Shown here piece after piece: positions 1 to 64,000 of a DNA stretch of 64,000 nucleotides. The stretch's first letter is position 1, and the number at the start of each line of letters is the position of its first letter. Both the position numbers and the translations under genes were made by a program. The stretch is from Parapedobacter pyrenivorans (GTDB lineage Bacteria; Bacteroidota; Bacteroidia; Sphingobacteriales; Sphingobacteriaceae), in the NCBI RefSeq assembly GCF_014636865.1, contig NZ_BMER01000002.1, forward strand, positions 618,292-682,291, read 5' to 3'. A model generated the notes under the pieces. It was given only the letters and a program-made list of their open reading frames with translations, did no database searches and was not told the origin of the DNA.

Positions 1-3000
1 AAGCAATATGCGCTTTGGCATACCGCAGATAAACATCGATGGACTACAGGGCTCCGTGCGGCAATGGGCCGTAGCCCAAGACGGGGAAACCCCCGACGCC
101 GAAGATTTCGGCCTGGTGGATACCACAGAAGCCACGTTGTTACCTGACCTGGAATTCAAGACATTAAACCTCGCTAATATCGACTTTGCCTATACGGATG
201 AAGCCAGTGCGATGGATACCCGGTTTAAAATAGACAAATTACTCGCGCGACTCAATATGCTCGACCTGAACAAGGAGCTGGTAGATATCCGCGAAATCGA
301 CCTGGATGGATCCGACTCCCGCGTGTTCTTTGGACAGATCGAAGATGCGCCCGACATCCCGGTGGATACTTCCGCTGCTACTGCTGGCGAACCGGTAAAT
401 TGGCGGGTACGCGCAGCCACCGTTCGCATAGCCAACACCGCTTTTGCATTTGAAGACGCCAACCAACCACGCATGGCCAAAGGTTTTGACTATGGCAACA
501 TCGGCGTTACCGATCTTGAGGGCGAGGTAACGGATCTGTCTTATTCTGCAGATACGATCAGTGGCCGTGTAGCGGGGTTAAAGGCTAATGACCACAGTGG
601 CTTTGCATTAAATCGCTTACAGGCAAATTTTACCTACACCAACCAGGGTGCCGAATTAAGTGATTTATATGCCGAAACACCGCATACATTAATCCGTGAT
701 TATATCAAAGTGGCGTATCCTTCATTGGAGACGATTACCGAACAGCTCGGCAGTATCCGGCTATCGGCCGATATCAAGGAAAGCCACCTGGGGATGGCCG
801 ATGTATTGTATTTTGTGCCCGATTTAGACACCATGGAGGTGATGGAACCGCTCTGGGCACACACCTTCTTTATTAATACGGAAATTAATGGCCGCCTGGA
901 CGACCTGCAGATTCCTAGCCTCGAGCTACGCACGCTCGATAAAACACATGTGATAGCTGATGCGCATATCAAAGGACTGCCGGATGTCGATCAATTGGAC
1001 ATCGATCTCAACTTACAGGAATTAGTGACCGGAAAAGCAGATTTAGACCGTCTGATTGCGGCGAGCCTATTGCCCGATAGCATTAATTTCCCTGCCGACA
1101 TCCGGCTCGCCGGCACCTTTGACGGGGGGCTGAATGGCTTCCAGACCGACATGAAGCTCCAAACGACTATGGGTGACGCCAGCGTAGCGGCAGACTATCG
1201 AACCAATGGCCGCGATACAGTCTACGACGCTCAACTGAGCATCAGCAATATCGATGTAGGACAACTATTAAAAATGGATTCCGTATTGGGCAAGATTTCA
1301 TTTGCCGCACACGCCAAGGGAAGCGGGCTAGACCCCGCTACCGCCATTACGGATATCGAGGGAAAATTGATCAGTTTGGAGGCTATGGGCTACGCATATA
1401 CTGATATCGGAATCAATATTGACGCCAAAAGCGGTGATATTACCGCATCGGCAACAAGTGCCGACCCCAACATCGACTTTGACCTCGATGCACACGCCGA
1501 TATGCGGGGCCAATACCCGAAGCTGAAGCTTAATCTCATGGTAGACAGCGTGAATTTAAAAAATCTGGGGCTACTTGCAGAAGAATTCCGTTACCATGGT
1601 CGACTCGTTGCCGACTTGGAAACCGCAGATATCGATCATTTGAATGGGACAGTCGATATCGTCAATTCATCCATCGCCTATAACGATGAACGTTACTCAT
1701 TAGATACGGTTAGACTTCGGGCAGTGGCGCAGGATAGTTCAAACATGCTCCAATTGCAATCGGAATTTCTGAATGCGCATATGGTGGGCAACTTCAAACT
1801 CAGCGAACTGGGCGCATCCGTGCAGGATATCGTCGCCACTTATTACCAGCCGGACTCCATACCGCCGGTTTTCGAGTACTCGCCGCAGCGGTTTGATTTC
1901 AGTGCGCAGTTCTCCCGATCGCGATTTATCCAGGGATTGGTACCCGATCTCACCGAAATGAAAGATATCACGCTCGATGGCTCGTTCAATAGTGAAGACA
2001 AGACCCTGCTCGTGAAAGCCACCGCCCCCCGGATGGTATATGCCGGAACCACCGTAGACAATGTAGGTATCGATCTCAATACGTTTGATAGTACGATGTA
2101 TTATTCCGCTCTGATCAATCGTATTGGCGTAGGTAATATAGAATTGACCAATACACTCCTCAGTGGTACCGTGCAACACAATCAGCTCGATTTTGGCCTA
2201 TGGATTAAAGATGGAGCCGATAAACAGCGCTATCACCTCGGTATGGGCCTACAGGTAAATGCCGGCAATTTCCTATTCAGTTTGCTTGAAGATGGCCTGA
2301 TGCTTAATTATGAGCAATGGGAAGTTCATCCCGAAAATGCGATCTCCTTTGGTAAGGATGGACTTCGCACGCACCAATTCGTTCTAAGCAACGAAGGGCA
2401 GGAAATGTCCATTCGATCGCAAGACTCCACACTAAATGCACCAATCGACTTGGTTTTCAAAAACTTCCGGATTGAAACTTTTAGTAAAATGCTCGAAAGC
2501 GAGTTACTCGACATGGGCGGCGGCATCAACGGTACGGCTACCGTGTCACGGCTTGACACCTCGCCGGCATTTGTTTCGGACATTACCATCGATCGATTTT
2601 ATTTCGGCAAGGATACCGTGGGCGATATTAACCTAAAGGTCAACAACGAGCGTGAGAATATCTTCGCCGCCGATATCAGCATTACCGGCAATGGCAACAA
2701 TGTAAAGCTCATGGGTGATTTTATCAGTCCGCCGGGAGAAACCGCCCAATTGGATTTCACGCTGGACGTAGCCCCCCTATCCATGCATACCCTAGAGGCA
2801 TTCAGCTTGGGATATCTCCGGAATACGTCCGGCGATATCAACGGAAAACTCCGGATCACGGGAACACCGGATCAACCACGAATCAATGGCGGCCTCAAAT
2901 TCAATCAGGCCAGCCTCAATGTAGCTATGCTCAATGCCACGTTCAACATCGACGGGCAAAGTATTAATTTCAACGATAACGGCTTGCGCTTCAACCGATT

Positions 3001-4696
3001 TCAACTCAAAGACAGCAAAGGAAATACGGCCGTATTGAATGGTACCGTTAATACCAAAACGTATACGGACTATGCATTCGGACTCACGCTCACAGCCGAT
3101 GAATTCCAAGTATTGAATTCATCCCAGCAAGACAACGACATGTATTATGGGCAACTTTTTGTATCCAGCAACTTACGTATACAGGGTGATATGCATAATC
3201 CGGCAGTAACGGGCACGCTCCAGGTCAATGACAACACCAATGTCACGTTCGTCCTTCCAAATGACGACCCGGGGATGGTGGACCGGCAGGGTATCGTCCG
3301 CTTCGTAGATCGCAGCGATACCACCCGCGCCAATGTATTCGCGAAAGTAGACTCGCTCACACATACGGAATTGAGCGGATTGAACTTATCCGTCAACATC
3401 GTTACGGATAAGAATGCCATTTTCACCATTGTTATCGATCCGGGAAGCCAAGATGCACTGACCGTGCAGGGAGAGGCCGAATTGAATGCCGGCATCAATC
3501 CCGCCGGAGACATTACCTTAAACGGTACGTATACCGTGGAATCTGGCAATTATTCCTTCTCATTCGGCCCCGTAAAACGCCTATTCCAATTCAGGCAAGG
3601 AAGCACAATTACCTGGGCCGGCGATCCGCTGGATGCCCGCATGAACATTACCGCCTTTTACAGCATACAGGCCCCCACGCTGGAATTGGTGCAAAACCAG
3701 ATCGGTGCCGAACAACCCAATCTATATAAGCAACGTGTGCCTTTCAATGTCAATCTCCATATTACGGAACAGCTTTTCCAACCTCAACTTGCCTTTGATA
3801 TCGATTTGGATGAAGACAATGCCATGGTGTCGCAGGATGTGGCCGGAAAAGTCAACACCGGACTCACCCAGTTGCGGGAAAATGAGTCGGAAATGAACAA
3901 ACAGGTCTTCTCACTGATTGTCTTGGGTCGATTCATGGCCGCCAATCCTTTCGAAAGCCTATCCGGCGGCGGCGGCGCGGAAGCCATAGCCCGCAGTACC
4001 GTAAGTTCTTTCCTGAGCGGGCAGCTCAACCGTCTAGCAGGTAACCTGATTCAAGGCATCGAATTTGATTTTGATCTGCAATCGCAAGAGGATTATAGCA
4101 TGGGATCCGGGCAGAACCGTACCGACCTGAACGTCGGCGTATCCAAAATGCTTTTCGACGACCGTATGAAAGTGACCGTGGGTTCTAATTTCGAATTGGA
4201 AGGTAATGCCAGGCCGGGCGAACAAACCACCAACATCGCTGGGGATATTGCCGTAGATTACCAACTTACCGAAGATGGCCGCTACCTCGTTAGGGCTTAT
4301 CGCAAAAATCAATATCAGATAACCCTCCAAGGTCAATTCGTGGAAACGGGAATTGGCTTCATCGTCAATATCGACTACGACGAGTTCAAGGAAATCTTCC
4401 AGCGCCGGAATCGGCAGGCCAACGAATTCAATACCGAAAGCCGCCAATTCCAACGGCGATGGGATGTAGACCGTATGGAGACAGATACGGCATACCGCGA
4501 CAGTGTGCGTAAGGTGATCATCGATAGCCTGCAACGCCATGACCCGGAATTCAGGGAGCGCATGGAGCAGCGACGGCGACAACGCGAGAACACGCCGCCC
4601 AAGGAGTCCGATACACCGCTTAAAAATACCGCCATGCGCACGAACGAACAGGATGAAAACCCGTTAGTCGAAGAAAGGGGGATGGATGGAGAATAA
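1..4696 (+). CDS. tamB: TamB-family inner-membrane/periplasmic translocation protein, 5' end outside window
   Basis: The frame is open to the left edge of the window (codons before the first ATG at 8 are sense codons), so the N-terminus with its membrane anchor is probably missing. At least 1562 residues are present, largely repetitive beta-rich sequence with many D-I-x-L and G-x-L periodicities as in the long beta-taco/AsmA-like proteins. The diagnostic TamB (DUF490) C-terminal region lies around residues 1165-1500, including the segment GTYTVESGNYSFSFGPVKR and a later predicted amphipathic stretch, followed by a highly charged R/E/Q-rich tail (about 1460-1562). In the family it forms a conduit between inner and outer membrane for lipid transport or outer-membrane protein assembly, with an Omp85 partner. 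That partner, tamL, follows with an 11-bp overlap (4686-4696), so the two are translationally coupled. Confidence 0.9.
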   Translation, partial: SNMRFGIPQINIDGLQGSVRQWAVAQDGETPDAEDFGLVDTTEATLLPDLEFKTLNLANIDFAYTDEASAMDTRFKIDKLLARLNMLDLNKELVDIREIDLDGSDSRVFFGQIEDAPDIPVDTSAATAGEPVNWRVRAATVRIANTAFAFEDANQPRMAKGFDYGNIGVTDLEGEVTDLSYSADTISGRVAGLKANDHSGFALNRLQANFTYTNQGAELSDLYAETPHTLIRDYIKVAYPSLETITEQLGSIRLSADIKESHLGMADVLYFVPDLDTMEVMEPLWAHTFFINTEINGRLDDLQIPSLELRTLDKTHVIADAHIKGLPDVDQLDIDLNLQELVTGKADLDRLIAASLLPDSINFPADIRLAGTFDGGLNGFQTDMKLQTTMGDASVAADYRTNGRDTVYDAQLSISNIDVGQLLKMDSVLGKISFAAHAKGSGLDPATAITDIEGKLISLEAMGYAYTDIGINIDAKSGDITASATSADPNIDFDLDAHADMRGQYPKLKLNLMVDSVNLKNLGLLAEEFRYHGRLVADLETADIDHLNGTVDIVNSSIAYNDERYSLDTVRLRAVAQDSSNMLQLQSEFLNAHMVGNFKLSELGASVQDIVATYYQPDSIPPVFEYSPQRFDFSAQFSRSRFIQGLVPDLTEMKDITLDGSFNSEDKTLLVKATAPRMVYAGTTVDNVGIDLNTFDSTMYYSALINRIGVGNIELTNTLLSGTVQHNQLDFGLWIKDGADKQRYHLGMGLQVNAGNFLFSLLEDGLMLNYEQWEVHPENAISFGKDGLRTHQFVLSNEGQEMSIRSQDSTLNAPIDLVFKNFRIETFSKMLESELLDMGGGINGTATVSRLDTSPAFVSDITIDRFYFGKDTVGDINLKVNNERENIFAADISITGNGNNVKLMGDFISPPGETAQLDFTLDVAPLSMHTLEAFSLGYLRNTSGDINGKLRITGTPDQPRINGGLKFNQASLNVAMLNATFNIDGQSINFNDNGLRFNRFQLKDSKGNTAVLNGTVNTKTYTDYAFGLTLTADEFQVLNSSQQDNDMYYGQLFVSSNLRIQGDMHNPAVTGTLQVNDNTNVTFVLPNDDPGMVDRQGIVRFVDRSDTTRANVFAKVDSLTHTELSGLNLSVNIVTDKNAIFTIVIDPGSQDALTVQGEAELNAGINPAGDITLNGTYTVESGNYSFSFGPVKRLFQFRQGSTITWAGDPLDARMNITAFYSIQAPTLELVQNQIGAEQPNLYKQRVPFNVNLHITEQLFQPQLAFDIDLDEDNAMVSQDVAGKVNTGLTQLRENESEMNKQVFSLIVLGRFMAANPFESLSGGGGAEAIARSTVSSFLSGQLNRLAGNLIQGIEFDFDLQSQEDYSMGSGQNRTDLNVGVSKMLFDDRMKVTVGSNFELEGNARPGEQTTNIAGDIAVDYQLTEDGRYLVRAYRKNQYQITLQGQFVETGIGFIVNIDYDEFKEIFQRRNRQANEFNTESRQFQRRWDVDRMETDTAYRDSVRKVIIDSLQRHDPEFRERMEQRRRQRENTPPKESDTPLKNTAMRTNEQDENPLVEERGMDGE

Positions 4697-6992
4697 ACTC
4701 GAACGCATAATCGGTGCCATTGCCGTCATGGCATGCTTAGCCAGCTGTAGCAATCTCAAATACCTACCCGAGGGCGAACAGCTGTATGTAAAGGGTAATG
4801 TAGAAATCGACACCGACACCATCCCTGAACGCTATATCGAACCATTGAGCGAAAGCCTTGAAGAACTACTTCGCCCAAAACCGAACACGACGGTTTTGGG
4901 AATGCGCCCGCAACTATACCTGTATAACATTGCTGGCGAACCAAAAAGCGATCGCGGATTTCGCAATTGGCTAAAAAACAAAGTCGGCCAGCCACCCGTA
5001 TTACTGAGCGATGTGAACCGGGAATATAATGAAAACCTGCTCCGTAATCGCCTGGAAAACCTCGGGTTCTTCCAAGCACAGGTAACATCTGATACGACGA
5101 TAGACAATAGAAAGGCAACCGTTACCTATACTGCCAGTCCACATATTATCTATCGGATCAAATCCCTATCCTTTGACGTTGACAGCAGTGAATTGGGGAA
5201 AGCCATTAAATCGACCGAACCGGGATCATTACTGCAAGTAGGAAGGCCTTATAGCCTGGATAATATCATTGCCGAACGCGAACGGATAGATAATGAATTG
5301 AAAAACAAGGGGTACTATTACTTCAATCCCGACCACCTGATCATTGAAGTGGACAGCATGGGAGGAGACCACCAAGTTGCGCTCTATGTAATGGTCAAAG
5401 AAGAAACACCAGCCAAGGCTAAGCGGCCCTATTACATCAATAACATCTATATTTATCCGAATTATACACTCACGGAAAGTGGGTATCGACGGGCGAATCT
5501 TCGGAATGCAACCTTATACAAGGATAAATACTATTTCATTGATCCCGAGCAAACGTTCCGCAAATTCTCGTTGGCTACACCGATGTTTTTCGAGCCTGGA
5601 GACCTTTATACGCGCCGCAATCACAACAGCACCATCAGCCAACTTGTCGGAATGGGCGCCTTCCGTTTCGTTCGCAATGAGTTTGTAGATGTCGAAGATG
5701 AACCGGACAAATTGGATGTGTATTACTACCTCACACCGATGCCCAAAAGAGGGCTTCGGGTAGAGCTCCTCGGCAAGACAGCATCGGTATACAATGGTTC
5801 AGAAGTAAACGTCAATTGGCAGCACCGCAATGCGTTCAGGAGTGCCGAATTACTTACCTTTACTGTGTTCGGTGGTTTCGAAACCCAAACAGGTGGCAAT
5901 GTCAACCTCAATTCGAGCTTCTACCGCTATGGCATCGAAGCCAGTCTTTCGTTTCCCCGAATGATTGCCCCATTTAACTGGCAGCCTACACGTCGCTTCG
6001 TACCGCATACTGTTTTCCGCGCTGGGTACGAGTATCTTAATAGGCGGACAGCCTACAGCCTCAATTCCATGCGGTTTTCTTTTGGATACCTATGGAAAGA
6101 AAATATCGAAAAAGAACACGATCTGAAGGTCATTGAAGTGGGATACGTACAACCCCGAAACATCACCGAATCTTATCAGGCCATGTTGGATACCGTCCCT
6201 CCGCTACGCCATGCCATCGAGCCACAGTTTACCTTCGGACCTATTTACAACTTTACATATACAAACTCTATGAAAGCCGACCCCAAACACGGGATATATT
6301 TTAGGGGCGGCGTGGATCTTTCTGCCAATCTATACGGCATCATACGCGGCGCCAATGTCAATAAGGGGCGGCAATACCAGATTTTTAATGCTAACTTTTC
6401 GCAATACGTAAAAATCGAGGCCGATATAAGGCACTATTTACGATTGGGACCAAACGCCAAACTGGCGTCGCGTGCGATGGCAGGTTTTGGTTATTCCTAT
6501 GGCAATTCCAGGATGTTGCCGTACGTCAAACAATTCTTCGCAGGCGGACCCAACGGGTTGCGCGCTTTTCGGGCAAGGGCGATAGGTCCGGGATCCTATA
6601 CACCCGAATTTTATGGAGAAGACAACTTCTTTGCGGATCAGACCGGCGACATTAAAATTGAACTCAATACCGAGTATCGGGCGAAATTGGCTAGCATCAT
6701 CCACTGGGCAGCATTTGTCGATGCGGGAAATATCTGGCTACAGCACACGGATTCGGAAAAGCCCGGTGCGGCGTTCAGTCGTAATTTTGTCAACGAAATG
6801 GCCGTAGGTGCCGGTCTGGGTCTTCGTTTCGACCTTACGTTTTTACTTATTCGCACAGACCTCGCAATGCCGTTGCGTATCCCCTACCGTCCCAAAGGCG
6901 AGCGCTGGGTGATGGATGAGATCAATTTCCGCGACCGGGATTGGCGGCGGAATAACCTGGTCTTTAACCTCGCTATCGGTTATCCGTTTTGA
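4686..6992 (+). CDS. tamL: TamL: lipoprotein Omp85-family outer-membrane translocation/assembly factor
   Basis: 768 residues. The N-terminus has a lipoprotein signal with lipobox LASC and acylated Cys21, which separates the Bacteroidota TamL form from proteobacterial TamA. POTRA-like domains occupy roughly residues 30-350 and a C-terminal Omp85/surface-antigen beta-barrel about 370-768. The conserved barrel-closing features include GPNGLRAFRARAIGPGSY (the Omp85 G-L-R-F/Y type motif) near residue 620. The last residue is aromatic (GYPF), as expected for an outer-membrane barrel. It begins inside the end of tamB (ATGG at 4686, tamB stop at 4694-4696), so the pair forms one transcription unit. 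Family knowledge assigns a role in outer-membrane protein or lipid homeostasis; the exact client is not visible here. Confidence 0.92.
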   Translation: MENKLERIIGAIAVMACLASCSNLKYLPEGEQLYVKGNVEIDTDTIPERYIEPLSESLEELLRPKPNTTVLGMRPQLYLYNIAGEPKSDRGFRNWLKNKVGQPPVLLSDVNREYNENLLRNRLENLGFFQAQVTSDTTIDNRKATVTYTASPHIIYRIKSLSFDVDSSELGKAIKSTEPGSLLQVGRPYSLDNIIAERERIDNELKNKGYYYFNPDHLIIEVDSMGGDHQVALYVMVKEETPAKAKRPYYINNIYIYPNYTLTESGYRRANLRNATLYKDKYYFIDPEQTFRKFSLATPMFFEPGDLYTRRNHNSTISQLVGMGAFRFVRNEFVDVEDEPDKLDVYYYLTPMPKRGLRVELLGKTASVYNGSEVNVNWQHRNAFRSAELLTFTVFGGFETQTGGNVNLNSSFYRYGIEASLSFPRMIAPFNWQPTRRFVPHTVFRAGYEYLNRRTAYSLNSMRFSFGYLWKENIEKEHDLKVIEVGYVQPRNITESYQAMLDTVPPLRHAIEPQFTFGPIYNFTYTNSMKADPKHGIYFRGGVDLSANLYGIIRGANVNKGRQYQIFNANFSQYVKIEADIRHYLRLGPNAKLASRAMAGFGYSYGNSRMLPYVKQFFAGGPNGLRAFRARAIGPGSYTPEFYGEDNFFADQTGDIKIELNTEYRAKLASIIHWAAFVDAGNIWLQHTDSEKPGAAFSRNFVNEMAVGAGLGLRFDLTFLLIRTDLAMPLRIPYRPKGERWVMDEINFRDRDWRRNNLVFNLAIGYPF

Positions 6993-7074
6993 TATTTCGA
7001 TTGCCATTTGTAAATCCAACCAATGCTGATTATATTGTTCGAATCCGGCAACATGACTGCCGATAAACAAGAAA

Positions 7075-7770
7075 ATGAGTAACAATCATTCCTTTGGAAG
7101 ACAAGTCGTTGCTTTCAATAAGCAGCTTGAATATACCGGACTACTGCCTGAGGGTTTTGCGGTCATCAATCCGTTTGTGGATAATCCGGAAACACTCCCT
7201 ACCATGGAACGGTTTTACCATAAGTTCTATGGCGATAATAGAACGAGAAAATTTATCATCGGAATCAACCCCAGCCGGCATGGCGCGGGCGTCACCGGCG
7301 TACCATTTACAGACACCAAACGACTGAAAGACGTCTGCGGAATCGAGATGAAGACAGCCTATTCGCATGAACCCTCTTCGGTATTCGTCTATGACCTCAT
7401 TGCACAATACGGGGGCGTCCACAGTTTCTACAACGATTGCTATATCAACTCCCCGTTTCCATTGGCCATCGTTCGTCGAAACGAGAACAATAAGTGGGTA
7501 AATGCAAATTACTATGACGATAAGCGACTATTCGATTCGTTGAAGCCGTTTATGGTTTCTACCTTACGAAATCACCTCAGCCTACCGCTCGACAACACCA
7601 AAGTGTTTGTCTTAGGCAAAAAGAATGCAGCTTATCTAGCCAAAATCAATGCCGAGGAACGATTATTTGGCGAATTGGTGGTATTGGAGCATCCACGCTT
7701 CATCCAGCAATATAAATCGCGAGAAAAGCAGGACTACCTCCTCAAGTACCTGGATGTTCTGGCAAACTGA
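7075..7770 (+). CDS. SMUG2-type uracil-DNA glycosylase family protein (DUF4918)
   Basis: 231 residues, cytosolic, no signal peptide. It has the uracil-DNA glycosylase active-site motif 1 in its SMUG form, GINPSRHGAGVTGVPF (residues about 63-78), and motif 2 near the C-terminus as HPRFIQQY with His206. Both are characteristic of the SMUG2/DUF4918 group found in Bacteroidota. The expected activity is excision of uracil and some oxidised pyrimidines from DNA as the first step of base excision repair. The gene is preceded by an 82-bp gap after tamL and followed by an 80-bp gap before mdh, so it may be transcribed alone. The family assignment is strong; substrate range is not readable from sequence. 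Confidence 0.85.
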   Translation: MSNNHSFGRQVVAFNKQLEYTGLLPEGFAVINPFVDNPETLPTMERFYHKFYGDNRTRKFIIGINPSRHGAGVTGVPFTDTKRLKDVCGIEMKTAYSHEPSSVFVYDLIAQYGGVHSFYNDCYINSPFPLAIVRRNENNKWVNANYYDDKRLFDSLKPFMVSTLRNHLSLPLDNTKVFVLGKKNAAYLAKINAEERLFGELVVLEHPRFIQQYKSREKQDYLLKYLDVLAN

Positions 7771-7850
7771 CGATGATTGTAATTACAAAATAATCCCTAT
7801 ATTCGCTACCATTCGATGATAATAGTAAAAACCAAAATAACAATAACCTT

Positions 7851-8789
7851 ATGAAGATTACCGTTGTAGGTGCCGGAGCGGTGGGCGCCACCACCGCAGA
7901 CAACATTGTCCGCAGGGAACTTGCCGAAGAAGTTGTATTATTAGATATCAAGGAAGGATTGGCGGAAGGCAAAACGCAAGACATGTCACAAACTGCTGCG
8001 TTGTTGGGATTCGACACCAAGATTACAGGTGTAACCAACGACTATAGCCAAACGGCTGGCTCCGCAGTGGCCGTTATCACTTCGGGCATCCCGCGTAAAC
8101 CTGGTATGACTCGCGAAGAACTCATTGGCACCAATGCCAATATCGTGCGCGATGTCGCAGAGAACCTATTGAAATATTCGCCGGACATTATTCTCGTCGT
8201 GGTATCCAATCCGATGGATACGATGACTTATTTAGCGCTCAAAGCCACCGGACTACCCAAACATCGCATCATCGGCATGGGCGGCACGTTGGACTCTTCG
8301 CGTTTCAGGTACCAGCTTAGCCTTCGACTCGGGGCGTCTCCTGCTGACCTCAACGCTATCGTTATCGGTGGTCACGGCGATACGACCATGATCCCACTGA
8401 TCAATCATGCAACATGGAATAGCATACCGGTTACCCAATTTTTATCGGAGGAAGAACAACAACAAATCGTTTCCGACACTATGGTGGGCGGTGCAACACT
8501 CACCAAGCTTATCGGTACTTCGGCGTGGTATGCTCCCGGCGCATCCAGTGCTGCCGTCGTTGAAAGCATCGTACGCGACCAAAAGAAGCTTTTCACCGCC
8601 TCTGTGTACTTGGAAGGCGAATACGGCCAACACGACATTAATCTTGGGGTGCCTGTGGTCCTTGGAAAAAATGGCTGGGAGCGTATCCTCGAACTTCCAC
8701 TCGATGAAACGGAAAAAGCTGCCTTTGCCAAAAGTGCTGATGCCGTACGCAACATGAATAATGTACTGAAAGAAATCGGGACGCTCTGA
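7851..8789 (+). CDS. mdh: Malate dehydrogenase (NAD-dependent, LDH-like type)
   Basis: 312 residues, the usual length. The Rossmann motif GAGAVG spans residues 7-12 and the ribose-binding acid is D32, indicating NAD rather than NADP. Substrate and catalytic residues are in place: R82 and R88 in the loop PRKPGMTREE, N120, R151, and the D148/H175 charge-relay pair (GGHGDTT). R82 where lactate dehydrogenases carry Gln supports malate specificity. It interconverts malate and oxaloacetate in the TCA cycle. A small aspartyl-protease-like gene follows after 3 bp, suggesting co-transcription. Confidence 0.95.
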   Translation: MKITVVGAGAVGATTADNIVRRELAEEVVLLDIKEGLAEGKTQDMSQTAALLGFDTKITGVTNDYSQTAGSAVAVITSGIPRKPGMTREELIGTNANIVRDVAENLLKYSPDIILVVVSNPMDTMTYLALKATGLPKHRIIGMGGTLDSSRFRYQLSLRLGASPADLNAIVIGGHGDTTMIPLINHATWNSIPVTQFLSEEEQQQIVSDTMVGGATLTKLIGTSAWYAPGASSAAVVESIVRDQKKLFTASVYLEGEYGQHDINLGVPVVLGKNGWERILELPLDETEKAAFAKSADAVRNMNNVLKEIGTL

Positions 8790-8792
8790 TCA

Positions 8793-9239
8793 ATGGTGAA
8801 CGTCCCATTAACGTTATTGAATCTGCAGGACGATGGCTTCCACCTTTTGTTGGAAGTCATTGTTTTTGATAAGCCGTTCAAAGCGGTACTTGACACGGGT
8901 GCTTCTAAAACGGTATTCGACAAGGCTACCGTGGAGACTCACCTACACGAGAATATGATATTACAACATACCGATATGGTTTCGACCGGGTTGGGCACCA
9001 CCTCCATGCAAAGCTTTATCCTCAACGTTCCTGATTTGCAAATAGGCGACCTGCACCTCAAAAACCATGAAGTTGCGGTTTTGGATCTATCCACCATCAA
9101 CTACGCCTATGAACAATTGGATATCGAACCAGTTATCGGCGTCATCGGTGGCGATATCCTTATGCGCTTTGGCGGGATCATCGATTATAAAAAATTGGCA
9201 TTGACCTTGCGTAAACGGCCTAGTCGGTTACATTCATGA
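8793..9239 (+). CDS. Retropepsin-like aspartic protease domain protein
   Basis: 148 residues, no signal peptide. The single-domain retropepsin fold is indicated by the catalytic triplet DTGAS (D34-T35-G36) preceded by hydrophobic residues, and a C-terminal GVIGGDIL segment matching the conserved Ile-Ile-Gly-X-Asp region of the family. A monomer of this size would need to dimerise to form an active site, as retroviral proteases do. The ATG lies 3 bp after the mdh stop, so it is probably translated from the mdh mRNA. Its 3' end overlaps the convergent gene at 9220 by 20 bp. The biological substrate is unknown. Confidence 0.75.
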   Translation: MVNVPLTLLNLQDDGFHLLLEVIVFDKPFKAVLDTGASKTVFDKATVETHLHENMILQHTDMVSTGLGTTSMQSFILNVPDLQIGDLHLKNHEVAVLDLSTINYAYEQLDIEPVIGVIGGDILMRFGGIIDYKKLALTLRKRPSRLHS

Positions 9240-11541
9240 TGCCGTGCATGGTTTCTGAATGCCCGGGAAATGTACACAAAAAGGGATACCGACCGGCAAC
9301 AGACGGCGCAGTAAAGATCAGTTCACACCGTTCATTAGGATTGACCAAGGACGATGCAAACAAGATGTCCTCGGTATTGGGTACGTACTGAAGTTCAACC
9401 CCCCTTGATCCCCGCGCTAATTTCGCTGCCGCTTTGCGGACCGGCTCCAATGCACCGGGTTTTATGATGACCAAATTATGCTGCGTGTAATTCGGGTTGC
9501 TGAATTCGATCTTCACGTTGGAACCCGCTTTTACGGTAAATGACTGTTTATCATATAGCAACTCGCCCAATCGTGCACTTATGGAAACAACTTGATCTAT
9601 CAGAAGCGAATCCTCCTTTTCAAAATCATCTGAATGGGTGGTCGGTGTGGCTGCCAGTTGATGAATAAGCATACTGTCTGAAGCGCCCCACGCCAACGGA
9701 TCGAAATGGGCTATATACTCATCCTGAAAAACCTGATTGTGGACCTGAGCCAAAATCTTCAGCGCTTGAGAAATCCACTTATCTTCCGTGTTCCGCACAT
9801 CATTTGTTGCGGAAAAAATTGCCCTTCCGACACCAGGCGTGCTTTCTGCTGCTGTCAGAGCCAAATATCCAGCCAGCCTCACACGGTTATCCGGATCTTC
9901 CAAAATACCAGAAACCAGTAGACGGTCTGCCACGAAAGGAATATGGACGGGTAGTACCTGAACTGCTGCTTTTCGCACACCAGGGGCCTGATGCTTCAGC
10001 GCCGTCAATATGACATCCAGGCACCGTTGGTCGCTTCCATCCAACAATCCCAAACCCGATAACGTCCAAATCGCATGCAAAGCTGGGCCATTTGTATGCA
10101 CTTCATCAACAGTATTTTCCTCAATCAGACCAAATAGCTGCTCTGCCATACCGACGAGATTGGACTGAACGATGAGACGTTGCGCGGTAATGCGCCAAAA
10201 CATATTATCGCTCTGCAAGGCCTCAAGCAGGGATGCCGGACGATCAACGGAAACCTCCGGCGTCGCCGTAGGCTTACTTTGCTTATAAACCACACGGTAA
10301 ATCCTACCCCGGAATAAATCGCGCCCTGGAATAACTTCCTCCTTTTGCTCTTGGGGCGTATGCTGAATCATAAAATTATACCAATCCAGTACCCAAAGCG
10401 CACCATCAGGCCCCACCTTCGCGCCAACGGGACTAAACCAGCTATCGCTGCTGGCCAGGATATTCTTACCGTCACCCAACTCCACGAAACCCGATCCGCT
10501 CGGCGCAACTACATGTTTGTGAACCAATCTTCCGGTAGGCTCGCAGATAAACGCAGTGCGATTCCAATATTCACGAGGAAATGACCGCGCCGTGTAGAAA
10601 CTATGGCCAGTGGCGGCTGTAAAACCACCTTGCACGTCCAACTGGTGGAGTTCCCCGACCAACGGGTGGATTTGATAATGTGAATCGATCTTTTCTATCC
10701 CCGGGCCGTCTAGGCCTGTGTTTACATAATACTGTCTGGGAATACCTAAAAAAACGCTGTGCTCATTGTTGGTGCAAGATAAAAAAACATCAAATTCCTC
10801 TGAAAACCCCAACCCCCATGTGTTGTTTGAGGTAGTCGCAAGGTATTCGAAATCCTTCACGCCACCGCGTACATCGCGGCCGAAGCGAAAGGCTCCTTGC
10901 CTGAATGTGACCGGTTCCCCTCCTATATGACCGTCAAATCCCGAATAACCAACTGTTCCCCAAAGCTTGTTATCCAAGCCATACTGCAGATTGGATGGGC
11001 CGGCATGCGTATCGAATATTCCCCATCCAGTCATGACAATCTCCCTCGTATCGGCTACATCATCCCCATCCAAATCCCTCAAGAGCAAGAAGTGAGGAGC
11101 CTGAGCCACGATGATGCCACCTTGTACAAATGCAAACGATGTGGGGATATCCAATCCCGCTGCAAAGACCTTGAATTTATCCGCCTTTCCATCGCCATCG
11201 GTATCTTCGCAGATTAAAATCCGATCATCGCCTTCGGCCGGCTGGCCGCTTACGGTATTGGGGTAATCTACTGTTTCGATAATCCAAAGCCTACCCCGTT
11301 CATCCCATTCCATGGCAATAGGTTTGCCGATATCCGGTTCGCTTGCAAATAGCTCCACTGAAAACCCTTCAGGCAGTTCAATGAGTTCCATTGACGCTTC
11401 AGGTGACAATGGAGCTTGAATGATGGCTATGGAATCTTGCTCAACCCGAAATTGCCGGTTGCGGCTATTGCCGTAACAATCGTTCCAGACAACGCACAAA
11501 CAGACAAAACAACCAATTAACCCAAATCCGCCCGCTCGCAT
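9220..11541 (-). CDS. PVC-type beta-propeller dehydrogenase-like protein with HEAT repeats and C-terminal azurin-like copper domain
   Basis: 773 residues with a hydrophobic N-terminal export signal. Residues about 55-400 match the 'membrane-bound dehydrogenase' propeller (soluble PQQ glucose-dehydrogenase-like): LPEGFSVELFASEPDIGKP, GRLWIIETVDYPN, and the acidic DGDGKAD loop. A HEAT-like helical region follows (about 430-620). The last ~100 residues form a cupredoxin whose ligands fit a type-1 copper site: H688, C756, H761, M765 (C-x4-H-x3-M, azurin spacing). In most members of this family the C-terminus is a CxxCH cytochrome c domain; no CxxCH is present here. Likely periplasmic or surface-exposed oxidoreductase passing electrons to copper. 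It follows the FG-GAP gene by 8 bp in an apparent three-gene operon. The true substrate is unknown. Confidence 0.8.
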   Translation of the reverse strand: MRAGGFGLIGCFVCLCVVWNDCYGNSRNRQFRVEQDSIAIIQAPLSPEASMELIELPEGFSVELFASEPDIGKPIAMEWDERGRLWIIETVDYPNTVSGQPAEGDDRILICEDTDGDGKADKFKVFAAGLDIPTSFAFVQGGIIVAQAPHFLLLRDLDGDDVADTREIVMTGWGIFDTHAGPSNLQYGLDNKLWGTVGYSGFDGHIGGEPVTFRQGAFRFGRDVRGGVKDFEYLATTSNNTWGLGFSEEFDVFLSCTNNEHSVFLGIPRQYYVNTGLDGPGIEKIDSHYQIHPLVGELHQLDVQGGFTAATGHSFYTARSFPREYWNRTAFICEPTGRLVHKHVVAPSGSGFVELGDGKNILASSDSWFSPVGAKVGPDGALWVLDWYNFMIQHTPQEQKEEVIPGRDLFRGRIYRVVYKQSKPTATPEVSVDRPASLLEALQSDNMFWRITAQRLIVQSNLVGMAEQLFGLIEENTVDEVHTNGPALHAIWTLSGLGLLDGSDQRCLDVILTALKHQAPGVRKAAVQVLPVHIPFVADRLLVSGILEDPDNRVRLAGYLALTAAESTPGVGRAIFSATNDVRNTEDKWISQALKILAQVHNQVFQDEYIAHFDPLAWGASDSMLIHQLAATPTTHSDDFEKEDSLLIDQVVSISARLGELLYDKQSFTVKAGSNVKIEFSNPNYTQHNLVIIKPGALEPVRKAAAKLARGSRGVELQYVPNTEDILFASSLVNPNERCELIFTAPSVAGRYPFLCTFPGHSETMHGIMNVTD

Positions 11542-11549
11542 CGATCGAT

Positions 11550-12752
11550 TTACGGTATTCGCTCGAAGTAGAACACGCCCTTTTTGTTTGCTATCACGAT
11601 ATCCAAATCGCCATCACCGTTGATATCCACCACCACATTGTTCAATCCAACCCCCGAATCCTCATCGATGATGTGCATGACCCAAGTCGGCTTATCGCCG
11701 GGAACAAACTCCAGCCAGAAAAGTGTAGGCGGAAATGATTCGCCTGCATCATGCCCCTGATGAGCAAAATAACGCATTCCGCTCACCAAATCCATGTCGC
11801 CGTCGCTATCAAAATCGACCAACGACAATGCATGGGTCTGTGAATAATCGCTATTGATTTCGCGGAGTTTCCAGGTCGTCCTACCTGCAGGGTCGCGCCC
11901 CTGTTCATACCACCACATGCCGTACCGATGGGCTGACGAGCTGATGACGTCCGCATAACCATCGGCATTCACGTCCATGACGTACATCTGCGCAGCGGGC
12001 AGCCCAAATTCCGCCCCGTGGAAGGTCCATCCCGGTTGCGTTGGATCAGCAGGTGCTTCCCACCAGCCTTCTTTAATGATGACGTCGTTATGTCCATCAC
12101 CGTTGATATCACCGAAACCAAGTCCGTGGGAAAAATTTTCCGTTCCCGGCATTCCTTTTTCACTGATTACATAACGGACCCAAGTGGTGTCGCCCTTACC
12201 TGAAGGGCAACGGAACCAAACCATTTCTTTGGTAATGGGATCGCCACATAGGATATCCTCACGCCCATCGCCATCTACATCCACGAAAGCAGGTGATTCG
12301 TTACTGGCGTTTTTCGCAATGATATGCTGCTTCCAATACCCTCCTGCAGTGCCGGGATTTTGGTACCACCACACCTCCTTGCCTGGAAAATCAACACGGA
12401 TATAATCTACCCAACCGTCCTGATCGACATCTATCGCAAAATTCAACATCGAATTACTATAGCCCGTCGTACCATCAAACACCTGATCTTCGGGATAAAT
12501 GTCGTGGACGTTTTTCCAGTCTGGTCCTTCAAACCAATGCGCCCCCGAAATGATATCAACGTTTCCATCGTTGTTAACATCGGCCGCAGCAACGCCTTCC
12601 GAAATGAATTCGGTGGTGAGCGTGTGTTTTTTGAAAGCTATTGCCTTACTCCTGCCGTTCTCTTGCGCCTCACCGACGCCAGCGCAGGCCACGAGTAAAA
12701 TGGGCAAGAGGCCAATAATCAAATGGGAATACTTAAAGCTACTCATCTTCAT
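11550..12752 (-). CDS. FG-GAP/VCBS-repeat lipoprotein
   Basis: The chosen start is the ATG at 12752, 4 bp past the stop of the upstream gene; a longer frame to 12848 would overlap that gene and delay the signal peptide. From this start the protein has about 400 residues and a lipoprotein signal ending in LVAC. It contains seven calcium-binding-type repeat motifs of the D-x-N/D-x-D-G form (for example DVNNDGNVDI, DVDGDGREDI, DINGDGHNDV, DFDSDGDMDL, DINGDGDLDI), the hallmark of a seven-bladed FG-GAP/VCBS propeller. Such proteins are extracellular binding or lyase scaffolds. Position between two copper-dehydrogenase-like proteins, with 4- and 8-bp gaps, argues for a shared surface function. Confidence 0.82.
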   Translation of the reverse strand: MKMSSFKYSHLIIGLLPILLVACAGVGEAQENGRSKAIAFKKHTLTTEFISEGVAAADVNNDGNVDIISGAHWFEGPDWKNVHDIYPEDQVFDGTTGYSNSMLNFAIDVDQDGWVDYIRVDFPGKEVWWYQNPGTAGGYWKQHIIAKNASNESPAFVDVDGDGREDILCGDPITKEMVWFRCPSGKGDTTWVRYVISEKGMPGTENFSHGLGFGDINGDGHNDVIIKEGWWEAPADPTQPGWTFHGAEFGLPAAQMYVMDVNADGYADVISSSAHRYGMWWYEQGRDPAGRTTWKLREINSDYSQTHALSLVDFDSDGDMDLVSGMRYFAHQGHDAGESFPPTLFWLEFVPGDKPTWVMHIIDEDSGVGLNNVVVDINGDGDLDIVIANKKGVFYFERIP

Positions 12753-12756
12753 AAAT

Positions 12757-15552
12757 CTATTTTTTTCCGTCGGCAATACGCCTGGAGACAAAATCTGCCA
12801 AGCCAGGCAACTTAGCGTTCTTGGCGAGTTCCGTCGCACGGGTGGCATCTAGCGCGACCAAAGGTTCCAGCGCATACCAAACCATCAACGGAATATTCTG
12901 GTCGGCAGCGTCTTCTTCCCACATACTCAGGTTTTTCACTATATCCCACCGCTGTTCAGGTGCCATCCGTTGCAGCGCAGACGCAAGATAAAGACGCACA
13001 AGCGCAGATGTGTCTTTCTTTGCTAGTGACTCAAAACGGCCGCGCGCATCGTCAGCTACATTCTTGCCTTCGGCAATCAACTGAATGGCCCACCCACGCA
13101 CATATTCATCTTTATGATCCAAGAGCTCCAAGGCTTGCTGCGCACTGATTCCCTTGGTTACGTGCAGCGCCCACAAAGCGCGTAGTTTACGCGTAACATC
13201 AGGATTGTCATTAAAAATCTTCCACAGGCCTGCATGCACTTCACTATTGCCACCCCGCTCCTGCAATAACCTCCGGCTATGTACCACATAGAACTCATTT
13301 TCATTGAGTTGGTATTCCACCAATTCCATATCCGTCTTTTTCGCCAAATCCACGGTCACCCACTTGTCCAGCTTATGACTAATCTTAAAGATCCGGCCCA
13401 AGGTCTTGTCGTGCACATCCGGATTCGGGCTATGGCATTGGTTCTTATCATACCAGTCGTGTACAAATACCGATCCACTGGGTGTAATCCTGAAATTAAT
13501 CCACTGCGACCAAAAATCGTTGGTATTGATAAAGTCCTTACCATGGCTCGCGGTATACCCCGATCCAGAACGCTTGGTGATATCCATGTTGACGCGGAAA
13601 CCGTTGATGTTATTCATGAAAATCGCATTCCGGTCGATACCCCAGTGTTTGTTGCCCAGGTAAAACATAGCGCCGGCATGAGCATGCCCACCACCCGCGG
13701 CGGCCGATCGGAAATTGCCCGCGTGCGGTCCCTGATCGCCTAGCCAATGTACGTGGTCAGCGATAGTCTTAATATCGTCGTACGTATAGGGATTGAAATG
13801 TTGGCCGCCCTGTCGGTGGTAACGTCCCCCCTGAATCATGTGGAACAGGTGGGGAATGACGCATACCGTGGAAAAGGCATGTCCATAATCATTGAAATCA
13901 ACACCCCAAGGGTTACTCGTGCCATGTGCAAACACTTCAAATTCATGTCGTGTGGGGTGGTAACGCCATACACCCGCATTGATAGGCGTACGTTCGTCGT
14001 CTGAAGCGCCAGGTTTTCCTACATTGGAGTGGGTAAACACACCATGATTACCATACAACCACCCATCAGGGCCCCATTTGAACGTATTGAGCGTTTCATG
14101 TGTGTCCTCATACCCCCAGCCATCCAACAGGATCTGGGGTTCGCCAGCCGGTGCATCCTTAGCTGCATCGATTGGGATGTACATGAGGTAAGGAGCTGCA
14201 CCCAACCATACCCCACCGAATCCAATCTCGATACCGCTGACCATATTGAGTCCTTCCATAAATACCTTGCGGCTGTCCAGAGTACCATTACCATCCGTAT
14301 CTTCAAAAATCAGGATTCGGTCCTTTCCCTGCCCTTCTGGGGCACGCACCGGATACGTGTGTGCTTCTACCACCCAAAGCCTACCTCGATCGTCTTGTGT
14401 AAACGCTATCGGACGGACGATATCCGGTTCAGCGGCAGCCAAGGTTACCGAAAATCCTTCGGGAGCATCCATTACCTTTGTCGCTTCAGCACCCGAAAGA
14501 CCGGCATGAGGCACGATATCACGTGGCGGAAGAATAACGACATCATCCGGCCGCAATTCATGGGCATATGTTGGCCTTTCATCATGGAAGCGAAAATCGT
14601 CGAAGGAGATATGCGCCCAATGATTATCGCCGATGTAAGCAATTTCCGGTACGGTGCCCGTCTCTTCATCCACCAAGCGAATATAGATTTCCTTTCCCTT
14701 ATAACGCGTTAAATCAACTACGACCGGCCGGAATGCAACATGTGCCGGGTCCTTAACGTTGTCTTCATTGATATGCCCCGACATCTTAAAAAAGATGGAA
14801 TCCGTGCTAGCATCCACCAATTCCACGCGTACGCCGGCGAGGGCCCCACCTGAAATTTTGAACGATGCCCATGGATGCGTCACTCCAAATGCAGTAGACG
14901 TGAGTGTGCCGGTGGCCTGATAATTCAAGGTTCCTCCGCTGCTTACGTAGTAGTCGCCCGATTGCTTCAGCACCACGCTATCCGGATACCACGGAGCCGG
15001 ATCGAACGTAACCGCCCGCTGGCCAAATGCATTGCCAGAGGCCTTCCAGTCTTGGAGGTTTCCACGTTCGAAACCAAAATTCAGCGGCCGGCCGTCTTTG
15101 CGCGGCGAGACGCCCCAGTTATCGCTTACAACCGCTTCAAAGTTTTCCACGATTTTAAACTGCCCGCGCATCACTTTTTCGTGACCCGGAAGGGTACAAA
15201 AATAACTATCATCTGCCTCTGCGACGAATACAATACTCGTGGTATCCCCCTCCTCCAGCATCGTTTCACTTTGCACACCAAGCTCCTCCAATTTGACATC
15301 GTGTGCCATCAATTCACCATTGACGAGTGAAATCTTTACTCGCTCACCTTTCCTGGCGCGGAGCAGGGGATTCCGCTGTCCGTCGATGTCACCGCCAACA
15401 CCTGTATAACCAATCATCTTGGCGTTCAGCACATATTCTCGATCTATTTGCTGTGAATCTTCGGATTTTTCCTCGGACGCGCATCCCGCAATCAACACGA
15501 TGGCTGTAACGCAAATGCCAAGGTACCCTTTACGTAAAAACTGTAAGCACAT
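12757..15552 (-). CDS. PVC-type beta-propeller dehydrogenase-like lipoprotein with N-terminal blue-copper domain
   Basis: 931 residues; lipobox IAGC with Cys24. Domain order: a cupredoxin at about 40-138 with probable type-1 copper ligands H84, C119, H124 and M128 (CTLPGHEKVM); a concanavalin/LamG-like beta-sandwich at about 150-335; the PVC-type propeller at about 365-690 (APEGFSVTLAAAEPDIV, GRLWVVEAHTYP, DTDGNG); then HEAT-like helices to the C-terminus. It ends at a lysine-rich tail with no CxxCH haem domain, which is usual in this family. This gene leads the three-gene minus-strand operon 15552-9220. A lipid-anchored periplasmic or surface sugar-oxidising enzyme using copper as electron relay is a reasonable inference; a purely binding role cannot be excluded. 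Confidence 0.8.
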   Translation of the reverse strand: MCLQFLRKGYLGICVTAIVLIAGCASEEKSEDSQQIDREYVLNAKMIGYTGVGGDIDGQRNPLLRARKGERVKISLVNGELMAHDVKLEELGVQSETMLEEGDTTSIVFVAEADDSYFCTLPGHEKVMRGQFKIVENFEAVVSDNWGVSPRKDGRPLNFGFERGNLQDWKASGNAFGQRAVTFDPAPWYPDSVVLKQSGDYYVSSGGTLNYQATGTLTSTAFGVTHPWASFKISGGALAGVRVELVDASTDSIFFKMSGHINEDNVKDPAHVAFRPVVVDLTRYKGKEIYIRLVDEETGTVPEIAYIGDNHWAHISFDDFRFHDERPTYAHELRPDDVVILPPRDIVPHAGLSGAEATKVMDAPEGFSVTLAAAEPDIVRPIAFTQDDRGRLWVVEAHTYPVRAPEGQGKDRILIFEDTDGNGTLDSRKVFMEGLNMVSGIEIGFGGVWLGAAPYLMYIPIDAAKDAPAGEPQILLDGWGYEDTHETLNTFKWGPDGWLYGNHGVFTHSNVGKPGASDDERTPINAGVWRYHPTRHEFEVFAHGTSNPWGVDFNDYGHAFSTVCVIPHLFHMIQGGRYHRQGGQHFNPYTYDDIKTIADHVHWLGDQGPHAGNFRSAAAGGGHAHAGAMFYLGNKHWGIDRNAIFMNNINGFRVNMDITKRSGSGYTASHGKDFINTNDFWSQWINFRITPSGSVFVHDWYDKNQCHSPNPDVHDKTLGRIFKISHKLDKWVTVDLAKKTDMELVEYQLNENEFYVVHSRRLLQERGGNSEVHAGLWKIFNDNPDVTRKLRALWALHVTKGISAQQALELLDHKDEYVRGWAIQLIAEGKNVADDARGRFESLAKKDTSALVRLYLASALQRMAPEQRWDIVKNLSMWEEDAADQNIPLMVWYALEPLVALDATRATELAKNAKLPGLADFVSRRIADGKK

Positions 15553-15824
15553 TGTCTATTTAACCTTTTTAATGAAAATTTATGTATTAGTATCCTGTCA
15601 AGGTCACAAAAAAATCCTTCAACCACACTTAATTGGTACACAACAAATATAGTAAACAGCCAAATCAAGAATCCAATGCTAACCAATCCGACTCTGACTG
15701 TATTTTATCATAAACATCTTTTTCTGAAAAATATAGGCTCACATTCCGTGAGAAAATCGCCATAACACGAATTGCGACCTATGTAGGAGCGCTTCCGATG
15801 CGGAAGCGCTCTTAAACGCCCAAG
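15553..15824. other. 272-bp intergenic region between susD and the copper-protein operon
   Basis: AT-rich sequence upstream of the minus-strand operon starting at 15552. Apart from the hairpin at 15787-15811, no gene is visible. It should contain the promoter of the copper-protein operon, but I could not identify an exact TAnnTTTG element with confidence. Confidence 0.5.
15787..15811 (-). terminator. Hairpin downstream of susD
   Basis: Perfect 10-bp inverted repeat GAGCGCTTCC/GGAAGCGCTC with a 5-nt loop, 13 bp beyond the stop codon of the SusD gene ending at 15825. There is no strong U tract on the minus-strand side, so it could act as a terminator or as an mRNA 3'-end stabiliser. Confidence 0.6.
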
Positions 15825-17651
15825 CTACCAACCGGGGTTTTGGATGAGCCTTTCAGGGTTTTTATTAATTTCATCCCGATGCAGCGGAAAAAGGTAATGC
15901 TTTGGACTTTCAAAAACCCGGTTTTCAACGACAATGCGTTTGTAAAAAGCATCATCTTGTTTATGCGTCCCTTCATTGATATTCAACGAGTGGATGGGCT
16001 GATTTTGTGACGCTTCTGCGTCTTTCCATCTTCTGACGTCAAAGAATCGATGCGTTTCAAAAGCCAATTCAATCCTGCGTTCGTGCTTAATCCGGTCGCG
16101 CATTTCCGTGTGGGAAAGTCCTTCGGGAAGATCAGGCAGTCCAGCCCTTTTCCGGATTGCATTGACATACGGATAGGCTTTGGCGGGCGATTGCTCGTAT
16201 TCATTGATTGCTTCCGCATAATTCAGGTATTGCTCGGCTAGCCGAAAGTAAACCCACACCGATTGATTCACAAAAAAAGAAGGGTATAGCCGGGTGGAAC
16301 GTTCATTCACGAGTTTACCCATCAGATAACCGGTTTTGCAATAGTCAGACCCAGCAAAACGCCGTCCATCGATACCGTCGTACCAAAAAGCCAGTTCATG
16401 TGGTGTTCCATCTTGGTTGGTTTTCCAATACTGTCCTGGAAAATTGATGCTTGCATAAAAACGGGGCTCGCGGTTTACAAACATATTTCGTACCCCAAAT
16501 GGCCAACGTCCCTGTTCATCGGCCGTGGCAACGTAGCCTTCCTCTTGATACTTCGAAGCAGAGTTGATGATTGGTTTACCATCACTGTCGTATCCCAATA
16601 TCGGTGCAGTACCATCTGCCATCTCGTACGCATCTACCATTTCCTGAGTAGGATTGATGATGGAATAGCCCCCTAAGCTTATCGGATCGTCACACCAAAG
16701 ATAATGATCGTACTGGTTTAATGGTTTAACGAAAAGTTGTTCTTTATTGAAGTTTGCCGTAAAAATTTCACGGTAGTTTTCTACTTTGTCTGGATTTTGA
16801 TCATACAACCCATAGCCGCTGGTTTCGGCTTCGGTAATGCAATCAAGAGCAGCTTCTGCAGCGCGTCTCCATTTCTCAAGATCGGACGTTTGTGAGATTA
16901 GGGGCCTTCCGTCTGCATCCACAAATCCGGCATAGTCCGTATTGCCGTTATAAAGCGGGCTCGCGGCATACAACAACACCCTTGATTTCAACGCTTTTGC
17001 AGCGACACTTGTCGCCCTACCGAAGAGGTTAGTGTTGTTGAAATAGCCTGTGGGCAGGTGTTGCACGGCTATATCGCATTCATTGACGATAAAATCTACA
17101 CAGACATCTACGGGTTGTCGGGTGTATGACAACAGGTCGTCAGTCATCTCAAGCGACTTATCCAATAGTACAATCGGCCCATATGCCCTGAACGACAAAA
17201 AATGATGGTAAGCCCGCATAAAATGCCCCTCTCCTCGCCATCTGGTTTTTAGCTCCTGACTGGCGTTGGGCACCTTATCTAGGTTTTCTAGGAAATGATT
17301 CACCTTGCGGACGGCCATGTATGTCTCGTTCCATATCGGCGATCTATTAATGTCTGATGTATTCCAAGCACCCGAATTAATCTGATGGGAATAAGCACCC
17401 CCAAAGGCGATTTCCATTTCATCAGAACCGCCGACAAACGGACTCCTCCAAGCTCCGCCGTCGTCGGCAAAATTTGCCTCCGTCGGGCACCAACTGTAGA
17501 TATGGGCCAGAAACTGATCGGTCCACTCCTGATTCGTAAAAACCTTATCCAAGGTCATGTCCTCATCAGGTGTCTTATCTAAATATTTTTCACAAGATAC
17601 AAACGGTAGGCAGAGTGTACCGATTGCCATAATCTTTATAATCGTCTTCAT
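15825..17651 (-). CDS. SusD/RagB-family outer-membrane nutrient-binding lipoprotein
   Basis: 608 residues with lipobox FVSC and Cys20. The typical SusD start EKYLDKTPDEDMTLDKVF and the C-terminal signature (RIELAFETHRFFDVRRWKD, then HRDEINKNPERLIQNPGW) are present. It acts as the surface lid that captures oligosaccharide for the cognate SusC channel. The gene follows the STN-SusC at 17745 by 93 bp, in the order sigma, anti-sigma, SusC, SusD. A hairpin follows its stop. The substrate cannot be read from the sequence. Confidence 0.95.
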   Translation of the reverse strand: MKTIIKIMAIGTLCLPFVSCEKYLDKTPDEDMTLDKVFTNQEWTDQFLAHIYSWCPTEANFADDGGAWRSPFVGGSDEMEIAFGGAYSHQINSGAWNTSDINRSPIWNETYMAVRKVNHFLENLDKVPNASQELKTRWRGEGHFMRAYHHFLSFRAYGPIVLLDKSLEMTDDLLSYTRQPVDVCVDFIVNECDIAVQHLPTGYFNNTNLFGRATSVAAKALKSRVLLYAASPLYNGNTDYAGFVDADGRPLISQTSDLEKWRRAAEAALDCITEAETSGYGLYDQNPDKVENYREIFTANFNKEQLFVKPLNQYDHYLWCDDPISLGGYSIINPTQEMVDAYEMADGTAPILGYDSDGKPIINSASKYQEEGYVATADEQGRWPFGVRNMFVNREPRFYASINFPGQYWKTNQDGTPHELAFWYDGIDGRRFAGSDYCKTGYLMGKLVNERSTRLYPSFFVNQSVWVYFRLAEQYLNYAEAINEYEQSPAKAYPYVNAIRKRAGLPDLPEGLSHTEMRDRIKHERRIELAFETHRFFDVRRWKDAEASQNQPIHSLNINEGTHKQDDAFYKRIVVENRVFESPKHYLFPLHRDEINKNPERLIQNPGW

Positions 17652-17744
17652 TCGAAAATTTTTTATTCTTTAAATGCCTCTTCAACCTGCATTTCTACCG
17701 TCCTTTTTTGCAAGACACTGATATAGCGGGTTTCAATGTCATTT

Positions 17745-20700
17745 TTAATAAGTTAGTTGAACCCCGAAGTTTAACGTGCGTTGCTGCGGGTATCCGCCAG
17801 TCCCATAGTTGGACTCCGGGTCAACAATCTTCAGGTGGTCAAAACACAACAAGTTATTTCCGTTCACGAAAAGCCGGAGCCCGCTGATTCGACGGGCCGT
17901 CAGACCCGGCGATGAAAAATTATAGGCGACTTCCGCATTCTTCAGCTTGATGTATTCTGCATTCCGCAGATACAGCGTATTGGGCCGGTAGTTGTTGGTG
18001 TTTTGACCCCTGATGACCGCAGGGTACCTCGCCCCGCCGTTGTCCGTTGCACCCGGAATCCAACGATTGTCGTAGTACTCCCGAAGCACGTTATAGTTGG
18101 GATACTCCAGGCTATAGGGCCACATGCCTTCCGAATCCAAGAATGTAGACGTTCGCGTAGCGCCTGTAAACTGCAACGAAAGCTCAAACCCTTTATAGGC
18201 GATCGTACCACCGATGCCGAACATGACTTCCGGCGTGCGGGCGTATCCAATGGCGGTGTAGTCATCCACATCAACTACCCCATCCCCGTTTACGTCCATA
18301 TATTTAATATCGCCCGGTTGGACAGCGTTACCCAGGTTCTGGGGCACACTGTTTGCCACATCCTCGGCATTTTGGAAGAGTCCCAAGGCAATCAATCCAA
18401 AAGGCTGATCTACCGGATGGCCAATAGTATTCAGGTTATCCCATCGCTGAATCGCCTTGTCATCGTCAATGATCGTATTCCGTGCAAATGTGGTGTTCGC
18501 TCTGATTGAGTAGTAGAATCCCGAAGTCGTGTGTTTCCTGACTTCCAAATTGAAGTCAAATCCGCGGTTATCCACCTGTCCGACATTAGCCCATGGAATA
18601 CTCGCAGACGTGATGCCGGTAATATTGGGTACGGTCCCCCGCTGCAACAAAATATCCCGTCGTTTTTCCTGGAAGTAATCACCTTGTAATACGACCGTGC
18701 CGCGAAAAAGTTCCAGATCAAGTCCGATATTCGCTTTATAAGACTTTTCCCAGGTGATATTGGCTGCCCCCATTTTAGCCTCAGCATAGCCATTCATCCA
18801 AGCCATCCCTTGTCCAAAGTGGTAGCCATTTGCGCCGGTGTTGACCGTGGATAAATACAGGAATCGATCGCCACCGATCAGGTCATTCCCTACTGAACCA
18901 TATGACCCCCTAAACTTCAAATGGTTGATCGTGTTTGTTCCCCAAAAATTTTCGTTGGAGACCACCCAGCCAAGTGACCCCGAAGGGAAAAAGCCGTAAC
19001 GTTGGCCTTGGGGGAAATTTTCGGATCCGTTGTACCCGAAGTTGAATTCCGCCAGATAACGTTCCAAATAATCGTAGGTAATCCGCCCTGCCCATCCCTG
19101 TCGTCTGTTGGGGAGATTGATGATCGACGTTCCTGCCGTAAGATTCTTAAAATCCCGTCGGTTGAAAAGCAGCATGCCGGTTAGGCTGTGGTTACCGAAC
19201 GTTCGCTGATAGTTTACCGAACCCTCATAATAATAGGCCCTGTCCGAACTTTGAGCGATTTCATACCCCATCGCACCTTCGCGACGAACGACGTTGTATT
19301 GGTCGTTCCCTTGCTCATCCTTTCCCAAATACTGTTTGACCTCATAGGGCTTACGCCGGAATACCTCATTGAAGTAATAATAATCAAAAGAAAATTTTGC
19401 GGATAGCGTCAGCCCTTCTATATAAGATGACATATCCCACCGGGAGCCAAACGTACCTTGGAGCGTGTTACGGAATTGCTTGGCGTATCCACTTTGTGTT
19501 GCCAGCGCCCAGGGGTTGTCCATCAAATAGGAAACACCCCCTCCCGGTGTCCCATCGGGATTCTTTACCGCATAATTTATAGGCGAGATGCGTTTCATTG
19601 CATCGAAAATTGGCTGGGCAGGCGTTCCTGGATACGTCCTGTCCTGAATGATACCCGCTAAGCCAAGATCGACGACAAAATCTTTTGACAAATTAATATC
19701 CACATTTGAGCGGAAGTTGTAACGGTCCGATTTGGAGTTTGTACGGTATTCGTATTGCGGGTCTTCTTTGAACAAACCGGACTGACTGGTATAACCTACG
19801 TTGACAAAATAGCGCGCAACGTCATTGCCACCTGATACACTGAGGTTATTGATCGTCTGGAAGGCATCTCTTTTGAGCACTTCGTCGGTCCAATTTACAT
19901 TGGGATATAGGTAAGGATCCGTGCCATCCCGAAATTTAGCAATATCCGCTGTTGACCAAGGCCACGACTCTTCAGGTAAACTGCTGTTCATACTTGCTTC
20001 ATTCATCAAAGAAGCAAACTCATGACCGGCGATATAATCCGGAAACCGCAGACCGCGCAAGTTTGCCATCTCCGTTCTCAATGTAATTTTCGGACGCCCT
20101 CGTTGACCGCGTTTTGTTTCGATCAAGATCACACCGTTTGCACCCCGAACGCCATATACGGCTGTGGCAGACGCATCTTTCAGGATCGTAAAACTCTCTA
20201 TTTCGGCCGTATTCAACACATTAATATCTCGCTCCACACCGTCTACTAAAACCAATGGTGCCCTACTTGACGTCCCCATTGTAGCAATGCCGCGGATAAA
20301 AAGTGCCGCGTTGTCATAACCGGGCTCTCCGGAGGCTTGTCGTGTAATCATTCCAGGCATTACCCCACCCAACGAATTGGACAGCATGGGCGTAGCAATG
20401 CGTTGAAGTTCGGATGGTTTTACCGTGGAAATGGCACCGGTCACCGACATTTTCTTTTGCCGCCCGAAACCGACCACCACCACTTCATCAATCTGGGAAT
20501 CCGAAACCAGTAGCATGGCATCGATTACTTCTTTTCCATTGATAGGGGTAATAACCGTCGTATATCCCACCATACTGAACTCAATCGATGTGGTTTCTTG
20601 GGGTATAGCGAGCACATAACGGCCATTCGCATCCGTATATGTCCCTACATTTTGGACTCCAACAGCCTTCACCGTTACCCCAACTAAGGCAATTCCCGCC

Positions 20701-21158
20701 GAATCACGAACAGTCCCCCTAATATCCCTTTGCTGCGCTTCCATGACCTTTATCGATGGATCTCTGCCAGATCGTTGCCCAACCGGGCGATGGGATCGTG
20801 GCTTGATAATAATCGTTTCGCTGCTACCAAACAGAATCTCGATTTTTTGTGGATCGAGAAATCGCTCAAGCACCGATTTCAGGGACGTATTCTTCACATC
20901 AAAGCTCACGTTATCGAGTCCGTTCAGCACGCCAGCCTCGGCGATAAAGTTATAGCCTGTCTTTAATGTAAGGCGATGAAATACATGCTGAATCGGCATA
21001 TTATCGACACGTAAGGTAACTTCCTGTGCTAGACTGGACGCACTTACCTGAACAAAGAAAGCCGTGAGGAATATGAGCGTCAGTTTCATCATGACGATAT
21101 ATTTCAATATGGTATTTGGAAAGGCATTCCTTCCCCACTTCAAATATTTTTTATACAT
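17745..21158 (-). CDS. SusC-family TonB-dependent transporter with N-terminal STN signalling domain
   Basis: 1137 residues. Order: long signal region with hydrophobic core around 24-44; STN (secretin/TonB short N-terminal) domain about 46-115; carboxypeptidase-D-like regulatory domain about 140-220; TonB box region and plug (DEVVVVGFGRQKKMSVTGA, then the SusC signature GTSSRAPLVLVDGVERDIN and LKDASATAVYGVRGANGVI); a 22-strand-type barrel to the C-terminus. The STN domain is what contacts a FecR-type anti-sigma factor in the periplasm, and this is the only one of the four SusC proteins in the window that has it. That matches the immediately upstream FecR and sigma genes. It imports a ligand held by the SusD encoded downstream. 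Confidence 0.95.
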   Translation of the reverse strand: MYKKYLKWGRNAFPNTILKYIVMMKLTLIFLTAFFVQVSASSLAQEVTLRVDNMPIQHVFHRLTLKTGYNFIAEAGVLNGLDNVSFDVKNTSLKSVLERFLDPQKIEILFGSSETIIIKPRSHRPVGQRSGRDPSIKVMEAQQRDIRGTVRDSAGIALVGVTVKAVGVQNVGTYTDANGRYVLAIPQETTSIEFSMVGYTTVITPINGKEVIDAMLLVSDSQIDEVVVVGFGRQKKMSVTGAISTVKPSELQRIATPMLSNSLGGVMPGMITRQASGEPGYDNAALFIRGIATMGTSSRAPLVLVDGVERDINVLNTAEIESFTILKDASATAVYGVRGANGVILIETKRGQRGRPKITLRTEMANLRGLRFPDYIAGHEFASLMNEASMNSSLPEESWPWSTADIAKFRDGTDPYLYPNVNWTDEVLKRDAFQTINNLSVSGGNDVARYFVNVGYTSQSGLFKEDPQYEYRTNSKSDRYNFRSNVDINLSKDFVVDLGLAGIIQDRTYPGTPAQPIFDAMKRISPINYAVKNPDGTPGGGVSYLMDNPWALATQSGYAKQFRNTLQGTFGSRWDMSSYIEGLTLSAKFSFDYYYFNEVFRRKPYEVKQYLGKDEQGNDQYNVVRREGAMGYEIAQSSDRAYYYEGSVNYQRTFGNHSLTGMLLFNRRDFKNLTAGTSIINLPNRRQGWAGRITYDYLERYLAEFNFGYNGSENFPQGQRYGFFPSGSLGWVVSNENFWGTNTINHLKFRGSYGSVGNDLIGGDRFLYLSTVNTGANGYHFGQGMAWMNGYAEAKMGAANITWEKSYKANIGLDLELFRGTVVLQGDYFQEKRRDILLQRGTVPNITGITSASIPWANVGQVDNRGFDFNLEVRKHTTSGFYYSIRANTTFARNTIIDDDKAIQRWDNLNTIGHPVDQPFGLIALGLFQNAEDVANSVPQNLGNAVQPGDIKYMDVNGDGVVDVDDYTAIGYARTPEVMFGIGGTIAYKGFELSLQFTGATRTSTFLDSEGMWPYSLEYPNYNVLREYYDNRWIPGATDNGGARYPAVIRGQNTNNYRPNTLYLRNAEYIKLKNAEVAYNFSSPGLTARRISGLRLFVNGNNLLCFDHLKIVDPESNYGTGGYPQQRTLNFGVQLTY

Positions 21159-21203
21159 TTGAATCTAGATTACAATGGTTAATTGGAAACAATTGACTAC
21201 ATC

Positions 21204-21228
21204 TCGGGGGTAGTGAGCGCACCCCCGA
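21204..21228 (-). terminator. Hairpin between fecR-type gene and STN-susC
   Basis: Inverted repeat TCGGGGGT/ACCCCCGA, 8-bp arms and 9-nt loop, in the 83-bp gap after the anti-sigma gene. Lacking a U tract, it may attenuate read-through into susC rather than terminate fully. Confidence 0.45.
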
Positions 21229-21241
21229 TTTTCTTTCTGGG

Positions 21242-22477
21242 TTAGCGTTTTTTTACATAAATCCTCCTTTCATCATGGCCCCGAACCGCAGGCTGTTCGA
21301 TTAAAAAATCAATTTTGCCTATCAGCTCCAGGTTTTGCAATAAATCCAATAACCCTTTATTCCGAAAATAATTCCCCTGGATCCGAACGTCATGCATATC
21401 GTCGTCGTAGCTAAACGTAACGTTATACCACCTCGAAACACGTTTTAATAAATCCGGTAATGGCTCATCAGCAAACACAAACAACCCATCTTTCCAAGCG
21501 GCAACGGAGTTCAGATCTGCCTTGGCAACGCTAAGTGAAACATTTCCATCTTTTTTAGCCAATACCGATTGATGACCAGGTTTCAGCACCACGGATGGTA
21601 TTGCCGTTGAAAACCTAACCTCTACACTCCCCTTGATCACCGCCGTCCTGATTTCTTGCTCTCGGTCGTAGGTATTGACGTTGAATTCCGTACCTAACAC
21701 CGCAATCGTTTGCCGTCCGTTGGGTGTTACAGATTCCACCAGAAATGGCCGCTTAGCATCTGGCGCTACTTCAAAATACCCCTCTCCTTGAAAGGTTACC
21801 ATTCGCTTATCGCGTTGAAAAACGACGGGGTACCGCAATTCTGACCCAGCGTTCAATGTTACCTTAGTTCCATCGGGAAGCCAAATCTGATACTGCCCGC
21901 CTGCTGGAGTGGACACCGTATGGTAACTGACCCTCTCTCCTACGGCAGCTATGCTATCCATCTTAATCGACTCGTAGACCAATATGCCATCGGCACTTTT
22001 CGTCATCCTCACTGAGTTATCTGCCACCAACTCACCAGAATCGATATCGTCCAGAACAATCTTGCTTCCATTTGGCAATGTCAAAATCGCTTTATTGGCG
22101 CCCGGAGAAATATCTTTCAAACCTCCTGTCCCTAGTGCCAACAACGATTTCTCCTGCGCTTGTTCCACATACTGGAAAATGAGAATTCCTCCCGTAAGCA
22201 GCAACGCAATCGCGGCGGCATACCACCAAGTCAACCGTATCCGCTTTACAACAGGCTTGTCGCTTATTATGGATTCGAGCAACAACCGTTGCCTGTCACG
22301 TGGGATATCGGAGAGCGTTCCTTCGTCCAAATCATCCCAAATCCCATCCAACCATTCTTCTACCAGTTGATGACGTAGGTCGTCCGACACAAACAACCGC
22401 AGTTCTGCCAGCTCGTCATCCGAAATCAAACGACGTTGGTATTGTTCATACAAAAACTGTAACCGTTCTCGAGTCAT
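21242..22477 (-). CDS. FecR-family anti-sigma factor
   Basis: 411 residues. Cytoplasmic N-terminal sigma-binding region (about 1-80), one transmembrane helix (about 82-104, WWYAAAIALLLTGGILIFQ), then a periplasmic FecR domain (about 190-290, with STPAGGQYQIWLPDGTKVTL and LNAGSELRYP) and a C-terminal DUF4974-type domain (about 340-411, FADEPLPDLLKRVSRWYN) that receives the signal from the STN domain of the partner transporter. It lies 86 bp after the sigma gene and 83 bp before the STN-SusC. Expected role: hold the sigma factor until substrate-loaded SusC signals across the outer membrane. Confidence 0.94.
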   Translation of the reverse strand: MTRERLQFLYEQYQRRLISDDELAELRLFVSDDLRHQLVEEWLDGIWDDLDEGTLSDIPRDRQRLLLESIISDKPVVKRIRLTWWYAAAIALLLTGGILIFQYVEQAQEKSLLALGTGGLKDISPGANKAILTLPNGSKIVLDDIDSGELVADNSVRMTKSADGILVYESIKMDSIAAVGERVSYHTVSTPAGGQYQIWLPDGTKVTLNAGSELRYPVVFQRDKRMVTFQGEGYFEVAPDAKRPFLVESVTPNGRQTIAVLGTEFNVNTYDREQEIRTAVIKGSVEVRFSTAIPSVVLKPGHQSVLAKKDGNVSLSVAKADLNSVAAWKDGLFVFADEPLPDLLKRVSRWYNVTFSYDDDMHDVRIQGNYFRNKGLLDLLQNLELIGKIDFLIEQPAVRGHDERRIYVKKR

Positions 22478-22563
22478 CTTTATGCGCTAAAGCTATAATT
22501 GGCTGCTTGCTATAATAGAGACCCACAACAGCCGGAAGAGGAGTAATCAAATTGAGAAAAAAA

Positions 22564-23166
22564 TTACATTTGTTGTAAAAGGATCACCAAGAGCAAGACG
22601 ACCAAATCATGGTATTTGGCCATATAATCCCGCAAAAATCGCAATGCCAGCTGCATATGGGTTTTAACGGTCAGCTGCGAAAGGTTGGTCCGTTCCGCTA
22701 CTTCTTTATATTTTAGTCCTTCGTTCTTACATAGTTGAAAAATCAGACGCCGTTGTGGCGGAAGCAGCGCGATTGCGCGATCAATGACTTCTTGGGTATC
22801 CCTCAAATTGATCCACTGCTCCGTGGATAGGTCAGTAGCGGTACGGTCATCTTTGATTGCTGCACTAATTGTTCGCTCTAAGATGGTTCTTCTCAGCCAC
22901 TTCAGTGTCAGATTCCGTGTAATCACCCGAAGGTATGCCTCAACACTTTCTATTTTTTCTGGTTCTTTACTTTGCCACAATCTCAAAAACACCTCATGCA
23001 CCATATCTTCCGCTACTTCTATAGATCTGGAAATTCTGAGGGCGTACGTATAGACTTTCGGACGGAATCGATCATAAAGTACGTCAAACGCCCGCGCATC
23101 CTGAACGCCTAGTCGTTCAAGGAGCTGTTTTTCCGTTAGGTTCTGCTTTGTATTTAAAGGTTCCAT
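22564..23166 (-). CDS. ECF-type RNA polymerase sigma factor (sigma-70 family, FecI-like)
   Basis: About 200 residues from the ATG at 23166; a GTG at 23196 would add ten residues but the conserved part begins just after MEPLNTK. Region 2 is visible as FDVLYDRFRPKVYTYALRIS and VAEDMVHEVFLRLW; region 4 as LPPQRRLIFQLCKNEGLKYK followed by an HTH (EVAERTNLSQLTVKTHM). The C-terminus is hydrophobic. It is followed by its FecR anti-sigma and the STN-SusC/SusD pair, so it should direct transcription of that transport pair when substrate is sensed. Whether it also controls the copper-protein operon next to it is unknown. Confidence 0.93.
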   Translation of the reverse strand: MEPLNTKQNLTEKQLLERLGVQDARAFDVLYDRFRPKVYTYALRISRSIEVAEDMVHEVFLRLWQSKEPEKIESVEAYLRVITRNLTLKWLRRTILERTISAAIKDDRTATDLSTEQWINLRDTQEVIDRAIALLPPQRRLIFQLCKNEGLKYKEVAERTNLSQLTVKTHMQLALRFLRDYMAKYHDLVVLLLVILLQQM

Positions 23167-23350
23167 TCGCTTCAAAGACCCGTAGATAGTATACACTACC
23201 GTCCATCGTCCTGCTCAGTCACCAGAACGTATAATTGGCTAATCCAAAGGTATAGTTGATTCTAACGAAAACCTAACCGCATTTTTTCCTAAGCCGACTG
23301 TTATATATCACATAACAGAGAAAACAAGATTAGTTATAGGCAAAAGAAAG

Positions 23351-24028
23351 TCAGAAGGCTGTAATGGTAACATCCCTAAGCTGAATCTTCGCTGCGCCAC
23401 CTCCATGGAGTTGAAAGGCGATGACGCCCTTTTTGGAAATCGTGGGGTCCTCCTCGATGTAATCACAGGTCTTCACACCATTGATATAGAGCTCATGATG
23501 GTTTCCGCGAACTCGAACAATGTAGCTATTCCAGCCGCCTTTATAGATGATATGTTGCAAGGTACTCAAATCACCCGCCACCAACAATGCCCGGCGATGT
23601 TCGTCATAAATGTCACCCCAGTGGCCGTCACCGATATCGGCCTGATAGCCGACGATATCGTTGTCTACCACAGATGAACGATATTGAATACCACTGTTGA
23701 TGAATCCCGTAGCGTGATCACCCGATAACCGGAAGAGGCAACGGAATTCAAAATCCTCATACTCTTTGGTGGTTTGCAAATAGGTATTTTTGGGCACATT
23801 GCTCACGCCGTCCCCGCCCGTCAGAAAGCTGTCCGCTACCGTCCAAAAACGGCTATCAGCCGGATCGACCGGCTTCCAACCATTCAGGGTCTTTCCGTCG
23901 AACAGCACGACGGTTTTACCCGGCTGTTCACTTTTTGGTGTTTGCTGCGCACAAGCACCCGAAACACCAAACAGGGCGGCTGTAATCGAAAATAATATAA
24001 ATAATCGCATCTCCGGTTTTACTATCAT
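23351..24028 (-). CDS. DUF1080 (3-keto-disaccharide hydrolase-type) secreted protein
   Basis: About 225 residues from the ATG at 24028 (the frame extends to a TTG at 24043; an ATG at 24010 is also possible). The N-terminal signal ends near GVSGACAQQ, either signal peptidase I cleavage or an atypical lipobox. The mature protein is a single concanavalin-like beta-sandwich opening with LFDGKTLNGWKPVDPA, the diagnostic DUF1080 start, with SGIQYRS and HHELYINGVKTCDYIEED further on. Characterised DUF1080 members hydrolyse 3-keto-glycosides, though many are only binding modules. It lies between the sigma cassette and the next SusD, and its upstream region (24029-24143) is AT-rich. Confidence 0.82.
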   Translation of the reverse strand: MIVKPEMRLFILFSITAALFGVSGACAQQTPKSEQPGKTVVLFDGKTLNGWKPVDPADSRFWTVADSFLTGGDGVSNVPKNTYLQTTKEYEDFEFRCLFRLSGDHATGFINSGIQYRSSVVDNDIVGYQADIGDGHWGDIYDEHRRALLVAGDLSTLQHIIYKGGWNSYIVRVRGNHHELYINGVKTCDYIEEDPTISKKGVIAFQLHGGGAAKIQLRDVTITAF

Positions 24029-24143
24029 CTTTTTGTAAACCAATTGGTATTAACAAAATTAACTAGGTAAAGTACGGTAAGCCACGCCTTTGCTATCCTA
24101 TGCTAACTGTTTTTTATCTGAACAAAGTAACAACGTTTTCCTT

Positions 24144-26039
24144 TTACAACTCTTCTGCCGGTATTGCATCCAACGGCGGAACATTGTCCGCATATCCATC
24201 ATAGCCAAAATTCTGATTGATCACACCCAAAGTATTGGCGTCAATCATAGATTGCGGTATTGGCCAAAGCACATGATATGACTGGATTTCATAGGTTTGT
24301 CCATTGAACGCAACAACATGATCGCGGAAGAAATTGTTTTTTTCCATCAGCCAATCATAGTAAAAGTTGGCGGTTCCGAAGGTAGACGACGAGTAAGTCT
24401 TGCCATTAAACGCTTTTCCAGTTTGTGCGAAAATGAAGGCGATGCGGGTTAGTTCGGTCCTTCTCGGTTCTTCCCAATACAGCTCTCGTGCACGCTCAGA
24501 CAAGACCGTGCCAATATCGATCTGGTTAGCATCGGTATAGGGAGCACAATGCGCACGGGTCCGCACTTCATTAATGTCTACCATGGCCTGGTCTGGCTGT
24601 CCTTTCCACCAATAAGCTTCCGCACGCAATAGGTAGGTCTCGGCCAGACGGAAAATATACCAGTCACCGGCCCCACCACGGGGCTGCACCGTTCTGGGGT
24701 CTGGGGTATACAATTTATAATGAGGCCACCCGTACCAATTCCCTATGGTATCCGTAGTCAACACCCTGCCATCCTCATCCCGCAATTGAAGCGGCTTTCC
24801 ATAATAAGGGTTCGATCCGTTAAGGTCTGGATGGTTATATACCAGATCTTCCATTCTCATCCAATTATACTGTTTGTGACGCAGGTCATTCGGGTCATCC
24901 CATATTTCGAAGGCGTGGTATACCGTAGGTGGGGTACGGCCGATACCACGGCCGAACGAGCGTACCAAATCGATTTCCCGGCCAGCCTGATCCGACATCC
25001 CCGGCCGGCCATCGGGTGTATAGATTTGCTTGGCGGCTGTCTTGCTCCAAAATGGAACTGCTTGTCGCATCGTCTGCAAATTCACCCGGGAGCTCGGTAA
25101 ACTTTCTTCAGAATTGACCATATACAATACTTCCTTATTTTCGGGAATATGCTTATTGGCAAACCAGTGCAGCCGGGCAACCACATCGTCCCGTACGATT
25201 CCTCTGCTTGAAAAATAGTTTCCCTCTTCTTGGGGAATGACCCCAAAGGGCTCCCGCATCAGTGCATATACACCGCCATTGATTACGGCGCTGGCCGAAG
25301 CGATAGCATCGTCAAACTCACCTAATGCCAGATTGATTTTTGTCAATAAGTGCCCGCATGCCCCTTTGGTAGGTCTACCTTTATCTACGTTATCAGACAC
25401 CCATTGTACTGCAAACTCCAGATCTTCTTTCATCTTTCGCAAAATAACTTCCCTTCGGGTAGTCTGAAAATCGAGTCTGGGCGATACAATATGCTTGCCC
25501 ACATATGGAACATCCCCAAATTGATGGGTCAGTCGATAATAACGCATCGCTCGATGGAAATAAGCCATCCCTAAAATGGAATTTCTTTCGGTCTCATCCA
25601 TCTCAAAGCTGTTGACAGCATCAATGACCACATGCGCATTCCTCAGCCCCCTATATGCATTTTCGATGTGCCATAAGATTTGATTCCCATTGCCATTGTT
25701 CAGGTTACCAGTTGGCGTCACCATCAACGTTGCATTTTGGTTTGTACCGGGGTTGTCATTCATCCCTTCCACACACAGATCCGAAAACATCAACTCCGTA
25801 AGGTATGGCGGGGCATCTCCGTAGATTTCCTCCCGTATTTGAATGTCGCAGGCGGCGAGTGCGTTGTAAAGGCTCGCTACGGTAGTCATTGCGTTTTCCG
25901 GTGTAAAAATGGACAGTGGATTGGGATTCAGGAACGTTTTATTGCAACCGTAGGGAATCATCAAAAAAGCAAGCGATGACACCGCACCCCATACAACAAA
26001 TTTGATTTTTTTATATATCGTCTTCATATCCGTTATCAT
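24144..26039 (-). CDS. SusD/RagB-family outer-membrane lipoprotein
   Basis: 631 residues; a second ATG at 26027 would also fit. The signal ends in a lipobox-like IPYGC (Cys32), then NKTFLNPNPLSIFTPENAM. SusD-type TPR helices and the late signature (RRTELTRIAFIFAQTGKAF; PIPQSMIDANTLGVINQNFGY) are recognisable. It lies 15 bp after the SusC gene at 26055, in the normal SusC-SusD order, and belongs to the GH172 locus. Expected to bind the glycan or oligosaccharide that the GH172 and partners process. Confidence 0.93.
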   Translation of the reverse strand: MITDMKTIYKKIKFVVWGAVSSLAFLMIPYGCNKTFLNPNPLSIFTPENAMTTVASLYNALAACDIQIREEIYGDAPPYLTELMFSDLCVEGMNDNPGTNQNATLMVTPTGNLNNGNGNQILWHIENAYRGLRNAHVVIDAVNSFEMDETERNSILGMAYFHRAMRYYRLTHQFGDVPYVGKHIVSPRLDFQTTRREVILRKMKEDLEFAVQWVSDNVDKGRPTKGACGHLLTKINLALGEFDDAIASASAVINGGVYALMREPFGVIPQEEGNYFSSRGIVRDDVVARLHWFANKHIPENKEVLYMVNSEESLPSSRVNLQTMRQAVPFWSKTAAKQIYTPDGRPGMSDQAGREIDLVRSFGRGIGRTPPTVYHAFEIWDDPNDLRHKQYNWMRMEDLVYNHPDLNGSNPYYGKPLQLRDEDGRVLTTDTIGNWYGWPHYKLYTPDPRTVQPRGGAGDWYIFRLAETYLLRAEAYWWKGQPDQAMVDINEVRTRAHCAPYTDANQIDIGTVLSERARELYWEEPRRTELTRIAFIFAQTGKAFNGKTYSSSTFGTANFYYDWLMEKNNFFRDHVVAFNGQTYEIQSYHVLWPIPQSMIDANTLGVINQNFGYDGYADNVPPLDAIPAEEL

Positions 26040-26054
26040 TTTGTGGTTTACATG

Positions 26055-29000
26055 TTATAGCGACAGATTGACTCCGAACGTATAGTTTCTCGGATATAAT
26101 CCTTCGGCCTGCGGGTCGGTCTGTTCCCAGTCTGGAGCCCAGAAGCCCACATTCTGAATATTAAAAAATAGCTTTAGGCTTTTCAGGTTGACGGTATCGA
26201 GGTATCGTTGTGGGAAACGGTATGCCAAGCTAATCCGATCAAGGCGTACAAACGATTTATTCCTATAGATATCAAACGGTACACCGCCTGTTAATGCATA
26301 AAGCCTGCTATACCGATTGGTCGGGTTCTCCGGGGTCCAGTATTCTGTCGCAAATGCATTTTGCCGCTCCGGGAAACCATCACTGTTCTTGGCTCGGTTA
26401 AATGTTGCTTTATATCCCAATTGTGCGTACATATTGAAGGCAAACTCAAGGTTCTTGAAAAAGACGAATTCCTGCCGGAGATTCCACCGGAATTGGGGTT
26501 CCCTGTAGCCCTGGAATTCGTAGTCCTCCTGGTTGATCACCCCGTTTCCATCTACGTCTTTAAGCTTAAAGTCTCCCGGATACTGCCCATATTCAGCCGC
26601 CTGTTCTTCTTCTCCCAATTGCCACACACCCAATACCTTTGGAGCCCATATCACATCGATGGCTTTGCCAATAAACCACCGGTTGGGAATATCATCGGAC
26701 TCGCGCTGGCCGGTAACATTGCCTTCGTCATCCAATACCTCTTCCATATTGCCATAAAGGCTGACAATTTTATTCCTGTTGACCGTGAAATTAAAACCGG
26801 AGTTCCAACTGAAATTCTCCCGTTTGAGGATAGCGGCATTTAAGGTAAACTCAATCCCCCGGTTTTCGATTTTTCCCAAGTTATCTGTCACACTGGCATA
26901 ACTATTAATCAACGGCAAACTCCGGTCAACCAGCAAGTCCAATGTCGTTGACCTATAAAGATCGATAGACCCATCCAAGAGCCCTTCTTTAATGGAAAAA
27001 TCGAATCCAAGATTCAATTGCTGCGTTCGTTCCCACTTCAATTCATGATTAGCCATTCGTTCAACAAACATTCGATTCACCTCGTATGGATTTCCCGTTT
27101 CCAATGAATAATAGGGATATTGGCTAATTCCTATTGGAGACAACGCATCATAAATACCAATGGCGGAATTTCCATTCTCACCCCACGACAAGCGGAGTTT
27201 ACCATAGGTGAGGATATTGCTTTGAAGGAACCGTTCATCGCTGATCACCCAGCCCAATGCTACCGTAGGGAAATAGGCCCTGGGATTCCTCATGCCAAAG
27301 GCGGAAAACCCATCCCTTCGCAGTGCGACCGTAGCCATGTACCGATCTTTAAAAGCGTAATTCAGGCGGCCCATCAATGCATCGCGTGTGCTATAGATGT
27401 CATCACTTCCCATATTCCGCGTGTCGCTTCCGCCCGCACCGACGTTGTGATAACCCAACACGTCAGAAGGTGCAAATTCCTGAACGCTGAGGTTATCACC
27501 CCACCCCTGTACTTTTTCTGCATTGATCAGAACCGTCGCATCCAATTGGTGGTTATTGAATCTGTGGCTCCATTTAATCAGGTTATCCAACTGCCATGTA
27601 AAATTTTCAGTATGCTCCCTATCCACCTGGCCACCAAACAGGCCCCACTCTTGATGTTCCGAAGACTGATGGTTAAAATACCGCCGCATATTGAAGTGAG
27701 GCGTATAATTTGCTTGATAACTTATCCCGAAAGGCAATTGCACCTGCGCGAACAGCGTACTGGTGATGGTGGTGATATCCAATAAACGGTCTGTAAAAGC
27801 CCGATCGTAAAGCGGATTACGGGCAGCTACCAAATCGTCAACCGGACTCAACCGCAACGTTGTGCCATCGTCTTCATACATGCTCCCCCATGGCGAGATC
27901 ACTTGGATATTTGTCCCAGCATTAACATTGCTTTCGTCTCTTCTCGCAAACTGAGAATTAATCCCGACTTTCAGCCAACTGGTCACATCGGCATCGATGT
28001 TGATACGGTTCCTGATGGTCTTGAACTGGTCGCCTACTACTACGCCTTCATTATTATTATAGCCCAGAGAAACAAAATAGGTTAGCGCATTGGCTCTTCC
28101 GGATAGGGACACATTGTGATCCTGCCTTAGTGCCTGCTGATAAATCATGTCTGCCCAGTCAATCGATTTCCCGGCTTTATAATTTTCGATTTCCAATGGT
28201 CGCAACCCTAGCCGTGAAAGCCAGATATCCAATGGTTCGCCTGCTAGACCACCTCGCCACTCGTCCAATGTAACCCCCGATGGTAAGTCATTGGGATCAT
28301 CATATAGATACAATTTGTCTTTGGTAGTTGGATTGTAGTAGTTTAGCGACTTCATCAAATCAGAACGCCAATTGACAAACTCGTCGGCACCATATACTTT
28401 TCCATACCGGGTGGGCTGTGCTACACCAATGCTGGAATTAAAGCTAATAATCGGCTTGCCACTGTCTTTCCCCCGCTTCGTGGTGATCTGGATGACCCCA
28501 TTCGCACTCCGTGCTCCATAAATCGCTGCCGAGGATGCATCTTTCATTACATCTATTGATTCAACATCGTTTGGATTGATGTCCGAGAGATTTCCGACAT
28601 AAATCACTCCATCCAGTACGATCAGCGGATCAGTGGATGTTCTCAAACTATTGTTGCCGCGTATCTCAAAGCTTCCGCCCCCTTGCGCCGAGGAAGAGAC
28701 CCCAACCGCCAAACCCGGTGTATTATTACGCAGAATGTCTGCTATATTCTGGGGCCTTTCATTTTCAAATTGTTCGGCACTCACCGATGCGATGGCTCCC
28801 GTTAAATCTCTCCTTCGCTGTTCTCCGTATCCAATGACCACCACTTCATCAAGCCTGTCGCTGGATGCATCGAGGAAAATGTTTAATTGCGTGGTTTCAT
28901 TATTGATTACGATTTCCTTGGCACCAAATCCGATGGAGCTAAAAACAAGCGTCTCCCCTACATTGGCAGTAATCGAAAAATCGCCCTCGTTGTCCGTTAC

Positions 29001-29168
29001 GGTTTGCTGGTTTCTATCCTTGACCCGTACCGTTACTCCGGTAATCCCCAAACTATCTGTAGACGACAAAACCTTGCCAGTAATGGTTTTGGTTTGGGCA
29101 TAGGCAGCTTGGATAAACAACATTGCCGCAAGCATACCATATAGTAATAGTCTAATTCTTTTCATCAT
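26055..29168 (-). CDS. SusC/RagA-family TonB-dependent outer-membrane transporter
   Basis: 1037 residues. Signal peptide ending near AAYAQ; carboxypeptidase-D-like domain about 25-105 (ITGKVLSSTDSLGITGVTV); plug beginning DEVVVIGYGEQRRRDLTGA with the SusC signature SLRTSTDPLIVLDGVIYVGN and MKDASSAAIYGARSANGVI; barrel ending in FGVNLSL. There is no STN domain, so regulation is not by the FecI/FecR route. It pairs with the SusD directly downstream. The GH172 gene lies upstream in the same direction with a 105-bp gap containing hairpins. Confidence 0.95.
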   Translation of the reverse strand: MMKRIRLLLYGMLAAMLFIQAAYAQTKTITGKVLSSTDSLGITGVTVRVKDRNQQTVTDNEGDFSITANVGETLVFSSIGFGAKEIVINNETTQLNIFLDASSDRLDEVVVIGYGEQRRRDLTGAIASVSAEQFENERPQNIADILRNNTPGLAVGVSSSAQGGGSFEIRGNNSLRTSTDPLIVLDGVIYVGNLSDINPNDVESIDVMKDASSAAIYGARSANGVIQITTKRGKDSGKPIISFNSSIGVAQPTRYGKVYGADEFVNWRSDLMKSLNYYNPTTKDKLYLYDDPNDLPSGVTLDEWRGGLAGEPLDIWLSRLGLRPLEIENYKAGKSIDWADMIYQQALRQDHNVSLSGRANALTYFVSLGYNNNEGVVVGDQFKTIRNRINIDADVTSWLKVGINSQFARRDESNVNAGTNIQVISPWGSMYEDDGTTLRLSPVDDLVAARNPLYDRAFTDRLLDITTITSTLFAQVQLPFGISYQANYTPHFNMRRYFNHQSSEHQEWGLFGGQVDREHTENFTWQLDNLIKWSHRFNNHQLDATVLINAEKVQGWGDNLSVQEFAPSDVLGYHNVGAGGSDTRNMGSDDIYSTRDALMGRLNYAFKDRYMATVALRRDGFSAFGMRNPRAYFPTVALGWVISDERFLQSNILTYGKLRLSWGENGNSAIGIYDALSPIGISQYPYYSLETGNPYEVNRMFVERMANHELKWERTQQLNLGFDFSIKEGLLDGSIDLYRSTTLDLLVDRSLPLINSYASVTDNLGKIENRGIEFTLNAAILKRENFSWNSGFNFTVNRNKIVSLYGNMEEVLDDEGNVTGQRESDDIPNRWFIGKAIDVIWAPKVLGVWQLGEEEQAAEYGQYPGDFKLKDVDGNGVINQEDYEFQGYREPQFRWNLRQEFVFFKNLEFAFNMYAQLGYKATFNRAKNSDGFPERQNAFATEYWTPENPTNRYSRLYALTGGVPFDIYRNKSFVRLDRISLAYRFPQRYLDTVNLKSLKLFFNIQNVGFWAPDWEQTDPQAEGLYPRNYTFGVNLSL

Positions 29169-29217
29169 TTAATTGGTTGTGGTCAGTTAGCGATTGTCTG
29201 CGCTACAGCGTGTTTGA

Positions 29218-29267
29218 ACACTTTTTTGAAGTGTGATGGGACATTGCCGCCCCATCGCACCAGGAGG
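29218..29267 (-). terminator. Two stem-loops after the GH172 gene
   Basis: In the gap between GH172 (stop at 29274) and susC (start 29168) I see an imperfect stem GTGATGGG/CCCATCGCAC with a 9-10-nt loop (about 29233-29262) and, further on, ACACTT/AAGTGT (29218-29234). They could terminate the GH172 transcript or set its ratio to susCD. Confidence 0.4.
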
Positions 29268-29273
29268 TTGGAA

Positions 29274-31541
29274 TCATTTTACGACAAAATTCGGCATCAC
29301 GTAGCTATAAACCTCATAGCGAAGTTCACTCCATGCGCTTTTCTTGGGGTAAGGGTAACCAGGATACAGTTCCCTGTCTTCCGGCACGAACTTTACACGT
29401 ACCCGTATCGATGAGCGGCCCTGCGTCAACCGTGCTGGGATTAAAAACTCATCGTCACGGAACTTCCGGTTAGATGTCATCACCTCGTATACCCGCTCGC
29501 CCAACTCTCCCTTGGGTGGCGAATACATGTAGCTATTAGATCCAGCCGTATACCAAATCCCGGCATACTCCCATTTTGGGTTTTCTGGATCGAATGAACC
29601 GCTGGCGTCGGCGATGTATACTTCTGCCTTCTGGTTAGGAAAACTGTAATCGAAGGCTCGTCGTAACATCGCTCCATAGTTCTTCGAATCCAAGTGAACG
29701 GAAAACTCAGACTCGCCCCGTGTATACCTACCTGTTTCGGTATGGGGCGCAAAAACTTCACTTCCGATATACCGATCGTAGTGGTCACGTTCGTCCTTAG
29801 GCAATTCCCAAGCTTCCTGTGGAAAAGTGTCAATAGACAACCCATCATAGCGAGAAGTAATCTCTTCTACTTCAGAAGCATGCGGCGAATGATAAGCATG
29901 ATATTTTTCGCTTTGTTCATTACCGACATTCAGCTCATCTGTTTGGATTAGCGATGCCGACGGCAACCCATACCAATAAGTCACCGTTCGATAATGCTCT
30001 TTGGACAAGTTCCATCCTCCGTGCTCCAAATTGATCACCGCCCGGTTACCGAACGGCATGGCATCGGCAATCAGAAATCGATAGGCGGAGTGATAGCTAT
30101 CCTTTTCATTTTTAGCTTCATCACCACGTCTGGCACCTACTGGATGTCCAGCAAAAGGTAAAGTCATGGTTTCTCCGCCCCAATAGTCTCCACCACCACC
30201 CCATTCCTCGGTTCCGGTTCCATGGGCCTGGGGGGTTCGGGCGCCATCGAAGAAAAAGCGTGGATCGGCTTCCAATGTTTGCAGGAAGTTACGCTTCGTA
30301 AATAGAAACGACGTCCCCACGAAATTGCCCGACCAGACATCTTCTCCCTCCACGCCACGGGTATCTAATAAAGTCATATCCAGCCCCAGTTCCGGATCGG
30401 CAAAATCCTTGTAGGTCGCATGGAAATAACTACTTTGATTGGGAGCCACATCCTTATACGGTTCATAGCGTATCTCATACTGAATCTCGGTATCGCCAGG
30501 GTCTATGCCCGCAATTTCAAAACGAGCGGACTTGAAAAACGGCATTGGATAATAACACGACAATTCGACTTGCTGGCTGTCGTAATCAAAACGAATGTTG
30601 ATTGGAAAACCTTTAACAAGAAATTCCTGCTGCTCACGATTGTAAAGTGTTCCGGTACCATAAAACAATGCCAGCGGTGCATTAATGGATGGATTAATGC
30701 GGTCATCCCATGTGACCAATAATTGCAAATCCTCCAAATCGATTGCCTTTTCGAGCGGAATGGTAAACTTGAGCGCCCTGACAACCGATGGGCCGGCATC
30801 CCGGATTTCTGCAAACACCTTGCGGGAATTGTCAAGTGCGATGGTCCCCTGCTTTGCGGGTATGTCTTTGGGCGCAATATCACTTCCCGAACGGCTCAGT
30901 AAATCGACCACATCGCGGTCCGGCACATCATTAACATCCCATGCCTTAATCGGCTGTGAAAGGTGTTTCTCATTGGCATATCGCTTATAGATATAGTACC
31001 CCGTACCGTAAAACGTACGTGAATAGGCCAGCTGGAGAGATTTTTGGAAGCCAATAGGCACCCACATCAAATCCGCGCCTTTGGTCTTGGTCCAGGTAAA
31101 CGTAAGCGGTTCCGGAAATGCCTTCTCGGGGAGAAAGGTGGCGTGGGTTATTTCTTTTTTCGCATTTTCCGGATCATCGGTGCCGGTCTCCTTGATTACA
31201 TAGTCATGGTCGTCGACTACATAATGCCAAGGGCTACCGTGCCAGTGATTTGTCCGTTTGAAGTAAAGTACCCCTGGTCCGACAACATCCATTGTCACAT
31301 TAAAATCCTCACTTTTACCCATCCAGAGGAAGTTACGCGAATCCGCTGCCCGATTCCCCCCTTCCCGCATATAGGTACTGATCATATAAGCCCGTTCACC
31401 GATTCGTTGCAGCGGTAGCTTATCCCACATCCGGTAAGCATCCAAACCTACCGGAATAGTAGGTGGTTGCTGGGCGGTTAGTCGACTGATCTGGCAGTTC
31501 AACCCCAAAAAAACAAACAAATACAAGAATCTATTTTTCAT
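29274..31541 (-). CDS. GH172-family (DUF2961) glycoside hydrolase
   Basis: 755 residues with a Sec signal peptide ending near RLTAQQ. The DUF2961 signatures are clear: ISTYMREGGNRAADSRNFLW and WHGSPWHYVVDD in the first 130 residues, then a double jelly-roll region with GTGTEEWGGGGDYWGGETM and LPFAGHPVGARRGDE. Characterised GH172 enzymes act on furanosides: alpha-D-fructofuranosyl linkages (difructose dianhydride) and alpha-D-arabinofuranosyl linkages (mycobacterial D-arabinan). The gene sits just upstream of susC/susD and downstream of a propeller hydrolase, with a conserved operator-like element ~117 bp before its start. Substrate is inferred, not shown. Confidence 0.85.
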   Translation of the reverse strand: MKNRFLYLFVFLGLNCQISRLTAQQPPTIPVGLDAYRMWDKLPLQRIGERAYMISTYMREGGNRAADSRNFLWMGKSEDFNVTMDVVGPGVLYFKRTNHWHGSPWHYVVDDHDYVIKETGTDDPENAKKEITHATFLPEKAFPEPLTFTWTKTKGADLMWVPIGFQKSLQLAYSRTFYGTGYYIYKRYANEKHLSQPIKAWDVNDVPDRDVVDLLSRSGSDIAPKDIPAKQGTIALDNSRKVFAEIRDAGPSVVRALKFTIPLEKAIDLEDLQLLVTWDDRINPSINAPLALFYGTGTLYNREQQEFLVKGFPINIRFDYDSQQVELSCYYPMPFFKSARFEIAGIDPGDTEIQYEIRYEPYKDVAPNQSSYFHATYKDFADPELGLDMTLLDTRGVEGEDVWSGNFVGTSFLFTKRNFLQTLEADPRFFFDGARTPQAHGTGTEEWGGGGDYWGGETMTLPFAGHPVGARRGDEAKNEKDSYHSAYRFLIADAMPFGNRAVINLEHGGWNLSKEHYRTVTYWYGLPSASLIQTDELNVGNEQSEKYHAYHSPHASEVEEITSRYDGLSIDTFPQEAWELPKDERDHYDRYIGSEVFAPHTETGRYTRGESEFSVHLDSKNYGAMLRRAFDYSFPNQKAEVYIADASGSFDPENPKWEYAGIWYTAGSNSYMYSPPKGELGERVYEVMTSNRKFRDDEFLIPARLTQGRSSIRVRVKFVPEDRELYPGYPYPKKSAWSELRYEVYSYVMPNFVVK

Positions 31542-31615
31542 AATTTTGTCTTTATATCTTTAGTAAACTCAATGGACTTATAACACACCTAATTTTTTAC
31601 CGATCACTCCGCTTT

Positions 31616-31698
31616 GTTAAACTATCTAGCTAAAGTAGCAACAACCAAGTAGTGCAGCTTAAATGGGATTTGCAGGTTACTAAACTATCTTAACGAAG
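31616..31698 (-). promoter_or_regulatory. Conserved operator-like element A upstream of GH172
   Basis: The stretch 31658-31676 reads CTTAAATGGGATTTGCAGG on the plus strand and is followed by TTACTAAACTATCTTAACG. The first 19 bases are identical to element B at 32848, and the second half shares TAAAxTATCTTA with B and with element C at 36763. A second, degenerate copy (GTTAAACTATCTAGCTAAAG, starting 31616) lies closer to the gene. Probable binding region for one or both AraC-family regulators encoded at 36772-38719. Confidence 0.7.
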
Positions 31699-31705
31699 CA
31701 TCCTA

Positions 31706-32737
31706 TCATTCTGTTTCCACCTCATCAAATCGGAGCTTGGCTATCCGCATACCATCCAAACCTCGCTTCAGCGAAACGATATAGTACTGGTCGCCTTCCT
31801 TGATAATCTCGGGAGCAGCGACATGTAGTTGCCCCACCAAATAACGGTCGTCGTCGTCTCCGAAATCAAGCGGATCCGGCGAGCTGTATTGAGTATTCAG
31901 CGAATAACGGCCGTATAACTGATTTCTGAATAGCACGTAACTATCGTTTATCTTTACAACAAATGGGCATTCGATGTCACCGGCATACCAATTGGTCTGT
32001 TCAAGCGGCGTGCCACCCCTTGAAACAACCACGGCATCACTCCATTCCTTCATGTCCTTGGAAGTTCTGCAGTAAATGGCCCCCTGTGGTCCGAACGTCT
32101 TATCGTCATGTTCATTATGGGCACTGTAATAGCAATAATAGGTGTCCGAGATTTTCAGCACCATAGCATCCCGTGTATTATACAGTGGACCGGAAAACAA
32201 AGCCGGAGTTCCGCTTTCATTCAGCACGCGGATAAATTCCTTGCCGTCCTCGCTCGTGGCCAGACAAATCCTGTTCCAATCCCCATAAAACATGTAATAT
32301 ATGCCTTCTTCTTCGAAAACATACGGAGCCTGCAATCCTCCTTCTGTCTCGCCCAGTGTGGTATCGGCAACCATTGCGATACCCTTTGGCTGCCACGCCG
32401 TATCGGTAAGGCTTTTACCCTCCCATCGATAAAAAAGTCGGGTGTTGCCACCGATCTTGGTATTCCGGATACATGACCAAAGTTGCCACGTACCGTCCTT
32501 TGCTTTCCAAACACCGAAATCGACGGGCTCCTGCCGATCCTTGTTGTAAGCTCCCAAATCCGGCATACTCGTGATATCCTGCCATTTGCTATCGATGACC
32601 GCCTTATAACGGAAGTCCTTATCTCGGTTTTCACAGGATCCGAACATTACCGCCAATAGGCACATAACTATACGTATTTCGGTCGTATACGTCAACGCGC
32701 TCAAATAGATGCGGTTCTTTTTTCTCATTGGTTTCAT
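31706..32737 (-). CDS. Five-bladed beta-propeller glycoside hydrolase-like lipoprotein (GH32/GH43/GH68 clan type)
   Basis: 343 residues with a lipoprotein signal ending FGSC (about Cys34). The pattern of short beta blades includes TEGGLQAPYVFEEEGIYYMF, YNTRDAMVLKISDTYYCYYS and GDIECPFVVKINDSYVLFRN. The RD-A and ECP segments correspond in position to the RDP and ECP motifs that supply the transition-state stabiliser and general acid in the GH32 clan; an N-terminal nucleophile Asp candidate is in EPVDFGVW. It likely trims furanosyl or related oligosaccharides at the cell surface or periplasm. It lies upstream of GH172 in the same direction with its own copy of the conserved upstream element. 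The exact GH family is not certain. Confidence 0.65.
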   Translation of the reverse strand: MKPMRKKNRIYLSALTYTTEIRIVMCLLAVMFGSCENRDKDFRYKAVIDSKWQDITSMPDLGAYNKDRQEPVDFGVWKAKDGTWQLWSCIRNTKIGGNTRLFYRWEGKSLTDTAWQPKGIAMVADTTLGETEGGLQAPYVFEEEGIYYMFYGDWNRICLATSEDGKEFIRVLNESGTPALFSGPLYNTRDAMVLKISDTYYCYYSAHNEHDDKTFGPQGAIYCRTSKDMKEWSDAVVVSRGGTPLEQTNWYAGDIECPFVVKINDSYVLFRNQLYGRYSLNTQYSSPDPLDFGDDDDRYLVGQLHVAAPEIIKEGDQYYIVSLKRGLDGMRIAKLRFDEVETE

Positions 32738-32771
32738 TTTTACGTGTCGATCTTAAAAAATCAGCAGTATA

Positions 32772-32886
32772 ACGGTACTAGCAACACCAATGTTGGAATT
32801 AACCTAGTTTATAATCATACTAAGGTAGTAGCTTTTATCACTTCCCGCTTAAATGGGATTTGCAGGCTGCTAAAGTATCTTAGCAA
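32772..32886 (-). promoter_or_regulatory. Conserved operator-like element B upstream of the propeller hydrolase
   Basis: Plus-strand 32848-32866 is CTTAAATGGGATTTGCAGG, identical to element A, followed by CTGCTAAAGTATCTTAGCAA (32867-32886), an imperfect palindrome GCTAA-n5-TTTAGC on the minus strand. Degenerate extra copies (ACTAAGGTAGTAGC at 32819; GGTACTAGCAAC at 32774) lie nearer the start codon at 32737. The core is about 111 bp upstream of the gene, nearly the same distance as in element A. Confidence 0.7.
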
Positions 32887-32941
32887 GATCGAACAACCAT
32901 CAGTTTTTCAAGCAGATACACCTTACTCAACAAGTATGATC

Positions 32942-33778
32942 CTATTTTCTTTCCAACAATGCATTATTGTATTCCCTGATTAGTGGAAGTACAAAATCAG
33001 CTGCCTGCCTTGCGGCCGTGTCCGGATCGGGATTGGGTAAAATCTCTAGGGACAGCCACCCATCGTAGCCCACTTGCAAGAGATTATCCAAAATATTCTT
33101 GAAATCCAGATGTCCTTGCCCAGGGGCCAGTCGATTGGAATCCGCAATATGAATATATTTGATATGATCGATGTGCTTTGCAAGCTCCGGCCCAATGGTG
33201 ACATCTTCGATATTCATGTGAAATACGTCGGGCATCAACATCATGTTGGGCATCCCTATTTTCTTCATTAGCGCCACTCCCTCCCTTACGGATACAATAA
33301 AATCAATCTCGTATCGGTTTACAGGTTCCAGAATCAATGTGACATCACGTTTAAGCGCATACGTACATAATTCCTGTGCTACATCAACAAATAATGCTTC
33401 GACTTCTTCACGCGGCTTGTTTCCTATTGATCCTCTCACCCGGCCGATATTGACAATCTGTCCAAACTCAGCGGCTAAATCAATCAATTCTTTGAAAATG
33501 AGCACCGTATCGTTTCTCTTTTCAATATTTTCATGCGTCAGGCGCAATCCCCCATCTGCATAAACCTGGCCCGTCGAAATGCAGGAAACCTCAATACCAT
33601 GTACATCCAACATGCTGCGGAGATAAGATGGATTGATTTCTTCTGCCCTTCGCAACGCCAGCTCCACGCCGTTAAAACCAAGTTCGGCAGCTTTTTGAAT
33701 ACTCTTTTCAAATCCACGGAAAACGACGAAAGCACTTGGCAGGGCATGTTCGCCCGCAATCGCAACGGATAATTTCAT
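32942..33778 (-). CDS. TIM-barrel sugar epimerase, resembling 5-keto-L-gluconate epimerase (IolO) / ketose 3-epimerases
   Basis: 278 residues, no signal peptide, xylose-isomerase-like TIM barrel. Metal-ligand motifs are in order: ILEPVNRYEIDF (Glu), MPDVFHMNIED (Asp and His), IHIADSNRLAPGQGHLDF (His, with the conserved N-R-x-A-P-G-x-G-H), and WLSLEILP (Glu). The phrases CISTGQVYADGGLRLTH and HIADSNRLAPG closely recall IolO and D-tagatose/L-ribulose 3-epimerase members. It overlaps the MFS gene by an ATGA junction (33775-33778) and is the last gene of the SDR-epimerase-MFS-epimerase operon. Likely interconverts keto-sugars or keto-aldonates taken up by that transporter; substrate uncertain. 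Confidence 0.75.
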   Translation of the reverse strand: MKLSVAIAGEHALPSAFVVFRGFEKSIQKAAELGFNGVELALRRAEEINPSYLRSMLDVHGIEVSCISTGQVYADGGLRLTHENIEKRNDTVLIFKELIDLAAEFGQIVNIGRVRGSIGNKPREEVEALFVDVAQELCTYALKRDVTLILEPVNRYEIDFIVSVREGVALMKKIGMPNMMLMPDVFHMNIEDVTIGPELAKHIDHIKYIHIADSNRLAPGQGHLDFKNILDNLLQVGYDGWLSLEILPNPDPDTAARQAADFVLPLIREYNNALLERK

Positions 33779-35037
33779 ATGTTTTTTACTATGTTAACGT
33801 GTTCAATTTTTTTGATTAGGCCTAGGATGACCAAGAAACTTAGTGGATGAAGCGTACCTGAAATCACAAATGCAGGCCCATATCCATACTCTTCGATTAC
33901 AAAACCGATACAGAAGCTGAAAAGCATAGCACCATAGGTACCGATACAACCCATCAGTCCCGATACCGATCCGATAATCCTGGACGGAAACATGTCCGCA
34001 GCCAACGTTTGCACAATAGTAGACCACAATTGATGGCCAAACATGGCTAATCCAAAGAAAATTATCGCGCCCATCAATGGAGCGCCGACGATAAACAACG
34101 AAAGGGGCAACATCGATGCTGCGATAGCCATGGGTATTTTCCGGGCTATGTTGAGCGAACCTGTTTTTTTTAGCAGGTAGCTGCTAAACCATCCCCCTAA
34201 AAAACTGCCTGCACCGGCAAATGCGTAGGGAATCCACGCGTATGATCCGATGCCAATGATATCCAATCCCCGAACGTCATTAAGGTATTTGGGCAACCAA
34301 AAAATAAAGAAAAACCATCCCGCATCTGTCAGAAACTTCACTACCAGCAATCCCCATACCTTACGGTACCTAAATAGGCTAATCCATGGAAGGTCCACTT
34401 TTTGTTCCGCAGTATCTTCTGCCAATGCTTGGATGATCACTGACTTTTCCGTCTCGGTAATGAACCGGCTTTTAGCAGGGCGTTCATAGATCTTAAGCCA
34501 TGCAATTACCCAGATCAATCCAAGCAAGCCGGTCAAAATAAATGCCCAACGCCAATCGAATACCGTGATGACCAAGGCAAGTAGCGGCGGCGCGATTACC
34601 GCACCCAAGCTGGATCCGGTATTGAATATGCCGAATGCAAATGCCCGCTCTTTGGCCGGAAACCACTCTGATACGGCCTTAGCCGATCCCGGAAACCCGC
34701 CTCCTTCGCCGAGCCCCAATAGGAATCTGACGATACCCAGCCCCAAAACACCGGAGACAAAACCATGCAACATATTGGCAATCGACCACCAAATAATCAT
34801 GATTGCATATCCCATACGGGTGCCCAACACATCAAGCAATCGACCACCTACGGCATACATCGTACCGTAGGCAAATAGAAAGAGGCTGTTGATCATCCCA
34901 TATTCTGAATCACTGACCGAAAAAGACTTACGGAGTTCGCCAATAGCCACCGGCAGTGTTTGCCTATCCAGGTAATTAATGGCTGTTGCCAGTGCAATCA
35001 GACCGACAATCCACCACCGCAGGTTCTTAATTTTCAT
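33775..35037 (-). CDS. MFS transporter of the anion:cation symporter (aldonate/hexuronate) type
   Basis: The start is placed at the ATG at 35037, which overlaps the upstream stop as ATGA (35034-35037), giving about 420 residues. Twelve hydrophobic segments are visible. The first-helix motif INYLDRQTLPVA and the loop GEGGGFPGSAKAVSEWFP are signatures of the ACS subfamily that includes ExuT, GudP and GarP, which move hexuronates, aldarates and aldonates with protons. The C-terminal end overlaps the next gene by four bases. A sugar-acid carrier fits the downstream dehydratase/ALDH genes at 38710-42763. Confidence 0.85.
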   Translation of the reverse strand: MKIKNLRWWIVGLIALATAINYLDRQTLPVAIGELRKSFSVSDSEYGMINSLFLFAYGTMYAVGGRLLDVLGTRMGYAIMIIWWSIANMLHGFVSGVLGLGIVRFLLGLGEGGGFPGSAKAVSEWFPAKERAFAFGIFNTGSSLGAVIAPPLLALVITVFDWRWAFILTGLLGLIWVIAWLKIYERPAKSRFITETEKSVIIQALAEDTAEQKVDLPWISLFRYRKVWGLLVVKFLTDAGWFFFIFWLPKYLNDVRGLDIIGIGSYAWIPYAFAGAGSFLGGWFSSYLLKKTGSLNIARKIPMAIAASMLPLSLFIVGAPLMGAIIFFGLAMFGHQLWSTIVQTLAADMFPSRIIGSVSGLMGCIGTYGAMLFSFCIGFVIEEYGYGPAFVISGTLHPLSFLVILGLIKKIEHVNIVKNI

Positions 35038-35858
35038 GCTTTTTCCCAAGTTTCCTTCACAAACTCAACCGCTCTCTTCACCCCTTCCGTACCTTGATTA
35101 CCCCACTCCTCTAAACACAGCCATCCGTCAAAGTGCTTGGTTTTCAAGTAACTGAATATGGTCTCAAATGGCACGATACCTGTTCCGATGGCTACGGGAT
35201 CCATTTTACCCTTAGTGGCCGTTTCAGCAACGTGTATGGTCTTCACCTGATCGAACACTTGATCCAGTACTTCCAGTGTTGTGTCTTCCCCTGCCACCAA
35301 AATATTGGCCGTATCGAAGTTGATTCCAATCGACGTGCCTCGTAGCTGCCGTGCGATCTCCAAAAAAATTGCTGGCGGGTTGCTAAAGTCCATATAGTCC
35401 CAGGCTCCCGGTTTGGAATGATCTTCGTAAACCAAAGTAATTCCATATTTATCACTGACTGGCGCGGCCTTTTTCAAATACATTACAGCCCAAGCAATCC
35501 CATCCTGCTCACTGGTTTTCGGATGTGCTTGACCAGCTGTCACACGGAGGTATTTAGCCCCAACCGCTGAAGCCAACGCAATATCATGCACCAAAAAGTC
35601 AAATTCGCGTTCACGCTGTTGCGGATCAGGATGGGTAAAATCCGGGTAGGTAGTCACCATCACCAACGGAATACCCACTTCGGAAATAGCCGTCCTGATT
35701 TCACGGATGTAGTTGGGGGTATGGTTTTTCAATAAGATAATGCCAATATCAAAAGCATCCAATCCAATGCTTTTACAGAAATATGCATATTCACGAATGG
35801 TCATTTCACCATTCATTATGTTCGGAAATAAAGAAACGGACAAGCAGCTAGTCTTCAT
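35034..35858 (-). CDS. Sugar phosphate isomerase/epimerase-like TIM-barrel protein
   Basis: 274 residues, cytosolic, xylose-isomerase-like TIM barrel. Metal-binding positions appear as ITLVYEDHSKP (Glu), IGINFDTANILVAG (Asp), IHVAETATKGK (His) and WLCLEEWGNQG (Glu). It belongs to the broad AP-endonuclease-2/IolE-like superfamily and differs from the neighbour at 32942 in all loops, so the two probably catalyse different steps. It starts 29 bp after the SDR and is coupled to the MFS gene through ATGA. Related TIM barrels act as epimerases, inosose dehydratases or 3-keto-glycoside lyases; no choice can be made here. Confidence 0.7.
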   Translation of the reverse strand: MKTSCLSVSLFPNIMNGEMTIREYAYFCKSIGLDAFDIGIILLKNHTPNYIREIRTAISEVGIPLVMVTTYPDFTHPDPQQREREFDFLVHDIALASAVGAKYLRVTAGQAHPKTSEQDGIAWAVMYLKKAAPVSDKYGITLVYEDHSKPGAWDYMDFSNPPAIFLEIARQLRGTSIGINFDTANILVAGEDTTLEVLDQVFDQVKTIHVAETATKGKMDPVAIGTGIVPFETIFSYLKTKHFDGWLCLEEWGNQGTEGVKRAVEFVKETWEKA

Positions 35859-35887
35859 GATTTCAATGCTATTAATATGTTAATGGG

Positions 35888-36676
35888 TTATCTTTCAAAA
35901 GGCTTTCCAAAGGACGTAACTAATCCACCGTCCACGTAAATAAGCTGTCCGTTGATAAAATCCGACGCAGCGGAGGCAAGGAAAATTGCCGTCCCGACTA
36001 AATCCTCGGGGGTTCCCCACCTGCCGGCTGGTGTTCTGCTAATGATGTAGTCATTCAGCGGGTTGCCCGGTTTACGATAATCGGTATTTATAGGTGTCGC
36101 AATATATCCGGGGCCTATACCATTTACCTGGATATTATAGGGGGCCCATTCGGTAGCCAGATTCCGGGTAAGCATTTTCAGCCCGCCCTTTGCAGCGGAG
36201 TAGGCTACCACACTATCCCGCCCCAACTCACTCATCAGCGAGCAGATATTGATAATTTTCCCACTTCTCCGCCCAATCATATATTGCCCTACGTATTTTG
36301 ACATCAAAAATGGGGCAGTTAGATCAGTAAGGATGACGTCATGCCAATCCTGCTCTTCGAGGGATTCTGCCGGGCCCCGGCGGATGATTCCGGCATTGTT
36401 TACCAAAATATCAATAGGCCCATGCTGCTTCTCAATATCAGAAATCGCATCCTTGATCTGACGGGCATCCGTAATGTCGAAAAGCACACCAACAGCTGCC
36501 AATCCAGCCTGTTCAAAGGACACCAATGCTTCATCCAGCTTTTCCCGTTTTCTGGCATTGATGACAACCATTGCACCCGCCTGCGCCAAACCACGCGCTA
36601 TGGAAAATCCGATTCCTTGCGTACCCCCGGTCACCAATACACGCTTACCCTGCAACTTGAATAATGATAATGACAT
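35888..36676 (-). CDS. SDR-family oxidoreductase, gluconate 5-dehydrogenase / sugar dehydrogenase-like
   Basis: 262 residues. Classical SDR: cofactor motif TGGTQGIGFSIARGLAQAG (about 17-35), NNAG structural motif (VNNAGIIRRGPAES), active-site Ser in NICSLMSELGR and YSAAKGG (Tyr-x-x-x-Lys). An Arg-Lys-Arg cluster after beta-2 (NARKREKL) suggests NADP preference. Sequence resembles IdnO/KduD-type enzymes that reduce keto-gluconates, but the same SDR group includes aldose 1-dehydrogenases. First gene of the operon continuing to the TIM barrels and MFS carrier; element C and a TACTTTTG -7 box lie upstream. It could form the aldonate or interconvert keto-acids. Confidence 0.82.
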   Translation of the reverse strand: MSLSLFKLQGKRVLVTGGTQGIGFSIARGLAQAGAMVVINARKREKLDEALVSFEQAGLAAVGVLFDITDARQIKDAISDIEKQHGPIDILVNNAGIIRRGPAESLEEQDWHDVILTDLTAPFLMSKYVGQYMIGRRSGKIINICSLMSELGRDSVVAYSAAKGGLKMLTRNLATEWAPYNIQVNGIGPGYIATPINTDYRKPGNPLNDYIISRTPAGRWGTPEDLVGTAIFLASAASDFINGQLIYVDGGLVTSFGKPFER

Positions 36677-36711
36677 AAATCAGGTTTATAATATCAATTA
36701 CATTGTCAAAA

Positions 36712-36779
36712 CAAAAGTAGAAGCTAGGTATGCGTGCTCCCTAAAGGGGATTTGCAACTGCTTAAATTATTTTAGCTAA
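36712..36779 (-). promoter_or_regulatory. Promoter and conserved element C upstream of the SDR operon
   Basis: Minus-strand TACTTTTG (plus 36712-36719) matches the Bacteroidota -7 consensus TAnnTTTG, 35 bp before the SDR start. No TTTG -33 box is seen. Instead, element C (plus 36741-36776) begins 21 bp further upstream: CTAAAGGGGATTTGCA and then TAAATTATTTTAGC, keeping the same spacing between halves as elements A and B. It overlaps the stop codon of the upstream AraC gene (36772). Reads as an activator-dependent promoter. Confidence 0.65.
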
Positions 36780-37665
36780 TATTGGGCAGTCGCATAGGTT
36801 TCAAATGTACCGACTGGTACTGGCTGGGGGTGAGCCCGACGATTTTCTTGAATTGGTTGTTGAAATGCGGGAAATTGTTGAAACCGGTTTCAAAGCACAC
36901 CTGCGAAATACTCAATTGATCGTCGATGAGTAGTTTGCATGCATTACCGATTTTTATTTCATTGAGAAATTGCGTGTAGGTTTTATTGGTCCGGGATTTG
37001 AAATAACGGCAAAAGGCGGTCACACTCATATTGGCCACGGAAGATACTTCTTCCAATGTCGGATTTTCGACATAATGGTCCATAATATACTGGTACACCC
37101 TGTTCATGCGCTCACAATCATCCTCATCAACGTATCGCGCAAATGAATCACTCGACAAACATTCATATTCACCCGTGCTCGCCATGATTTTCAGGATTGT
37201 CAGCAAATCAATGATTTTGTCAGCCCCGTCTTTATGGTCATCAAACCGTTGGATATGGTGCTTCAATTTTTCCTTGGTGGCGCCTTTGAATTTAATCCCT
37301 TTCTTGGATTGGTGCAGCAGTCTCCGGATCAGGGCCATATCGGGAATGTTCCAAAAGTCTTTACCAAGGAAGTCTTCTTTGAAATAAACCACGATCGCTT
37401 TCGAGCGCAATATCGAATCTTTGCGGTAATAATCGGGATCACTCCGGTATAAATGCGGAATATTAGCACCGTAAAAAACCAAATCTCCCGACCGAAATCG
37501 CTGCATACTATCACCAACAAACCGCATACCCGTACCTTCTTGCACCAGCATGATTTCGTAATCGGGATGGAAATGCCAGGAAGGAAAAAAATACGGTTCG
37601 TCCACTGACATAATCTGGAAGGATTTGTCTTTCTGCGTGTTGACTATTTTTAACAACGGCTTCAT
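36772..37665 (-). CDS. AraC-family transcriptional regulator (cupin sensor, HTH C-terminus)
   Basis: Start set at the ATG at 37665 (MKPLLKIV), which aligns with the start of its paralogue at 37841; the frame extends to 37713. About 297 residues. An AraC-type cupin sensor comes first (SFQIMSVDEPYFFPSWHFHP, RFVGDSMQRFRSGDLVFYG, ANIPHLYRSD), and a double helix-turn-helix last (LEEVSSVANMSVTAFCRYFK; ISQVCFETGFNNFPHFNNQF; GLTPSQYQ). It presumably binds a sugar or sugar acid and activates the surrounding operons. A TATATTTG -7 box (plus 37733-37740) lies upstream. Confidence 0.92.
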   Translation of the reverse strand: MKPLLKIVNTQKDKSFQIMSVDEPYFFPSWHFHPDYEIMLVQEGTGMRFVGDSMQRFRSGDLVFYGANIPHLYRSDPDYYRKDSILRSKAIVVYFKEDFLGKDFWNIPDMALIRRLLHQSKKGIKFKGATKEKLKHHIQRFDDHKDGADKIIDLLTILKIMASTGEYECLSSDSFARYVDEDDCERMNRVYQYIMDHYVENPTLEEVSSVANMSVTAFCRYFKSRTNKTYTQFLNEIKIGNACKLLIDDQLSISQVCFETGFNNFPHFNNQFKKIVGLTPSQYQSVHLKPMRLPNIS

Positions 37666-37732
37666 GGCATGGTCATTAATGACTAAGCGTATTACAGGTG
37701 GTACAATTGGCAAAAAACAATAAAGTTTTATA

Positions 37733-37780
37733 CAAATATATTATTTTTCCCAAATTCACCGCCTAAAGTAGATTAGCAAT
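37733..37780. promoter_or_regulatory. Intergenic operator D and -7 box between the divergent AraC genes
   Basis: Minus-strand TATATTTG at 37733-37740 fits TAnnTTTG for the leftward AraC gene. Plus-strand CCTAAAGTAGATTAGCAA (37762-37779) matches the second half of element B (CTAAAGTATCTTAGCAA) with two substitutions, 21 bp upstream of that box. It lies 60 bp before the rightward AraC start. Suggests autoregulation. Confidence 0.55.
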
Positions 37781-37840
37781 CGTATAAACTTTCTTATCAA
37801 GTAGCCTGCGGTAAGGAATATTCACCCTTATCTTTATGCC

Positions 37841-38719
37841 ATGAAACCCATCCTCCGAAAAATAGACCCCGGTACTGATTACTCCTTCAGTGTACGTCAA
37901 GATATCCATCCTTATCTGTATAATCGCTGGCACTACCACCCCGAAGTAGAACTTACTTTTATACGCAAGGGCAACGGTATCCGCCTGGTTGGCGACAGCA
38001 TGCAACCTTTTGAAGACGGTGACCTTGTACTGCTGGGAGCAAATGTTCCCCATTTATGGCGCAGTGATTCCAGTTACTTCAAAGAGTCCTCGAAGTTGAC
38101 CATCGAGGCCATTGCCATCCATTTCAAAGTTGATTTTTGGGGCGACTTCTTCTTAGCATTGCCTGAAATGACACCGATAAAGAAGTTGCTTGAAGGGGCA
38201 CAACGCGGTATGCGGATTACCGGCCGTACGCATGCCTTGGTGGCAGCAAAGATGGAAGAGATTATCCATATGCAGGGTGTGGCGCGGATTGAACAACTAC
38301 TTCATATGCTGAATCTCATCGCGCTACCGGGCGAATGTGAACCCCTTTCCAGTACAGGGTTCGTCCAAACATACAACGCCAACAACACCGATCGCATCGA
38401 CCAGATTTTCAACTATACCTTCACTCACTTTAGAGAACCGATGTCTATTGAAAAAGTGGCCGGGGCTGTGAACCTAAGTCCACATTCATTCTGCAGGTAT
38501 TTCAAGACCCGTACATTGAAAACCTATTGGCAGTTCCTATTGGAAGTGCGCATAGGATACGCCTGCAAACTATTGATTGAAAATAAATGGAACATCTCCG
38601 AGGTCGCCTTTACATCCGGATTCAGTAATCTATCCAATTTCAACCGACAGTTCAAAGCGGTCATGCAATTGACCCCAATACAATATGTAAAAGCATATAC
38701 CACCAACCCTCAGTTATAG
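37841..38719 (+). CDS. AraC-family transcriptional regulator, paralogue of the divergent neighbour
   Basis: 292 residues. Cupin sensor with NRWHYHPEVELTFIRKGNG, RLVGDSMQPFEDGDLVLLG and ANVPHLWRSDSSYF; C-terminal AraC HTH pair with MSIEKVAGAVNLSPHSFCRY and FTSGFSNLSNFNRQFK followed by LTPIQYVKAY. It is collinear with the regulator at 36772-37665 over its full length and clearly paralogous, so the pair arose by duplication and probably senses two related ligands or works as activator and modulator. Its 3' end overlaps the convergent FAH gene by 10 bp (38710-38719). Confidence 0.92.
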   Translation: MKPILRKIDPGTDYSFSVRQDIHPYLYNRWHYHPEVELTFIRKGNGIRLVGDSMQPFEDGDLVLLGANVPHLWRSDSSYFKESSKLTIEAIAIHFKVDFWGDFFLALPEMTPIKKLLEGAQRGMRITGRTHALVAAKMEEIIHMQGVARIEQLLHMLNLIALPGECEPLSSTGFVQTYNANNTDRIDQIFNYTFTHFREPMSIEKVAGAVNLSPHSFCRYFKTRTLKTYWQFLLEVRIGYACKLLIENKWNISEVAFTSGFSNLSNFNRQFKAVMQLTPIQYVKAYTTNPQL

Positions 38720-39555
38720 CCAACGGTATTACTCAGCGTACCAATAGGCTCGATGGTAATATTCACCTCATCATCAGGTGCCAACGTAAAATCGTTGGCA
38801 GGAACCAAGCACGTACCTGTCATCAGGTAACTTCCATAGACAAACCGGCATTCACGGTACAGGTAACCTGCCAATTCCTCCAAAGAACGTTTAATACGGC
38901 TAATTTTTACGGAATCGCTAAACATGAGGTTTCCCGCTCTCGAAATCTGCATGGAAATGGTTGTTTCCGGATCAATAGTCGATTCCGGCACATACAGGCA
39001 GGGGCCTAATGCGGCACTACGGTCGTACACCTTTGCCTGCGGGAGATACAGCGCGTTCTCACCTTCTATGCTGCGCGAACTCATATCGTTTCCTATCGTA
39101 TATCCTTGGATGATCCCGTGCGAATTAATAAAAAGTGTCAGTTCGGGTTCGGGCACATCCCACATCGAGTCCTTGCGGATGCTTACTGCCCCCCCGTGCC
39201 CGACGACCCGGTTCGGCGTTGCCTTGAAAAATAATTCCGGTCTCTCAGCATGATACACCTTGTCGTATAAGTCTGCCCCGCCCGATTCCTTCGCTTCTTC
39301 CATCCGTGCTTCCATGCTTCGAAAATAGGTTACGCCTGCTGCCCATACCTCCTGGTTACCGATCGGCGGCAATAATTCATTGGCAATCCAGCGTTCTGCT
39401 TCCTGCATTCCTACCTCCAGCATCGATTTTAATGATGCGCTCAGATAGCCATATAGCGAATCGCGGTTAACGAGTTGATCCCAATCCTGATCGATCCGAT
39501 AATATCCGTCGGCTACATGGAGCAGGGTACCCTGCGTTGTTTTATATAATTTCAT
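38710..39555 (-). CDS. FAH-family 2-keto-3-deoxy-pentonate dehydratase (KdaD/XylX-like)
   Basis: 281 residues. Fumarylacetoacetate-hydrolase fold at about 70-281. The segment QEVWAAGVTYFRSMEARM, then DLYDKVYHAERPELFFKA, WDVPEPELTLFIN and NDMSSRSIEGENALYLPQ is the pattern of the sugar-acid branch: 2-keto-3-deoxy-D-arabinonate dehydratase of Sulfolobus and XylX of Caulobacter. The EPE acidic pair and the following acid/lysine supply the Mg2+ site. These enzymes convert 2-keto-3-deoxy-pentonate to alpha-ketoglutarate semialdehyde. It is the third gene after an ALDH and a UxaA-type dehydratase, exactly the neighbouring steps. Stereospecificity (arabinonate or xylonate) cannot be told from the sequence. 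Confidence 0.85.
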   Translation of the reverse strand: MKLYKTTQGTLLHVADGYYRIDQDWDQLVNRDSLYGYLSASLKSMLEVGMQEAERWIANELLPPIGNQEVWAAGVTYFRSMEARMEEAKESGGADLYDKVYHAERPELFFKATPNRVVGHGGAVSIRKDSMWDVPEPELTLFINSHGIIQGYTIGNDMSSRSIEGENALYLPQAKVYDRSAALGPCLYVPESTIDPETTISMQISRAGNLMFSDSVKISRIKRSLEELAGYLYRECRFVYGSYLMTGTCLVPANDFTLAPDDEVNITIEPIGTLSNTVGYN

Positions 39556-39589
39556 AGATTATAAATTTACTAGGTGGTTATACATGATG

Positions 39590-41242
39590 TTAAAGCGAGA
39601 TACCCCGCTTCCACGGGATGAAATCATCGTGCCCCCCTGCTTCTGCCTTGGCAATCACCTCGCCACTGGCCACTCGGATGACATATTCCAATATCCGTTC
39701 GCCAGCTTCTTCGATCGATTCTTCCCCTCGGATTATGGTTCCGGCATCCAAATCGATGATATCTTCCATTTTTTCATAAAGTAGCGTATTCGTCGAAACC
39801 TTTACAACGGGTGTTATGGGGTTCCCCGTTGGCGTGCCCAATCCAGTGGTGAACACCACCACTGTTGCACCGGACCCCACTTCAGCGGTAGTGGATTCGA
39901 TATCGCTTCCGGGTGTACAGAGCAACGTTAATCCCGGTTTGGCTACCTTTTCGGGATAATCTAATACGTCCGCTACGGGTGATGTTCCGCCTTTTTTGGC
40001 GGCACCCGCAGATTTAATGGCATCGGTAATCAGGCCATCGCGGATGTTACCCGCAGACGGGTTGGAGTCAAATCCCGAGCCCACCGCCTCTGCCCTGTGC
40101 TGGTACGTCTTCATCAGGTTAACAAATCTTTCCGCCGTTTCCTCATCCACGCACCGGTCACTAAGCTCCTGCTCCACGCCGCAGAGCTCGGGGAATTCCG
40201 AAAGCACGACCGATGCACCTAGGGTTACCAATATATCAGAAGCATAACCCAGTGCAGGATTGGCCGAAATACCTGAAAATCCATCCGATCCCCCACACTC
40301 CAAGCCAAGGCAGAGCTGGTCGATCGGTGCCGGCTGCCGCTTACATTGATTAGCCATAACTAGCCCATCAAAGGTCTTGGTGATGGCTTCGTGCAGTAGG
40401 TCCGCCTCGTTGCCGACACGCTGCTGCTCCAGCAGATACAAAGGTTTGGTGAATTTCGCATCACGGCATGCGATTTCTGCTTCAAGCAATGGAATCTGCG
40501 CATTCTGGCACCCGAGACTCAACACGGTTGCCCCCGCCACATTCGGATGGGTGACGTAGCCCGCGAGCAGGCCGCAGAGGGTCTTGGCATCATCTTTTGT
40601 CCCTCCACAGCCAAGGGTGTGGGTCAGCAATTTGATACCGTCAACATGCTCGAACAATTTGTCCGGCAAACCAGTTGGCGCAGATGGATCTACCGAAGAT
40701 GAGACGACATCTCCCGGCTCACCGGAGCGATGCTGCCGTTTCAACGCACGGACCAAGCCGCTATACGGAGATACTTCGTGCTGATAACCCAATTCCTTGA
40801 CAAGGGTTTCGTGGATGATACTCACGTTCTTATTTTCACAGAAAACCAATGGGATGACTAACCAATAATTTTTGGTCCCTACCGATCCATCAGCTCGATG
40901 ATAGCCTAGGAATGTCCTATCCTTCCATTTTGACACGTCTGGCCGTGTCCAGTCGGTCTTCCGTTGGCTCACACGATACTCCCCGGAAGCATGGCGGATG
41001 TTTGAAGTGGAGATCAATTCGCCTTTACGGATCGGAACAACGGCCATACCTACAAGTACACCATACATGATGATATCCGTACCCACTTCAAAATCCTGGA
41101 TAGCATATTTATGCTTAGCCGGTACGTCATCCATCAGGGTGATGCGCGTGCTCCCTGTTCCTATCCATTCACCAACTGATAAATCTGTCAACGCGACCTC
41201 CACGTTATCGTGTGGATGTATCCGTAACGATCTTATAGCCAT
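39590..41242 (-). CDS. UxaA-family sugar-acid dehydratase (altronate/galactarate dehydratase-like)
   Basis: 550 residues. An N-terminal SAF domain (about 10-95) is fused to the D-galactarate dehydratase/altronate hydrolase core (about 110-540), with THTLGCGGTKDDAKT, LSLGCQNAQIP and the highly conserved LECGGSDGFSGISANPALG. Conserved cysteines and His for the Fe/Mn site lie in these motifs. Classical members remove water from D-altronate or galactarate at C2/C3 to give a 2-keto-3-deoxy acid. Here it sits 9 bp after the alpha-ketoglutarate-semialdehyde dehydrogenase gene and 34 bp before the FAH dehydratase, so a pentonate is the more coherent substrate than altronate. No KDG kinase or aldolase is present nearby. 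Confidence 0.85.
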   Translation of the reverse strand: MAIRSLRIHPHDNVEVALTDLSVGEWIGTGSTRITLMDDVPAKHKYAIQDFEVGTDIIMYGVLVGMAVVPIRKGELISTSNIRHASGEYRVSQRKTDWTRPDVSKWKDRTFLGYHRADGSVGTKNYWLVIPLVFCENKNVSIIHETLVKELGYQHEVSPYSGLVRALKRQHRSGEPGDVVSSSVDPSAPTGLPDKLFEHVDGIKLLTHTLGCGGTKDDAKTLCGLLAGYVTHPNVAGATVLSLGCQNAQIPLLEAEIACRDAKFTKPLYLLEQQRVGNEADLLHEAITKTFDGLVMANQCKRQPAPIDQLCLGLECGGSDGFSGISANPALGYASDILVTLGASVVLSEFPELCGVEQELSDRCVDEETAERFVNLMKTYQHRAEAVGSGFDSNPSAGNIRDGLITDAIKSAGAAKKGGTSPVADVLDYPEKVAKPGLTLLCTPGSDIESTTAEVGSGATVVVFTTGLGTPTGNPITPVVKVSTNTLLYEKMEDIIDLDAGTIIRGEESIEEAGERILEYVIRVASGEVIAKAEAGGHDDFIPWKRGISL

Positions 41243-41251
41243 CTTTATTTC

Positions 41252-42763
41252 TTAAAGCGATTTTTTGGTCAATTCCCCATCAACTTTCCGCCATATATCA
41301 GATCCGTTATCACCCCTTAGTTCCACGGGCAGTAATTTTTCCGGATAATTCTGGAAGCTCACAGGTCGTGTAAAGCGATAGATGGCTTGCGTGCCCACAG
41401 ATGTACTGCGGGCATCCGTAGTAGCCGGAAAGGGCCCGCCGTGGACCATCGCATGGCAAACTTCCACGCCCGTAGGAGCTCCGTTTATCATTAATCTGCC
41501 CGCCTTGCGCTCCAATATCCGGAATAACGGAGAGAACGACTCGATATCGTCATCAGTACACCAAACTCCTGCAGTAAGCTGCCCATCCAACATGTTCGCG
41601 ATTTCGAGCAACTCCGCATTATCTTCCGCGATAACGTGGATGGATGCCGGACCAAAATACTCTTCCCGTAATGCACTGTTACGAAGAAAATCCGTGCCCC
41701 TTACACGGAAAGCAATCGGCACGGCAGTATCGGACAATAGCTTATCCGTTTTCCCTTCGGCTAATATGCTGAGCTCGCCGATGGACTTCAAATGCTTTAT
41801 ACCTGCCGAGTAGGCATCGTATATCCCCGGTGTCAACATGGTATGGCACGTTTGTTCGGCCAGTTGCTTACCATAAGCTGCCAGGAACTGCTCCGTCTCC
41901 GGCGACTGCAGCATGACCATCAGCCCCGGGTTTGTACAAAACTGGCCTGCGCCCATCGTATTGGAGGCCACTAGGCCAGCGGCCGTTGCATCCGCGTGGT
42001 GTTTCAGTCGGTCGGGCAACAGAAAAACAGGATTTATACTACCCATTTCCGCGTATACCGGAATGGGAACAGGCCTCCGCACCGCCGCGTCGTATAGCGC
42101 TTTGCCACCAGAAAAGGAACCGGTAAAGGCAACCGCTGTTACCGACGGGTGGGTGATTACCTGTATACTCACTTCCCGGGTTACCACCAGCGCGGCGAAG
42201 ACCCCATTCGGCATGTTCATTTGGCCAGCTGCCCGTTCGATACAACCGCTCACCAATACAGATGTTTCCGGATGTGCGGAATGTGCCTTATATAGCACCG
42301 GACAGCCCGCCGCCAAAGCCGATATCGTATCACCTCCGGCTACTGAAAACGCAAACGGGAAATTGCTCGCTCCAAAAACACAGACCGGACCGATGGGCAA
42401 TTGCATTTGTCGGATATCCGGTTTGGGCACAGGCGTGCGTTGCGGATTTGCGGTATCGATGATGGCATTCACCCACGATCCTTCTTCCAGCACTGCCGCG
42501 AATAAGTTAATCTGATTGATTGTCCGATCAATCTCTCCGTTGAGGCGCCCTTCGGGGAGATGTGTCTCCCGATGGCTGGTCTCAACGAGATCAGCTCGGA
42601 TTGCACCAATTTCACGGGCGATTTGTCGCAGGAAATTAGCACGGCGAGACTTGGGGCACAGTCGATAGGCCTCGAACGCATTTGCTGCTTGCTTAATGTA
42701 TTTCTCGACTTCGCCCCATTCCATTGTGGTACGGGCTGTCTCCTTCAAAGGTTTATCCGTCAT
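41252..42763 (-). CDS. Alpha-ketoglutarate semialdehyde (2,5-dioxovalerate) dehydrogenase, ALDH family
   Basis: About 503 residues from the ATG at 42763 (MTDKPLKE); the frame continues upstream to 42856 but those 31 residues look non-coding. Family hallmarks of the NADP-type KGSADH group: GPVCVFGASNFPFAFSVAGG, AGCPVLYKAHSAHPETS, FTGSFSGGKALYDAA, catalytic Glu in YAEMGSINPVFLLP and nucleophile Cys in GAGQFCTNPG. It oxidises 2,5-dioxopentanoate to alpha-ketoglutarate, the last step of Weimberg-type pentose and aldarate pathways. First gene of the ALDH-UxaA-FAH operon. An imperfect -7 box AACTTTTG lies about 20 bp upstream of the start. Confidence 0.87.
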   Translation of the reverse strand: MTDKPLKETARTTMEWGEVEKYIKQAANAFEAYRLCPKSRRANFLRQIAREIGAIRADLVETSHRETHLPEGRLNGEIDRTINQINLFAAVLEEGSWVNAIIDTANPQRTPVPKPDIRQMQLPIGPVCVFGASNFPFAFSVAGGDTISALAAGCPVLYKAHSAHPETSVLVSGCIERAAGQMNMPNGVFAALVVTREVSIQVITHPSVTAVAFTGSFSGGKALYDAAVRRPVPIPVYAEMGSINPVFLLPDRLKHHADATAAGLVASNTMGAGQFCTNPGLMVMLQSPETEQFLAAYGKQLAEQTCHTMLTPGIYDAYSAGIKHLKSIGELSILAEGKTDKLLSDTAVPIAFRVRGTDFLRNSALREEYFGPASIHVIAEDNAELLEIANMLDGQLTAGVWCTDDDIESFSPLFRILERKAGRLMINGAPTGVEVCHAMVHGGPFPATTDARSTSVGTQAIYRFTRPVSFQNYPEKLLPVELRGDNGSDIWRKVDGELTKKSL

Positions 42764-42801
42764 TAGCGTATCCCTATAGGTTTTTTCAAAAGTTACAACA
42801 A

Positions 42802-42847
42802 AATAAGCTAACAATCTAGTGGTTTTCCAACAAATTGTTAGCTTATT
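42802..42847 (-). terminator. Stem-loop in the gap between the GH78 and ALDH genes
   Basis: Perfect 14-bp inverted repeat AATAAGCTAACAAT/ATTGTTAGCTTATT with an 18-nt loop. It lies 132 bp past the GH78 stop and 39 bp before the ALDH start. It could end the GH78 transcript or be an AT-rich operator palindrome. Confidence 0.45.
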
Positions 42848-42978
42848 CTGATACAATATTGGCTTAAGGGACTGCTGTCAATGAGGGGGTCTTTATTTAG
42901 ATGCGATATTCAGCCATTTTCATGTTTCTTTGTTCGCTATATTGGATGAGGAGTTTAAACCATGCATTGTCTCGAACA

Positions 42979-45828
42979 TTACTCATGAATCACGATTTCA
43001 TACGTTCCCGATCCAAGTGCTATTTTAAAACCGTTCCCCTCATGCTTAATATCTTTAACCAGTTTACTTTCCGTGATTACCTTTCCATTAAGATAAACAC
43101 GGTCTAACGACGGCGATTCCAAATAAAAATAGGCCGTCGTATTGACCGGTATTCCAAGGGAATGGGTTTTTCTCGCGCCCGAGTAATCCCATGCAGACTT
43201 GATCATCCCGGCGATGGAATGGTAGGCGCCACTCGCCTTCTTTAGCTGGATATCCGGAGATGGGATTTCAGGCCTGATGAAAAAGGTACGGAAGCCACTT
43301 TCGATCGGCTTTATACCGACCATATTCTCGAACATCCATTCATTGACTGCTCCGAATGCGTAGTGGCTAAACGAATTCATCGAAGCATTATGAACGAAAC
43401 CTTCACCTTTGATATAGCTATCCCACCTTTCCCAAATTGAAGTGGCACCGTTTACAACCTCATAACCCAATGAAGGATACTCCGTACTCAATAGGAGCTT
43501 ATAAGCTTTGTCGGTAGACCCGGTCATGGATAACGCAGGCAGTAAAGGTTTGAATCCCAAGAAGCCCGTTGTTAACTTATCATCATGTTGCTCAACGAGC
43601 TCACGGAGAAAACGCCCTGCAAGTCGAAAGTCTGGTTCATCGAGAAGATGCATATAGATGGCATTGGCATAAGACGTCTGGGTGTGGCCCGCAAATCCAT
43701 TCTGCCCCTCTACGTACCCTTCACCGTTGCCATAACTGGCCGCGTCTATCTTAAATGCTCCGTCCTGCATGTAATGGTTCATGATTGCATCTTTGATTGA
43801 CGAGGACAGTTCGCTATAGGTCAACGCGAAGTCCGCTTCTCCTATGGCGGCACACATTTCTTCCATCAATCGCGCACAGTGGAAGTAATACATCGCTGCT
43901 AGCAAATCTGGGCTTGTTTTCTTTCCAACGGATAGCCAATCACCAAATCCCCCCTTCGGGCTTATTTCCTCAAAGCTTCCCTCTCGTATCACGCCGTCGC
44001 TGTCTGCCTTGGATTTAAGGAAATCCATGAATTTTACCATATAAGGCAATGACTTTTCCACGATACGGGTATCATTGTAGGCACGGAAAATTTCATAGGT
44101 ACAGATGATGCCTGCTTCCGACCACCCCGGCGAATACGTATCGGAGGCTCTTATCGCCGCTTTTCCATTGCCATCGACGGGCATCGGGGCGTAAACGGGA
44201 AAAGCACCATTAGGCCATTGCGAGTCATTCAAATCCTGAATCCATTTCGTATGGAAAGCGGCAATATCGTTATTATAGGTTGCCGAGCGGATATAAACCT
44301 GCGCATCCGCAGTCCAGCCCAATCGCTCGTCGCGTTGCGGGCAATCTGTTGGAACATCGAGGTAATTAGCCCGTTGCGTCCAAACAATATTACTGTATAT
44401 CTGGTTCAATACGCTGTTATCCGTCTCGAGGTGACCTGCGGTTTCGAGATCCGAGCTCATGGCCAATCCCACCAAAAAATCCGCTTTTGGCATCTCCGTT
44501 AACCCGGAAACCTCAACAAACTGAAATCCATGAAACGTGAAACTTGGGCTCCATTCTTCACCACGGGGATCTCCCTTAAGCACATAGGTATCTGTCGCCC
44601 GTGCGGTCCGCAGGTTTTCGGTAACCAACGTTCCGTTGGGATGCAACATCTCACCATACCTGAAAACCAAGGAATCGTTTGGCTTTCCTTTGATCTTCAG
44701 CCGAATGATGCCTGCAAAGTTTTGGCCGAAATCAATAATGTATTTACCATTATCCAATCGCTTGATGGTTTTTATCGGCAGCTCGTTGACAACCCGTACA
44801 GGCTGACTGGGGTACAGCTGGAGTTTACGACCTTCTTTTTCCCCAAACACTTGTACCGAAAGCCAACCGTCATCGTTGAAATTCACGTTATTCCAGCCCA
44901 GCCTTTCTTTTGTGGCATCATGGCGCTCGCCCTGCAAGAGATCGGATTCCGTGATTGCGCCCGTCGACGCCTTCCAATCAGCGCCGGTGGATATCACTTG
45001 CCTACTTCCGTCCTCAAATGTGAGTTCGACCTGGGCCTTCAGCAACGGGATATCTCCATAATATCCCCTTACCTTCTCAGTGCCCACCAACAGGGCATAT
45101 CCCAAATACCCTGAATACCAACCGTCAGACAATACGGCTCCAAACACGTTTGTACCATTTTGCAGATAGGAAGTCACGTCATAGGCATTATAATAAACAC
45201 GCTTGTCGTAGTCCGTCCATCCCGATGCAAAGTAATCCCGGCCTATTTTATTCCCGTTAATGTAAAATTCATGTAATCCGAGTGAACTGATGTATAGTCT
45301 GGCTGTTCGAACCTTTTTGGTTATTTCGGCCTCGTTCCGGAGGTAGGGCGATGGCGGCAAATGGTATTTTCCCAACTTCGCATGGTCATTCAAATCGTAA
45401 CCAATCCAAGTCGCTTTCCAATCGGTATCCGCCAACAGCCCCATCTCCCAAAAATTGGCCTCACTCCACTTGCCTGCTTTGTCATCAGCGTCCCACACCC
45501 GTACTTTCCACCAAACCTGCTGGCGTGACTTAAGTTCCTTACCGACATAAGCGATCTGATTCGTCTGAGAAGAGATCACTTTTCCGGTATCCCAGATATC
45601 GCCTTCATCCCTATTCAGTTCTTCCAACGACGAAGCAACAATGACCTGGTAAGCGGATTGATATTGGTTGTATTTTTTGGAAACAAGCTCCCAACTTAAC
45701 CGCGGCGACTTCTCATCGAGAAAAGGGTTATTCTTATATTCTGCACGCAGATTCACCGGCGTGATATCAACTGCTAGCGTAAATAGGCTGACATGCAATA
45801 AACAACTACAAATGAGGTATCTTATCAT
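42979..45828 (-). CDS. GH78 alpha-L-rhamnosidase-like protein
   Basis: 949 residues with a signal peptide ending about residue 18. Domain order matches bacterial GH78: N-terminal Fn3/beta-sandwich (ITPVNLRAEYKNNPFLDEKS, LSWELVSK, QVWWKVRVWDAD), carbohydrate-binding jelly roll with ATWIGYDLND and GLHEFYINGNKIG, then the (alpha/alpha)6 catalytic barrel with DCPQRDERLGWTADAQVYIR (acid/base region) and GATSIWERWDSYI (second carboxylate), and a C-terminal beta domain. It hydrolyses terminal alpha-L-rhamnosides. It lies between the two glycan loci; its direction and gap (about 215 bp to the ALDH start, 99 bp from the DUF4832 gene) leave open which it belongs to. Confidence 0.92.
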   Translation of the reverse strand: MIRYLICSCLLHVSLFTLAVDITPVNLRAEYKNNPFLDEKSPRLSWELVSKKYNQYQSAYQVIVASSLEELNRDEGDIWDTGKVISSQTNQIAYVGKELKSRQQVWWKVRVWDADDKAGKWSEANFWEMGLLADTDWKATWIGYDLNDHAKLGKYHLPPSPYLRNEAEITKKVRTARLYISSLGLHEFYINGNKIGRDYFASGWTDYDKRVYYNAYDVTSYLQNGTNVFGAVLSDGWYSGYLGYALLVGTEKVRGYYGDIPLLKAQVELTFEDGSRQVISTGADWKASTGAITESDLLQGERHDATKERLGWNNVNFNDDGWLSVQVFGEKEGRKLQLYPSQPVRVVNELPIKTIKRLDNGKYIIDFGQNFAGIIRLKIKGKPNDSLVFRYGEMLHPNGTLVTENLRTARATDTYVLKGDPRGEEWSPSFTFHGFQFVEVSGLTEMPKADFLVGLAMSSDLETAGHLETDNSVLNQIYSNIVWTQRANYLDVPTDCPQRDERLGWTADAQVYIRSATYNNDIAAFHTKWIQDLNDSQWPNGAFPVYAPMPVDGNGKAAIRASDTYSPGWSEAGIICTYEIFRAYNDTRIVEKSLPYMVKFMDFLKSKADSDGVIREGSFEEISPKGGFGDWLSVGKKTSPDLLAAMYYFHCARLMEEMCAAIGEADFALTYSELSSSIKDAIMNHYMQDGAFKIDAASYGNGEGYVEGQNGFAGHTQTSYANAIYMHLLDEPDFRLAGRFLRELVEQHDDKLTTGFLGFKPLLPALSMTGSTDKAYKLLLSTEYPSLGYEVVNGATSIWERWDSYIKGEGFVHNASMNSFSHYAFGAVNEWMFENMVGIKPIESGFRTFFIRPEIPSPDIQLKKASGAYHSIAGMIKSAWDYSGARKTHSLGIPVNTTAYFYLESPSLDRVYLNGKVITESKLVKDIKHEGNGFKIALGSGTYEIVIHE

Positions 45829-45927
45829 GTTTATAAAATTAGGAAACTACTGGTATTTAGCAAATTGACAACATGTTTTCATAATTCGGTTTTTGCCGTT
45901 TACCGCTAACTAAAGATAACATTTTTA

Positions 45928-47469
45928 TTAAGTTAATTCATAATCCTGTAAGACAATAGTGCCTATCTTATAGCGTCTTTTCCCGTCATTATCGGGGTAT
46001 GGAAGCTCATAGATCGGGGTGCCATCCTGCTCCCCCACAGAAACGTATAGAACGTATGTACCCGGCAAACAAGCACGGGAGAAAACCCCTTTCCGGTCGT
46101 GATGCGCGGGCGCGATCACGAAAGTTGACGCTAACGCGTGCTCCGCTTTTTTGTCGGGCGAGGAGACTGGAAGGCTTTTCAAGTTAAACGAGGTATCGGT
46201 CAGAACGGACACAATCCCACCTTGCTCATCCTTGAGCGTGAAACAGGGGTAGCCGCCGCCATAGCAGGGGGCAACCCCTGCGTTCGCCCATTTACTCTGG
46301 ATGATAAACGGGGCCCCCTTCCTGATTACGGATGGCCAGGTAATTTCCGGCGCCTGCAGTCGGTACCCGATGCGCCGGTTTATCCGGGCGATTAGCTCCT
46401 TGTTTTTCTCGTAGAATATATCCGGCCACCAATGGATGGAAAGGAATGACGCGTGATATTCCTCCACGGCACGTAGAAGGAGCTCATCGTCCCACGCTCC
46501 CCGATCGACTGAACCGCCGAAGTGTTCATGTTCCAGTACTACGGGAAGTGTAGGCCAGAATAGCTCGGCCATCTCGCTGTGGTACCAATTGTTGGGTTCC
46601 GGCTGCACGAGGATACTGTCATCATGGATAGAGACGCCGCGAGAAAAAGCGTAGTCGGTAATCGGAAACCGCTCGCCGCTGAGATTGTGCCCCACGTAGT
46701 CGTCAGAAATACAAAGAAGCGTGTTTTTAAAGTGACGTCGATAGAGATCAATCATCTGCTTCTGCGTTTCAAAGCCCCATGAATGGCCGTGTTTCGGCGT
46801 GGTGAGTACGGTATGCCCTTCTCCCCACATGCCGTAATGGCCGACAAATACATACGCGATATGGGGATTGTTGTCGTACCTTTCCGCAAGTATTCGGACA
46901 AACTTCTCCACCTTTTCAAGGAAAATCGGGTCGTCGTAATTCGGCTCAAGAAAGCCGTCAACTTCGTAATGCTCAGCGCCCGCGTCGAAAACCCAGCGGG
47001 GCGTCCCCGATTCCATCCAGTTCTCGGTAGCCGTGATACAAAGCGCTACCTGCCCTCCATTGTCGATCCACCGTTGGGCAGGCGTATCGAGTATTTCCCA
47101 GACAAAATTGTTCTCTTCCGGCTCAATGAAAGCCCAGGGGAGACGGAGGAATACCGTGTTCATTCCCGGAAAATAACGGACAGCGTCGGAAGCAGCCAGC
47201 TTGGATCCATAATTTTGGTATAGGTTGGAATAGAAATAGGTTACCCAACCCATCCCGGGATTGATTAATGCCTCCCCGTTATCTATCGGTTTCACACGAT
47301 GAATCGCTATGGGACGGGAATCAATTGCAGGAGCGAACGGAAGTTTATCGGTCGTTTGTGCCTGGCCAATTTCCGGGCGCATACCCCATAGGTCGGCGTG
47401 AAGCCCTGTAGCCAACCCTGCTGTCGCAAAACCAGCTGTCTTAAAAAATTTCCTTCGGTCGGTATTCAT
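45928..47469 (-). CDS. Tat-exported DUF4832 protein with TIM-barrel glycosidase-like N-terminal domain
   Basis: 513 residues. The N-terminus MNTDRRKFFKTAGFATAGL is a twin-arginine export signal. Residues about 60-370 look like a beta-galactosidase/GH42-type TIM barrel (INPGMGWVTYFYSNLYQ, LRLPWAFIEPEENNFVWEIL with an acidic EPEE, YVFVGHYGMWGEGH, VLEHEHFGGS). The C-terminal part (about 380-500) is a beta-sandwich of the DUF4832 type. Tat export usually implies cytoplasmic folding or a cofactor. It is the last gene of the minus-strand operon that begins with two SusC/SusD pairs. Probable glycoside hydrolase; substrate unknown. Confidence 0.7.
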   Translation of the reverse strand: MNTDRRKFFKTAGFATAGLATGLHADLWGMRPEIGQAQTTDKLPFAPAIDSRPIAIHRVKPIDNGEALINPGMGWVTYFYSNLYQNYGSKLAASDAVRYFPGMNTVFLRLPWAFIEPEENNFVWEILDTPAQRWIDNGGQVALCITATENWMESGTPRWVFDAGAEHYEVDGFLEPNYDDPIFLEKVEKFVRILAERYDNNPHIAYVFVGHYGMWGEGHTVLTTPKHGHSWGFETQKQMIDLYRRHFKNTLLCISDDYVGHNLSGERFPITDYAFSRGVSIHDDSILVQPEPNNWYHSEMAELFWPTLPVVLEHEHFGGSVDRGAWDDELLLRAVEEYHASFLSIHWWPDIFYEKNKELIARINRRIGYRLQAPEITWPSVIRKGAPFIIQSKWANAGVAPCYGGGYPCFTLKDEQGGIVSVLTDTSFNLKSLPVSSPDKKAEHALASTFVIAPAHHDRKGVFSRACLPGTYVLYVSVGEQDGTPIYELPYPDNDGKRRYKIGTIVLQDYELT

Positions 47470-47472
47470 GTT

Positions 47473-47742
47473 TTATATATTGATTGCTAATACACTACAA
47501 AAATTACCCTGAATAGTAGTCGCCCTCCCGAAAATCATATCAACAGTTGGATGACGCCAGTACCCGTTTAGCGGGTCAGCAAATGTTTCGGAAGCAAGTA
47601 CGGACTCGAACTCGTCCATGTAATTTTTGATGTAGTGCCATGGATCCTCTCGCAGATCGTCTTCCGGGTCAGGATTCTTGGACGAATAGCCATGATCCCT
47701 TGATGCCGAGACAAAGTATTTCGGTTTCCGATCATTGATCAT
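47473..47742 (-). CDS. Small hypothetical protein, possibly a gene remnant
   Basis: 89 residues with a composition typical of real protein (YFVSASRDHGYSSKNPDPED, REDPWHYIKNYMDEFESV, DPLNGYWRHPTVDMIFG), no signal peptide. It begins 6 bp after a long hairpin and ends 3 bp before the DUF4832 gene. I do not recognise a family. It could be a small functional gene or the surviving piece of a larger hydrolase or phosphodiesterase gene deleted at this point. Confidence 0.4.
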   Translation of the reverse strand: MINDRKPKYFVSASRDHGYSSKNPDPEDDLREDPWHYIKNYMDEFESVLASETFADPLNGYWRHPTVDMIFGRATTIQGNFCSVLAINI

Positions 47743-47747
47743 ACAAA

Positions 47748-47792
47748 GTTGACAAGGAAGGGTTTCGAGAAATGAAACCCTTCCTTGTCAAC
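47748..47792 (-). terminator. Strong 19-bp hairpin after the DUF1735/discoidin gene
   Basis: Perfect inverted repeat GTTGACAAGGAAGGGTTTC / GAAACCCTTCCTTGTCAAC with a 7-nt loop, starting 2 bp past the stop codon at 47795. It resembles a factor-independent terminator, though the following minus-strand U tract is short (TTTG). Confidence 0.75.
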
Positions 47793-47794
47793 GA

Positions 47795-49183
47795 TTAATA
47801 AGTTGTGATTTCGCCGAAGTACGTCCAAGCACCATTTCCCCAGTTAGATACGACTTCCACTTTCAAGTATCGGCCCGCTTGCGGATTAGTCGTCTTGTAA
47901 TCCAGTTCTTTCGAGTAATCATTCGACATTTCCGTAAGGTCGAGGACCGGCGTCCAATTTACATTGTCTTCGCTGACGGAAAAGACCACCTGCTTGGGTT
48001 CCATCCCGTGGTCGTCCTGTCGGTTCCATATCAGGAACCCCTTGATGGCCGGCCTCACCTTCTTCATATCAACGACAAACCATTGCGGCATTCCGTTCTT
48101 ACTGCCATCAAAAGGTTCACTGTGCCAGGTGGTGCTTTTGTCGCCGTCAAAGATTTTACTTACCCCCCAATCCGCGTTCCATTCCGATTTATAGTCAATC
48201 ACTTCCCAGGTACTCTTTTCCCAGTCATACTCGCCGGTTGGTTTCGTCCCGGCCCACGTAGATACGTCTGCCACGTAAGTATAGGGCGCATCGGCCCAGT
48301 TCGACAGTACGTTTACCTTAAAGTATTTGGCGACGACCTTTTGTGGCAATTCCAATACCTGCATGGTGCGTGAGGCTGGTAATTCCGGCACATCCAGCAC
48401 TTCCGTCCAGTTAGTTCCGTCCATACTGGTTTCGAATTTTACGTGCTTCGGAAGGGCGTGTTGATCGGGATCTTGTCGGTTGATCCACGAGAATCCTTCA
48501 ATGAGTTTGTATCCGTTCATGTTGATCGCGAACCACTGGGGCATTCCGGACAACGCACTATGCCAGAAGGAGCTCCGGTTTCCATCGTACACGCTTTCAA
48601 CCTCGAATCCTTCCTGCCATACGGATGAGGAACCATGCACCGCCCATAAATTTTCGAATGGCAGAAGCTCTACATCCCCTTTAATTACGATATAGGTGGT
48701 TTTTAACACTTCGTTGACGGGAATTTTATCTCCCGTAGCGGATTGAATGGTAACCGGAAGGAGGTAATCATGTGCAAAATTGACCAATGAGGGTTCAATG
48801 ATTACCGTTGCGACATCGGATATCCTGTTACCGTCCGGAATGGCGATTGAACTTTTGTCGAGCGACCAAGATCCGTCCGGTAATGGCGAATAGCTGGTAT
48901 TGTTCTCCGTGTTATATCGATCTACCAACGTGTTGTCTACTGTAAGATTCACGGTGATTTCACCCTGGTTGTAATTGGTAGTGCCGCCGTAAGACACCGA
49001 CAGCGGATAGGTAAACGGATCGTCAAGACTGATGGTCTGCTCTATCGGACCGTCAGCTGCTCCCGACAGGGATAGGAACATAAACTGTTCCAGTTCGATT
49101 GATTCTGCGTAAGGTTCACTACAGGAATTAAGAATAAGAATCCCGCACAGTATGCTGAATGCTAATTTTACAATATATTTCAT
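47795..49183 (-). CDS. Surface glycan-binding-type lipoprotein: DUF1735 plus two discoidin (F5/8 type C) domains
   Basis: 462 residues; lipobox LNSC with Cys21. A DUF1735 (BT_3987-like) beta-sandwich spans about 30-165 (TISLDDPFTYPLSVSYGG, LVDRYNTENNTSYSPLPDGS). Two F5/8 type C domains follow, about 175-310 and 318-462, each with the PQWFAINMNG / PQWFVVDMKK core and W-rich binding loops (SFWHSALSG and TTWHSEPFDG). Proteins of this layout are PUL-encoded glycan-binding lipoproteins acting beside SusC/SusD. It follows the second SusD by 23 bp. A strong hairpin ends the unit. Confidence 0.88.
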   Translation of the reverse strand: MKYIVKLAFSILCGILILNSCSEPYAESIELEQFMFLSLSGAADGPIEQTISLDDPFTYPLSVSYGGTTNYNQGEITVNLTVDNTLVDRYNTENNTSYSPLPDGSWSLDKSSIAIPDGNRISDVATVIIEPSLVNFAHDYLLPVTIQSATGDKIPVNEVLKTTYIVIKGDVELLPFENLWAVHGSSSVWQEGFEVESVYDGNRSSFWHSALSGMPQWFAINMNGYKLIEGFSWINRQDPDQHALPKHVKFETSMDGTNWTEVLDVPELPASRTMQVLELPQKVVAKYFKVNVLSNWADAPYTYVADVSTWAGTKPTGEYDWEKSTWEVIDYKSEWNADWGVSKIFDGDKSTTWHSEPFDGSKNGMPQWFVVDMKKVRPAIKGFLIWNRQDDHGMEPKQVVFSVSEDNVNWTPVLDLTEMSNDYSKELDYKTTNPQAGRYLKVEVVSNWGNGAWTYFGEITTY

Positions 49184-49206
49184 ACACTCATTTCCGTTTG
49201 ATGTGA

Positions 49207-51429
49207 TTAATTCCAGCCTGGATTTTGCCAGTCCGTACCAGTATGGCTTTGCATTTTATTGATTTCTCCCTGCGGGATGGGGTAGAGATAGAATTTATCC
49301 TTGAAAGATTCCCGCTCGAACCCGATCCGTTCGTAGGTAAAGGAGTCGCCACCCACATTGGTAATTCTCATTCCGGTGACATACCGTTCGACGTCCGCCA
49401 TAATTTTCCATCGGCGCACATCAAAATAACGATGGCCTTCGTAGGCGAGTTCAACACGGCGTTCGTTGCGGTAGCGTTTCTCGAATTCATCTTTCGATAA
49501 CCCGGCGGGGAGGTCGGGCATATTTACCCTCCGGCGGATGGCATTGACCGCGTCGCGTGCGCTCATGGACATCCCATTGCCAATGTTGATGGCGGCATCC
49601 GGGTTACCGGTCGATTGATAGGCAGCTTCTGCGAAGTTAAGATACATTTCGGCAAGGCGGAACATGCGGATTTCACCATCGGCGTCATTGTCACGTCCCG
49701 ACTTCCAGTTGTTGTACTTTCTCAGGTAGTAACCGGTATGGGTGGCGCGCCGGTCGGTCGAGGAAATCGCATCTTTTCCACCGACATAGCTTTGAACGGG
49801 GTCCGCTGAAGTCGCTTCGACCCTCACGTTGATTTCCATATCTTTCACGTAAACGATATTTCCTCCATCTGAACCGACGTCGAACCGCAAGGAGTGGTTC
49901 GCCGCACCCCATGTCCACCAGCTTTCGCTCCTGTAGGGAGTCAAATCCAATTCGAAATCGATCCATTCGTCCGATTTATGAAGGACCACATTTTCGGGGG
50001 TTGATTGTCCTCCGGCAGCACCGGGTGCCTGGAAAAAGAACTGGGCATTGGTAATCTCTACGTTACTTTTGTATTTGAATTTAAGCAATATCGAACCGGA
50101 AGAAGCGTTGATGTCACTGCCCAGGGTTGTGGTTGGCGCATTAGGATCGCCACCGAGGGTTTCGATGCGAAATGCGCCATCTTCTTCCGTGATTGAAATA
50201 TTATTTCCGGAGGTCGTCATTTCAAGCGGATAATGGTCATCCCTTGACGGTTCGGTCGATGCGCCTAAATCCCGTTTTGCACCATTGAAGTAAACGGTTG
50301 CGTAGAAACGGGGATCCCTTCCCGCATAGGGGTTTTCTGGATCATACCCCGATGCCGCGTTGATGATGGGCTGCAGGTGCTGGGGGTCCGAATAGCCTGT
50401 AATCGGAGGCAGTCCGGTAGCCTGCATCTCATAGCTATCCACCAGCTCCTGTGTAGGGCTTGCCCCCGCTGAGTTTTGCCCCGGGGTGGAGGGCATTCCA
50501 TGGCTTCCCCATACATTTACTTTCGGTCCGCCGTAAATGGTCTCCTTATCGCGGGCACGCTGCTCGTCGTGCTGTGTAATAAAATAGAGTTCATAGGAGT
50601 TCTGAGCAATATCCTCGTTAGGAACGTCCGTCCAAAGTTCGTAACCATTAGTCAAAAGATTGGACAACGCGTTGCCCGTAATTTCAGCGGCCCCGCTCCA
50701 TGAATAGGTGCCGTCGGCGAATGAAGGACTGGCAGCGTAAAGTGTCGCTTCAGAACGGATGGCTTGCACCACCGCCCGGTTCATAATCCAGTTTTCTCCC
50801 ACGCGTACAGTCCAAGAGAAACCTAATGATGATTCGGGTGCGCGCATCGCGGCATCGCAATCAGCCAGTATTTGCGTGACAACGGCCGATACCGGTGAAC
50901 GACCATCCTGGCTGAAGTCGTGGTCGATCTCGTAAGCGGCGGTGACCAATGGAACTGCGCCGTAGCGTTTGATTAACTGTAGGTAATAAAGCGCCCTGAG
51001 CGTATGAGCCTGTGCTTTCCAAGAGGAGATCTCATCTTCGAGCGAGGCTAGGTCTTCGGCTGAAACACCTTCGATCCTTTCAAGAAAGATATTGCATTTG
51101 CGGATAGATTGATAAATGTCGCTCCATGGCTGCCCGTCCACGTTGGTGTAATTGGCCGCCGAAAAAGCATCGGCGTACCATAGGGAAGGGAGTGATCCTT
51201 GGAACACCCGTTCCGAACTGTGCGCTTCATCGGTAAGTGCCGAACGGTTGATATCCGGAAAGATGCGGGAATTGTAGCACGCATTCAGGTACCCCCTTAC
51301 TCCGTTCTTGGTTTGGAACAGTTCATCGAGCGAAGAGCGCCCGTCATACTCAAGCTCCAGCAGTTTGTTGCAGGAAGGCGTAAAACCGGCCACCAATGCG
51401 ATTATTGAGAAGATAATATATTTTTTCAT
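49207..51429 (-). CDS. SusD/RagB-family lipoprotein with inserted beta-sandwich domain
   Basis: About 740 residues from the ATG at 51429 (an upstream TTG at 51438 is in frame), against the usual 500-650. Lipobox PSCN (Cys20 from this start). SusD helices occupy about 30-400 and 555-740 (MFRLAEMYLNFAEAAYQ, RRVELAYEGHRYFDVRRWK, NPGWN end). Between them, about residues 402-537 (nt 49819-50226), lies an extra beta-rich module (ISITEEDGAFRIETLGG, ILLKFKYKSNVEITNAQFF, DEWIDFELDLTPYRS, LRFDVGSDGGNIVYVKDMEI) that looks like a carbohydrate-binding jelly roll. It pairs with the SusC at 51443, 14 bp upstream. Confidence 0.9.
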   Translation of the reverse strand: MKKYIIFSIIALVAGFTPSCNKLLELEYDGRSSLDELFQTKNGVRGYLNACYNSRIFPDINRSALTDEAHSSERVFQGSLPSLWYADAFSAANYTNVDGQPWSDIYQSIRKCNIFLERIEGVSAEDLASLEDEISSWKAQAHTLRALYYLQLIKRYGAVPLVTAAYEIDHDFSQDGRSPVSAVVTQILADCDAAMRAPESSLGFSWTVRVGENWIMNRAVVQAIRSEATLYAASPSFADGTYSWSGAAEITGNALSNLLTNGYELWTDVPNEDIAQNSYELYFITQHDEQRARDKETIYGGPKVNVWGSHGMPSTPGQNSAGASPTQELVDSYEMQATGLPPITGYSDPQHLQPIINAASGYDPENPYAGRDPRFYATVYFNGAKRDLGASTEPSRDDHYPLEMTTSGNNISITEEDGAFRIETLGGDPNAPTTTLGSDINASSGSILLKFKYKSNVEITNAQFFFQAPGAAGGQSTPENVVLHKSDEWIDFELDLTPYRSESWWTWGAANHSLRFDVGSDGGNIVYVKDMEINVRVEATSADPVQSYVGGKDAISSTDRRATHTGYYLRKYNNWKSGRDNDADGEIRMFRLAEMYLNFAEAAYQSTGNPDAAINIGNGMSMSARDAVNAIRRRVNMPDLPAGLSKDEFEKRYRNERRVELAYEGHRYFDVRRWKIMADVERYVTGMRITNVGGDSFTYERIGFERESFKDKFYLYPIPQGEINKMQSHTGTDWQNPGWN

Positions 51430-51442
51430 TATCGTCAAATTT

Positions 51443-54400
51443 TTAGAATTTAATACTTAACCCCACGTTGTATAAACGATATACAGGAATGCCTTCGATA
51501 CCACCATCATAGTGTCCTTCTGGCCCATAAATATCATGATCCAGCTTATCCCATGTCAGTAGGTTTTGCCCACTCAGAAAGAACCTTATGCCGTTGTAGG
51601 CTTTGAACGTATACCCCATTTCCAGGTTTTTTAACCGGAGATAGGACTTATCTTCGACAAAGAAATTGCTGGGTTCATGATTGGAATTTTTCTTGGCAGA
51701 CAATGCAGGATACGTGATTTTCTCTCCATTGGCGTAGCGATCGGCTGTCCAGGCGGTTTTGTGCCATTCGGAATACATGCCTTCAAAATTATACTCTACG
51801 CGGCTATTGGACATATCGATTGTCCAATAATCAGCAATTCCCTGGAAAAGAAAATTCAGGTCAAAGTTTTTGTACTTGAATCCACCATGGAAAGCATAGA
51901 AGAAGTTCGGTAATGTGCCATTTCCGAGGGGTACTTTATCCTTGTCATTGATTTTACCGTCGGCATTCAGGTCATAGTATTTAAGATAACCGGGTCTGGG
52001 TGTACCAATCTCATAGGTCAAACCACTGTTATCAATCTCATCCTGGCTGTTGAAATATCCATTGCCGTTATGGTCATCGACCATGTAACCCCAATCCTGT
52101 CCAATCGGATATCCTTCCTGACGGAGGCGATAGGCATAGTCCTCTGCCCGTTCGCTTTCGTCCCAGAAAATGATTTTATTTTTGTTGTAAGCTAGCCATC
52201 CACCAAAAGACACCGTCAGGTCACGGGTAACATCTCTTGTGAAATCGAGCGCCACCTCGTATCCTTTGTTTTCGAAGACACCAACGTTCGTCCTTGGGTA
52301 ATTTCCGAGAGGAACCCCTTGGTAGTCGGGTGTTTTTGATATAGCACTGGTAACACCGTTTTCCGTTCGCTCATTATATGCATCGACAGATAGTGTCACA
52401 TTATTAAACAACGAAAGGTCGACTCCCAGATTCTTCTTTGTGATGATTTCCGGATCGAGGAGCGGATTGGCAACCTGGCCTTCGTTTACGTTATGGCCGC
52501 CCAGAAATCCAAATCCACCACCGGTCAACGTCACGTTGTCGAGGTAGACGTACCTGCCAATTCCTCGGTCGTTACCGGTTTTACCCCACGAACCACGGAA
52601 TTTCAAGTACGTTAGCACGGGATTCGCTTTTAAAAACGACTCGTTGGTGGCCACCCAGCCCGCAGAAATAGCGGGGAAGACGGTGAAGCGGTTCTGGCGG
52701 GAGTATTGTTCCGAACCGGAATAGCCCAGATCGAATTTAACTAAGTACCGGCTGTCAAATCCATAAGTCGCACTCACGCCGGAGTTTACCCGTTTGTAAG
52801 GCAATCCGGCACCGGCCTTATTGAGGTGCTGATAAAAGCTGTAAGCCATGGCGCTCACAGCGTGTATATTTTTGAACTTCCTATGATAACTCAAGACACC
52901 TTTATAGTTCAGGTTGTAATAAAATTGGGTGCTGCTTCTGTACTGCAAGGGCGTATTGACCTGTGTCCGTATCTTCTCGAACTCCAACTCGGAATAATCT
53001 TTGGTACGTACCCATTCTTCATAGGTACGGTTTACGAACAGTCCTTTGACCGCGTTGGTTTGGTAGCCGTAGTTGCCGCTCAGGCTCAACCCCGGTGTCA
53101 GAAAGCTGAGGTCGAGTTTGGGTGCAAACTGTGCGTAAATATTGGTGACGGTGTACTGGTCGTAACCAAGACGGTTGATGACGGCCCAGGAGGTGATTGG
53201 TTCAGTTTCCGTAACGACTACTTCACCGCCCGAGACCTCACCGGTTTCGGGGTCTTGTACCAGCGGAGTGGTCGGCCCATAATTATAGGGTGGTAAGGTG
53301 AAAAAACGATACCAGATTCGCTTCGCGAACCCGTCCCAGTTGCCCCCATAGGTTAATTCCACCGCATGACCGCCCGGCGTTCTTTCCCGCTTGACGTTCC
53401 CACTGAGATTCACCCCAATAGAAAAGTATTTAGATAAGTTGACATCCACGTTTGAACGGATGTTTGCCCATACAAAACTGTTGTTGGGGTTATAATCAGT
53501 AGTTGTCGGATCTACCTTCCACATGCCATCCTGATGCAGTACATTCACGTTGGTGTAGAAAACGGCATGGTCCCCGCCACCTGTTAGATTAAGATTCATC
53601 CTACTCATTTGAGTAAGGTCTTTGGCATTCATTGCCCGCCAGTTATTGTCGGGGAAATAATCCCTGTCTTCGCCCGCGACGAATCCATCTTCAGCAACTT
53701 GGCTGAAATAGGAGTACGCTCCGTTGCCATCGTTGTAACCCGCCTGGTTACGCAGCCGCACAAAATCGGCCGAACCGATGTGGGGCGGGGTGGTCGTCCG
53801 TTGTTCAAAAGTTCGATTAATTTCGGCGTCTATTCTCAGCGGCTGTTTTATGCCCCGCTTGGTCGTGATGACAATCACACCATTAGCTCCGTGGATCCCG
53901 TACAACGCCTGGGCGGATGCATCTTTTAATACGCTGATGGATTCGACCTCGTTGGCCGTGATGTACTCAAAAAGCTCATTGCCATTGTAATCATACGGGA
54001 ATCCATCGATGACAATCATAGCCGTGCCACCGTTGGGAGAGGAGCTGCCTCTCAGCCAAAGTTCCGTGTTGGTTCGTGCCGGCTCCGAATAGGTCTCTCG
54101 GGTAAACAATCCCGGTAAACGTCCGGCAAGTGACATCGAGAGGTTCCCAACGGGAGAGCGACGTAACTCTTCACTGGTCACTTCGGCAGTGGAAGCGGTA
54201 ACGTCCTTTTTTTGTTGGGTATAATTGCCGAAGTATAGTTTTTCATCCAGGTCATATGTTTCGGCACGTTTCATGGTCACATTCAACGCCCCATCGGTAA
54301 CCTCATTTGTTTGCGACAGGTACCCGCGCATCGAGAAGACCAGGTGTTTGCTATCGTCGTTGATTCGCACCTCATAATCACCGTTTTTGTCGGTCGCGGC

Positions 54401-54553
54401 AACATTTTTACCGTTGGCTGAGGTGACGGTTACCCCCTGCAGTATTGAGCCATATTCATCTTTGACCGTCCCGTTGACCTGCGCTTGGAGGAACCCTGCC
54501 CACAAAAGCAACGAAACTAATAGATGTATGGTTTTATTTGTTAAATTATTCAT
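51443..54553 (-). CDS. SusC/RagA-family TonB-dependent transporter (second pair of the locus)
   Basis: 1036 residues. Signal peptide ending at FLQAQ; carboxypeptidase-D-like domain about 25-105 (VNGTVKDEYGSILQGVTVTS). The usual acidic TonB-box phrase is altered (DLDEKLYFGNYTQQKKDVTAS). Plug with SSPNGGTAMIVIDGFPYDYN and LKDASAQALYGIHGANGVI; barrel to residue 1036 ending LSIKF. No STN domain. It lies 30 bp downstream of the first SusD and directly upstream of the second SusD, so the tandem SusC-SusD-SusC-SusD set is probably one mRNA from 59746. Confidence 0.94.
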   Translation of the reverse strand: MNNLTNKTIHLLVSLLLWAGFLQAQVNGTVKDEYGSILQGVTVTSANGKNVAATDKNGDYEVRINDDSKHLVFSMRGYLSQTNEVTDGALNVTMKRAETYDLDEKLYFGNYTQQKKDVTASTAEVTSEELRRSPVGNLSMSLAGRLPGLFTRETYSEPARTNTELWLRGSSSPNGGTAMIVIDGFPYDYNGNELFEYITANEVESISVLKDASAQALYGIHGANGVIVITTKRGIKQPLRIDAEINRTFEQRTTTPPHIGSADFVRLRNQAGYNDGNGAYSYFSQVAEDGFVAGEDRDYFPDNNWRAMNAKDLTQMSRMNLNLTGGGDHAVFYTNVNVLHQDGMWKVDPTTTDYNPNNSFVWANIRSNVDVNLSKYFSIGVNLSGNVKRERTPGGHAVELTYGGNWDGFAKRIWYRFFTLPPYNYGPTTPLVQDPETGEVSGGEVVVTETEPITSWAVINRLGYDQYTVTNIYAQFAPKLDLSFLTPGLSLSGNYGYQTNAVKGLFVNRTYEEWVRTKDYSELEFEKIRTQVNTPLQYRSSTQFYYNLNYKGVLSYHRKFKNIHAVSAMAYSFYQHLNKAGAGLPYKRVNSGVSATYGFDSRYLVKFDLGYSGSEQYSRQNRFTVFPAISAGWVATNESFLKANPVLTYLKFRGSWGKTGNDRGIGRYVYLDNVTLTGGGFGFLGGHNVNEGQVANPLLDPEIITKKNLGVDLSLFNNVTLSVDAYNERTENGVTSAISKTPDYQGVPLGNYPRTNVGVFENKGYEVALDFTRDVTRDLTVSFGGWLAYNKNKIIFWDESERAEDYAYRLRQEGYPIGQDWGYMVDDHNGNGYFNSQDEIDNSGLTYEIGTPRPGYLKYYDLNADGKINDKDKVPLGNGTLPNFFYAFHGGFKYKNFDLNFLFQGIADYWTIDMSNSRVEYNFEGMYSEWHKTAWTADRYANGEKITYPALSAKKNSNHEPSNFFVEDKSYLRLKNLEMGYTFKAYNGIRFFLSGQNLLTWDKLDHDIYGPEGHYDGGIEGIPVYRLYNVGLSIKF

Positions 54554-54583
54554 AAATGAATTTCGTTTGAATTAACAATCAAA

Positions 54584-56479
54584 TTACCACCCCGGATTTT
54601 GCCAGTTCTCGCCGGTCAGACCGATCATGATATTCGCGTCATCCAGCGGTATGGGAAACCACAAAAACTTACGCGAATAGCTCAACCGCTCGCGTGACAC
54701 CGGACCTCTGGCATACGTGTAGGTTCCGTCATCGTTGCGCGTAATATGTGCTGCGGTAACCCACCGATCGGTTTTCTCAAGGTCTTCTTCAGGCTTGTGC
54801 CAGCGACGGACGTCAAAGTAACGATGTGCCTCAAACGCAAGTTCCACCCGGCGTTCATTACGAATACGAAGCAGGAGTTGATCCTTAGAAAGCCCCTGCG
54901 GCAATTCAAGCATATTTACGCGTCGGCGAATGGCATTGATAGCCTCGTACGCTTCGTTCAAGTGACCGGCTTCCGCAGCCGCTTCTGCAAGATTCAGATA
55001 AATCTCTGCTAATCTCATTACTTTCGGATAGGCCATTCCAACGTTCACGACTTCCTGTCCAGCATTCGGGTGAAGAAATTTCCGCAGGAAATAGCCGGTG
55101 CGCGTAGCCTTCCGAGTAGTCGGGTGTCTGCCTGTCTGGGGTTCGCCCTCCCAAGTCGCAATTACGCGTGTTCGATAGCCCCTGCCTGCAGGATAATTTT
55201 CGGCACTTTCCGTAGTTTCATCGAAAGGCCAGTAGCATTTACGTTTTGAGCCGTTGTAGTAGATAGAGGCGTAAAATCGCGGATCGCGGTTTTCGTAGGG
55301 ATTTTGCTCATCATATAGCGTATTACTGGGGTTGAAGTTGGGCTGTAGGTGGGTAACTTCATCCGTGTATGGTTTGGACAGGTCAAGGATCGGTTCGCCG
55401 TCAATAGTTTCAAAACAATCAACGATTTCCTGCGATGGACAGGTACCGGCCTTGTATCCTCCTTGAGCCCCCACTCCTTCTGTGCCGAAACCATCTTGAC
55501 CCGCATTGGTTTGATAAATCGTCTCTTTATCGGTCGGGTTACTTTCGTAAGCCATGCTGTTACAGAAATATTCGTTGAAAAGCTTGGCGGCATCGTTTGG
55601 TAAAAACACATCCGGGTTGTCGTTCCAAGACGCGAAATTAACGTTGTTGTATAATTCATACCCATTTGCTTTCAGGTTTGCAAGAGCTTGCCTATTAATT
55701 TGATAAGCTTCTTCCCAGTAGTCGTTTCCTTCGTTGTACAATGGACTTGCAGCATAGAGCGACATCCTTGACTTAATCCCCTCTGCAACTGCTTTGGTGA
55801 GTCGGAATGCCTCGGCGTTGGAAGTAATGCGCCAGGGTAATTCCGCAGTCGACAGCGCGACATCACAATCTTCGATAATAAATTGCACCACATCGTAATA
55901 GGAGCTTCTGACCGTTTGGGAAAAATCATCTTCGTAACTGTGTGCTTCCCTGACAATAGGGAGCGGGCATCCGAAAAACTTAAGCAGTACCATGTAATAA
56001 TAAGCCCGCAGCAAATGTGCTTCGGCCTTCCATCGCGCACGATTGGTCTCACTCTTTACCTTTGCCCCGTCGATATTGCCTAGGAATATCGAGCATTTAC
56101 GGATGCCTTCCCACATGCGTACCCAATACTTGCCATTGCCGGCATTGTCCCATTCTTCATTAAAATGAGAGGCAGCCGAGACATTCCCGCTATACAACTT
56201 TCCTGAAGTGATCCATGCTTCGGCCTCCGCATCCGTATCCCAAGATTCATCGCTCCAGTCTACTGGTCCACGCATATGAAAGAAATAGGCTTTCCCTTCT
56301 CCGGGGATGTATGCGTAACAGGAATTCATATAGGCGGCGGTTTTTTCATCATCTTGAAAAACGTCCTCGAGGGCAATTTTACCATCGGGAGCCTGGTCTA
56401 AAACATCAGAGCATCCACTAAGTAATATAGACGCAACCAATGCCAGTGTTTTTGTGATTTTAGATATATGATTAGTCAT
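54584..56479 (-). CDS. SusD/RagB-family lipoprotein (first pair of the locus)
   Basis: 631 residues; lipobox LSGC with Cys23, then SDVLDQAPDGKIALEDVF. TPR helices and C-terminal signature (RRVELAFEAHRYFDVRRW, IPLDDANIMIGLTGENWQNP) are clear. The C-terminal phrase is close to that of the SusD at 49207 (NERRVELAYEGHRYFDVRRW), but the latter carries the extra insert. Sits 21 bp after the first SusC. Binds glycan at the cell surface for import by that SusC. Confidence 0.94.
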   Translation of the reverse strand: MTNHISKITKTLALVASILLSGCSDVLDQAPDGKIALEDVFQDDEKTAAYMNSCYAYIPGEGKAYFFHMRGPVDWSDESWDTDAEAEAWITSGKLYSGNVSAASHFNEEWDNAGNGKYWVRMWEGIRKCSIFLGNIDGAKVKSETNRARWKAEAHLLRAYYYMVLLKFFGCPLPIVREAHSYEDDFSQTVRSSYYDVVQFIIEDCDVALSTAELPWRITSNAEAFRLTKAVAEGIKSRMSLYAASPLYNEGNDYWEEAYQINRQALANLKANGYELYNNVNFASWNDNPDVFLPNDAAKLFNEYFCNSMAYESNPTDKETIYQTNAGQDGFGTEGVGAQGGYKAGTCPSQEIVDCFETIDGEPILDLSKPYTDEVTHLQPNFNPSNTLYDEQNPYENRDPRFYASIYYNGSKRKCYWPFDETTESAENYPAGRGYRTRVIATWEGEPQTGRHPTTRKATRTGYFLRKFLHPNAGQEVVNVGMAYPKVMRLAEIYLNLAEAAAEAGHLNEAYEAINAIRRRVNMLELPQGLSKDQLLLRIRNERRVELAFEAHRYFDVRRWHKPEEDLEKTDRWVTAAHITRNDDGTYTYARGPVSRERLSYSRKFLWFPIPLDDANIMIGLTGENWQNPGW

Positions 56480-56500
56480 AGCAATTTCTTTATTACAGTG

Positions 56501-59500
56501 TCAGAATTTGATATTGGTCCCAAAGCTAAAAATAGCGGTCTGTGGGTAGCCGATCGAATCGTCGTTTTCAGGATCGAGGTGGGTCGGCCTGAATTTGGGT
56601 GACCAAGTAAAAGCATTCTGCCCATTCATAAAAACCCGCATATTGGAGATTCCTATTACCCTTAGTGAATTGGCCGGGAGTGTATAGCCGACTTCAAAGT
56701 TTTTAAGTCGGAACAAATCACGATCAAAGACAAAGAACGAGTTTGCTCGGTGGTTCACTCCCTCCTCAGAGTGAAGTGCCGGGTAAGTAATCTCTTCACC
56801 ATTTTTCCAACGCTCTTCGGTCCATGCATTTTTATGATAAGGGAAAAAAGTCCCGTCAAGCGTTGTTTCATAAGTCCCCTGCGAGGCAAAAGAGGAATTG
56901 AACTTGCCCAGTCCCTGGAAGAAGATATAGGCGTCAAATGCTTTCCATTCAGCGGAGAATGAAAAGCCATAGCTGTACCGGGGAATGTTTCCTACCCCGA
57001 TGGGAGCCTGGTCCTTGTCATCAATCAGATTGTCCCCGTTCAAGTCTTTATAGACGAAATCCCCAGGACGTGGTGTGCCGAATCCGTATGTAACGCGTTC
57101 CGGATCCGCTACCGATTCGGCGTTCCAGTACCCGCCATCTTGGTCCCAATCGATGAGATATCCCCAAGCCTGCCCGATCGGATAACCTGTTCCACGGTAT
57201 TTGTACGCATAGGTATCATCGCGCGGTACCTCATCAACGTTTGTGCGTTTATTCCGGTTATACGAAAGCTGTCCCCTAAAGTGGAGAAACAGGTCGTCGC
57301 TGACTCGCTTGTTGTACCCCAATTCAATTTCATATCCCCGATTCAACACTTCGCCCATATTTACTTTCGGTATATTGTTTATTGGAACACCTTGCCAGAT
57401 TGGGATACTATTCCGCTGGAGAAGGATCTGTGAGCGCTTTTCACCGAAAATATCAATTTGCCCCGTGATGTCCTTGATAATAGAAAAGTCTACACCTACG
57501 TTGTATTTATTGGCGATTTCCCAGGTAAGCATCCGATTGCCCAACAATCCTTCGTTGACCCGTTGCCCGGCAGCGAGGCTACCGGAGAATCCTCCACCGC
57601 CAACCGTAATATCGTCTAAATAGAGAAAGCGAAGTGATCCCATTTTATCGTTTCCTACTTTCCCGTAAGAAGTCCTGATTTTCAGGAGTGTGACGTAGGG
57701 ATTGTCTTTTAGGAACGGTTCTTGGCTGATTACCCATCCTATCGATCCCGAGGGGAAGAAGCCGAATCGTCCTTCAGGGGAGAACTGTTCTGATCCATTG
57801 TAACCGAAGTTGATTTCAGCAAGGTAGCGCGTATCGAAGTCGTAAGTGGCGCGTCCCGCAAAGCCGAACACATTAAAAGGAATATCGGCTCCCCCCGAAT
57901 CCCAGTAATCGCGATCCGCGCGGACCATGCCTGTTACGTTATGTTTTCCAAAAGACCGGTTATACAGCAGTTGTCCCTGAAAATTGACATTGTATTTTGC
58001 CCCCTGGTCATAACTTAACGAAAAGTTGTCTTGTTTCAGCTGGAATACAGCGAATGTGAGTTCATCTGTCTCCGGGTTAATAAATGCTTGGTATTCGGTT
58101 TGATTATTATTGCCTCTTACCATGTTGTTTCCGACGGCATCGTACGAAATCATCCCTTTCATGGTAAGCCCCTTGGTGATTCCTCCCAAATCGAAATCGA
58201 GTCCGAAAGAGGAGTTCAGGTTGGACCGGGTTTGAAGATCATAGCCATACCAGTTCATGATCGTGAAAGGTGAACGGTCGGCATAGTGTCCGCTGGTCAA
58301 ATAAGTTGGATCTAGCGGGCGATTCGGGGGGACGCCGTATCCTGGAATGGTTACAGGTCCCGGCGTCATTGGTAAAATGGTTTGTGCCTGATACATCATA
58401 TCCCGTACCAACCAGTTTCGGTCACCACCGTACGTCACCCCAGGATTTGGCATATTTACTTTCTCAATGTAGGTACCTAAGTTCAGGAATGCTTTGAGCC
58501 ATTTGTTCACCGTATAATCCACATTTGACCGGAATGAATAGCGATCCAACTTAAACGAGGGGTCATATTTCAGGATATCTTCCGGGAGGGTATGCATATT
58601 GCCTCCCTGATTCAGGTAACCGACATTCAGGAAATAGGTGACTTTATCGGTCCCCCCGCTCATATTGGTATTGAGGGTTGTCTGCGGTGACCATTTTTTT
58701 ACAAGCATCCTGTACCAGTCATTATTCGGATACATCCACTTTCTTAGGGCAGCCTTTTCTTCATAATCGGGTGCGGACGGATCTAATCCGGCAAGCGGAT
58801 TTTCGAACTTGGCGATAATCTCGGGGGTAAAAGGTGCTGTAAATCCGTCATTTTCCAAAGCGGTGTTGCGCAGTTTCATGTACTCAACCGATCCCGGCAT
58901 CTCCGGTTCGCGGGTGAGTCGCGAGTAACTTTGGGTAACATTGACGGAAAGTTCTGGTTTCCCAATTTTACCACGCTTCGTGGTGATGATCAGTACACCG
59001 TTTGCACCGCGAACGCCGAATATCGCAGTTGCAGAGGCGTCTTTCAACACTGAGATTGATTCCACCTCGTTGATATCGATGGTACGGATATTGTCCCTTG
59101 GTACGCCATCGATCAGGATCAACGGGTTGGTGCCGTTGATCGTGGCAGCCCCTCGAAGATACATGGTCGCATCGTCGACCCCCGGCTGCCCGCCCACGCG
59201 TTGCATGGATGTAAGACCGGCAACACGACCGGCGAGTGCGTTGGCAAGGCTGGCCGACGATGATACGCGTAACTCTTCGGGACTGACCGAAGAAATGGCG
59301 CCGGTGACCGTCACCTTCTTCTGCACACCGTAGGCAACGACCACGACTTCATCCAGCCCCACGTTATCTGGCATCAACTGGACATTCATGACTGTAGTGT
59401 TACGCACGGGCAGCTCCCTGTCAATATAGCCAACTAAGCGAAATAACAGGGTATCCCCAACGCGTACACCCGTCAACGAAAATGTGCCTGCCTGATCAGT

Positions 59501-59746
59501 AGATACGGCAGCAGATCCGTGTTTGACGCTGATGGTTACGCCAGCCAACGGCCCTTGCTCATCGCTCACTTTTCCACCTATGTTCAGCCCCTGCTGCGCC
59601 AATAGGGCTACCGGTGCTAAAATAAAGGCAAAAACCAGAACGGATAATGGCCACGAATCTTTAAAATTTCGGACGCGTTTAAGTTTAACCATAGTTACAT
59701 AATTTAAAGTTAGTTTGATGAATAATTTAGTCCCATATGTGTTCAT
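56501..59746 (-). CDS. SusC/RagA-family TonB-dependent transporter (first pair of the locus)
   Basis: 1081 residues from the ATG at 59746; a second ATG at 59692 gives a more normal signal peptide (VLVFAFILAPVALLAQQ). A GGAG 12 nt before the first ATG leaves the choice open. Carboxypeptidase-D-like domain about 50-130; TonB box region LDEVVVVAYGVQKKVTVTGA; plug with SusC signature INGTNPLILIDGVPRDN and LKDASATAIFGVRGANGVL; barrel ending SFGTNIKF. No STN. First gene of the minus-strand operon; its long upstream region carries phased repeats and a TAGTTTTG box. Confidence 0.95.
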   Translation of the reverse strand: MNTYGTKLFIKLTLNYVTMVKLKRVRNFKDSWPLSVLVFAFILAPVALLAQQGLNIGGKVSDEQGPLAGVTISVKHGSAAVSTDQAGTFSLTGVRVGDTLLFRLVGYIDRELPVRNTTVMNVQLMPDNVGLDEVVVVAYGVQKKVTVTGAISSVSPEELRVSSSASLANALAGRVAGLTSMQRVGGQPGVDDATMYLRGAATINGTNPLILIDGVPRDNIRTIDINEVESISVLKDASATAIFGVRGANGVLIITTKRGKIGKPELSVNVTQSYSRLTREPEMPGSVEYMKLRNTALENDGFTAPFTPEIIAKFENPLAGLDPSAPDYEEKAALRKWMYPNNDWYRMLVKKWSPQTTLNTNMSGGTDKVTYFLNVGYLNQGGNMHTLPEDILKYDPSFKLDRYSFRSNVDYTVNKWLKAFLNLGTYIEKVNMPNPGVTYGGDRNWLVRDMMYQAQTILPMTPGPVTIPGYGVPPNRPLDPTYLTSGHYADRSPFTIMNWYGYDLQTRSNLNSSFGLDFDLGGITKGLTMKGMISYDAVGNNMVRGNNNQTEYQAFINPETDELTFAVFQLKQDNFSLSYDQGAKYNVNFQGQLLYNRSFGKHNVTGMVRADRDYWDSGGADIPFNVFGFAGRATYDFDTRYLAEINFGYNGSEQFSPEGRFGFFPSGSIGWVISQEPFLKDNPYVTLLKIRTSYGKVGNDKMGSLRFLYLDDITVGGGGFSGSLAAGQRVNEGLLGNRMLTWEIANKYNVGVDFSIIKDITGQIDIFGEKRSQILLQRNSIPIWQGVPINNIPKVNMGEVLNRGYEIELGYNKRVSDDLFLHFRGQLSYNRNKRTNVDEVPRDDTYAYKYRGTGYPIGQAWGYLIDWDQDGGYWNAESVADPERVTYGFGTPRPGDFVYKDLNGDNLIDDKDQAPIGVGNIPRYSYGFSFSAEWKAFDAYIFFQGLGKFNSSFASQGTYETTLDGTFFPYHKNAWTEERWKNGEEITYPALHSEEGVNHRANSFFVFDRDLFRLKNFEVGYTLPANSLRVIGISNMRVFMNGQNAFTWSPKFRPTHLDPENDDSIGYPQTAIFSFGTNIKF

Positions 59747-59967
59747 ATTGGCAATGCATCTCCATTTAAATTTGAATCAATGCTTTTCTATAAGAACGCT
59801 AATCCTAATTTACGGAGCTGAAATAATGCCCCCAAGCAATGCGGGTTAAAGCACAATGCGCGGCCACTTGTTAGCAAGATAATTGTTGATTGTTCTGAGC
59901 AGGTACGCAATGTGCACGCTGCGTTAGTAAACGTATTTAATTCATACAATTTGGTTTATAACTAGCA

Positions 59968-60028
59968 CAAAACTAAACAGGAGTTATTTGTGCGGCAACC
60001 TGTACTATGCCGTAGCGACCTGCCCTAT
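59968..60028 (-). promoter_or_regulatory. Leftward promoter with tandem 20-bp-phased operator repeats
   Basis: On the minus strand, ATAGGGCAGGTCGC (60028-60015) and ATAGTACAGGTTGC (60008-59995) are direct repeats matching at 11 of 14 positions, exactly 20 bp apart. TAGTTTTG (59975-59968), a -7 TAnnTTTG box, begins 19 bp after the second repeat. No TTTG -33 box is evident, in line with an activator-dependent promoter for the tandem SusC/SusD operon. Confidence 0.6.
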
Positions 60029-60124
60029 CCTGTTGGTGTATTAAATACATTAAGGAGTAAGCTGTTACTGGAGCAGAATAAGCTGCAAAACTATTGGCAT
60101 GGGGTTGGTTAGTTTACGTTCAGG

Positions 60125-60174
60125 ACGGTGCGGGTTGCATCAGTACGGTACGGGTTGCCGCCGGATTATTTTTG
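60125..60174 (+). promoter_or_regulatory. Rightward promoter with tandem 20-bp-phased operator repeats
   Basis: ACGGTGCGGGTTGC (60125-60138) and ACGGTACGGGTTGC (60145-60158) differ at one position and are 20 bp apart. TATTTTTG (60167-60174), matching TAnnTTTG, begins 8 bp later. The repeats resemble, in opposite orientation, the leftward pair (consensus A-Y-R-G-K-R-C-R-G-G-T-Y-G-C), so the same protein probably controls both operons. Confidence 0.6.
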
Positions 60175-60370
60175 GTTACATTCGCTAGTTATAAACCAAT
60201 AATAGACAGATTATGACTTTGCTCCGTGTTAACTTTCGCGAAAATTACCGGATGATCATGTGTGCTGAAATTTGTATGTATTGAAACAAAATTCATTAAA
60301 AAACATGATTTTGACTATAAAAGAAATACTGGCAGTCAATCAAATTAAAGGGATCGCCTTATTTTAGCAG

Positions 60371-61840
60371 ATGAATAGCAAGATTTTTTGTGGGACGATC
60401 TTAACGCTGACAATGGCTTACGGTTGTTCAAATTCCAATATGAGCCATCCGGAAGAAGGATCCGATAAGCACGAAGCTGACTATACTGATGTTTTTACGA
60501 TCAAGACCGGTTGGGATATTTATGGGGGTGGCGGATACCGTTATGGCCCTTCTATGCTTACAAACGGCGATGGAACTATCGATGTGTGGTTTGCTGCACC
60601 CGGGGATGTTTTCGGGCAACGAAGACAGACTCATCATCCAACGGGTATGCAAAGCCCCGTAAGCCTTCATGGTCAAGATGTGGCCGCGCAGCGTTTCTCA
60701 AGCGATCATGCTTTTTTTGGGCTGGGTGTGATTTGTCCGAACTGGGGTACCACGAACAGTAGCCTTACTTTATCACTTTTTCTGTGGAAGGGCGACTATG
60801 TTACCAGCATAGCGGCTCCCGCCATTGCGCGTCATCGGTATGAAAATTTTGTTGATAATCAGGACTTGCAACTAAAACGCGAGGAGATGTTCGCCGCAGG
60901 TGAATACCTTTGGGTATTGGACCAGCCATCCGGAACAGCTGGCGTTTGGCGAAAAGAGGGTGATGTTGAAGGGGTAATCAACTACCTGAATGGAGGAGAA
61001 ATGAAGGGTACTAGCTTTCAGGCTTATCTGTTGCGTGATCGATCCTCTGGCGGAGCTTATTGGGATCAGGCGGCTTACCGGCGGACTGCCGACGGAGGCG
61101 AAACCTGGACAGAAGAACAGATGGTATTGAAGCCAACCGAGTTTTCACGGGATCAATTATCGATCTGTGACCCCGGAGCGATTAAAGTAGGAACGTATTA
61201 TTACATCGGGTATACTTCTACCGAAGACGTCAGAGGTTTATTCAATCACGCCTACGTAGCAAGATCGACGTCGCCAACCGGCCCGTGGGAGAAATGGGAT
61301 GGCAACGGCTGGGAAGACAATCCGCAACCCATTGTCACATTTGATGGGGATGCCAATGCCTGGGGTGCGGGAGAACCGTCTATTGTGGTAAATAACGATA
61401 CGTTGTTTTTTTATTATACATGGACGGATAAGGATAAGAATGAAACACGCGTGGCTATGGCAGATGCAACTGATGAACACTGGCCATTGCATCTCAATTT
61501 TCTCGGAACTGCAGTAGATAAGACCGCGATTGATGGCGCTGACCATTGTGATGTGAAATATCGCACAGACTTAAAATGTTATCAGGCAATCCACACAGCC
61601 TCAAGGTTGACTGCCAACAGCTATATTATTCTGTGGGAATCGGTGGATGGAATCCATTTTTCGAAAAAGGCTGAGTTACGGGATCACTTGGAGCCTTATT
61701 TGCACAATTGTGGGTGGAGCGGCGATACGCAAGGCCACATCAACCCCGAAACACCACAGTTTTTATCCTATGCCTATGGCCCTGATTGGGGAAACTGGAA
61801 AACCAAATGGCATCCAATTGATTTCGGAAAGGCAAAATAA
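60371..61840 (+). CDS. Beta-propeller hydrolase-like lipoprotein (GH43/sialidase-type fold)
   Basis: 489 residues with signal ending in a lipobox-like AYGC (Cys19). Propeller-like blades carry YRYGPSMLTNGDGTIDVWFA, AYRRTADGGETWTEEQM (a BNR/Asp-box-like blade), SICDPGAIKVGTYYYIGYTS and WGAGEPSIVVNNDTLFFYYT. Asp in CDPGAI and Glu in GAGEPS are plausible catalytic carboxylates as in GH43-type five-bladed propellers, but the family cannot be fixed. First gene of the rightward unit, opposite the tandem SusC/SusD operon, 42 bp before the GH71/99-like gene. Probably hydrolyses the glycan imported by those transporters. Confidence 0.65.
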   Translation: MNSKIFCGTILTLTMAYGCSNSNMSHPEEGSDKHEADYTDVFTIKTGWDIYGGGGYRYGPSMLTNGDGTIDVWFAAPGDVFGQRRQTHHPTGMQSPVSLHGQDVAAQRFSSDHAFFGLGVICPNWGTTNSSLTLSLFLWKGDYVTSIAAPAIARHRYENFVDNQDLQLKREEMFAAGEYLWVLDQPSGTAGVWRKEGDVEGVINYLNGGEMKGTSFQAYLLRDRSSGGAYWDQAAYRRTADGGETWTEEQMVLKPTEFSRDQLSICDPGAIKVGTYYYIGYTSTEDVRGLFNHAYVARSTSPTGPWEKWDGNGWEDNPQPIVTFDGDANAWGAGEPSIVVNNDTLFFYYTWTDKDKNETRVAMADATDEHWPLHLNFLGTAVDKTAIDGADHCDVKYRTDLKCYQAIHTASRLTANSYIILWESVDGIHFSKKAELRDHLEPYLHNCGWSGDTQGHINPETPQFLSYAYGPDWGNWKTKWHPIDFGKAK

Positions 61841-61882
61841 GAAGAGACCTAACAGAATAACTCACAGAAAGATACTAAAACT

Positions 61883-63688
61883 ATGAATAAATTAACACGT
61901 AATTTAATCATCCTCAGCGGGCTGGCATTCCCCACGATGCTTCATGCCCAATTCATCAACAGCGACCAGTGGGCGATGACCGATGCACTGGGGCGAAAAG
62001 CGAGCGGATACGAGACTGCCGGCGACAAAAAAGATGAAAAGTTCGTCGCGATGTTCTATTGGACATGGCACCAAGGCAACGATGACACGACTTATCAGGT
62101 TAAGAACATCACGGACATTGTCCGGGAACACCCTGAGGCCATGAAGGATTATAACCATCCGGCCTGGGGTACCAAAAGACCCGGCTTTTTTTACTGGGAA
62201 CAACCCTTATTTGGCTATTACAAAACGACCGATCCATGGGTATTGCGCAAACATGCAGAGATGCTGGCGGATGCCGGAGTAGACGCGGTTTTTTTTGATT
62301 GTACAAACGGAAGTCTTACTTGGCAGGATTCCTATGAAGCGCTGCTGAGGACCTGGGACCAGGCGCAGCGAGACGGTGTAAATGTTCCCAAAATTGCATT
62401 CATGTTGCCTTTTGGTCCGGCACCGCACTCCCTGATTTCCTTGCGACAGCTTTATAAGGATCTCTATAAGCCGGGGCGTTATAAAAATCTTTGGTTTGTC
62501 TGGAAAGGAAAGCCTTGTATTATGGGATATCCAGACAACCTCGAAGATTCGCAAACGGATCGTGAGATCGCATCTTTTTTCACCTTTCGTCCCGGGCAAC
62601 CGGATTACGTGGACGGCCCTAAACGAAATGATCAATGGGGATGGCTGGAAAATTATCCCCAGCACGGCTACGTAAAAGGAAGCGATGGCAAATTCGAACA
62701 AGCCACCGTAGGAGTTGCACAAAATGCAGGACCGGAGACCGACGGTCATTGCAGTGCTTTTAATCTACCGGGTACCTACGGACGTAACTTCAGTCAACGC
62801 AATGGGTTCGATCCACGGGTTGACGGTTACCTATACGGTTGGAATTTTCAGGAGCAATGGGATGGGGCTAGGGAAATTGATCCCGAGCTGATATTCGTGA
62901 CGGGGTGGAACGAATATATTGCCGGACAGTGGTTGCCCGAACATAATTGGACAGGCGACCCGTTTTCGTTTGTCGACCAATTCGATTGGGCGCACAGTCG
63001 TGATATCGAGCCGAATAAGGGATGGGGCGATAAAGGCGACGTATACTATCTTCAATTAATAGACAATGTGCGTAAATTCAAGGGGATGTCGCCTTTGGAA
63101 AAAGTATCGGAATCCAAAACCATACGGATCAATAAGTGGACGGACTGGGACAATGTAACCCCCTATTTCAAGCACTATAAAGGCAATACCCTGCACCGCG
63201 ACCATCGGGGACGGTACGATCAATATTACACAAACACGACCGGAAGGAACGATATCCTAGGCGCGAAGGTAGCGCGGGATAATGAACGGTTGTATTTTTA
63301 CGTCGAAACTGTCGATAAGCTAACCTCGCCGCAAGACCGGAACTGGATGATGCTGTTCATCGATACCGACCGTAACAAAGCCACCGGATGGAACGGTTAC
63401 GATGTGATTGTTAACCGGGTGAATCCGCGGGATAACCAAGCGGTGGTGGAACGAAATGTAGGCAACCGGTGGGAATGGGAACAAGTGGCACAGGTGCCCT
63501 TTTCGATCGATCGGAATAAACTCGCGTTCGGCGTGGATAAGCGATTGCTTGGACTGGAAGGAAAGGTGGCGGATATCGAATTCAAATGGAACGACAACAT
63601 GCAGGAAAATGGAAACATTATGGATTTCTATGTGAATGGGGATACAGCCCCCGGCGGACGGTTTAATTTTATCTATTCTGCTCCTTAA
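61883..63688 (+). CDS. GH71/GH99-like TIM-barrel protein with C-terminal CBM9-like domain
   Basis: 601 residues, Sec signal ending at MLHAQ. A TIM-barrel-like domain (about 30-400) has VAMFYWTWHQGNDDTTYQVK, HAEMLADAGVDAVFFDCTNG, YLYGWNFQEQWDGAREIDP and IFVTGWNEYIAGQWLPEHN; the GWNEY segment recalls the catalytic strand of GH99/GH71-like enzymes. The last ~180 residues form a CBM9-like beta-sandwich (GAKVARDNERLYFYVETVDK, MMLFIDTDRNKATGWNGYD). Co-directional with the propeller gene at 60371, and followed by a strong bidirectional terminator. Exported glycoside hydrolase; linkage specificity unknown. Confidence 0.7.
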   Translation: MNKLTRNLIILSGLAFPTMLHAQFINSDQWAMTDALGRKASGYETAGDKKDEKFVAMFYWTWHQGNDDTTYQVKNITDIVREHPEAMKDYNHPAWGTKRPGFFYWEQPLFGYYKTTDPWVLRKHAEMLADAGVDAVFFDCTNGSLTWQDSYEALLRTWDQAQRDGVNVPKIAFMLPFGPAPHSLISLRQLYKDLYKPGRYKNLWFVWKGKPCIMGYPDNLEDSQTDREIASFFTFRPGQPDYVDGPKRNDQWGWLENYPQHGYVKGSDGKFEQATVGVAQNAGPETDGHCSAFNLPGTYGRNFSQRNGFDPRVDGYLYGWNFQEQWDGAREIDPELIFVTGWNEYIAGQWLPEHNWTGDPFSFVDQFDWAHSRDIEPNKGWGDKGDVYYLQLIDNVRKFKGMSPLEKVSESKTIRINKWTDWDNVTPYFKHYKGNTLHRDHRGRYDQYYTNTTGRNDILGAKVARDNERLYFYVETVDKLTSPQDRNWMMLFIDTDRNKATGWNGYDVIVNRVNPRDNQAVVERNVGNRWEWEQVAQVPFSIDRNKLAFGVDKRLLGLEGKVADIEFKWNDNMQENGNIMDFYVNGDTAPGGRFNFIYSAP

Positions 63689-63703
63689 CTTTATTGAAAT
63701 GAA

Positions 63704-63755
63704 GGTAATAAGCCAACAACTTGCTGGGTCTTCAGCAAGTTGTTGGCTTATTACC
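63704..63755. terminator. Bidirectional 23-bp perfect hairpin between convergent genes
   Basis: Inverted repeat from 63704 to 63726 and 63733 to 63755, perfect over 23 bp (core GCCAACAACTTGCTG), with a 6-nt loop, lying between the GH71/99-like gene and the convergent nucleoside hydrolase. The position is that of a shared terminator for both genes. Confidence 0.8.
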
Positions 63756-63775
63756 ATATTGGCTAAGGCCAATTA

Positions 63776-64000
63776 CTACCTTGGCTGATGCAGCATCAAC
63801 ATCTCAATGGCTTCAGCGATATGATCATACGGATATTTATGGCTGATGAAATAATGACCTGCGTCAACCGCCGGATTCCACGTGTTATAGCCATCCTCCC
63901 TAACCTCAAATTTTCCGGGCCCGTTTACATAAAAATAGTCGGACGGATTGCGTATCGCAACCAACACGGCTGTTTGGTCCCACGATTGCCGATTGGATTC
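63776..64000 (-). CDS. Nucleoside hydrolase (IUNH family), C-terminal fragment at window edge
   Basis: Open from the right edge of the window; 74 residues seen. The phrase RQSWDQTAVLVAIR is the conserved nucleoside-hydrolase segment that precedes the C-terminal helix, followed by YFYVNGPGKFEVREDGYNTW and HIAEAIEMLMLHQPR. Family members cleave N-ribosidic bonds of nucleosides, but many Bacteroidota paralogues encoded near PULs act on unknown substrates. The N-terminal DxDxxxDD metal motif is outside the window. Confidence 0.8.
   Translation of the reverse strand, partial: ESNRQSWDQTAVLVAIRNPSDYFYVNGPGKFEVREDGYNTWNPAVDAGHYFISHKYPYDHIAEAIEMLMLHQPR

Follow-up and report, generated by a model that had tools for sequence, protein, structure and literature searches.

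A tandem 18-bp box in a divergent SusC/SusD promoter region of Parapedobacter pyrenivorans, a probable activator operator shared with pectin-related genes of Sphingobacteriaceae

Polysaccharide loci of the Bacteroidota are usually described with a local regulator of their own. HTCS regulators are examples of such local control, and their motifs are described as direct repeats averaging 21 bp apart; one of them, HTCS_Rgu-2, is given as a pair of 14-bp sites separated by 6 bp, which makes a 20-bp period (PMC3878776). For the AraC rhamnose regulators, among them RhaR of Bacteroides, direct repeats with a 21-bp periodicity are reported (PMC3870299), and XylS is described as binding two TGCAN6GGNTA repeats, the second of which overlaps the -35 box by two bases (PMC4225500), all three papers being used here in excerpt. 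The locus examined here has a comparable layout. The window, by which is meant the whole stretch of 64,000 nucleotides that was analysed, contains a divergent region from which an operon with two SusC/SusD pairs runs on the minus strand and an operon for a 489-aa and a 601-aa protein runs on the plus strand (Table 1), and each of these operons is preceded by a tandem pair of repeats.

The divergent promoter region

Between 59968 and 60174 the plus strand carries ACGGTGCGGGTTGC at 60125 and ACGGTACGGGTTGC at 60145, with a period of 20 and one mismatch, and the minus strand carries ATAGGGCAGGTCGC (60015-60028) and ATAGTACAGGTTGC (59995-60008), again with a period of 20 and with 11 of 14 letters alike. 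An earlier, sequence-only reading of this DNA had described two tandem pairs with a 20-bp period, one per gene and each oriented to its own gene, and both its positions and its letters are confirmed. The plus-strand repeat is longer than was then proposed, at 19 nt (60120-60138 and 60140-60158, 89% alike), and the repeat unit is an 18-bp box, CAGGAyRgTaCAGGTTGC, which contains CAGG-N6-CAGG. Lax chance tests of these repeats are unremarkable: with up to three mismatches allowed, the 14-mer unit is matched 38 times in the window where 28.8 matches would be expected, and at least 38 turned up in 6 of 100 shuffles. The genome scan for the pair that the sequence-only reading had proposed, run with a 25-nt pattern and up to three mismatches, gave 28 matches against 18 for the reversed control, so that the pair does not stand out by number, exact matching being confined to the window. 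The case for the repeats rests on their conservation. It is judged probable that the divergent region is a pair of activator-dependent promoters, each with two tandem 18-bp boxes, the proximal copy of which lies 18-19 nt before a -7 element of the primary sigma factor.

Table 1. Features of the divergent region and its operons in window coordinates; boxes and transcription starts are predicted
Feature	Position	Strand	Remarks
Distal activator box CAGGACGGTGCGGGTTGC	60121..60138	+	plus-strand promoter
Proximal activator box CAGTACGGTACGGGTTGC	60141..60158	+	with TACATTCG as the -7, at about -48 to -31
Earlier -7 candidate TATTTTTG	60167..60174	+	8 nt past box; better letters, position unlike other promoters
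Probable -7 element TACATTCG	60177..60184	+	18 nt past proximal box; from the offset rule
GCTAGTTATAAACCAA, near predicted transcription start	60184..60199	+	perfect copy of 59951-59966
Distal activator box CAGGATAGGGCAGGTCGC	60015..60032	-	minus-strand promoter
Proximal activator box CGGCATAGTACAGGTTGC	59995..60012	-	minus-strand promoter
-7 element TAGTTTTG	59968..59975	-	19 nt past proximal box
GCTAGTTATAAACCAA, near predicted transcription start	59951..59966	-	perfect copy of 60184-60199
First SusC-like outer-membrane transporter	56501..59746	-	TIGR04056, E 2e-244; start probably ATG 59692
First SusD-like lipoprotein	54584..56479	-	PF07980
Second SusC-like protein	51443..54553	-	Plug and CarbopepD_reg_2 domains
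Second SusD-like protein	49207..51438	-	PF07980
489-aa protein, plus-strand operon	60371..61840	+	no Pfam or PDB sequence match at thresholds used
601-aa protein, plus-strand operon	61883..63688	+	no Pfam or PDB sequence match at thresholds used; homologue on C1 (34% identity) likewise preceded by a doubled box

Exact TAnnTTTG is found 18-19 nt past GGTTGC in five of six Parapedobacter promoters, the exception being the plus strand of the window. There TATTTTTG had previously been chosen, giving gaps of 8 and 19 bp, one helical turn apart, and TACATTCG at 60177, one letter off the -7 consensus and adjoining the shared GCTAGTTATAAACC, had been missed. A -7-like element (at least four of the six letters of TAnnTTTG) at 18-20 nt was found at 60 of 63 further box places, which come from 60 stretches hand-picked from 133 matches, a non-random choice that favoured exact and clustered ones; without three chance-like rows and five promoters whose flanks (L190-L193, L199) were already known through their -7 from an earlier search of the genus, the count is 55 of 55. 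From the 64 box rows, L197, L198 and L214 (scores 2, 0 and 2 of 6), read as chance, were left out, and so was the upstream member of the two tandem L225 boxes, in the offset, shuffle, tandem and AACC bin counts alike; the figure of 60 of 63 includes the three chance rows. At least five of the six letters are present at 18-20 nt in 41 of the 60 flanks kept, and after shuffling of these flanks a -7-like element was found in a mean of 12.9 and a maximum of 21 of 60. The mean -7 match peaks at an offset of 19, with the consensus TAnnTT[TA]G, and a form like TACATTCG, TATGTTCG, stands at 19 nt in L195. The conserved spacing of 18-20 nt selects TACATTCG in the window and replaces the former pair of gaps by 18 and 19 nt. 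It is suggested that TACATTCG, rather than the better-matching TATTTTTG, would serve as the plus-strand -7; TATTTTTG is a possible candidate, disfavoured given that other promoters have their -7 at 18-20 nt.

Given that the -7 box spans -12 to -5 (PMC9723704, in excerpt), the 18-bp box would cover about -49 to -32 and its GTTG would lie at the -33 place. The former statement that no -33 box is present stands in so far as there is no TTTG at about -33, a point for which a paper on johnsoniae is also cited (PMC7366714); it does not stand as a description of an empty site, given that the GTTG of the box takes that place. Leader lengths, put earlier at about 190-215 nt, are also revised. Homology of the first SusC protein to that of the congener begins at residue 20 of the listed frame, so that its start is probably ATG 59692 and the minus-strand leader probably about 270 nt long, and the plus-strand leader is estimated at about 180 nt.

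Close to both predicted transcription starts lies a 16-nt inverted repeat (59951-59966 and 60184-60199), missed by the sequence-only reading, whose two arms are the sole exact copies in the genome. Its sequence, GCTAGTTATAAACCAA, was considered as a general leader signal and is weakly supported as such. AACC occurs in 23 of 66 and 22 of 66 promoters in the first two 25-nt bins past the -7, compared with 12 and 8 in later bins, and the 60 stretches taken upstream of SusC genes contain TTATAAAC 7 times where 1.3 would be expected, some genes being counted twice and one occurrence being that of the window. The window gave no match to Rfam at gathering scores.

The 489-aa protein has a weak partial NCBIfam match to a beta-1,2-mannobiose phosphorylase model; among 60 genomes only the protein itself was found, and one scan of genome contigs gave no confirmed relative. 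Together with the 601-aa protein it is possibly a new rhamnogalacturonan-related enzyme. Between 31706 and 49183 the window holds a GH78 rhamnosidase, an altronate/galactarate dehydratase-like protein, an FAA hydrolase, aldehyde and short-chain dehydrogenases, an MFS transporter and a divergent cupin-AraC pair, a set suggestive of a sugar-acid pathway with dedicated regulators, and the cupin-AraC pair is kept side by side in the congeners G003 and G005. A FecR-like and ECF sigma gene pair lies at 21242-23196, upstream of a SusC-like gene.

Occurrence of the box and its target genes

The doubled box was followed in the genome of P. pyrenivorans itself (G000, 5.93 Mb) and in its congener Parapedobacter defluvii (G006). 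A 38-nt pattern of the pair, allowing up to three mismatches, has five matches in 201 family genomes, all of them in these two, and the reversed control has none; the pattern was built after the congener had been seen, and four of the five matches, two of which are the arms of the window, helped to build it. The fifth, at G000:C1:864151, is independent, has no mismatch and precedes a gene whose product is 34% identical to the 601-aa protein of the window, so that genes for two proteins of one family, located on different contigs, have this operator in front of them. In P. defluvii the doubled box at G006:C4:188321 precedes a SusC gene 86% identical to the first SusC of the window. Disappearance of the repeats from relatives that retain the genes had been named as grounds for refutation, and this comparison gave none; the other side of the doubled box in P. 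defluvii has no divergent operon. At G006:C1:785578 there are two divergent SusC genes, with a doubled box toward one and a single box toward the other. Boxes within one mismatch in the P. pyrenivorans genome lie at the two window promoters, at C1:864k, at C1:891k (a TIG/NHL gene) and at C1:1020k (an ECF sigma gene). The SusC ortholog on G006:C4 (L099, L114) is neighboured by predicted GH32-like fructan hydrolases, identified by eye, and by a further SusC/SusD pair, which is accompanied by an HTCS-like regulator.

Single boxes are far more widespread. A search of nine genomes of the genus with the half-box pattern GGTTGC-N17-20-TAnnTTTG was barely enriched overall (61 matches against 32 for the control) and exposed promoters with a single box. 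With one mismatch allowed, the full box is matched 133 times in the family, in 63 of 121 genomes and in 17 of the 25 genera sampled, and the reversed pattern is matched 11 times; 58 of the 121 genomes have no box match, and 130 of the 133 matches lie outside the window. A scan of genome contigs for the box with TAnnTT at 19 nt gave 59 loci, which by name fall to Sphingobacteriaceae or Sphingobacteriales (53), Chitinophaga (4) and Flavobacterium (2); the named genomes include Pedobacter, Sphingobacterium, Mucilaginibacter, Arcticibacter and Parapedobacter, all of which we take to belong to the family. A second box on the same strand scored above all shuffled controls in 8 of 66 promoters, with periods of 20 bp (five, all in Parapedobacter), 21, 22 and 32 bp, the 21-bp case barely exceeding its controls. 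These periods are near whole helical turns, which agrees with the earlier proposal of tandem sites on one face of the DNA. Binding of a dimer to a tandem pair is not supported as a general rule, given that most of the 66 promoters carry one box. At Sphingobacterium locus L231 a PL11 gene and its divergent neighbour have two opposed boxes ahead of them, in the same mirror layout as in the window. The box is not local to the window and is likely to be an operator common to scattered genes of many Sphingobacteriaceae. Listings of the open-licence literature, outside which most subscription journals lie, showed no printed report of the 18-bp box. As a sequence rule, the 18-bp box followed at 19 nt by TAnnTTTG predicts members of the regulon, transcription starts and the likely roles of unknown enzymes, the 489-aa and 601-aa proteins of the window among them.

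The classes of target genes rest on clustering and on Pfam searches of 20 representatives, 19 of which had a match. The first genes past the 63 box places encode SusC proteins (10), ECF sigma factors (10), GH78-like enzymes (6), GH28 enzymes (5) and fasciclin-type lipoproteins (5), followed by TIG/NHL proteins, cytochrome c-domain proteins and GDSL esterases (3 each) and GH106 and GH88 enzymes (2 each); 12 are single cases, including PL11, PL9, GH127, GH2, GH39 and LytTR, two of which (L197, L214) are probably chance, and two places have no assigned frame. Enzymes typical of rhamnogalacturonan and pectin (GH78-like, GH28, GDSL, GH106, GH88, PL11 and PL9) make up 20 of the 63, and Pfam itself names rhamnogalacturonan lyase and rhamnosidase among the target matches. 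Of the 59 named loci, 23 hold a protein of a cluster judged by eye to be SusC, 18 a PL11-like and 13 a GH28-like one. Degradation of rhamnogalacturonan and pectin is, in our estimate, the likely main theme of the box targets. The presence of other targets (ECF sigma, cytochrome c-domain and LytTR genes) means that the signal may be broader or that several regulators may be involved. At L196, L200, L201, L204 and L205, all in congeners, boxes of the same letters, CAGGACAGCACAGGTTGC, are followed at 19 nt by TAGTATTG; in several Parapedobacter species they stand ahead of a cytochrome c-domain gene or of ECF sigma genes, widely conserved targets other than pectin enzymes.

Candidate regulators and rival explanations

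The regulator had been said not to be encoded next to the divergent region, and this is borne out. An AraC-domain profile, run over all window frames of at least 90 aa and over the flanks L037 and L038, returned just two stand-alone AraC genes and no cognate HTCS. Nor could any regulator be tied to the box among the three candidates put to a presence/absence test, all of which failed it. A Reg_prop-type HTCS found near boxes in Sphingobacterium has 52-54% relatives in three congeners and relatives at about 35% in the P. pyrenivorans genome and in P. defluvii, 30 candidates having been scored of 94 and 91, respectively. In G026 an AraC-like frame of 171 aa lies immediately upstream of a box; it is a weak match and was read as a gene remnant. 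A GntR-like protein, recognized by eye, recurs in 5 of the 59 loci.

The box is best read as the likely site of a class II activator, given its near-exact spacing to the -7 and its position on the -33 region. Such a protein would bind the box beside the sigma factor and recruit RNA polymerase upon a pectin- or rhamnose-derived signal, and a second, tandem box would bring in a second protomer, on the same face of the DNA, and raise occupancy. As the sequence-only reading had proposed for the window, it is likely that one activator serves both operons, and one and the same protein may do so in all the genomes. Less firmly, the activator may be of the AraC type, either stand-alone or hybrid two-component, given that CAGG-N6-CAGG would provide contacts 10 bp apart and that most tandem units follow each other at 20-22 bp, in the manner of XylS, the AraC rhamnose regulators and HTCS. 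It is tentatively suggested, as a possibility which we hold to be somewhat against the odds, that an unlinked single master activator runs rhamnogalacturonan and pectin use across Sphingobacteriaceae via the 18-bp box at numerous dispersed loci, partly via ECF sigma factors that would drive further SusC/SusD genes, and that the box is doubled in Parapedobacter at SusC and hydrolase promoters. If true, a two-tier cascade would stand in place of the usual control of one locus by one regulator, and a box common to dispersed pectin loci and to genes for transporters and ECF sigma factors in 17 of 25 genera would amount to a family-wide regulon with a remote regulator.

Several other explanations have to be weighed, two of which concern the identity of the protein. 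HTCS-like genes lie near boxes in the Sphingobacterium loci L274, L302, L316 and L340 and in L333, in Pedobacter sp. KBW06 (L306) a GH78-like gene and a divergent HTCS-like gene have a box between them, and HTCS motifs have the same two-turn tandem layout (PMC3878776, in excerpt), which raises the possibility that HTCS of the local type bind the box, with a different paralogue in each lineage. This is unlikely: AraC- or HTCS-like genes, AraC genes included in the count, occur in only 13 of 150 fetched box loci (some places counted twice), the Sphingobacterium HTCS has no close relative in the P. pyrenivorans genome among the candidates scored, and it would be odd for one box sequence to be served by unrelated paralogues. 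It is considerably less probable that the regulator is a local AraC protein encoded by one of the two genes at 36772-38719, about 22 kb away. Both are cupin-AraC genes that stand in the same cluster among sugar-acid catabolism genes and the GH78 rhamnosidase; nevertheless, their relatives of 78-79% and 61-62% are found in G003 and G005, genomes that lack the 38-nt pair and have 1 and 4 single-box matches, and P. defluvii, which shares the doubled box, has best relatives just 44% and 43% identical.

The remaining explanations concern the nature of the box. As a repressor operator it would block the polymerase at -33, a region that the box does cover, and DeoR-family rhamnose regulators use imperfect direct repeats with a periodicity of 10-11 bp, like CAGG-N6-CAGG (PMC3870299, in excerpt). 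This is improbable given that the -7 follows at an almost constant distance of 19 nt, which repression does not require, and that the -33 place has no conserved TTTG, as would suit a promoter dependent on an activator. ECF sigma genes at 10 of 63 box places, a cluster typed by one Pfam representative, would suit a scenario in which box and -7 together would be read by an alternative sigma factor of the ECF type. There is little to recommend this, given that the -7 consensus TAnnTT[TA]G closely resembles the one used by the primary sigma factor and that the upstream element, at 18 bp, exceeds the length of an ECF -35 element. Furthermore, the motif ascribed to ECF sigma factors in F. psychrophilum has a CGT box instead (PMC9723704, in excerpt). 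Finally, the two arms of the window could be an inverted duplication whose likeness carries no functional message, given that the 41-nt arms are 71% complementary and share a perfect 16-nt stretch. This is very improbable, given that the spacer letters differ between the arms while the boxes stay alike, that nearly all box matches lie elsewhere and that most of the 66 promoters have no tandem partner. An activator acting from the box remains the preferred reading.

Comparison with described systems

The Bacteroides HTCS operators resemble the window in that SusC/SusD and rhamnogalacturonan genes are preceded by direct repeats spaced by about two helical turns, a likeness of layout. The two-site feature is present in the window with its period of 20 and is clear in 8 of the 66 promoters; unlike HTCS operators, the box mostly occurs singly, its regulator in most cases lies away from the genes and its targets are spread over many loci. 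With RhaR of Bacteroides there are in common the direct repeats and the rhamnose-related targets. RhaR regulons, as described in the available part of the source, are mostly local, with one to several operons per genome, whereas polysaccharide enzymes, SusC proteins and sigma genes are the targets here. XylS and its promoter Pm, likewise known from an excerpt, differ in the letters of the motif, in the sigma factor and in having a tandem unit, which is usually absent here. Nevertheless, the promoters examined share with XylS/Pm a unit with two contacts 10 bp apart, the arrangement of such units in tandem and the placement of the proximal unit on the -35 region. By their sequence features alone, namely CAGG-N6-CAGG, periods of 20, 21, 22 and in one case 32 bp, and an offset of 18-20 nt to the -7, they have the layout of an AraC/XylS-type operator.
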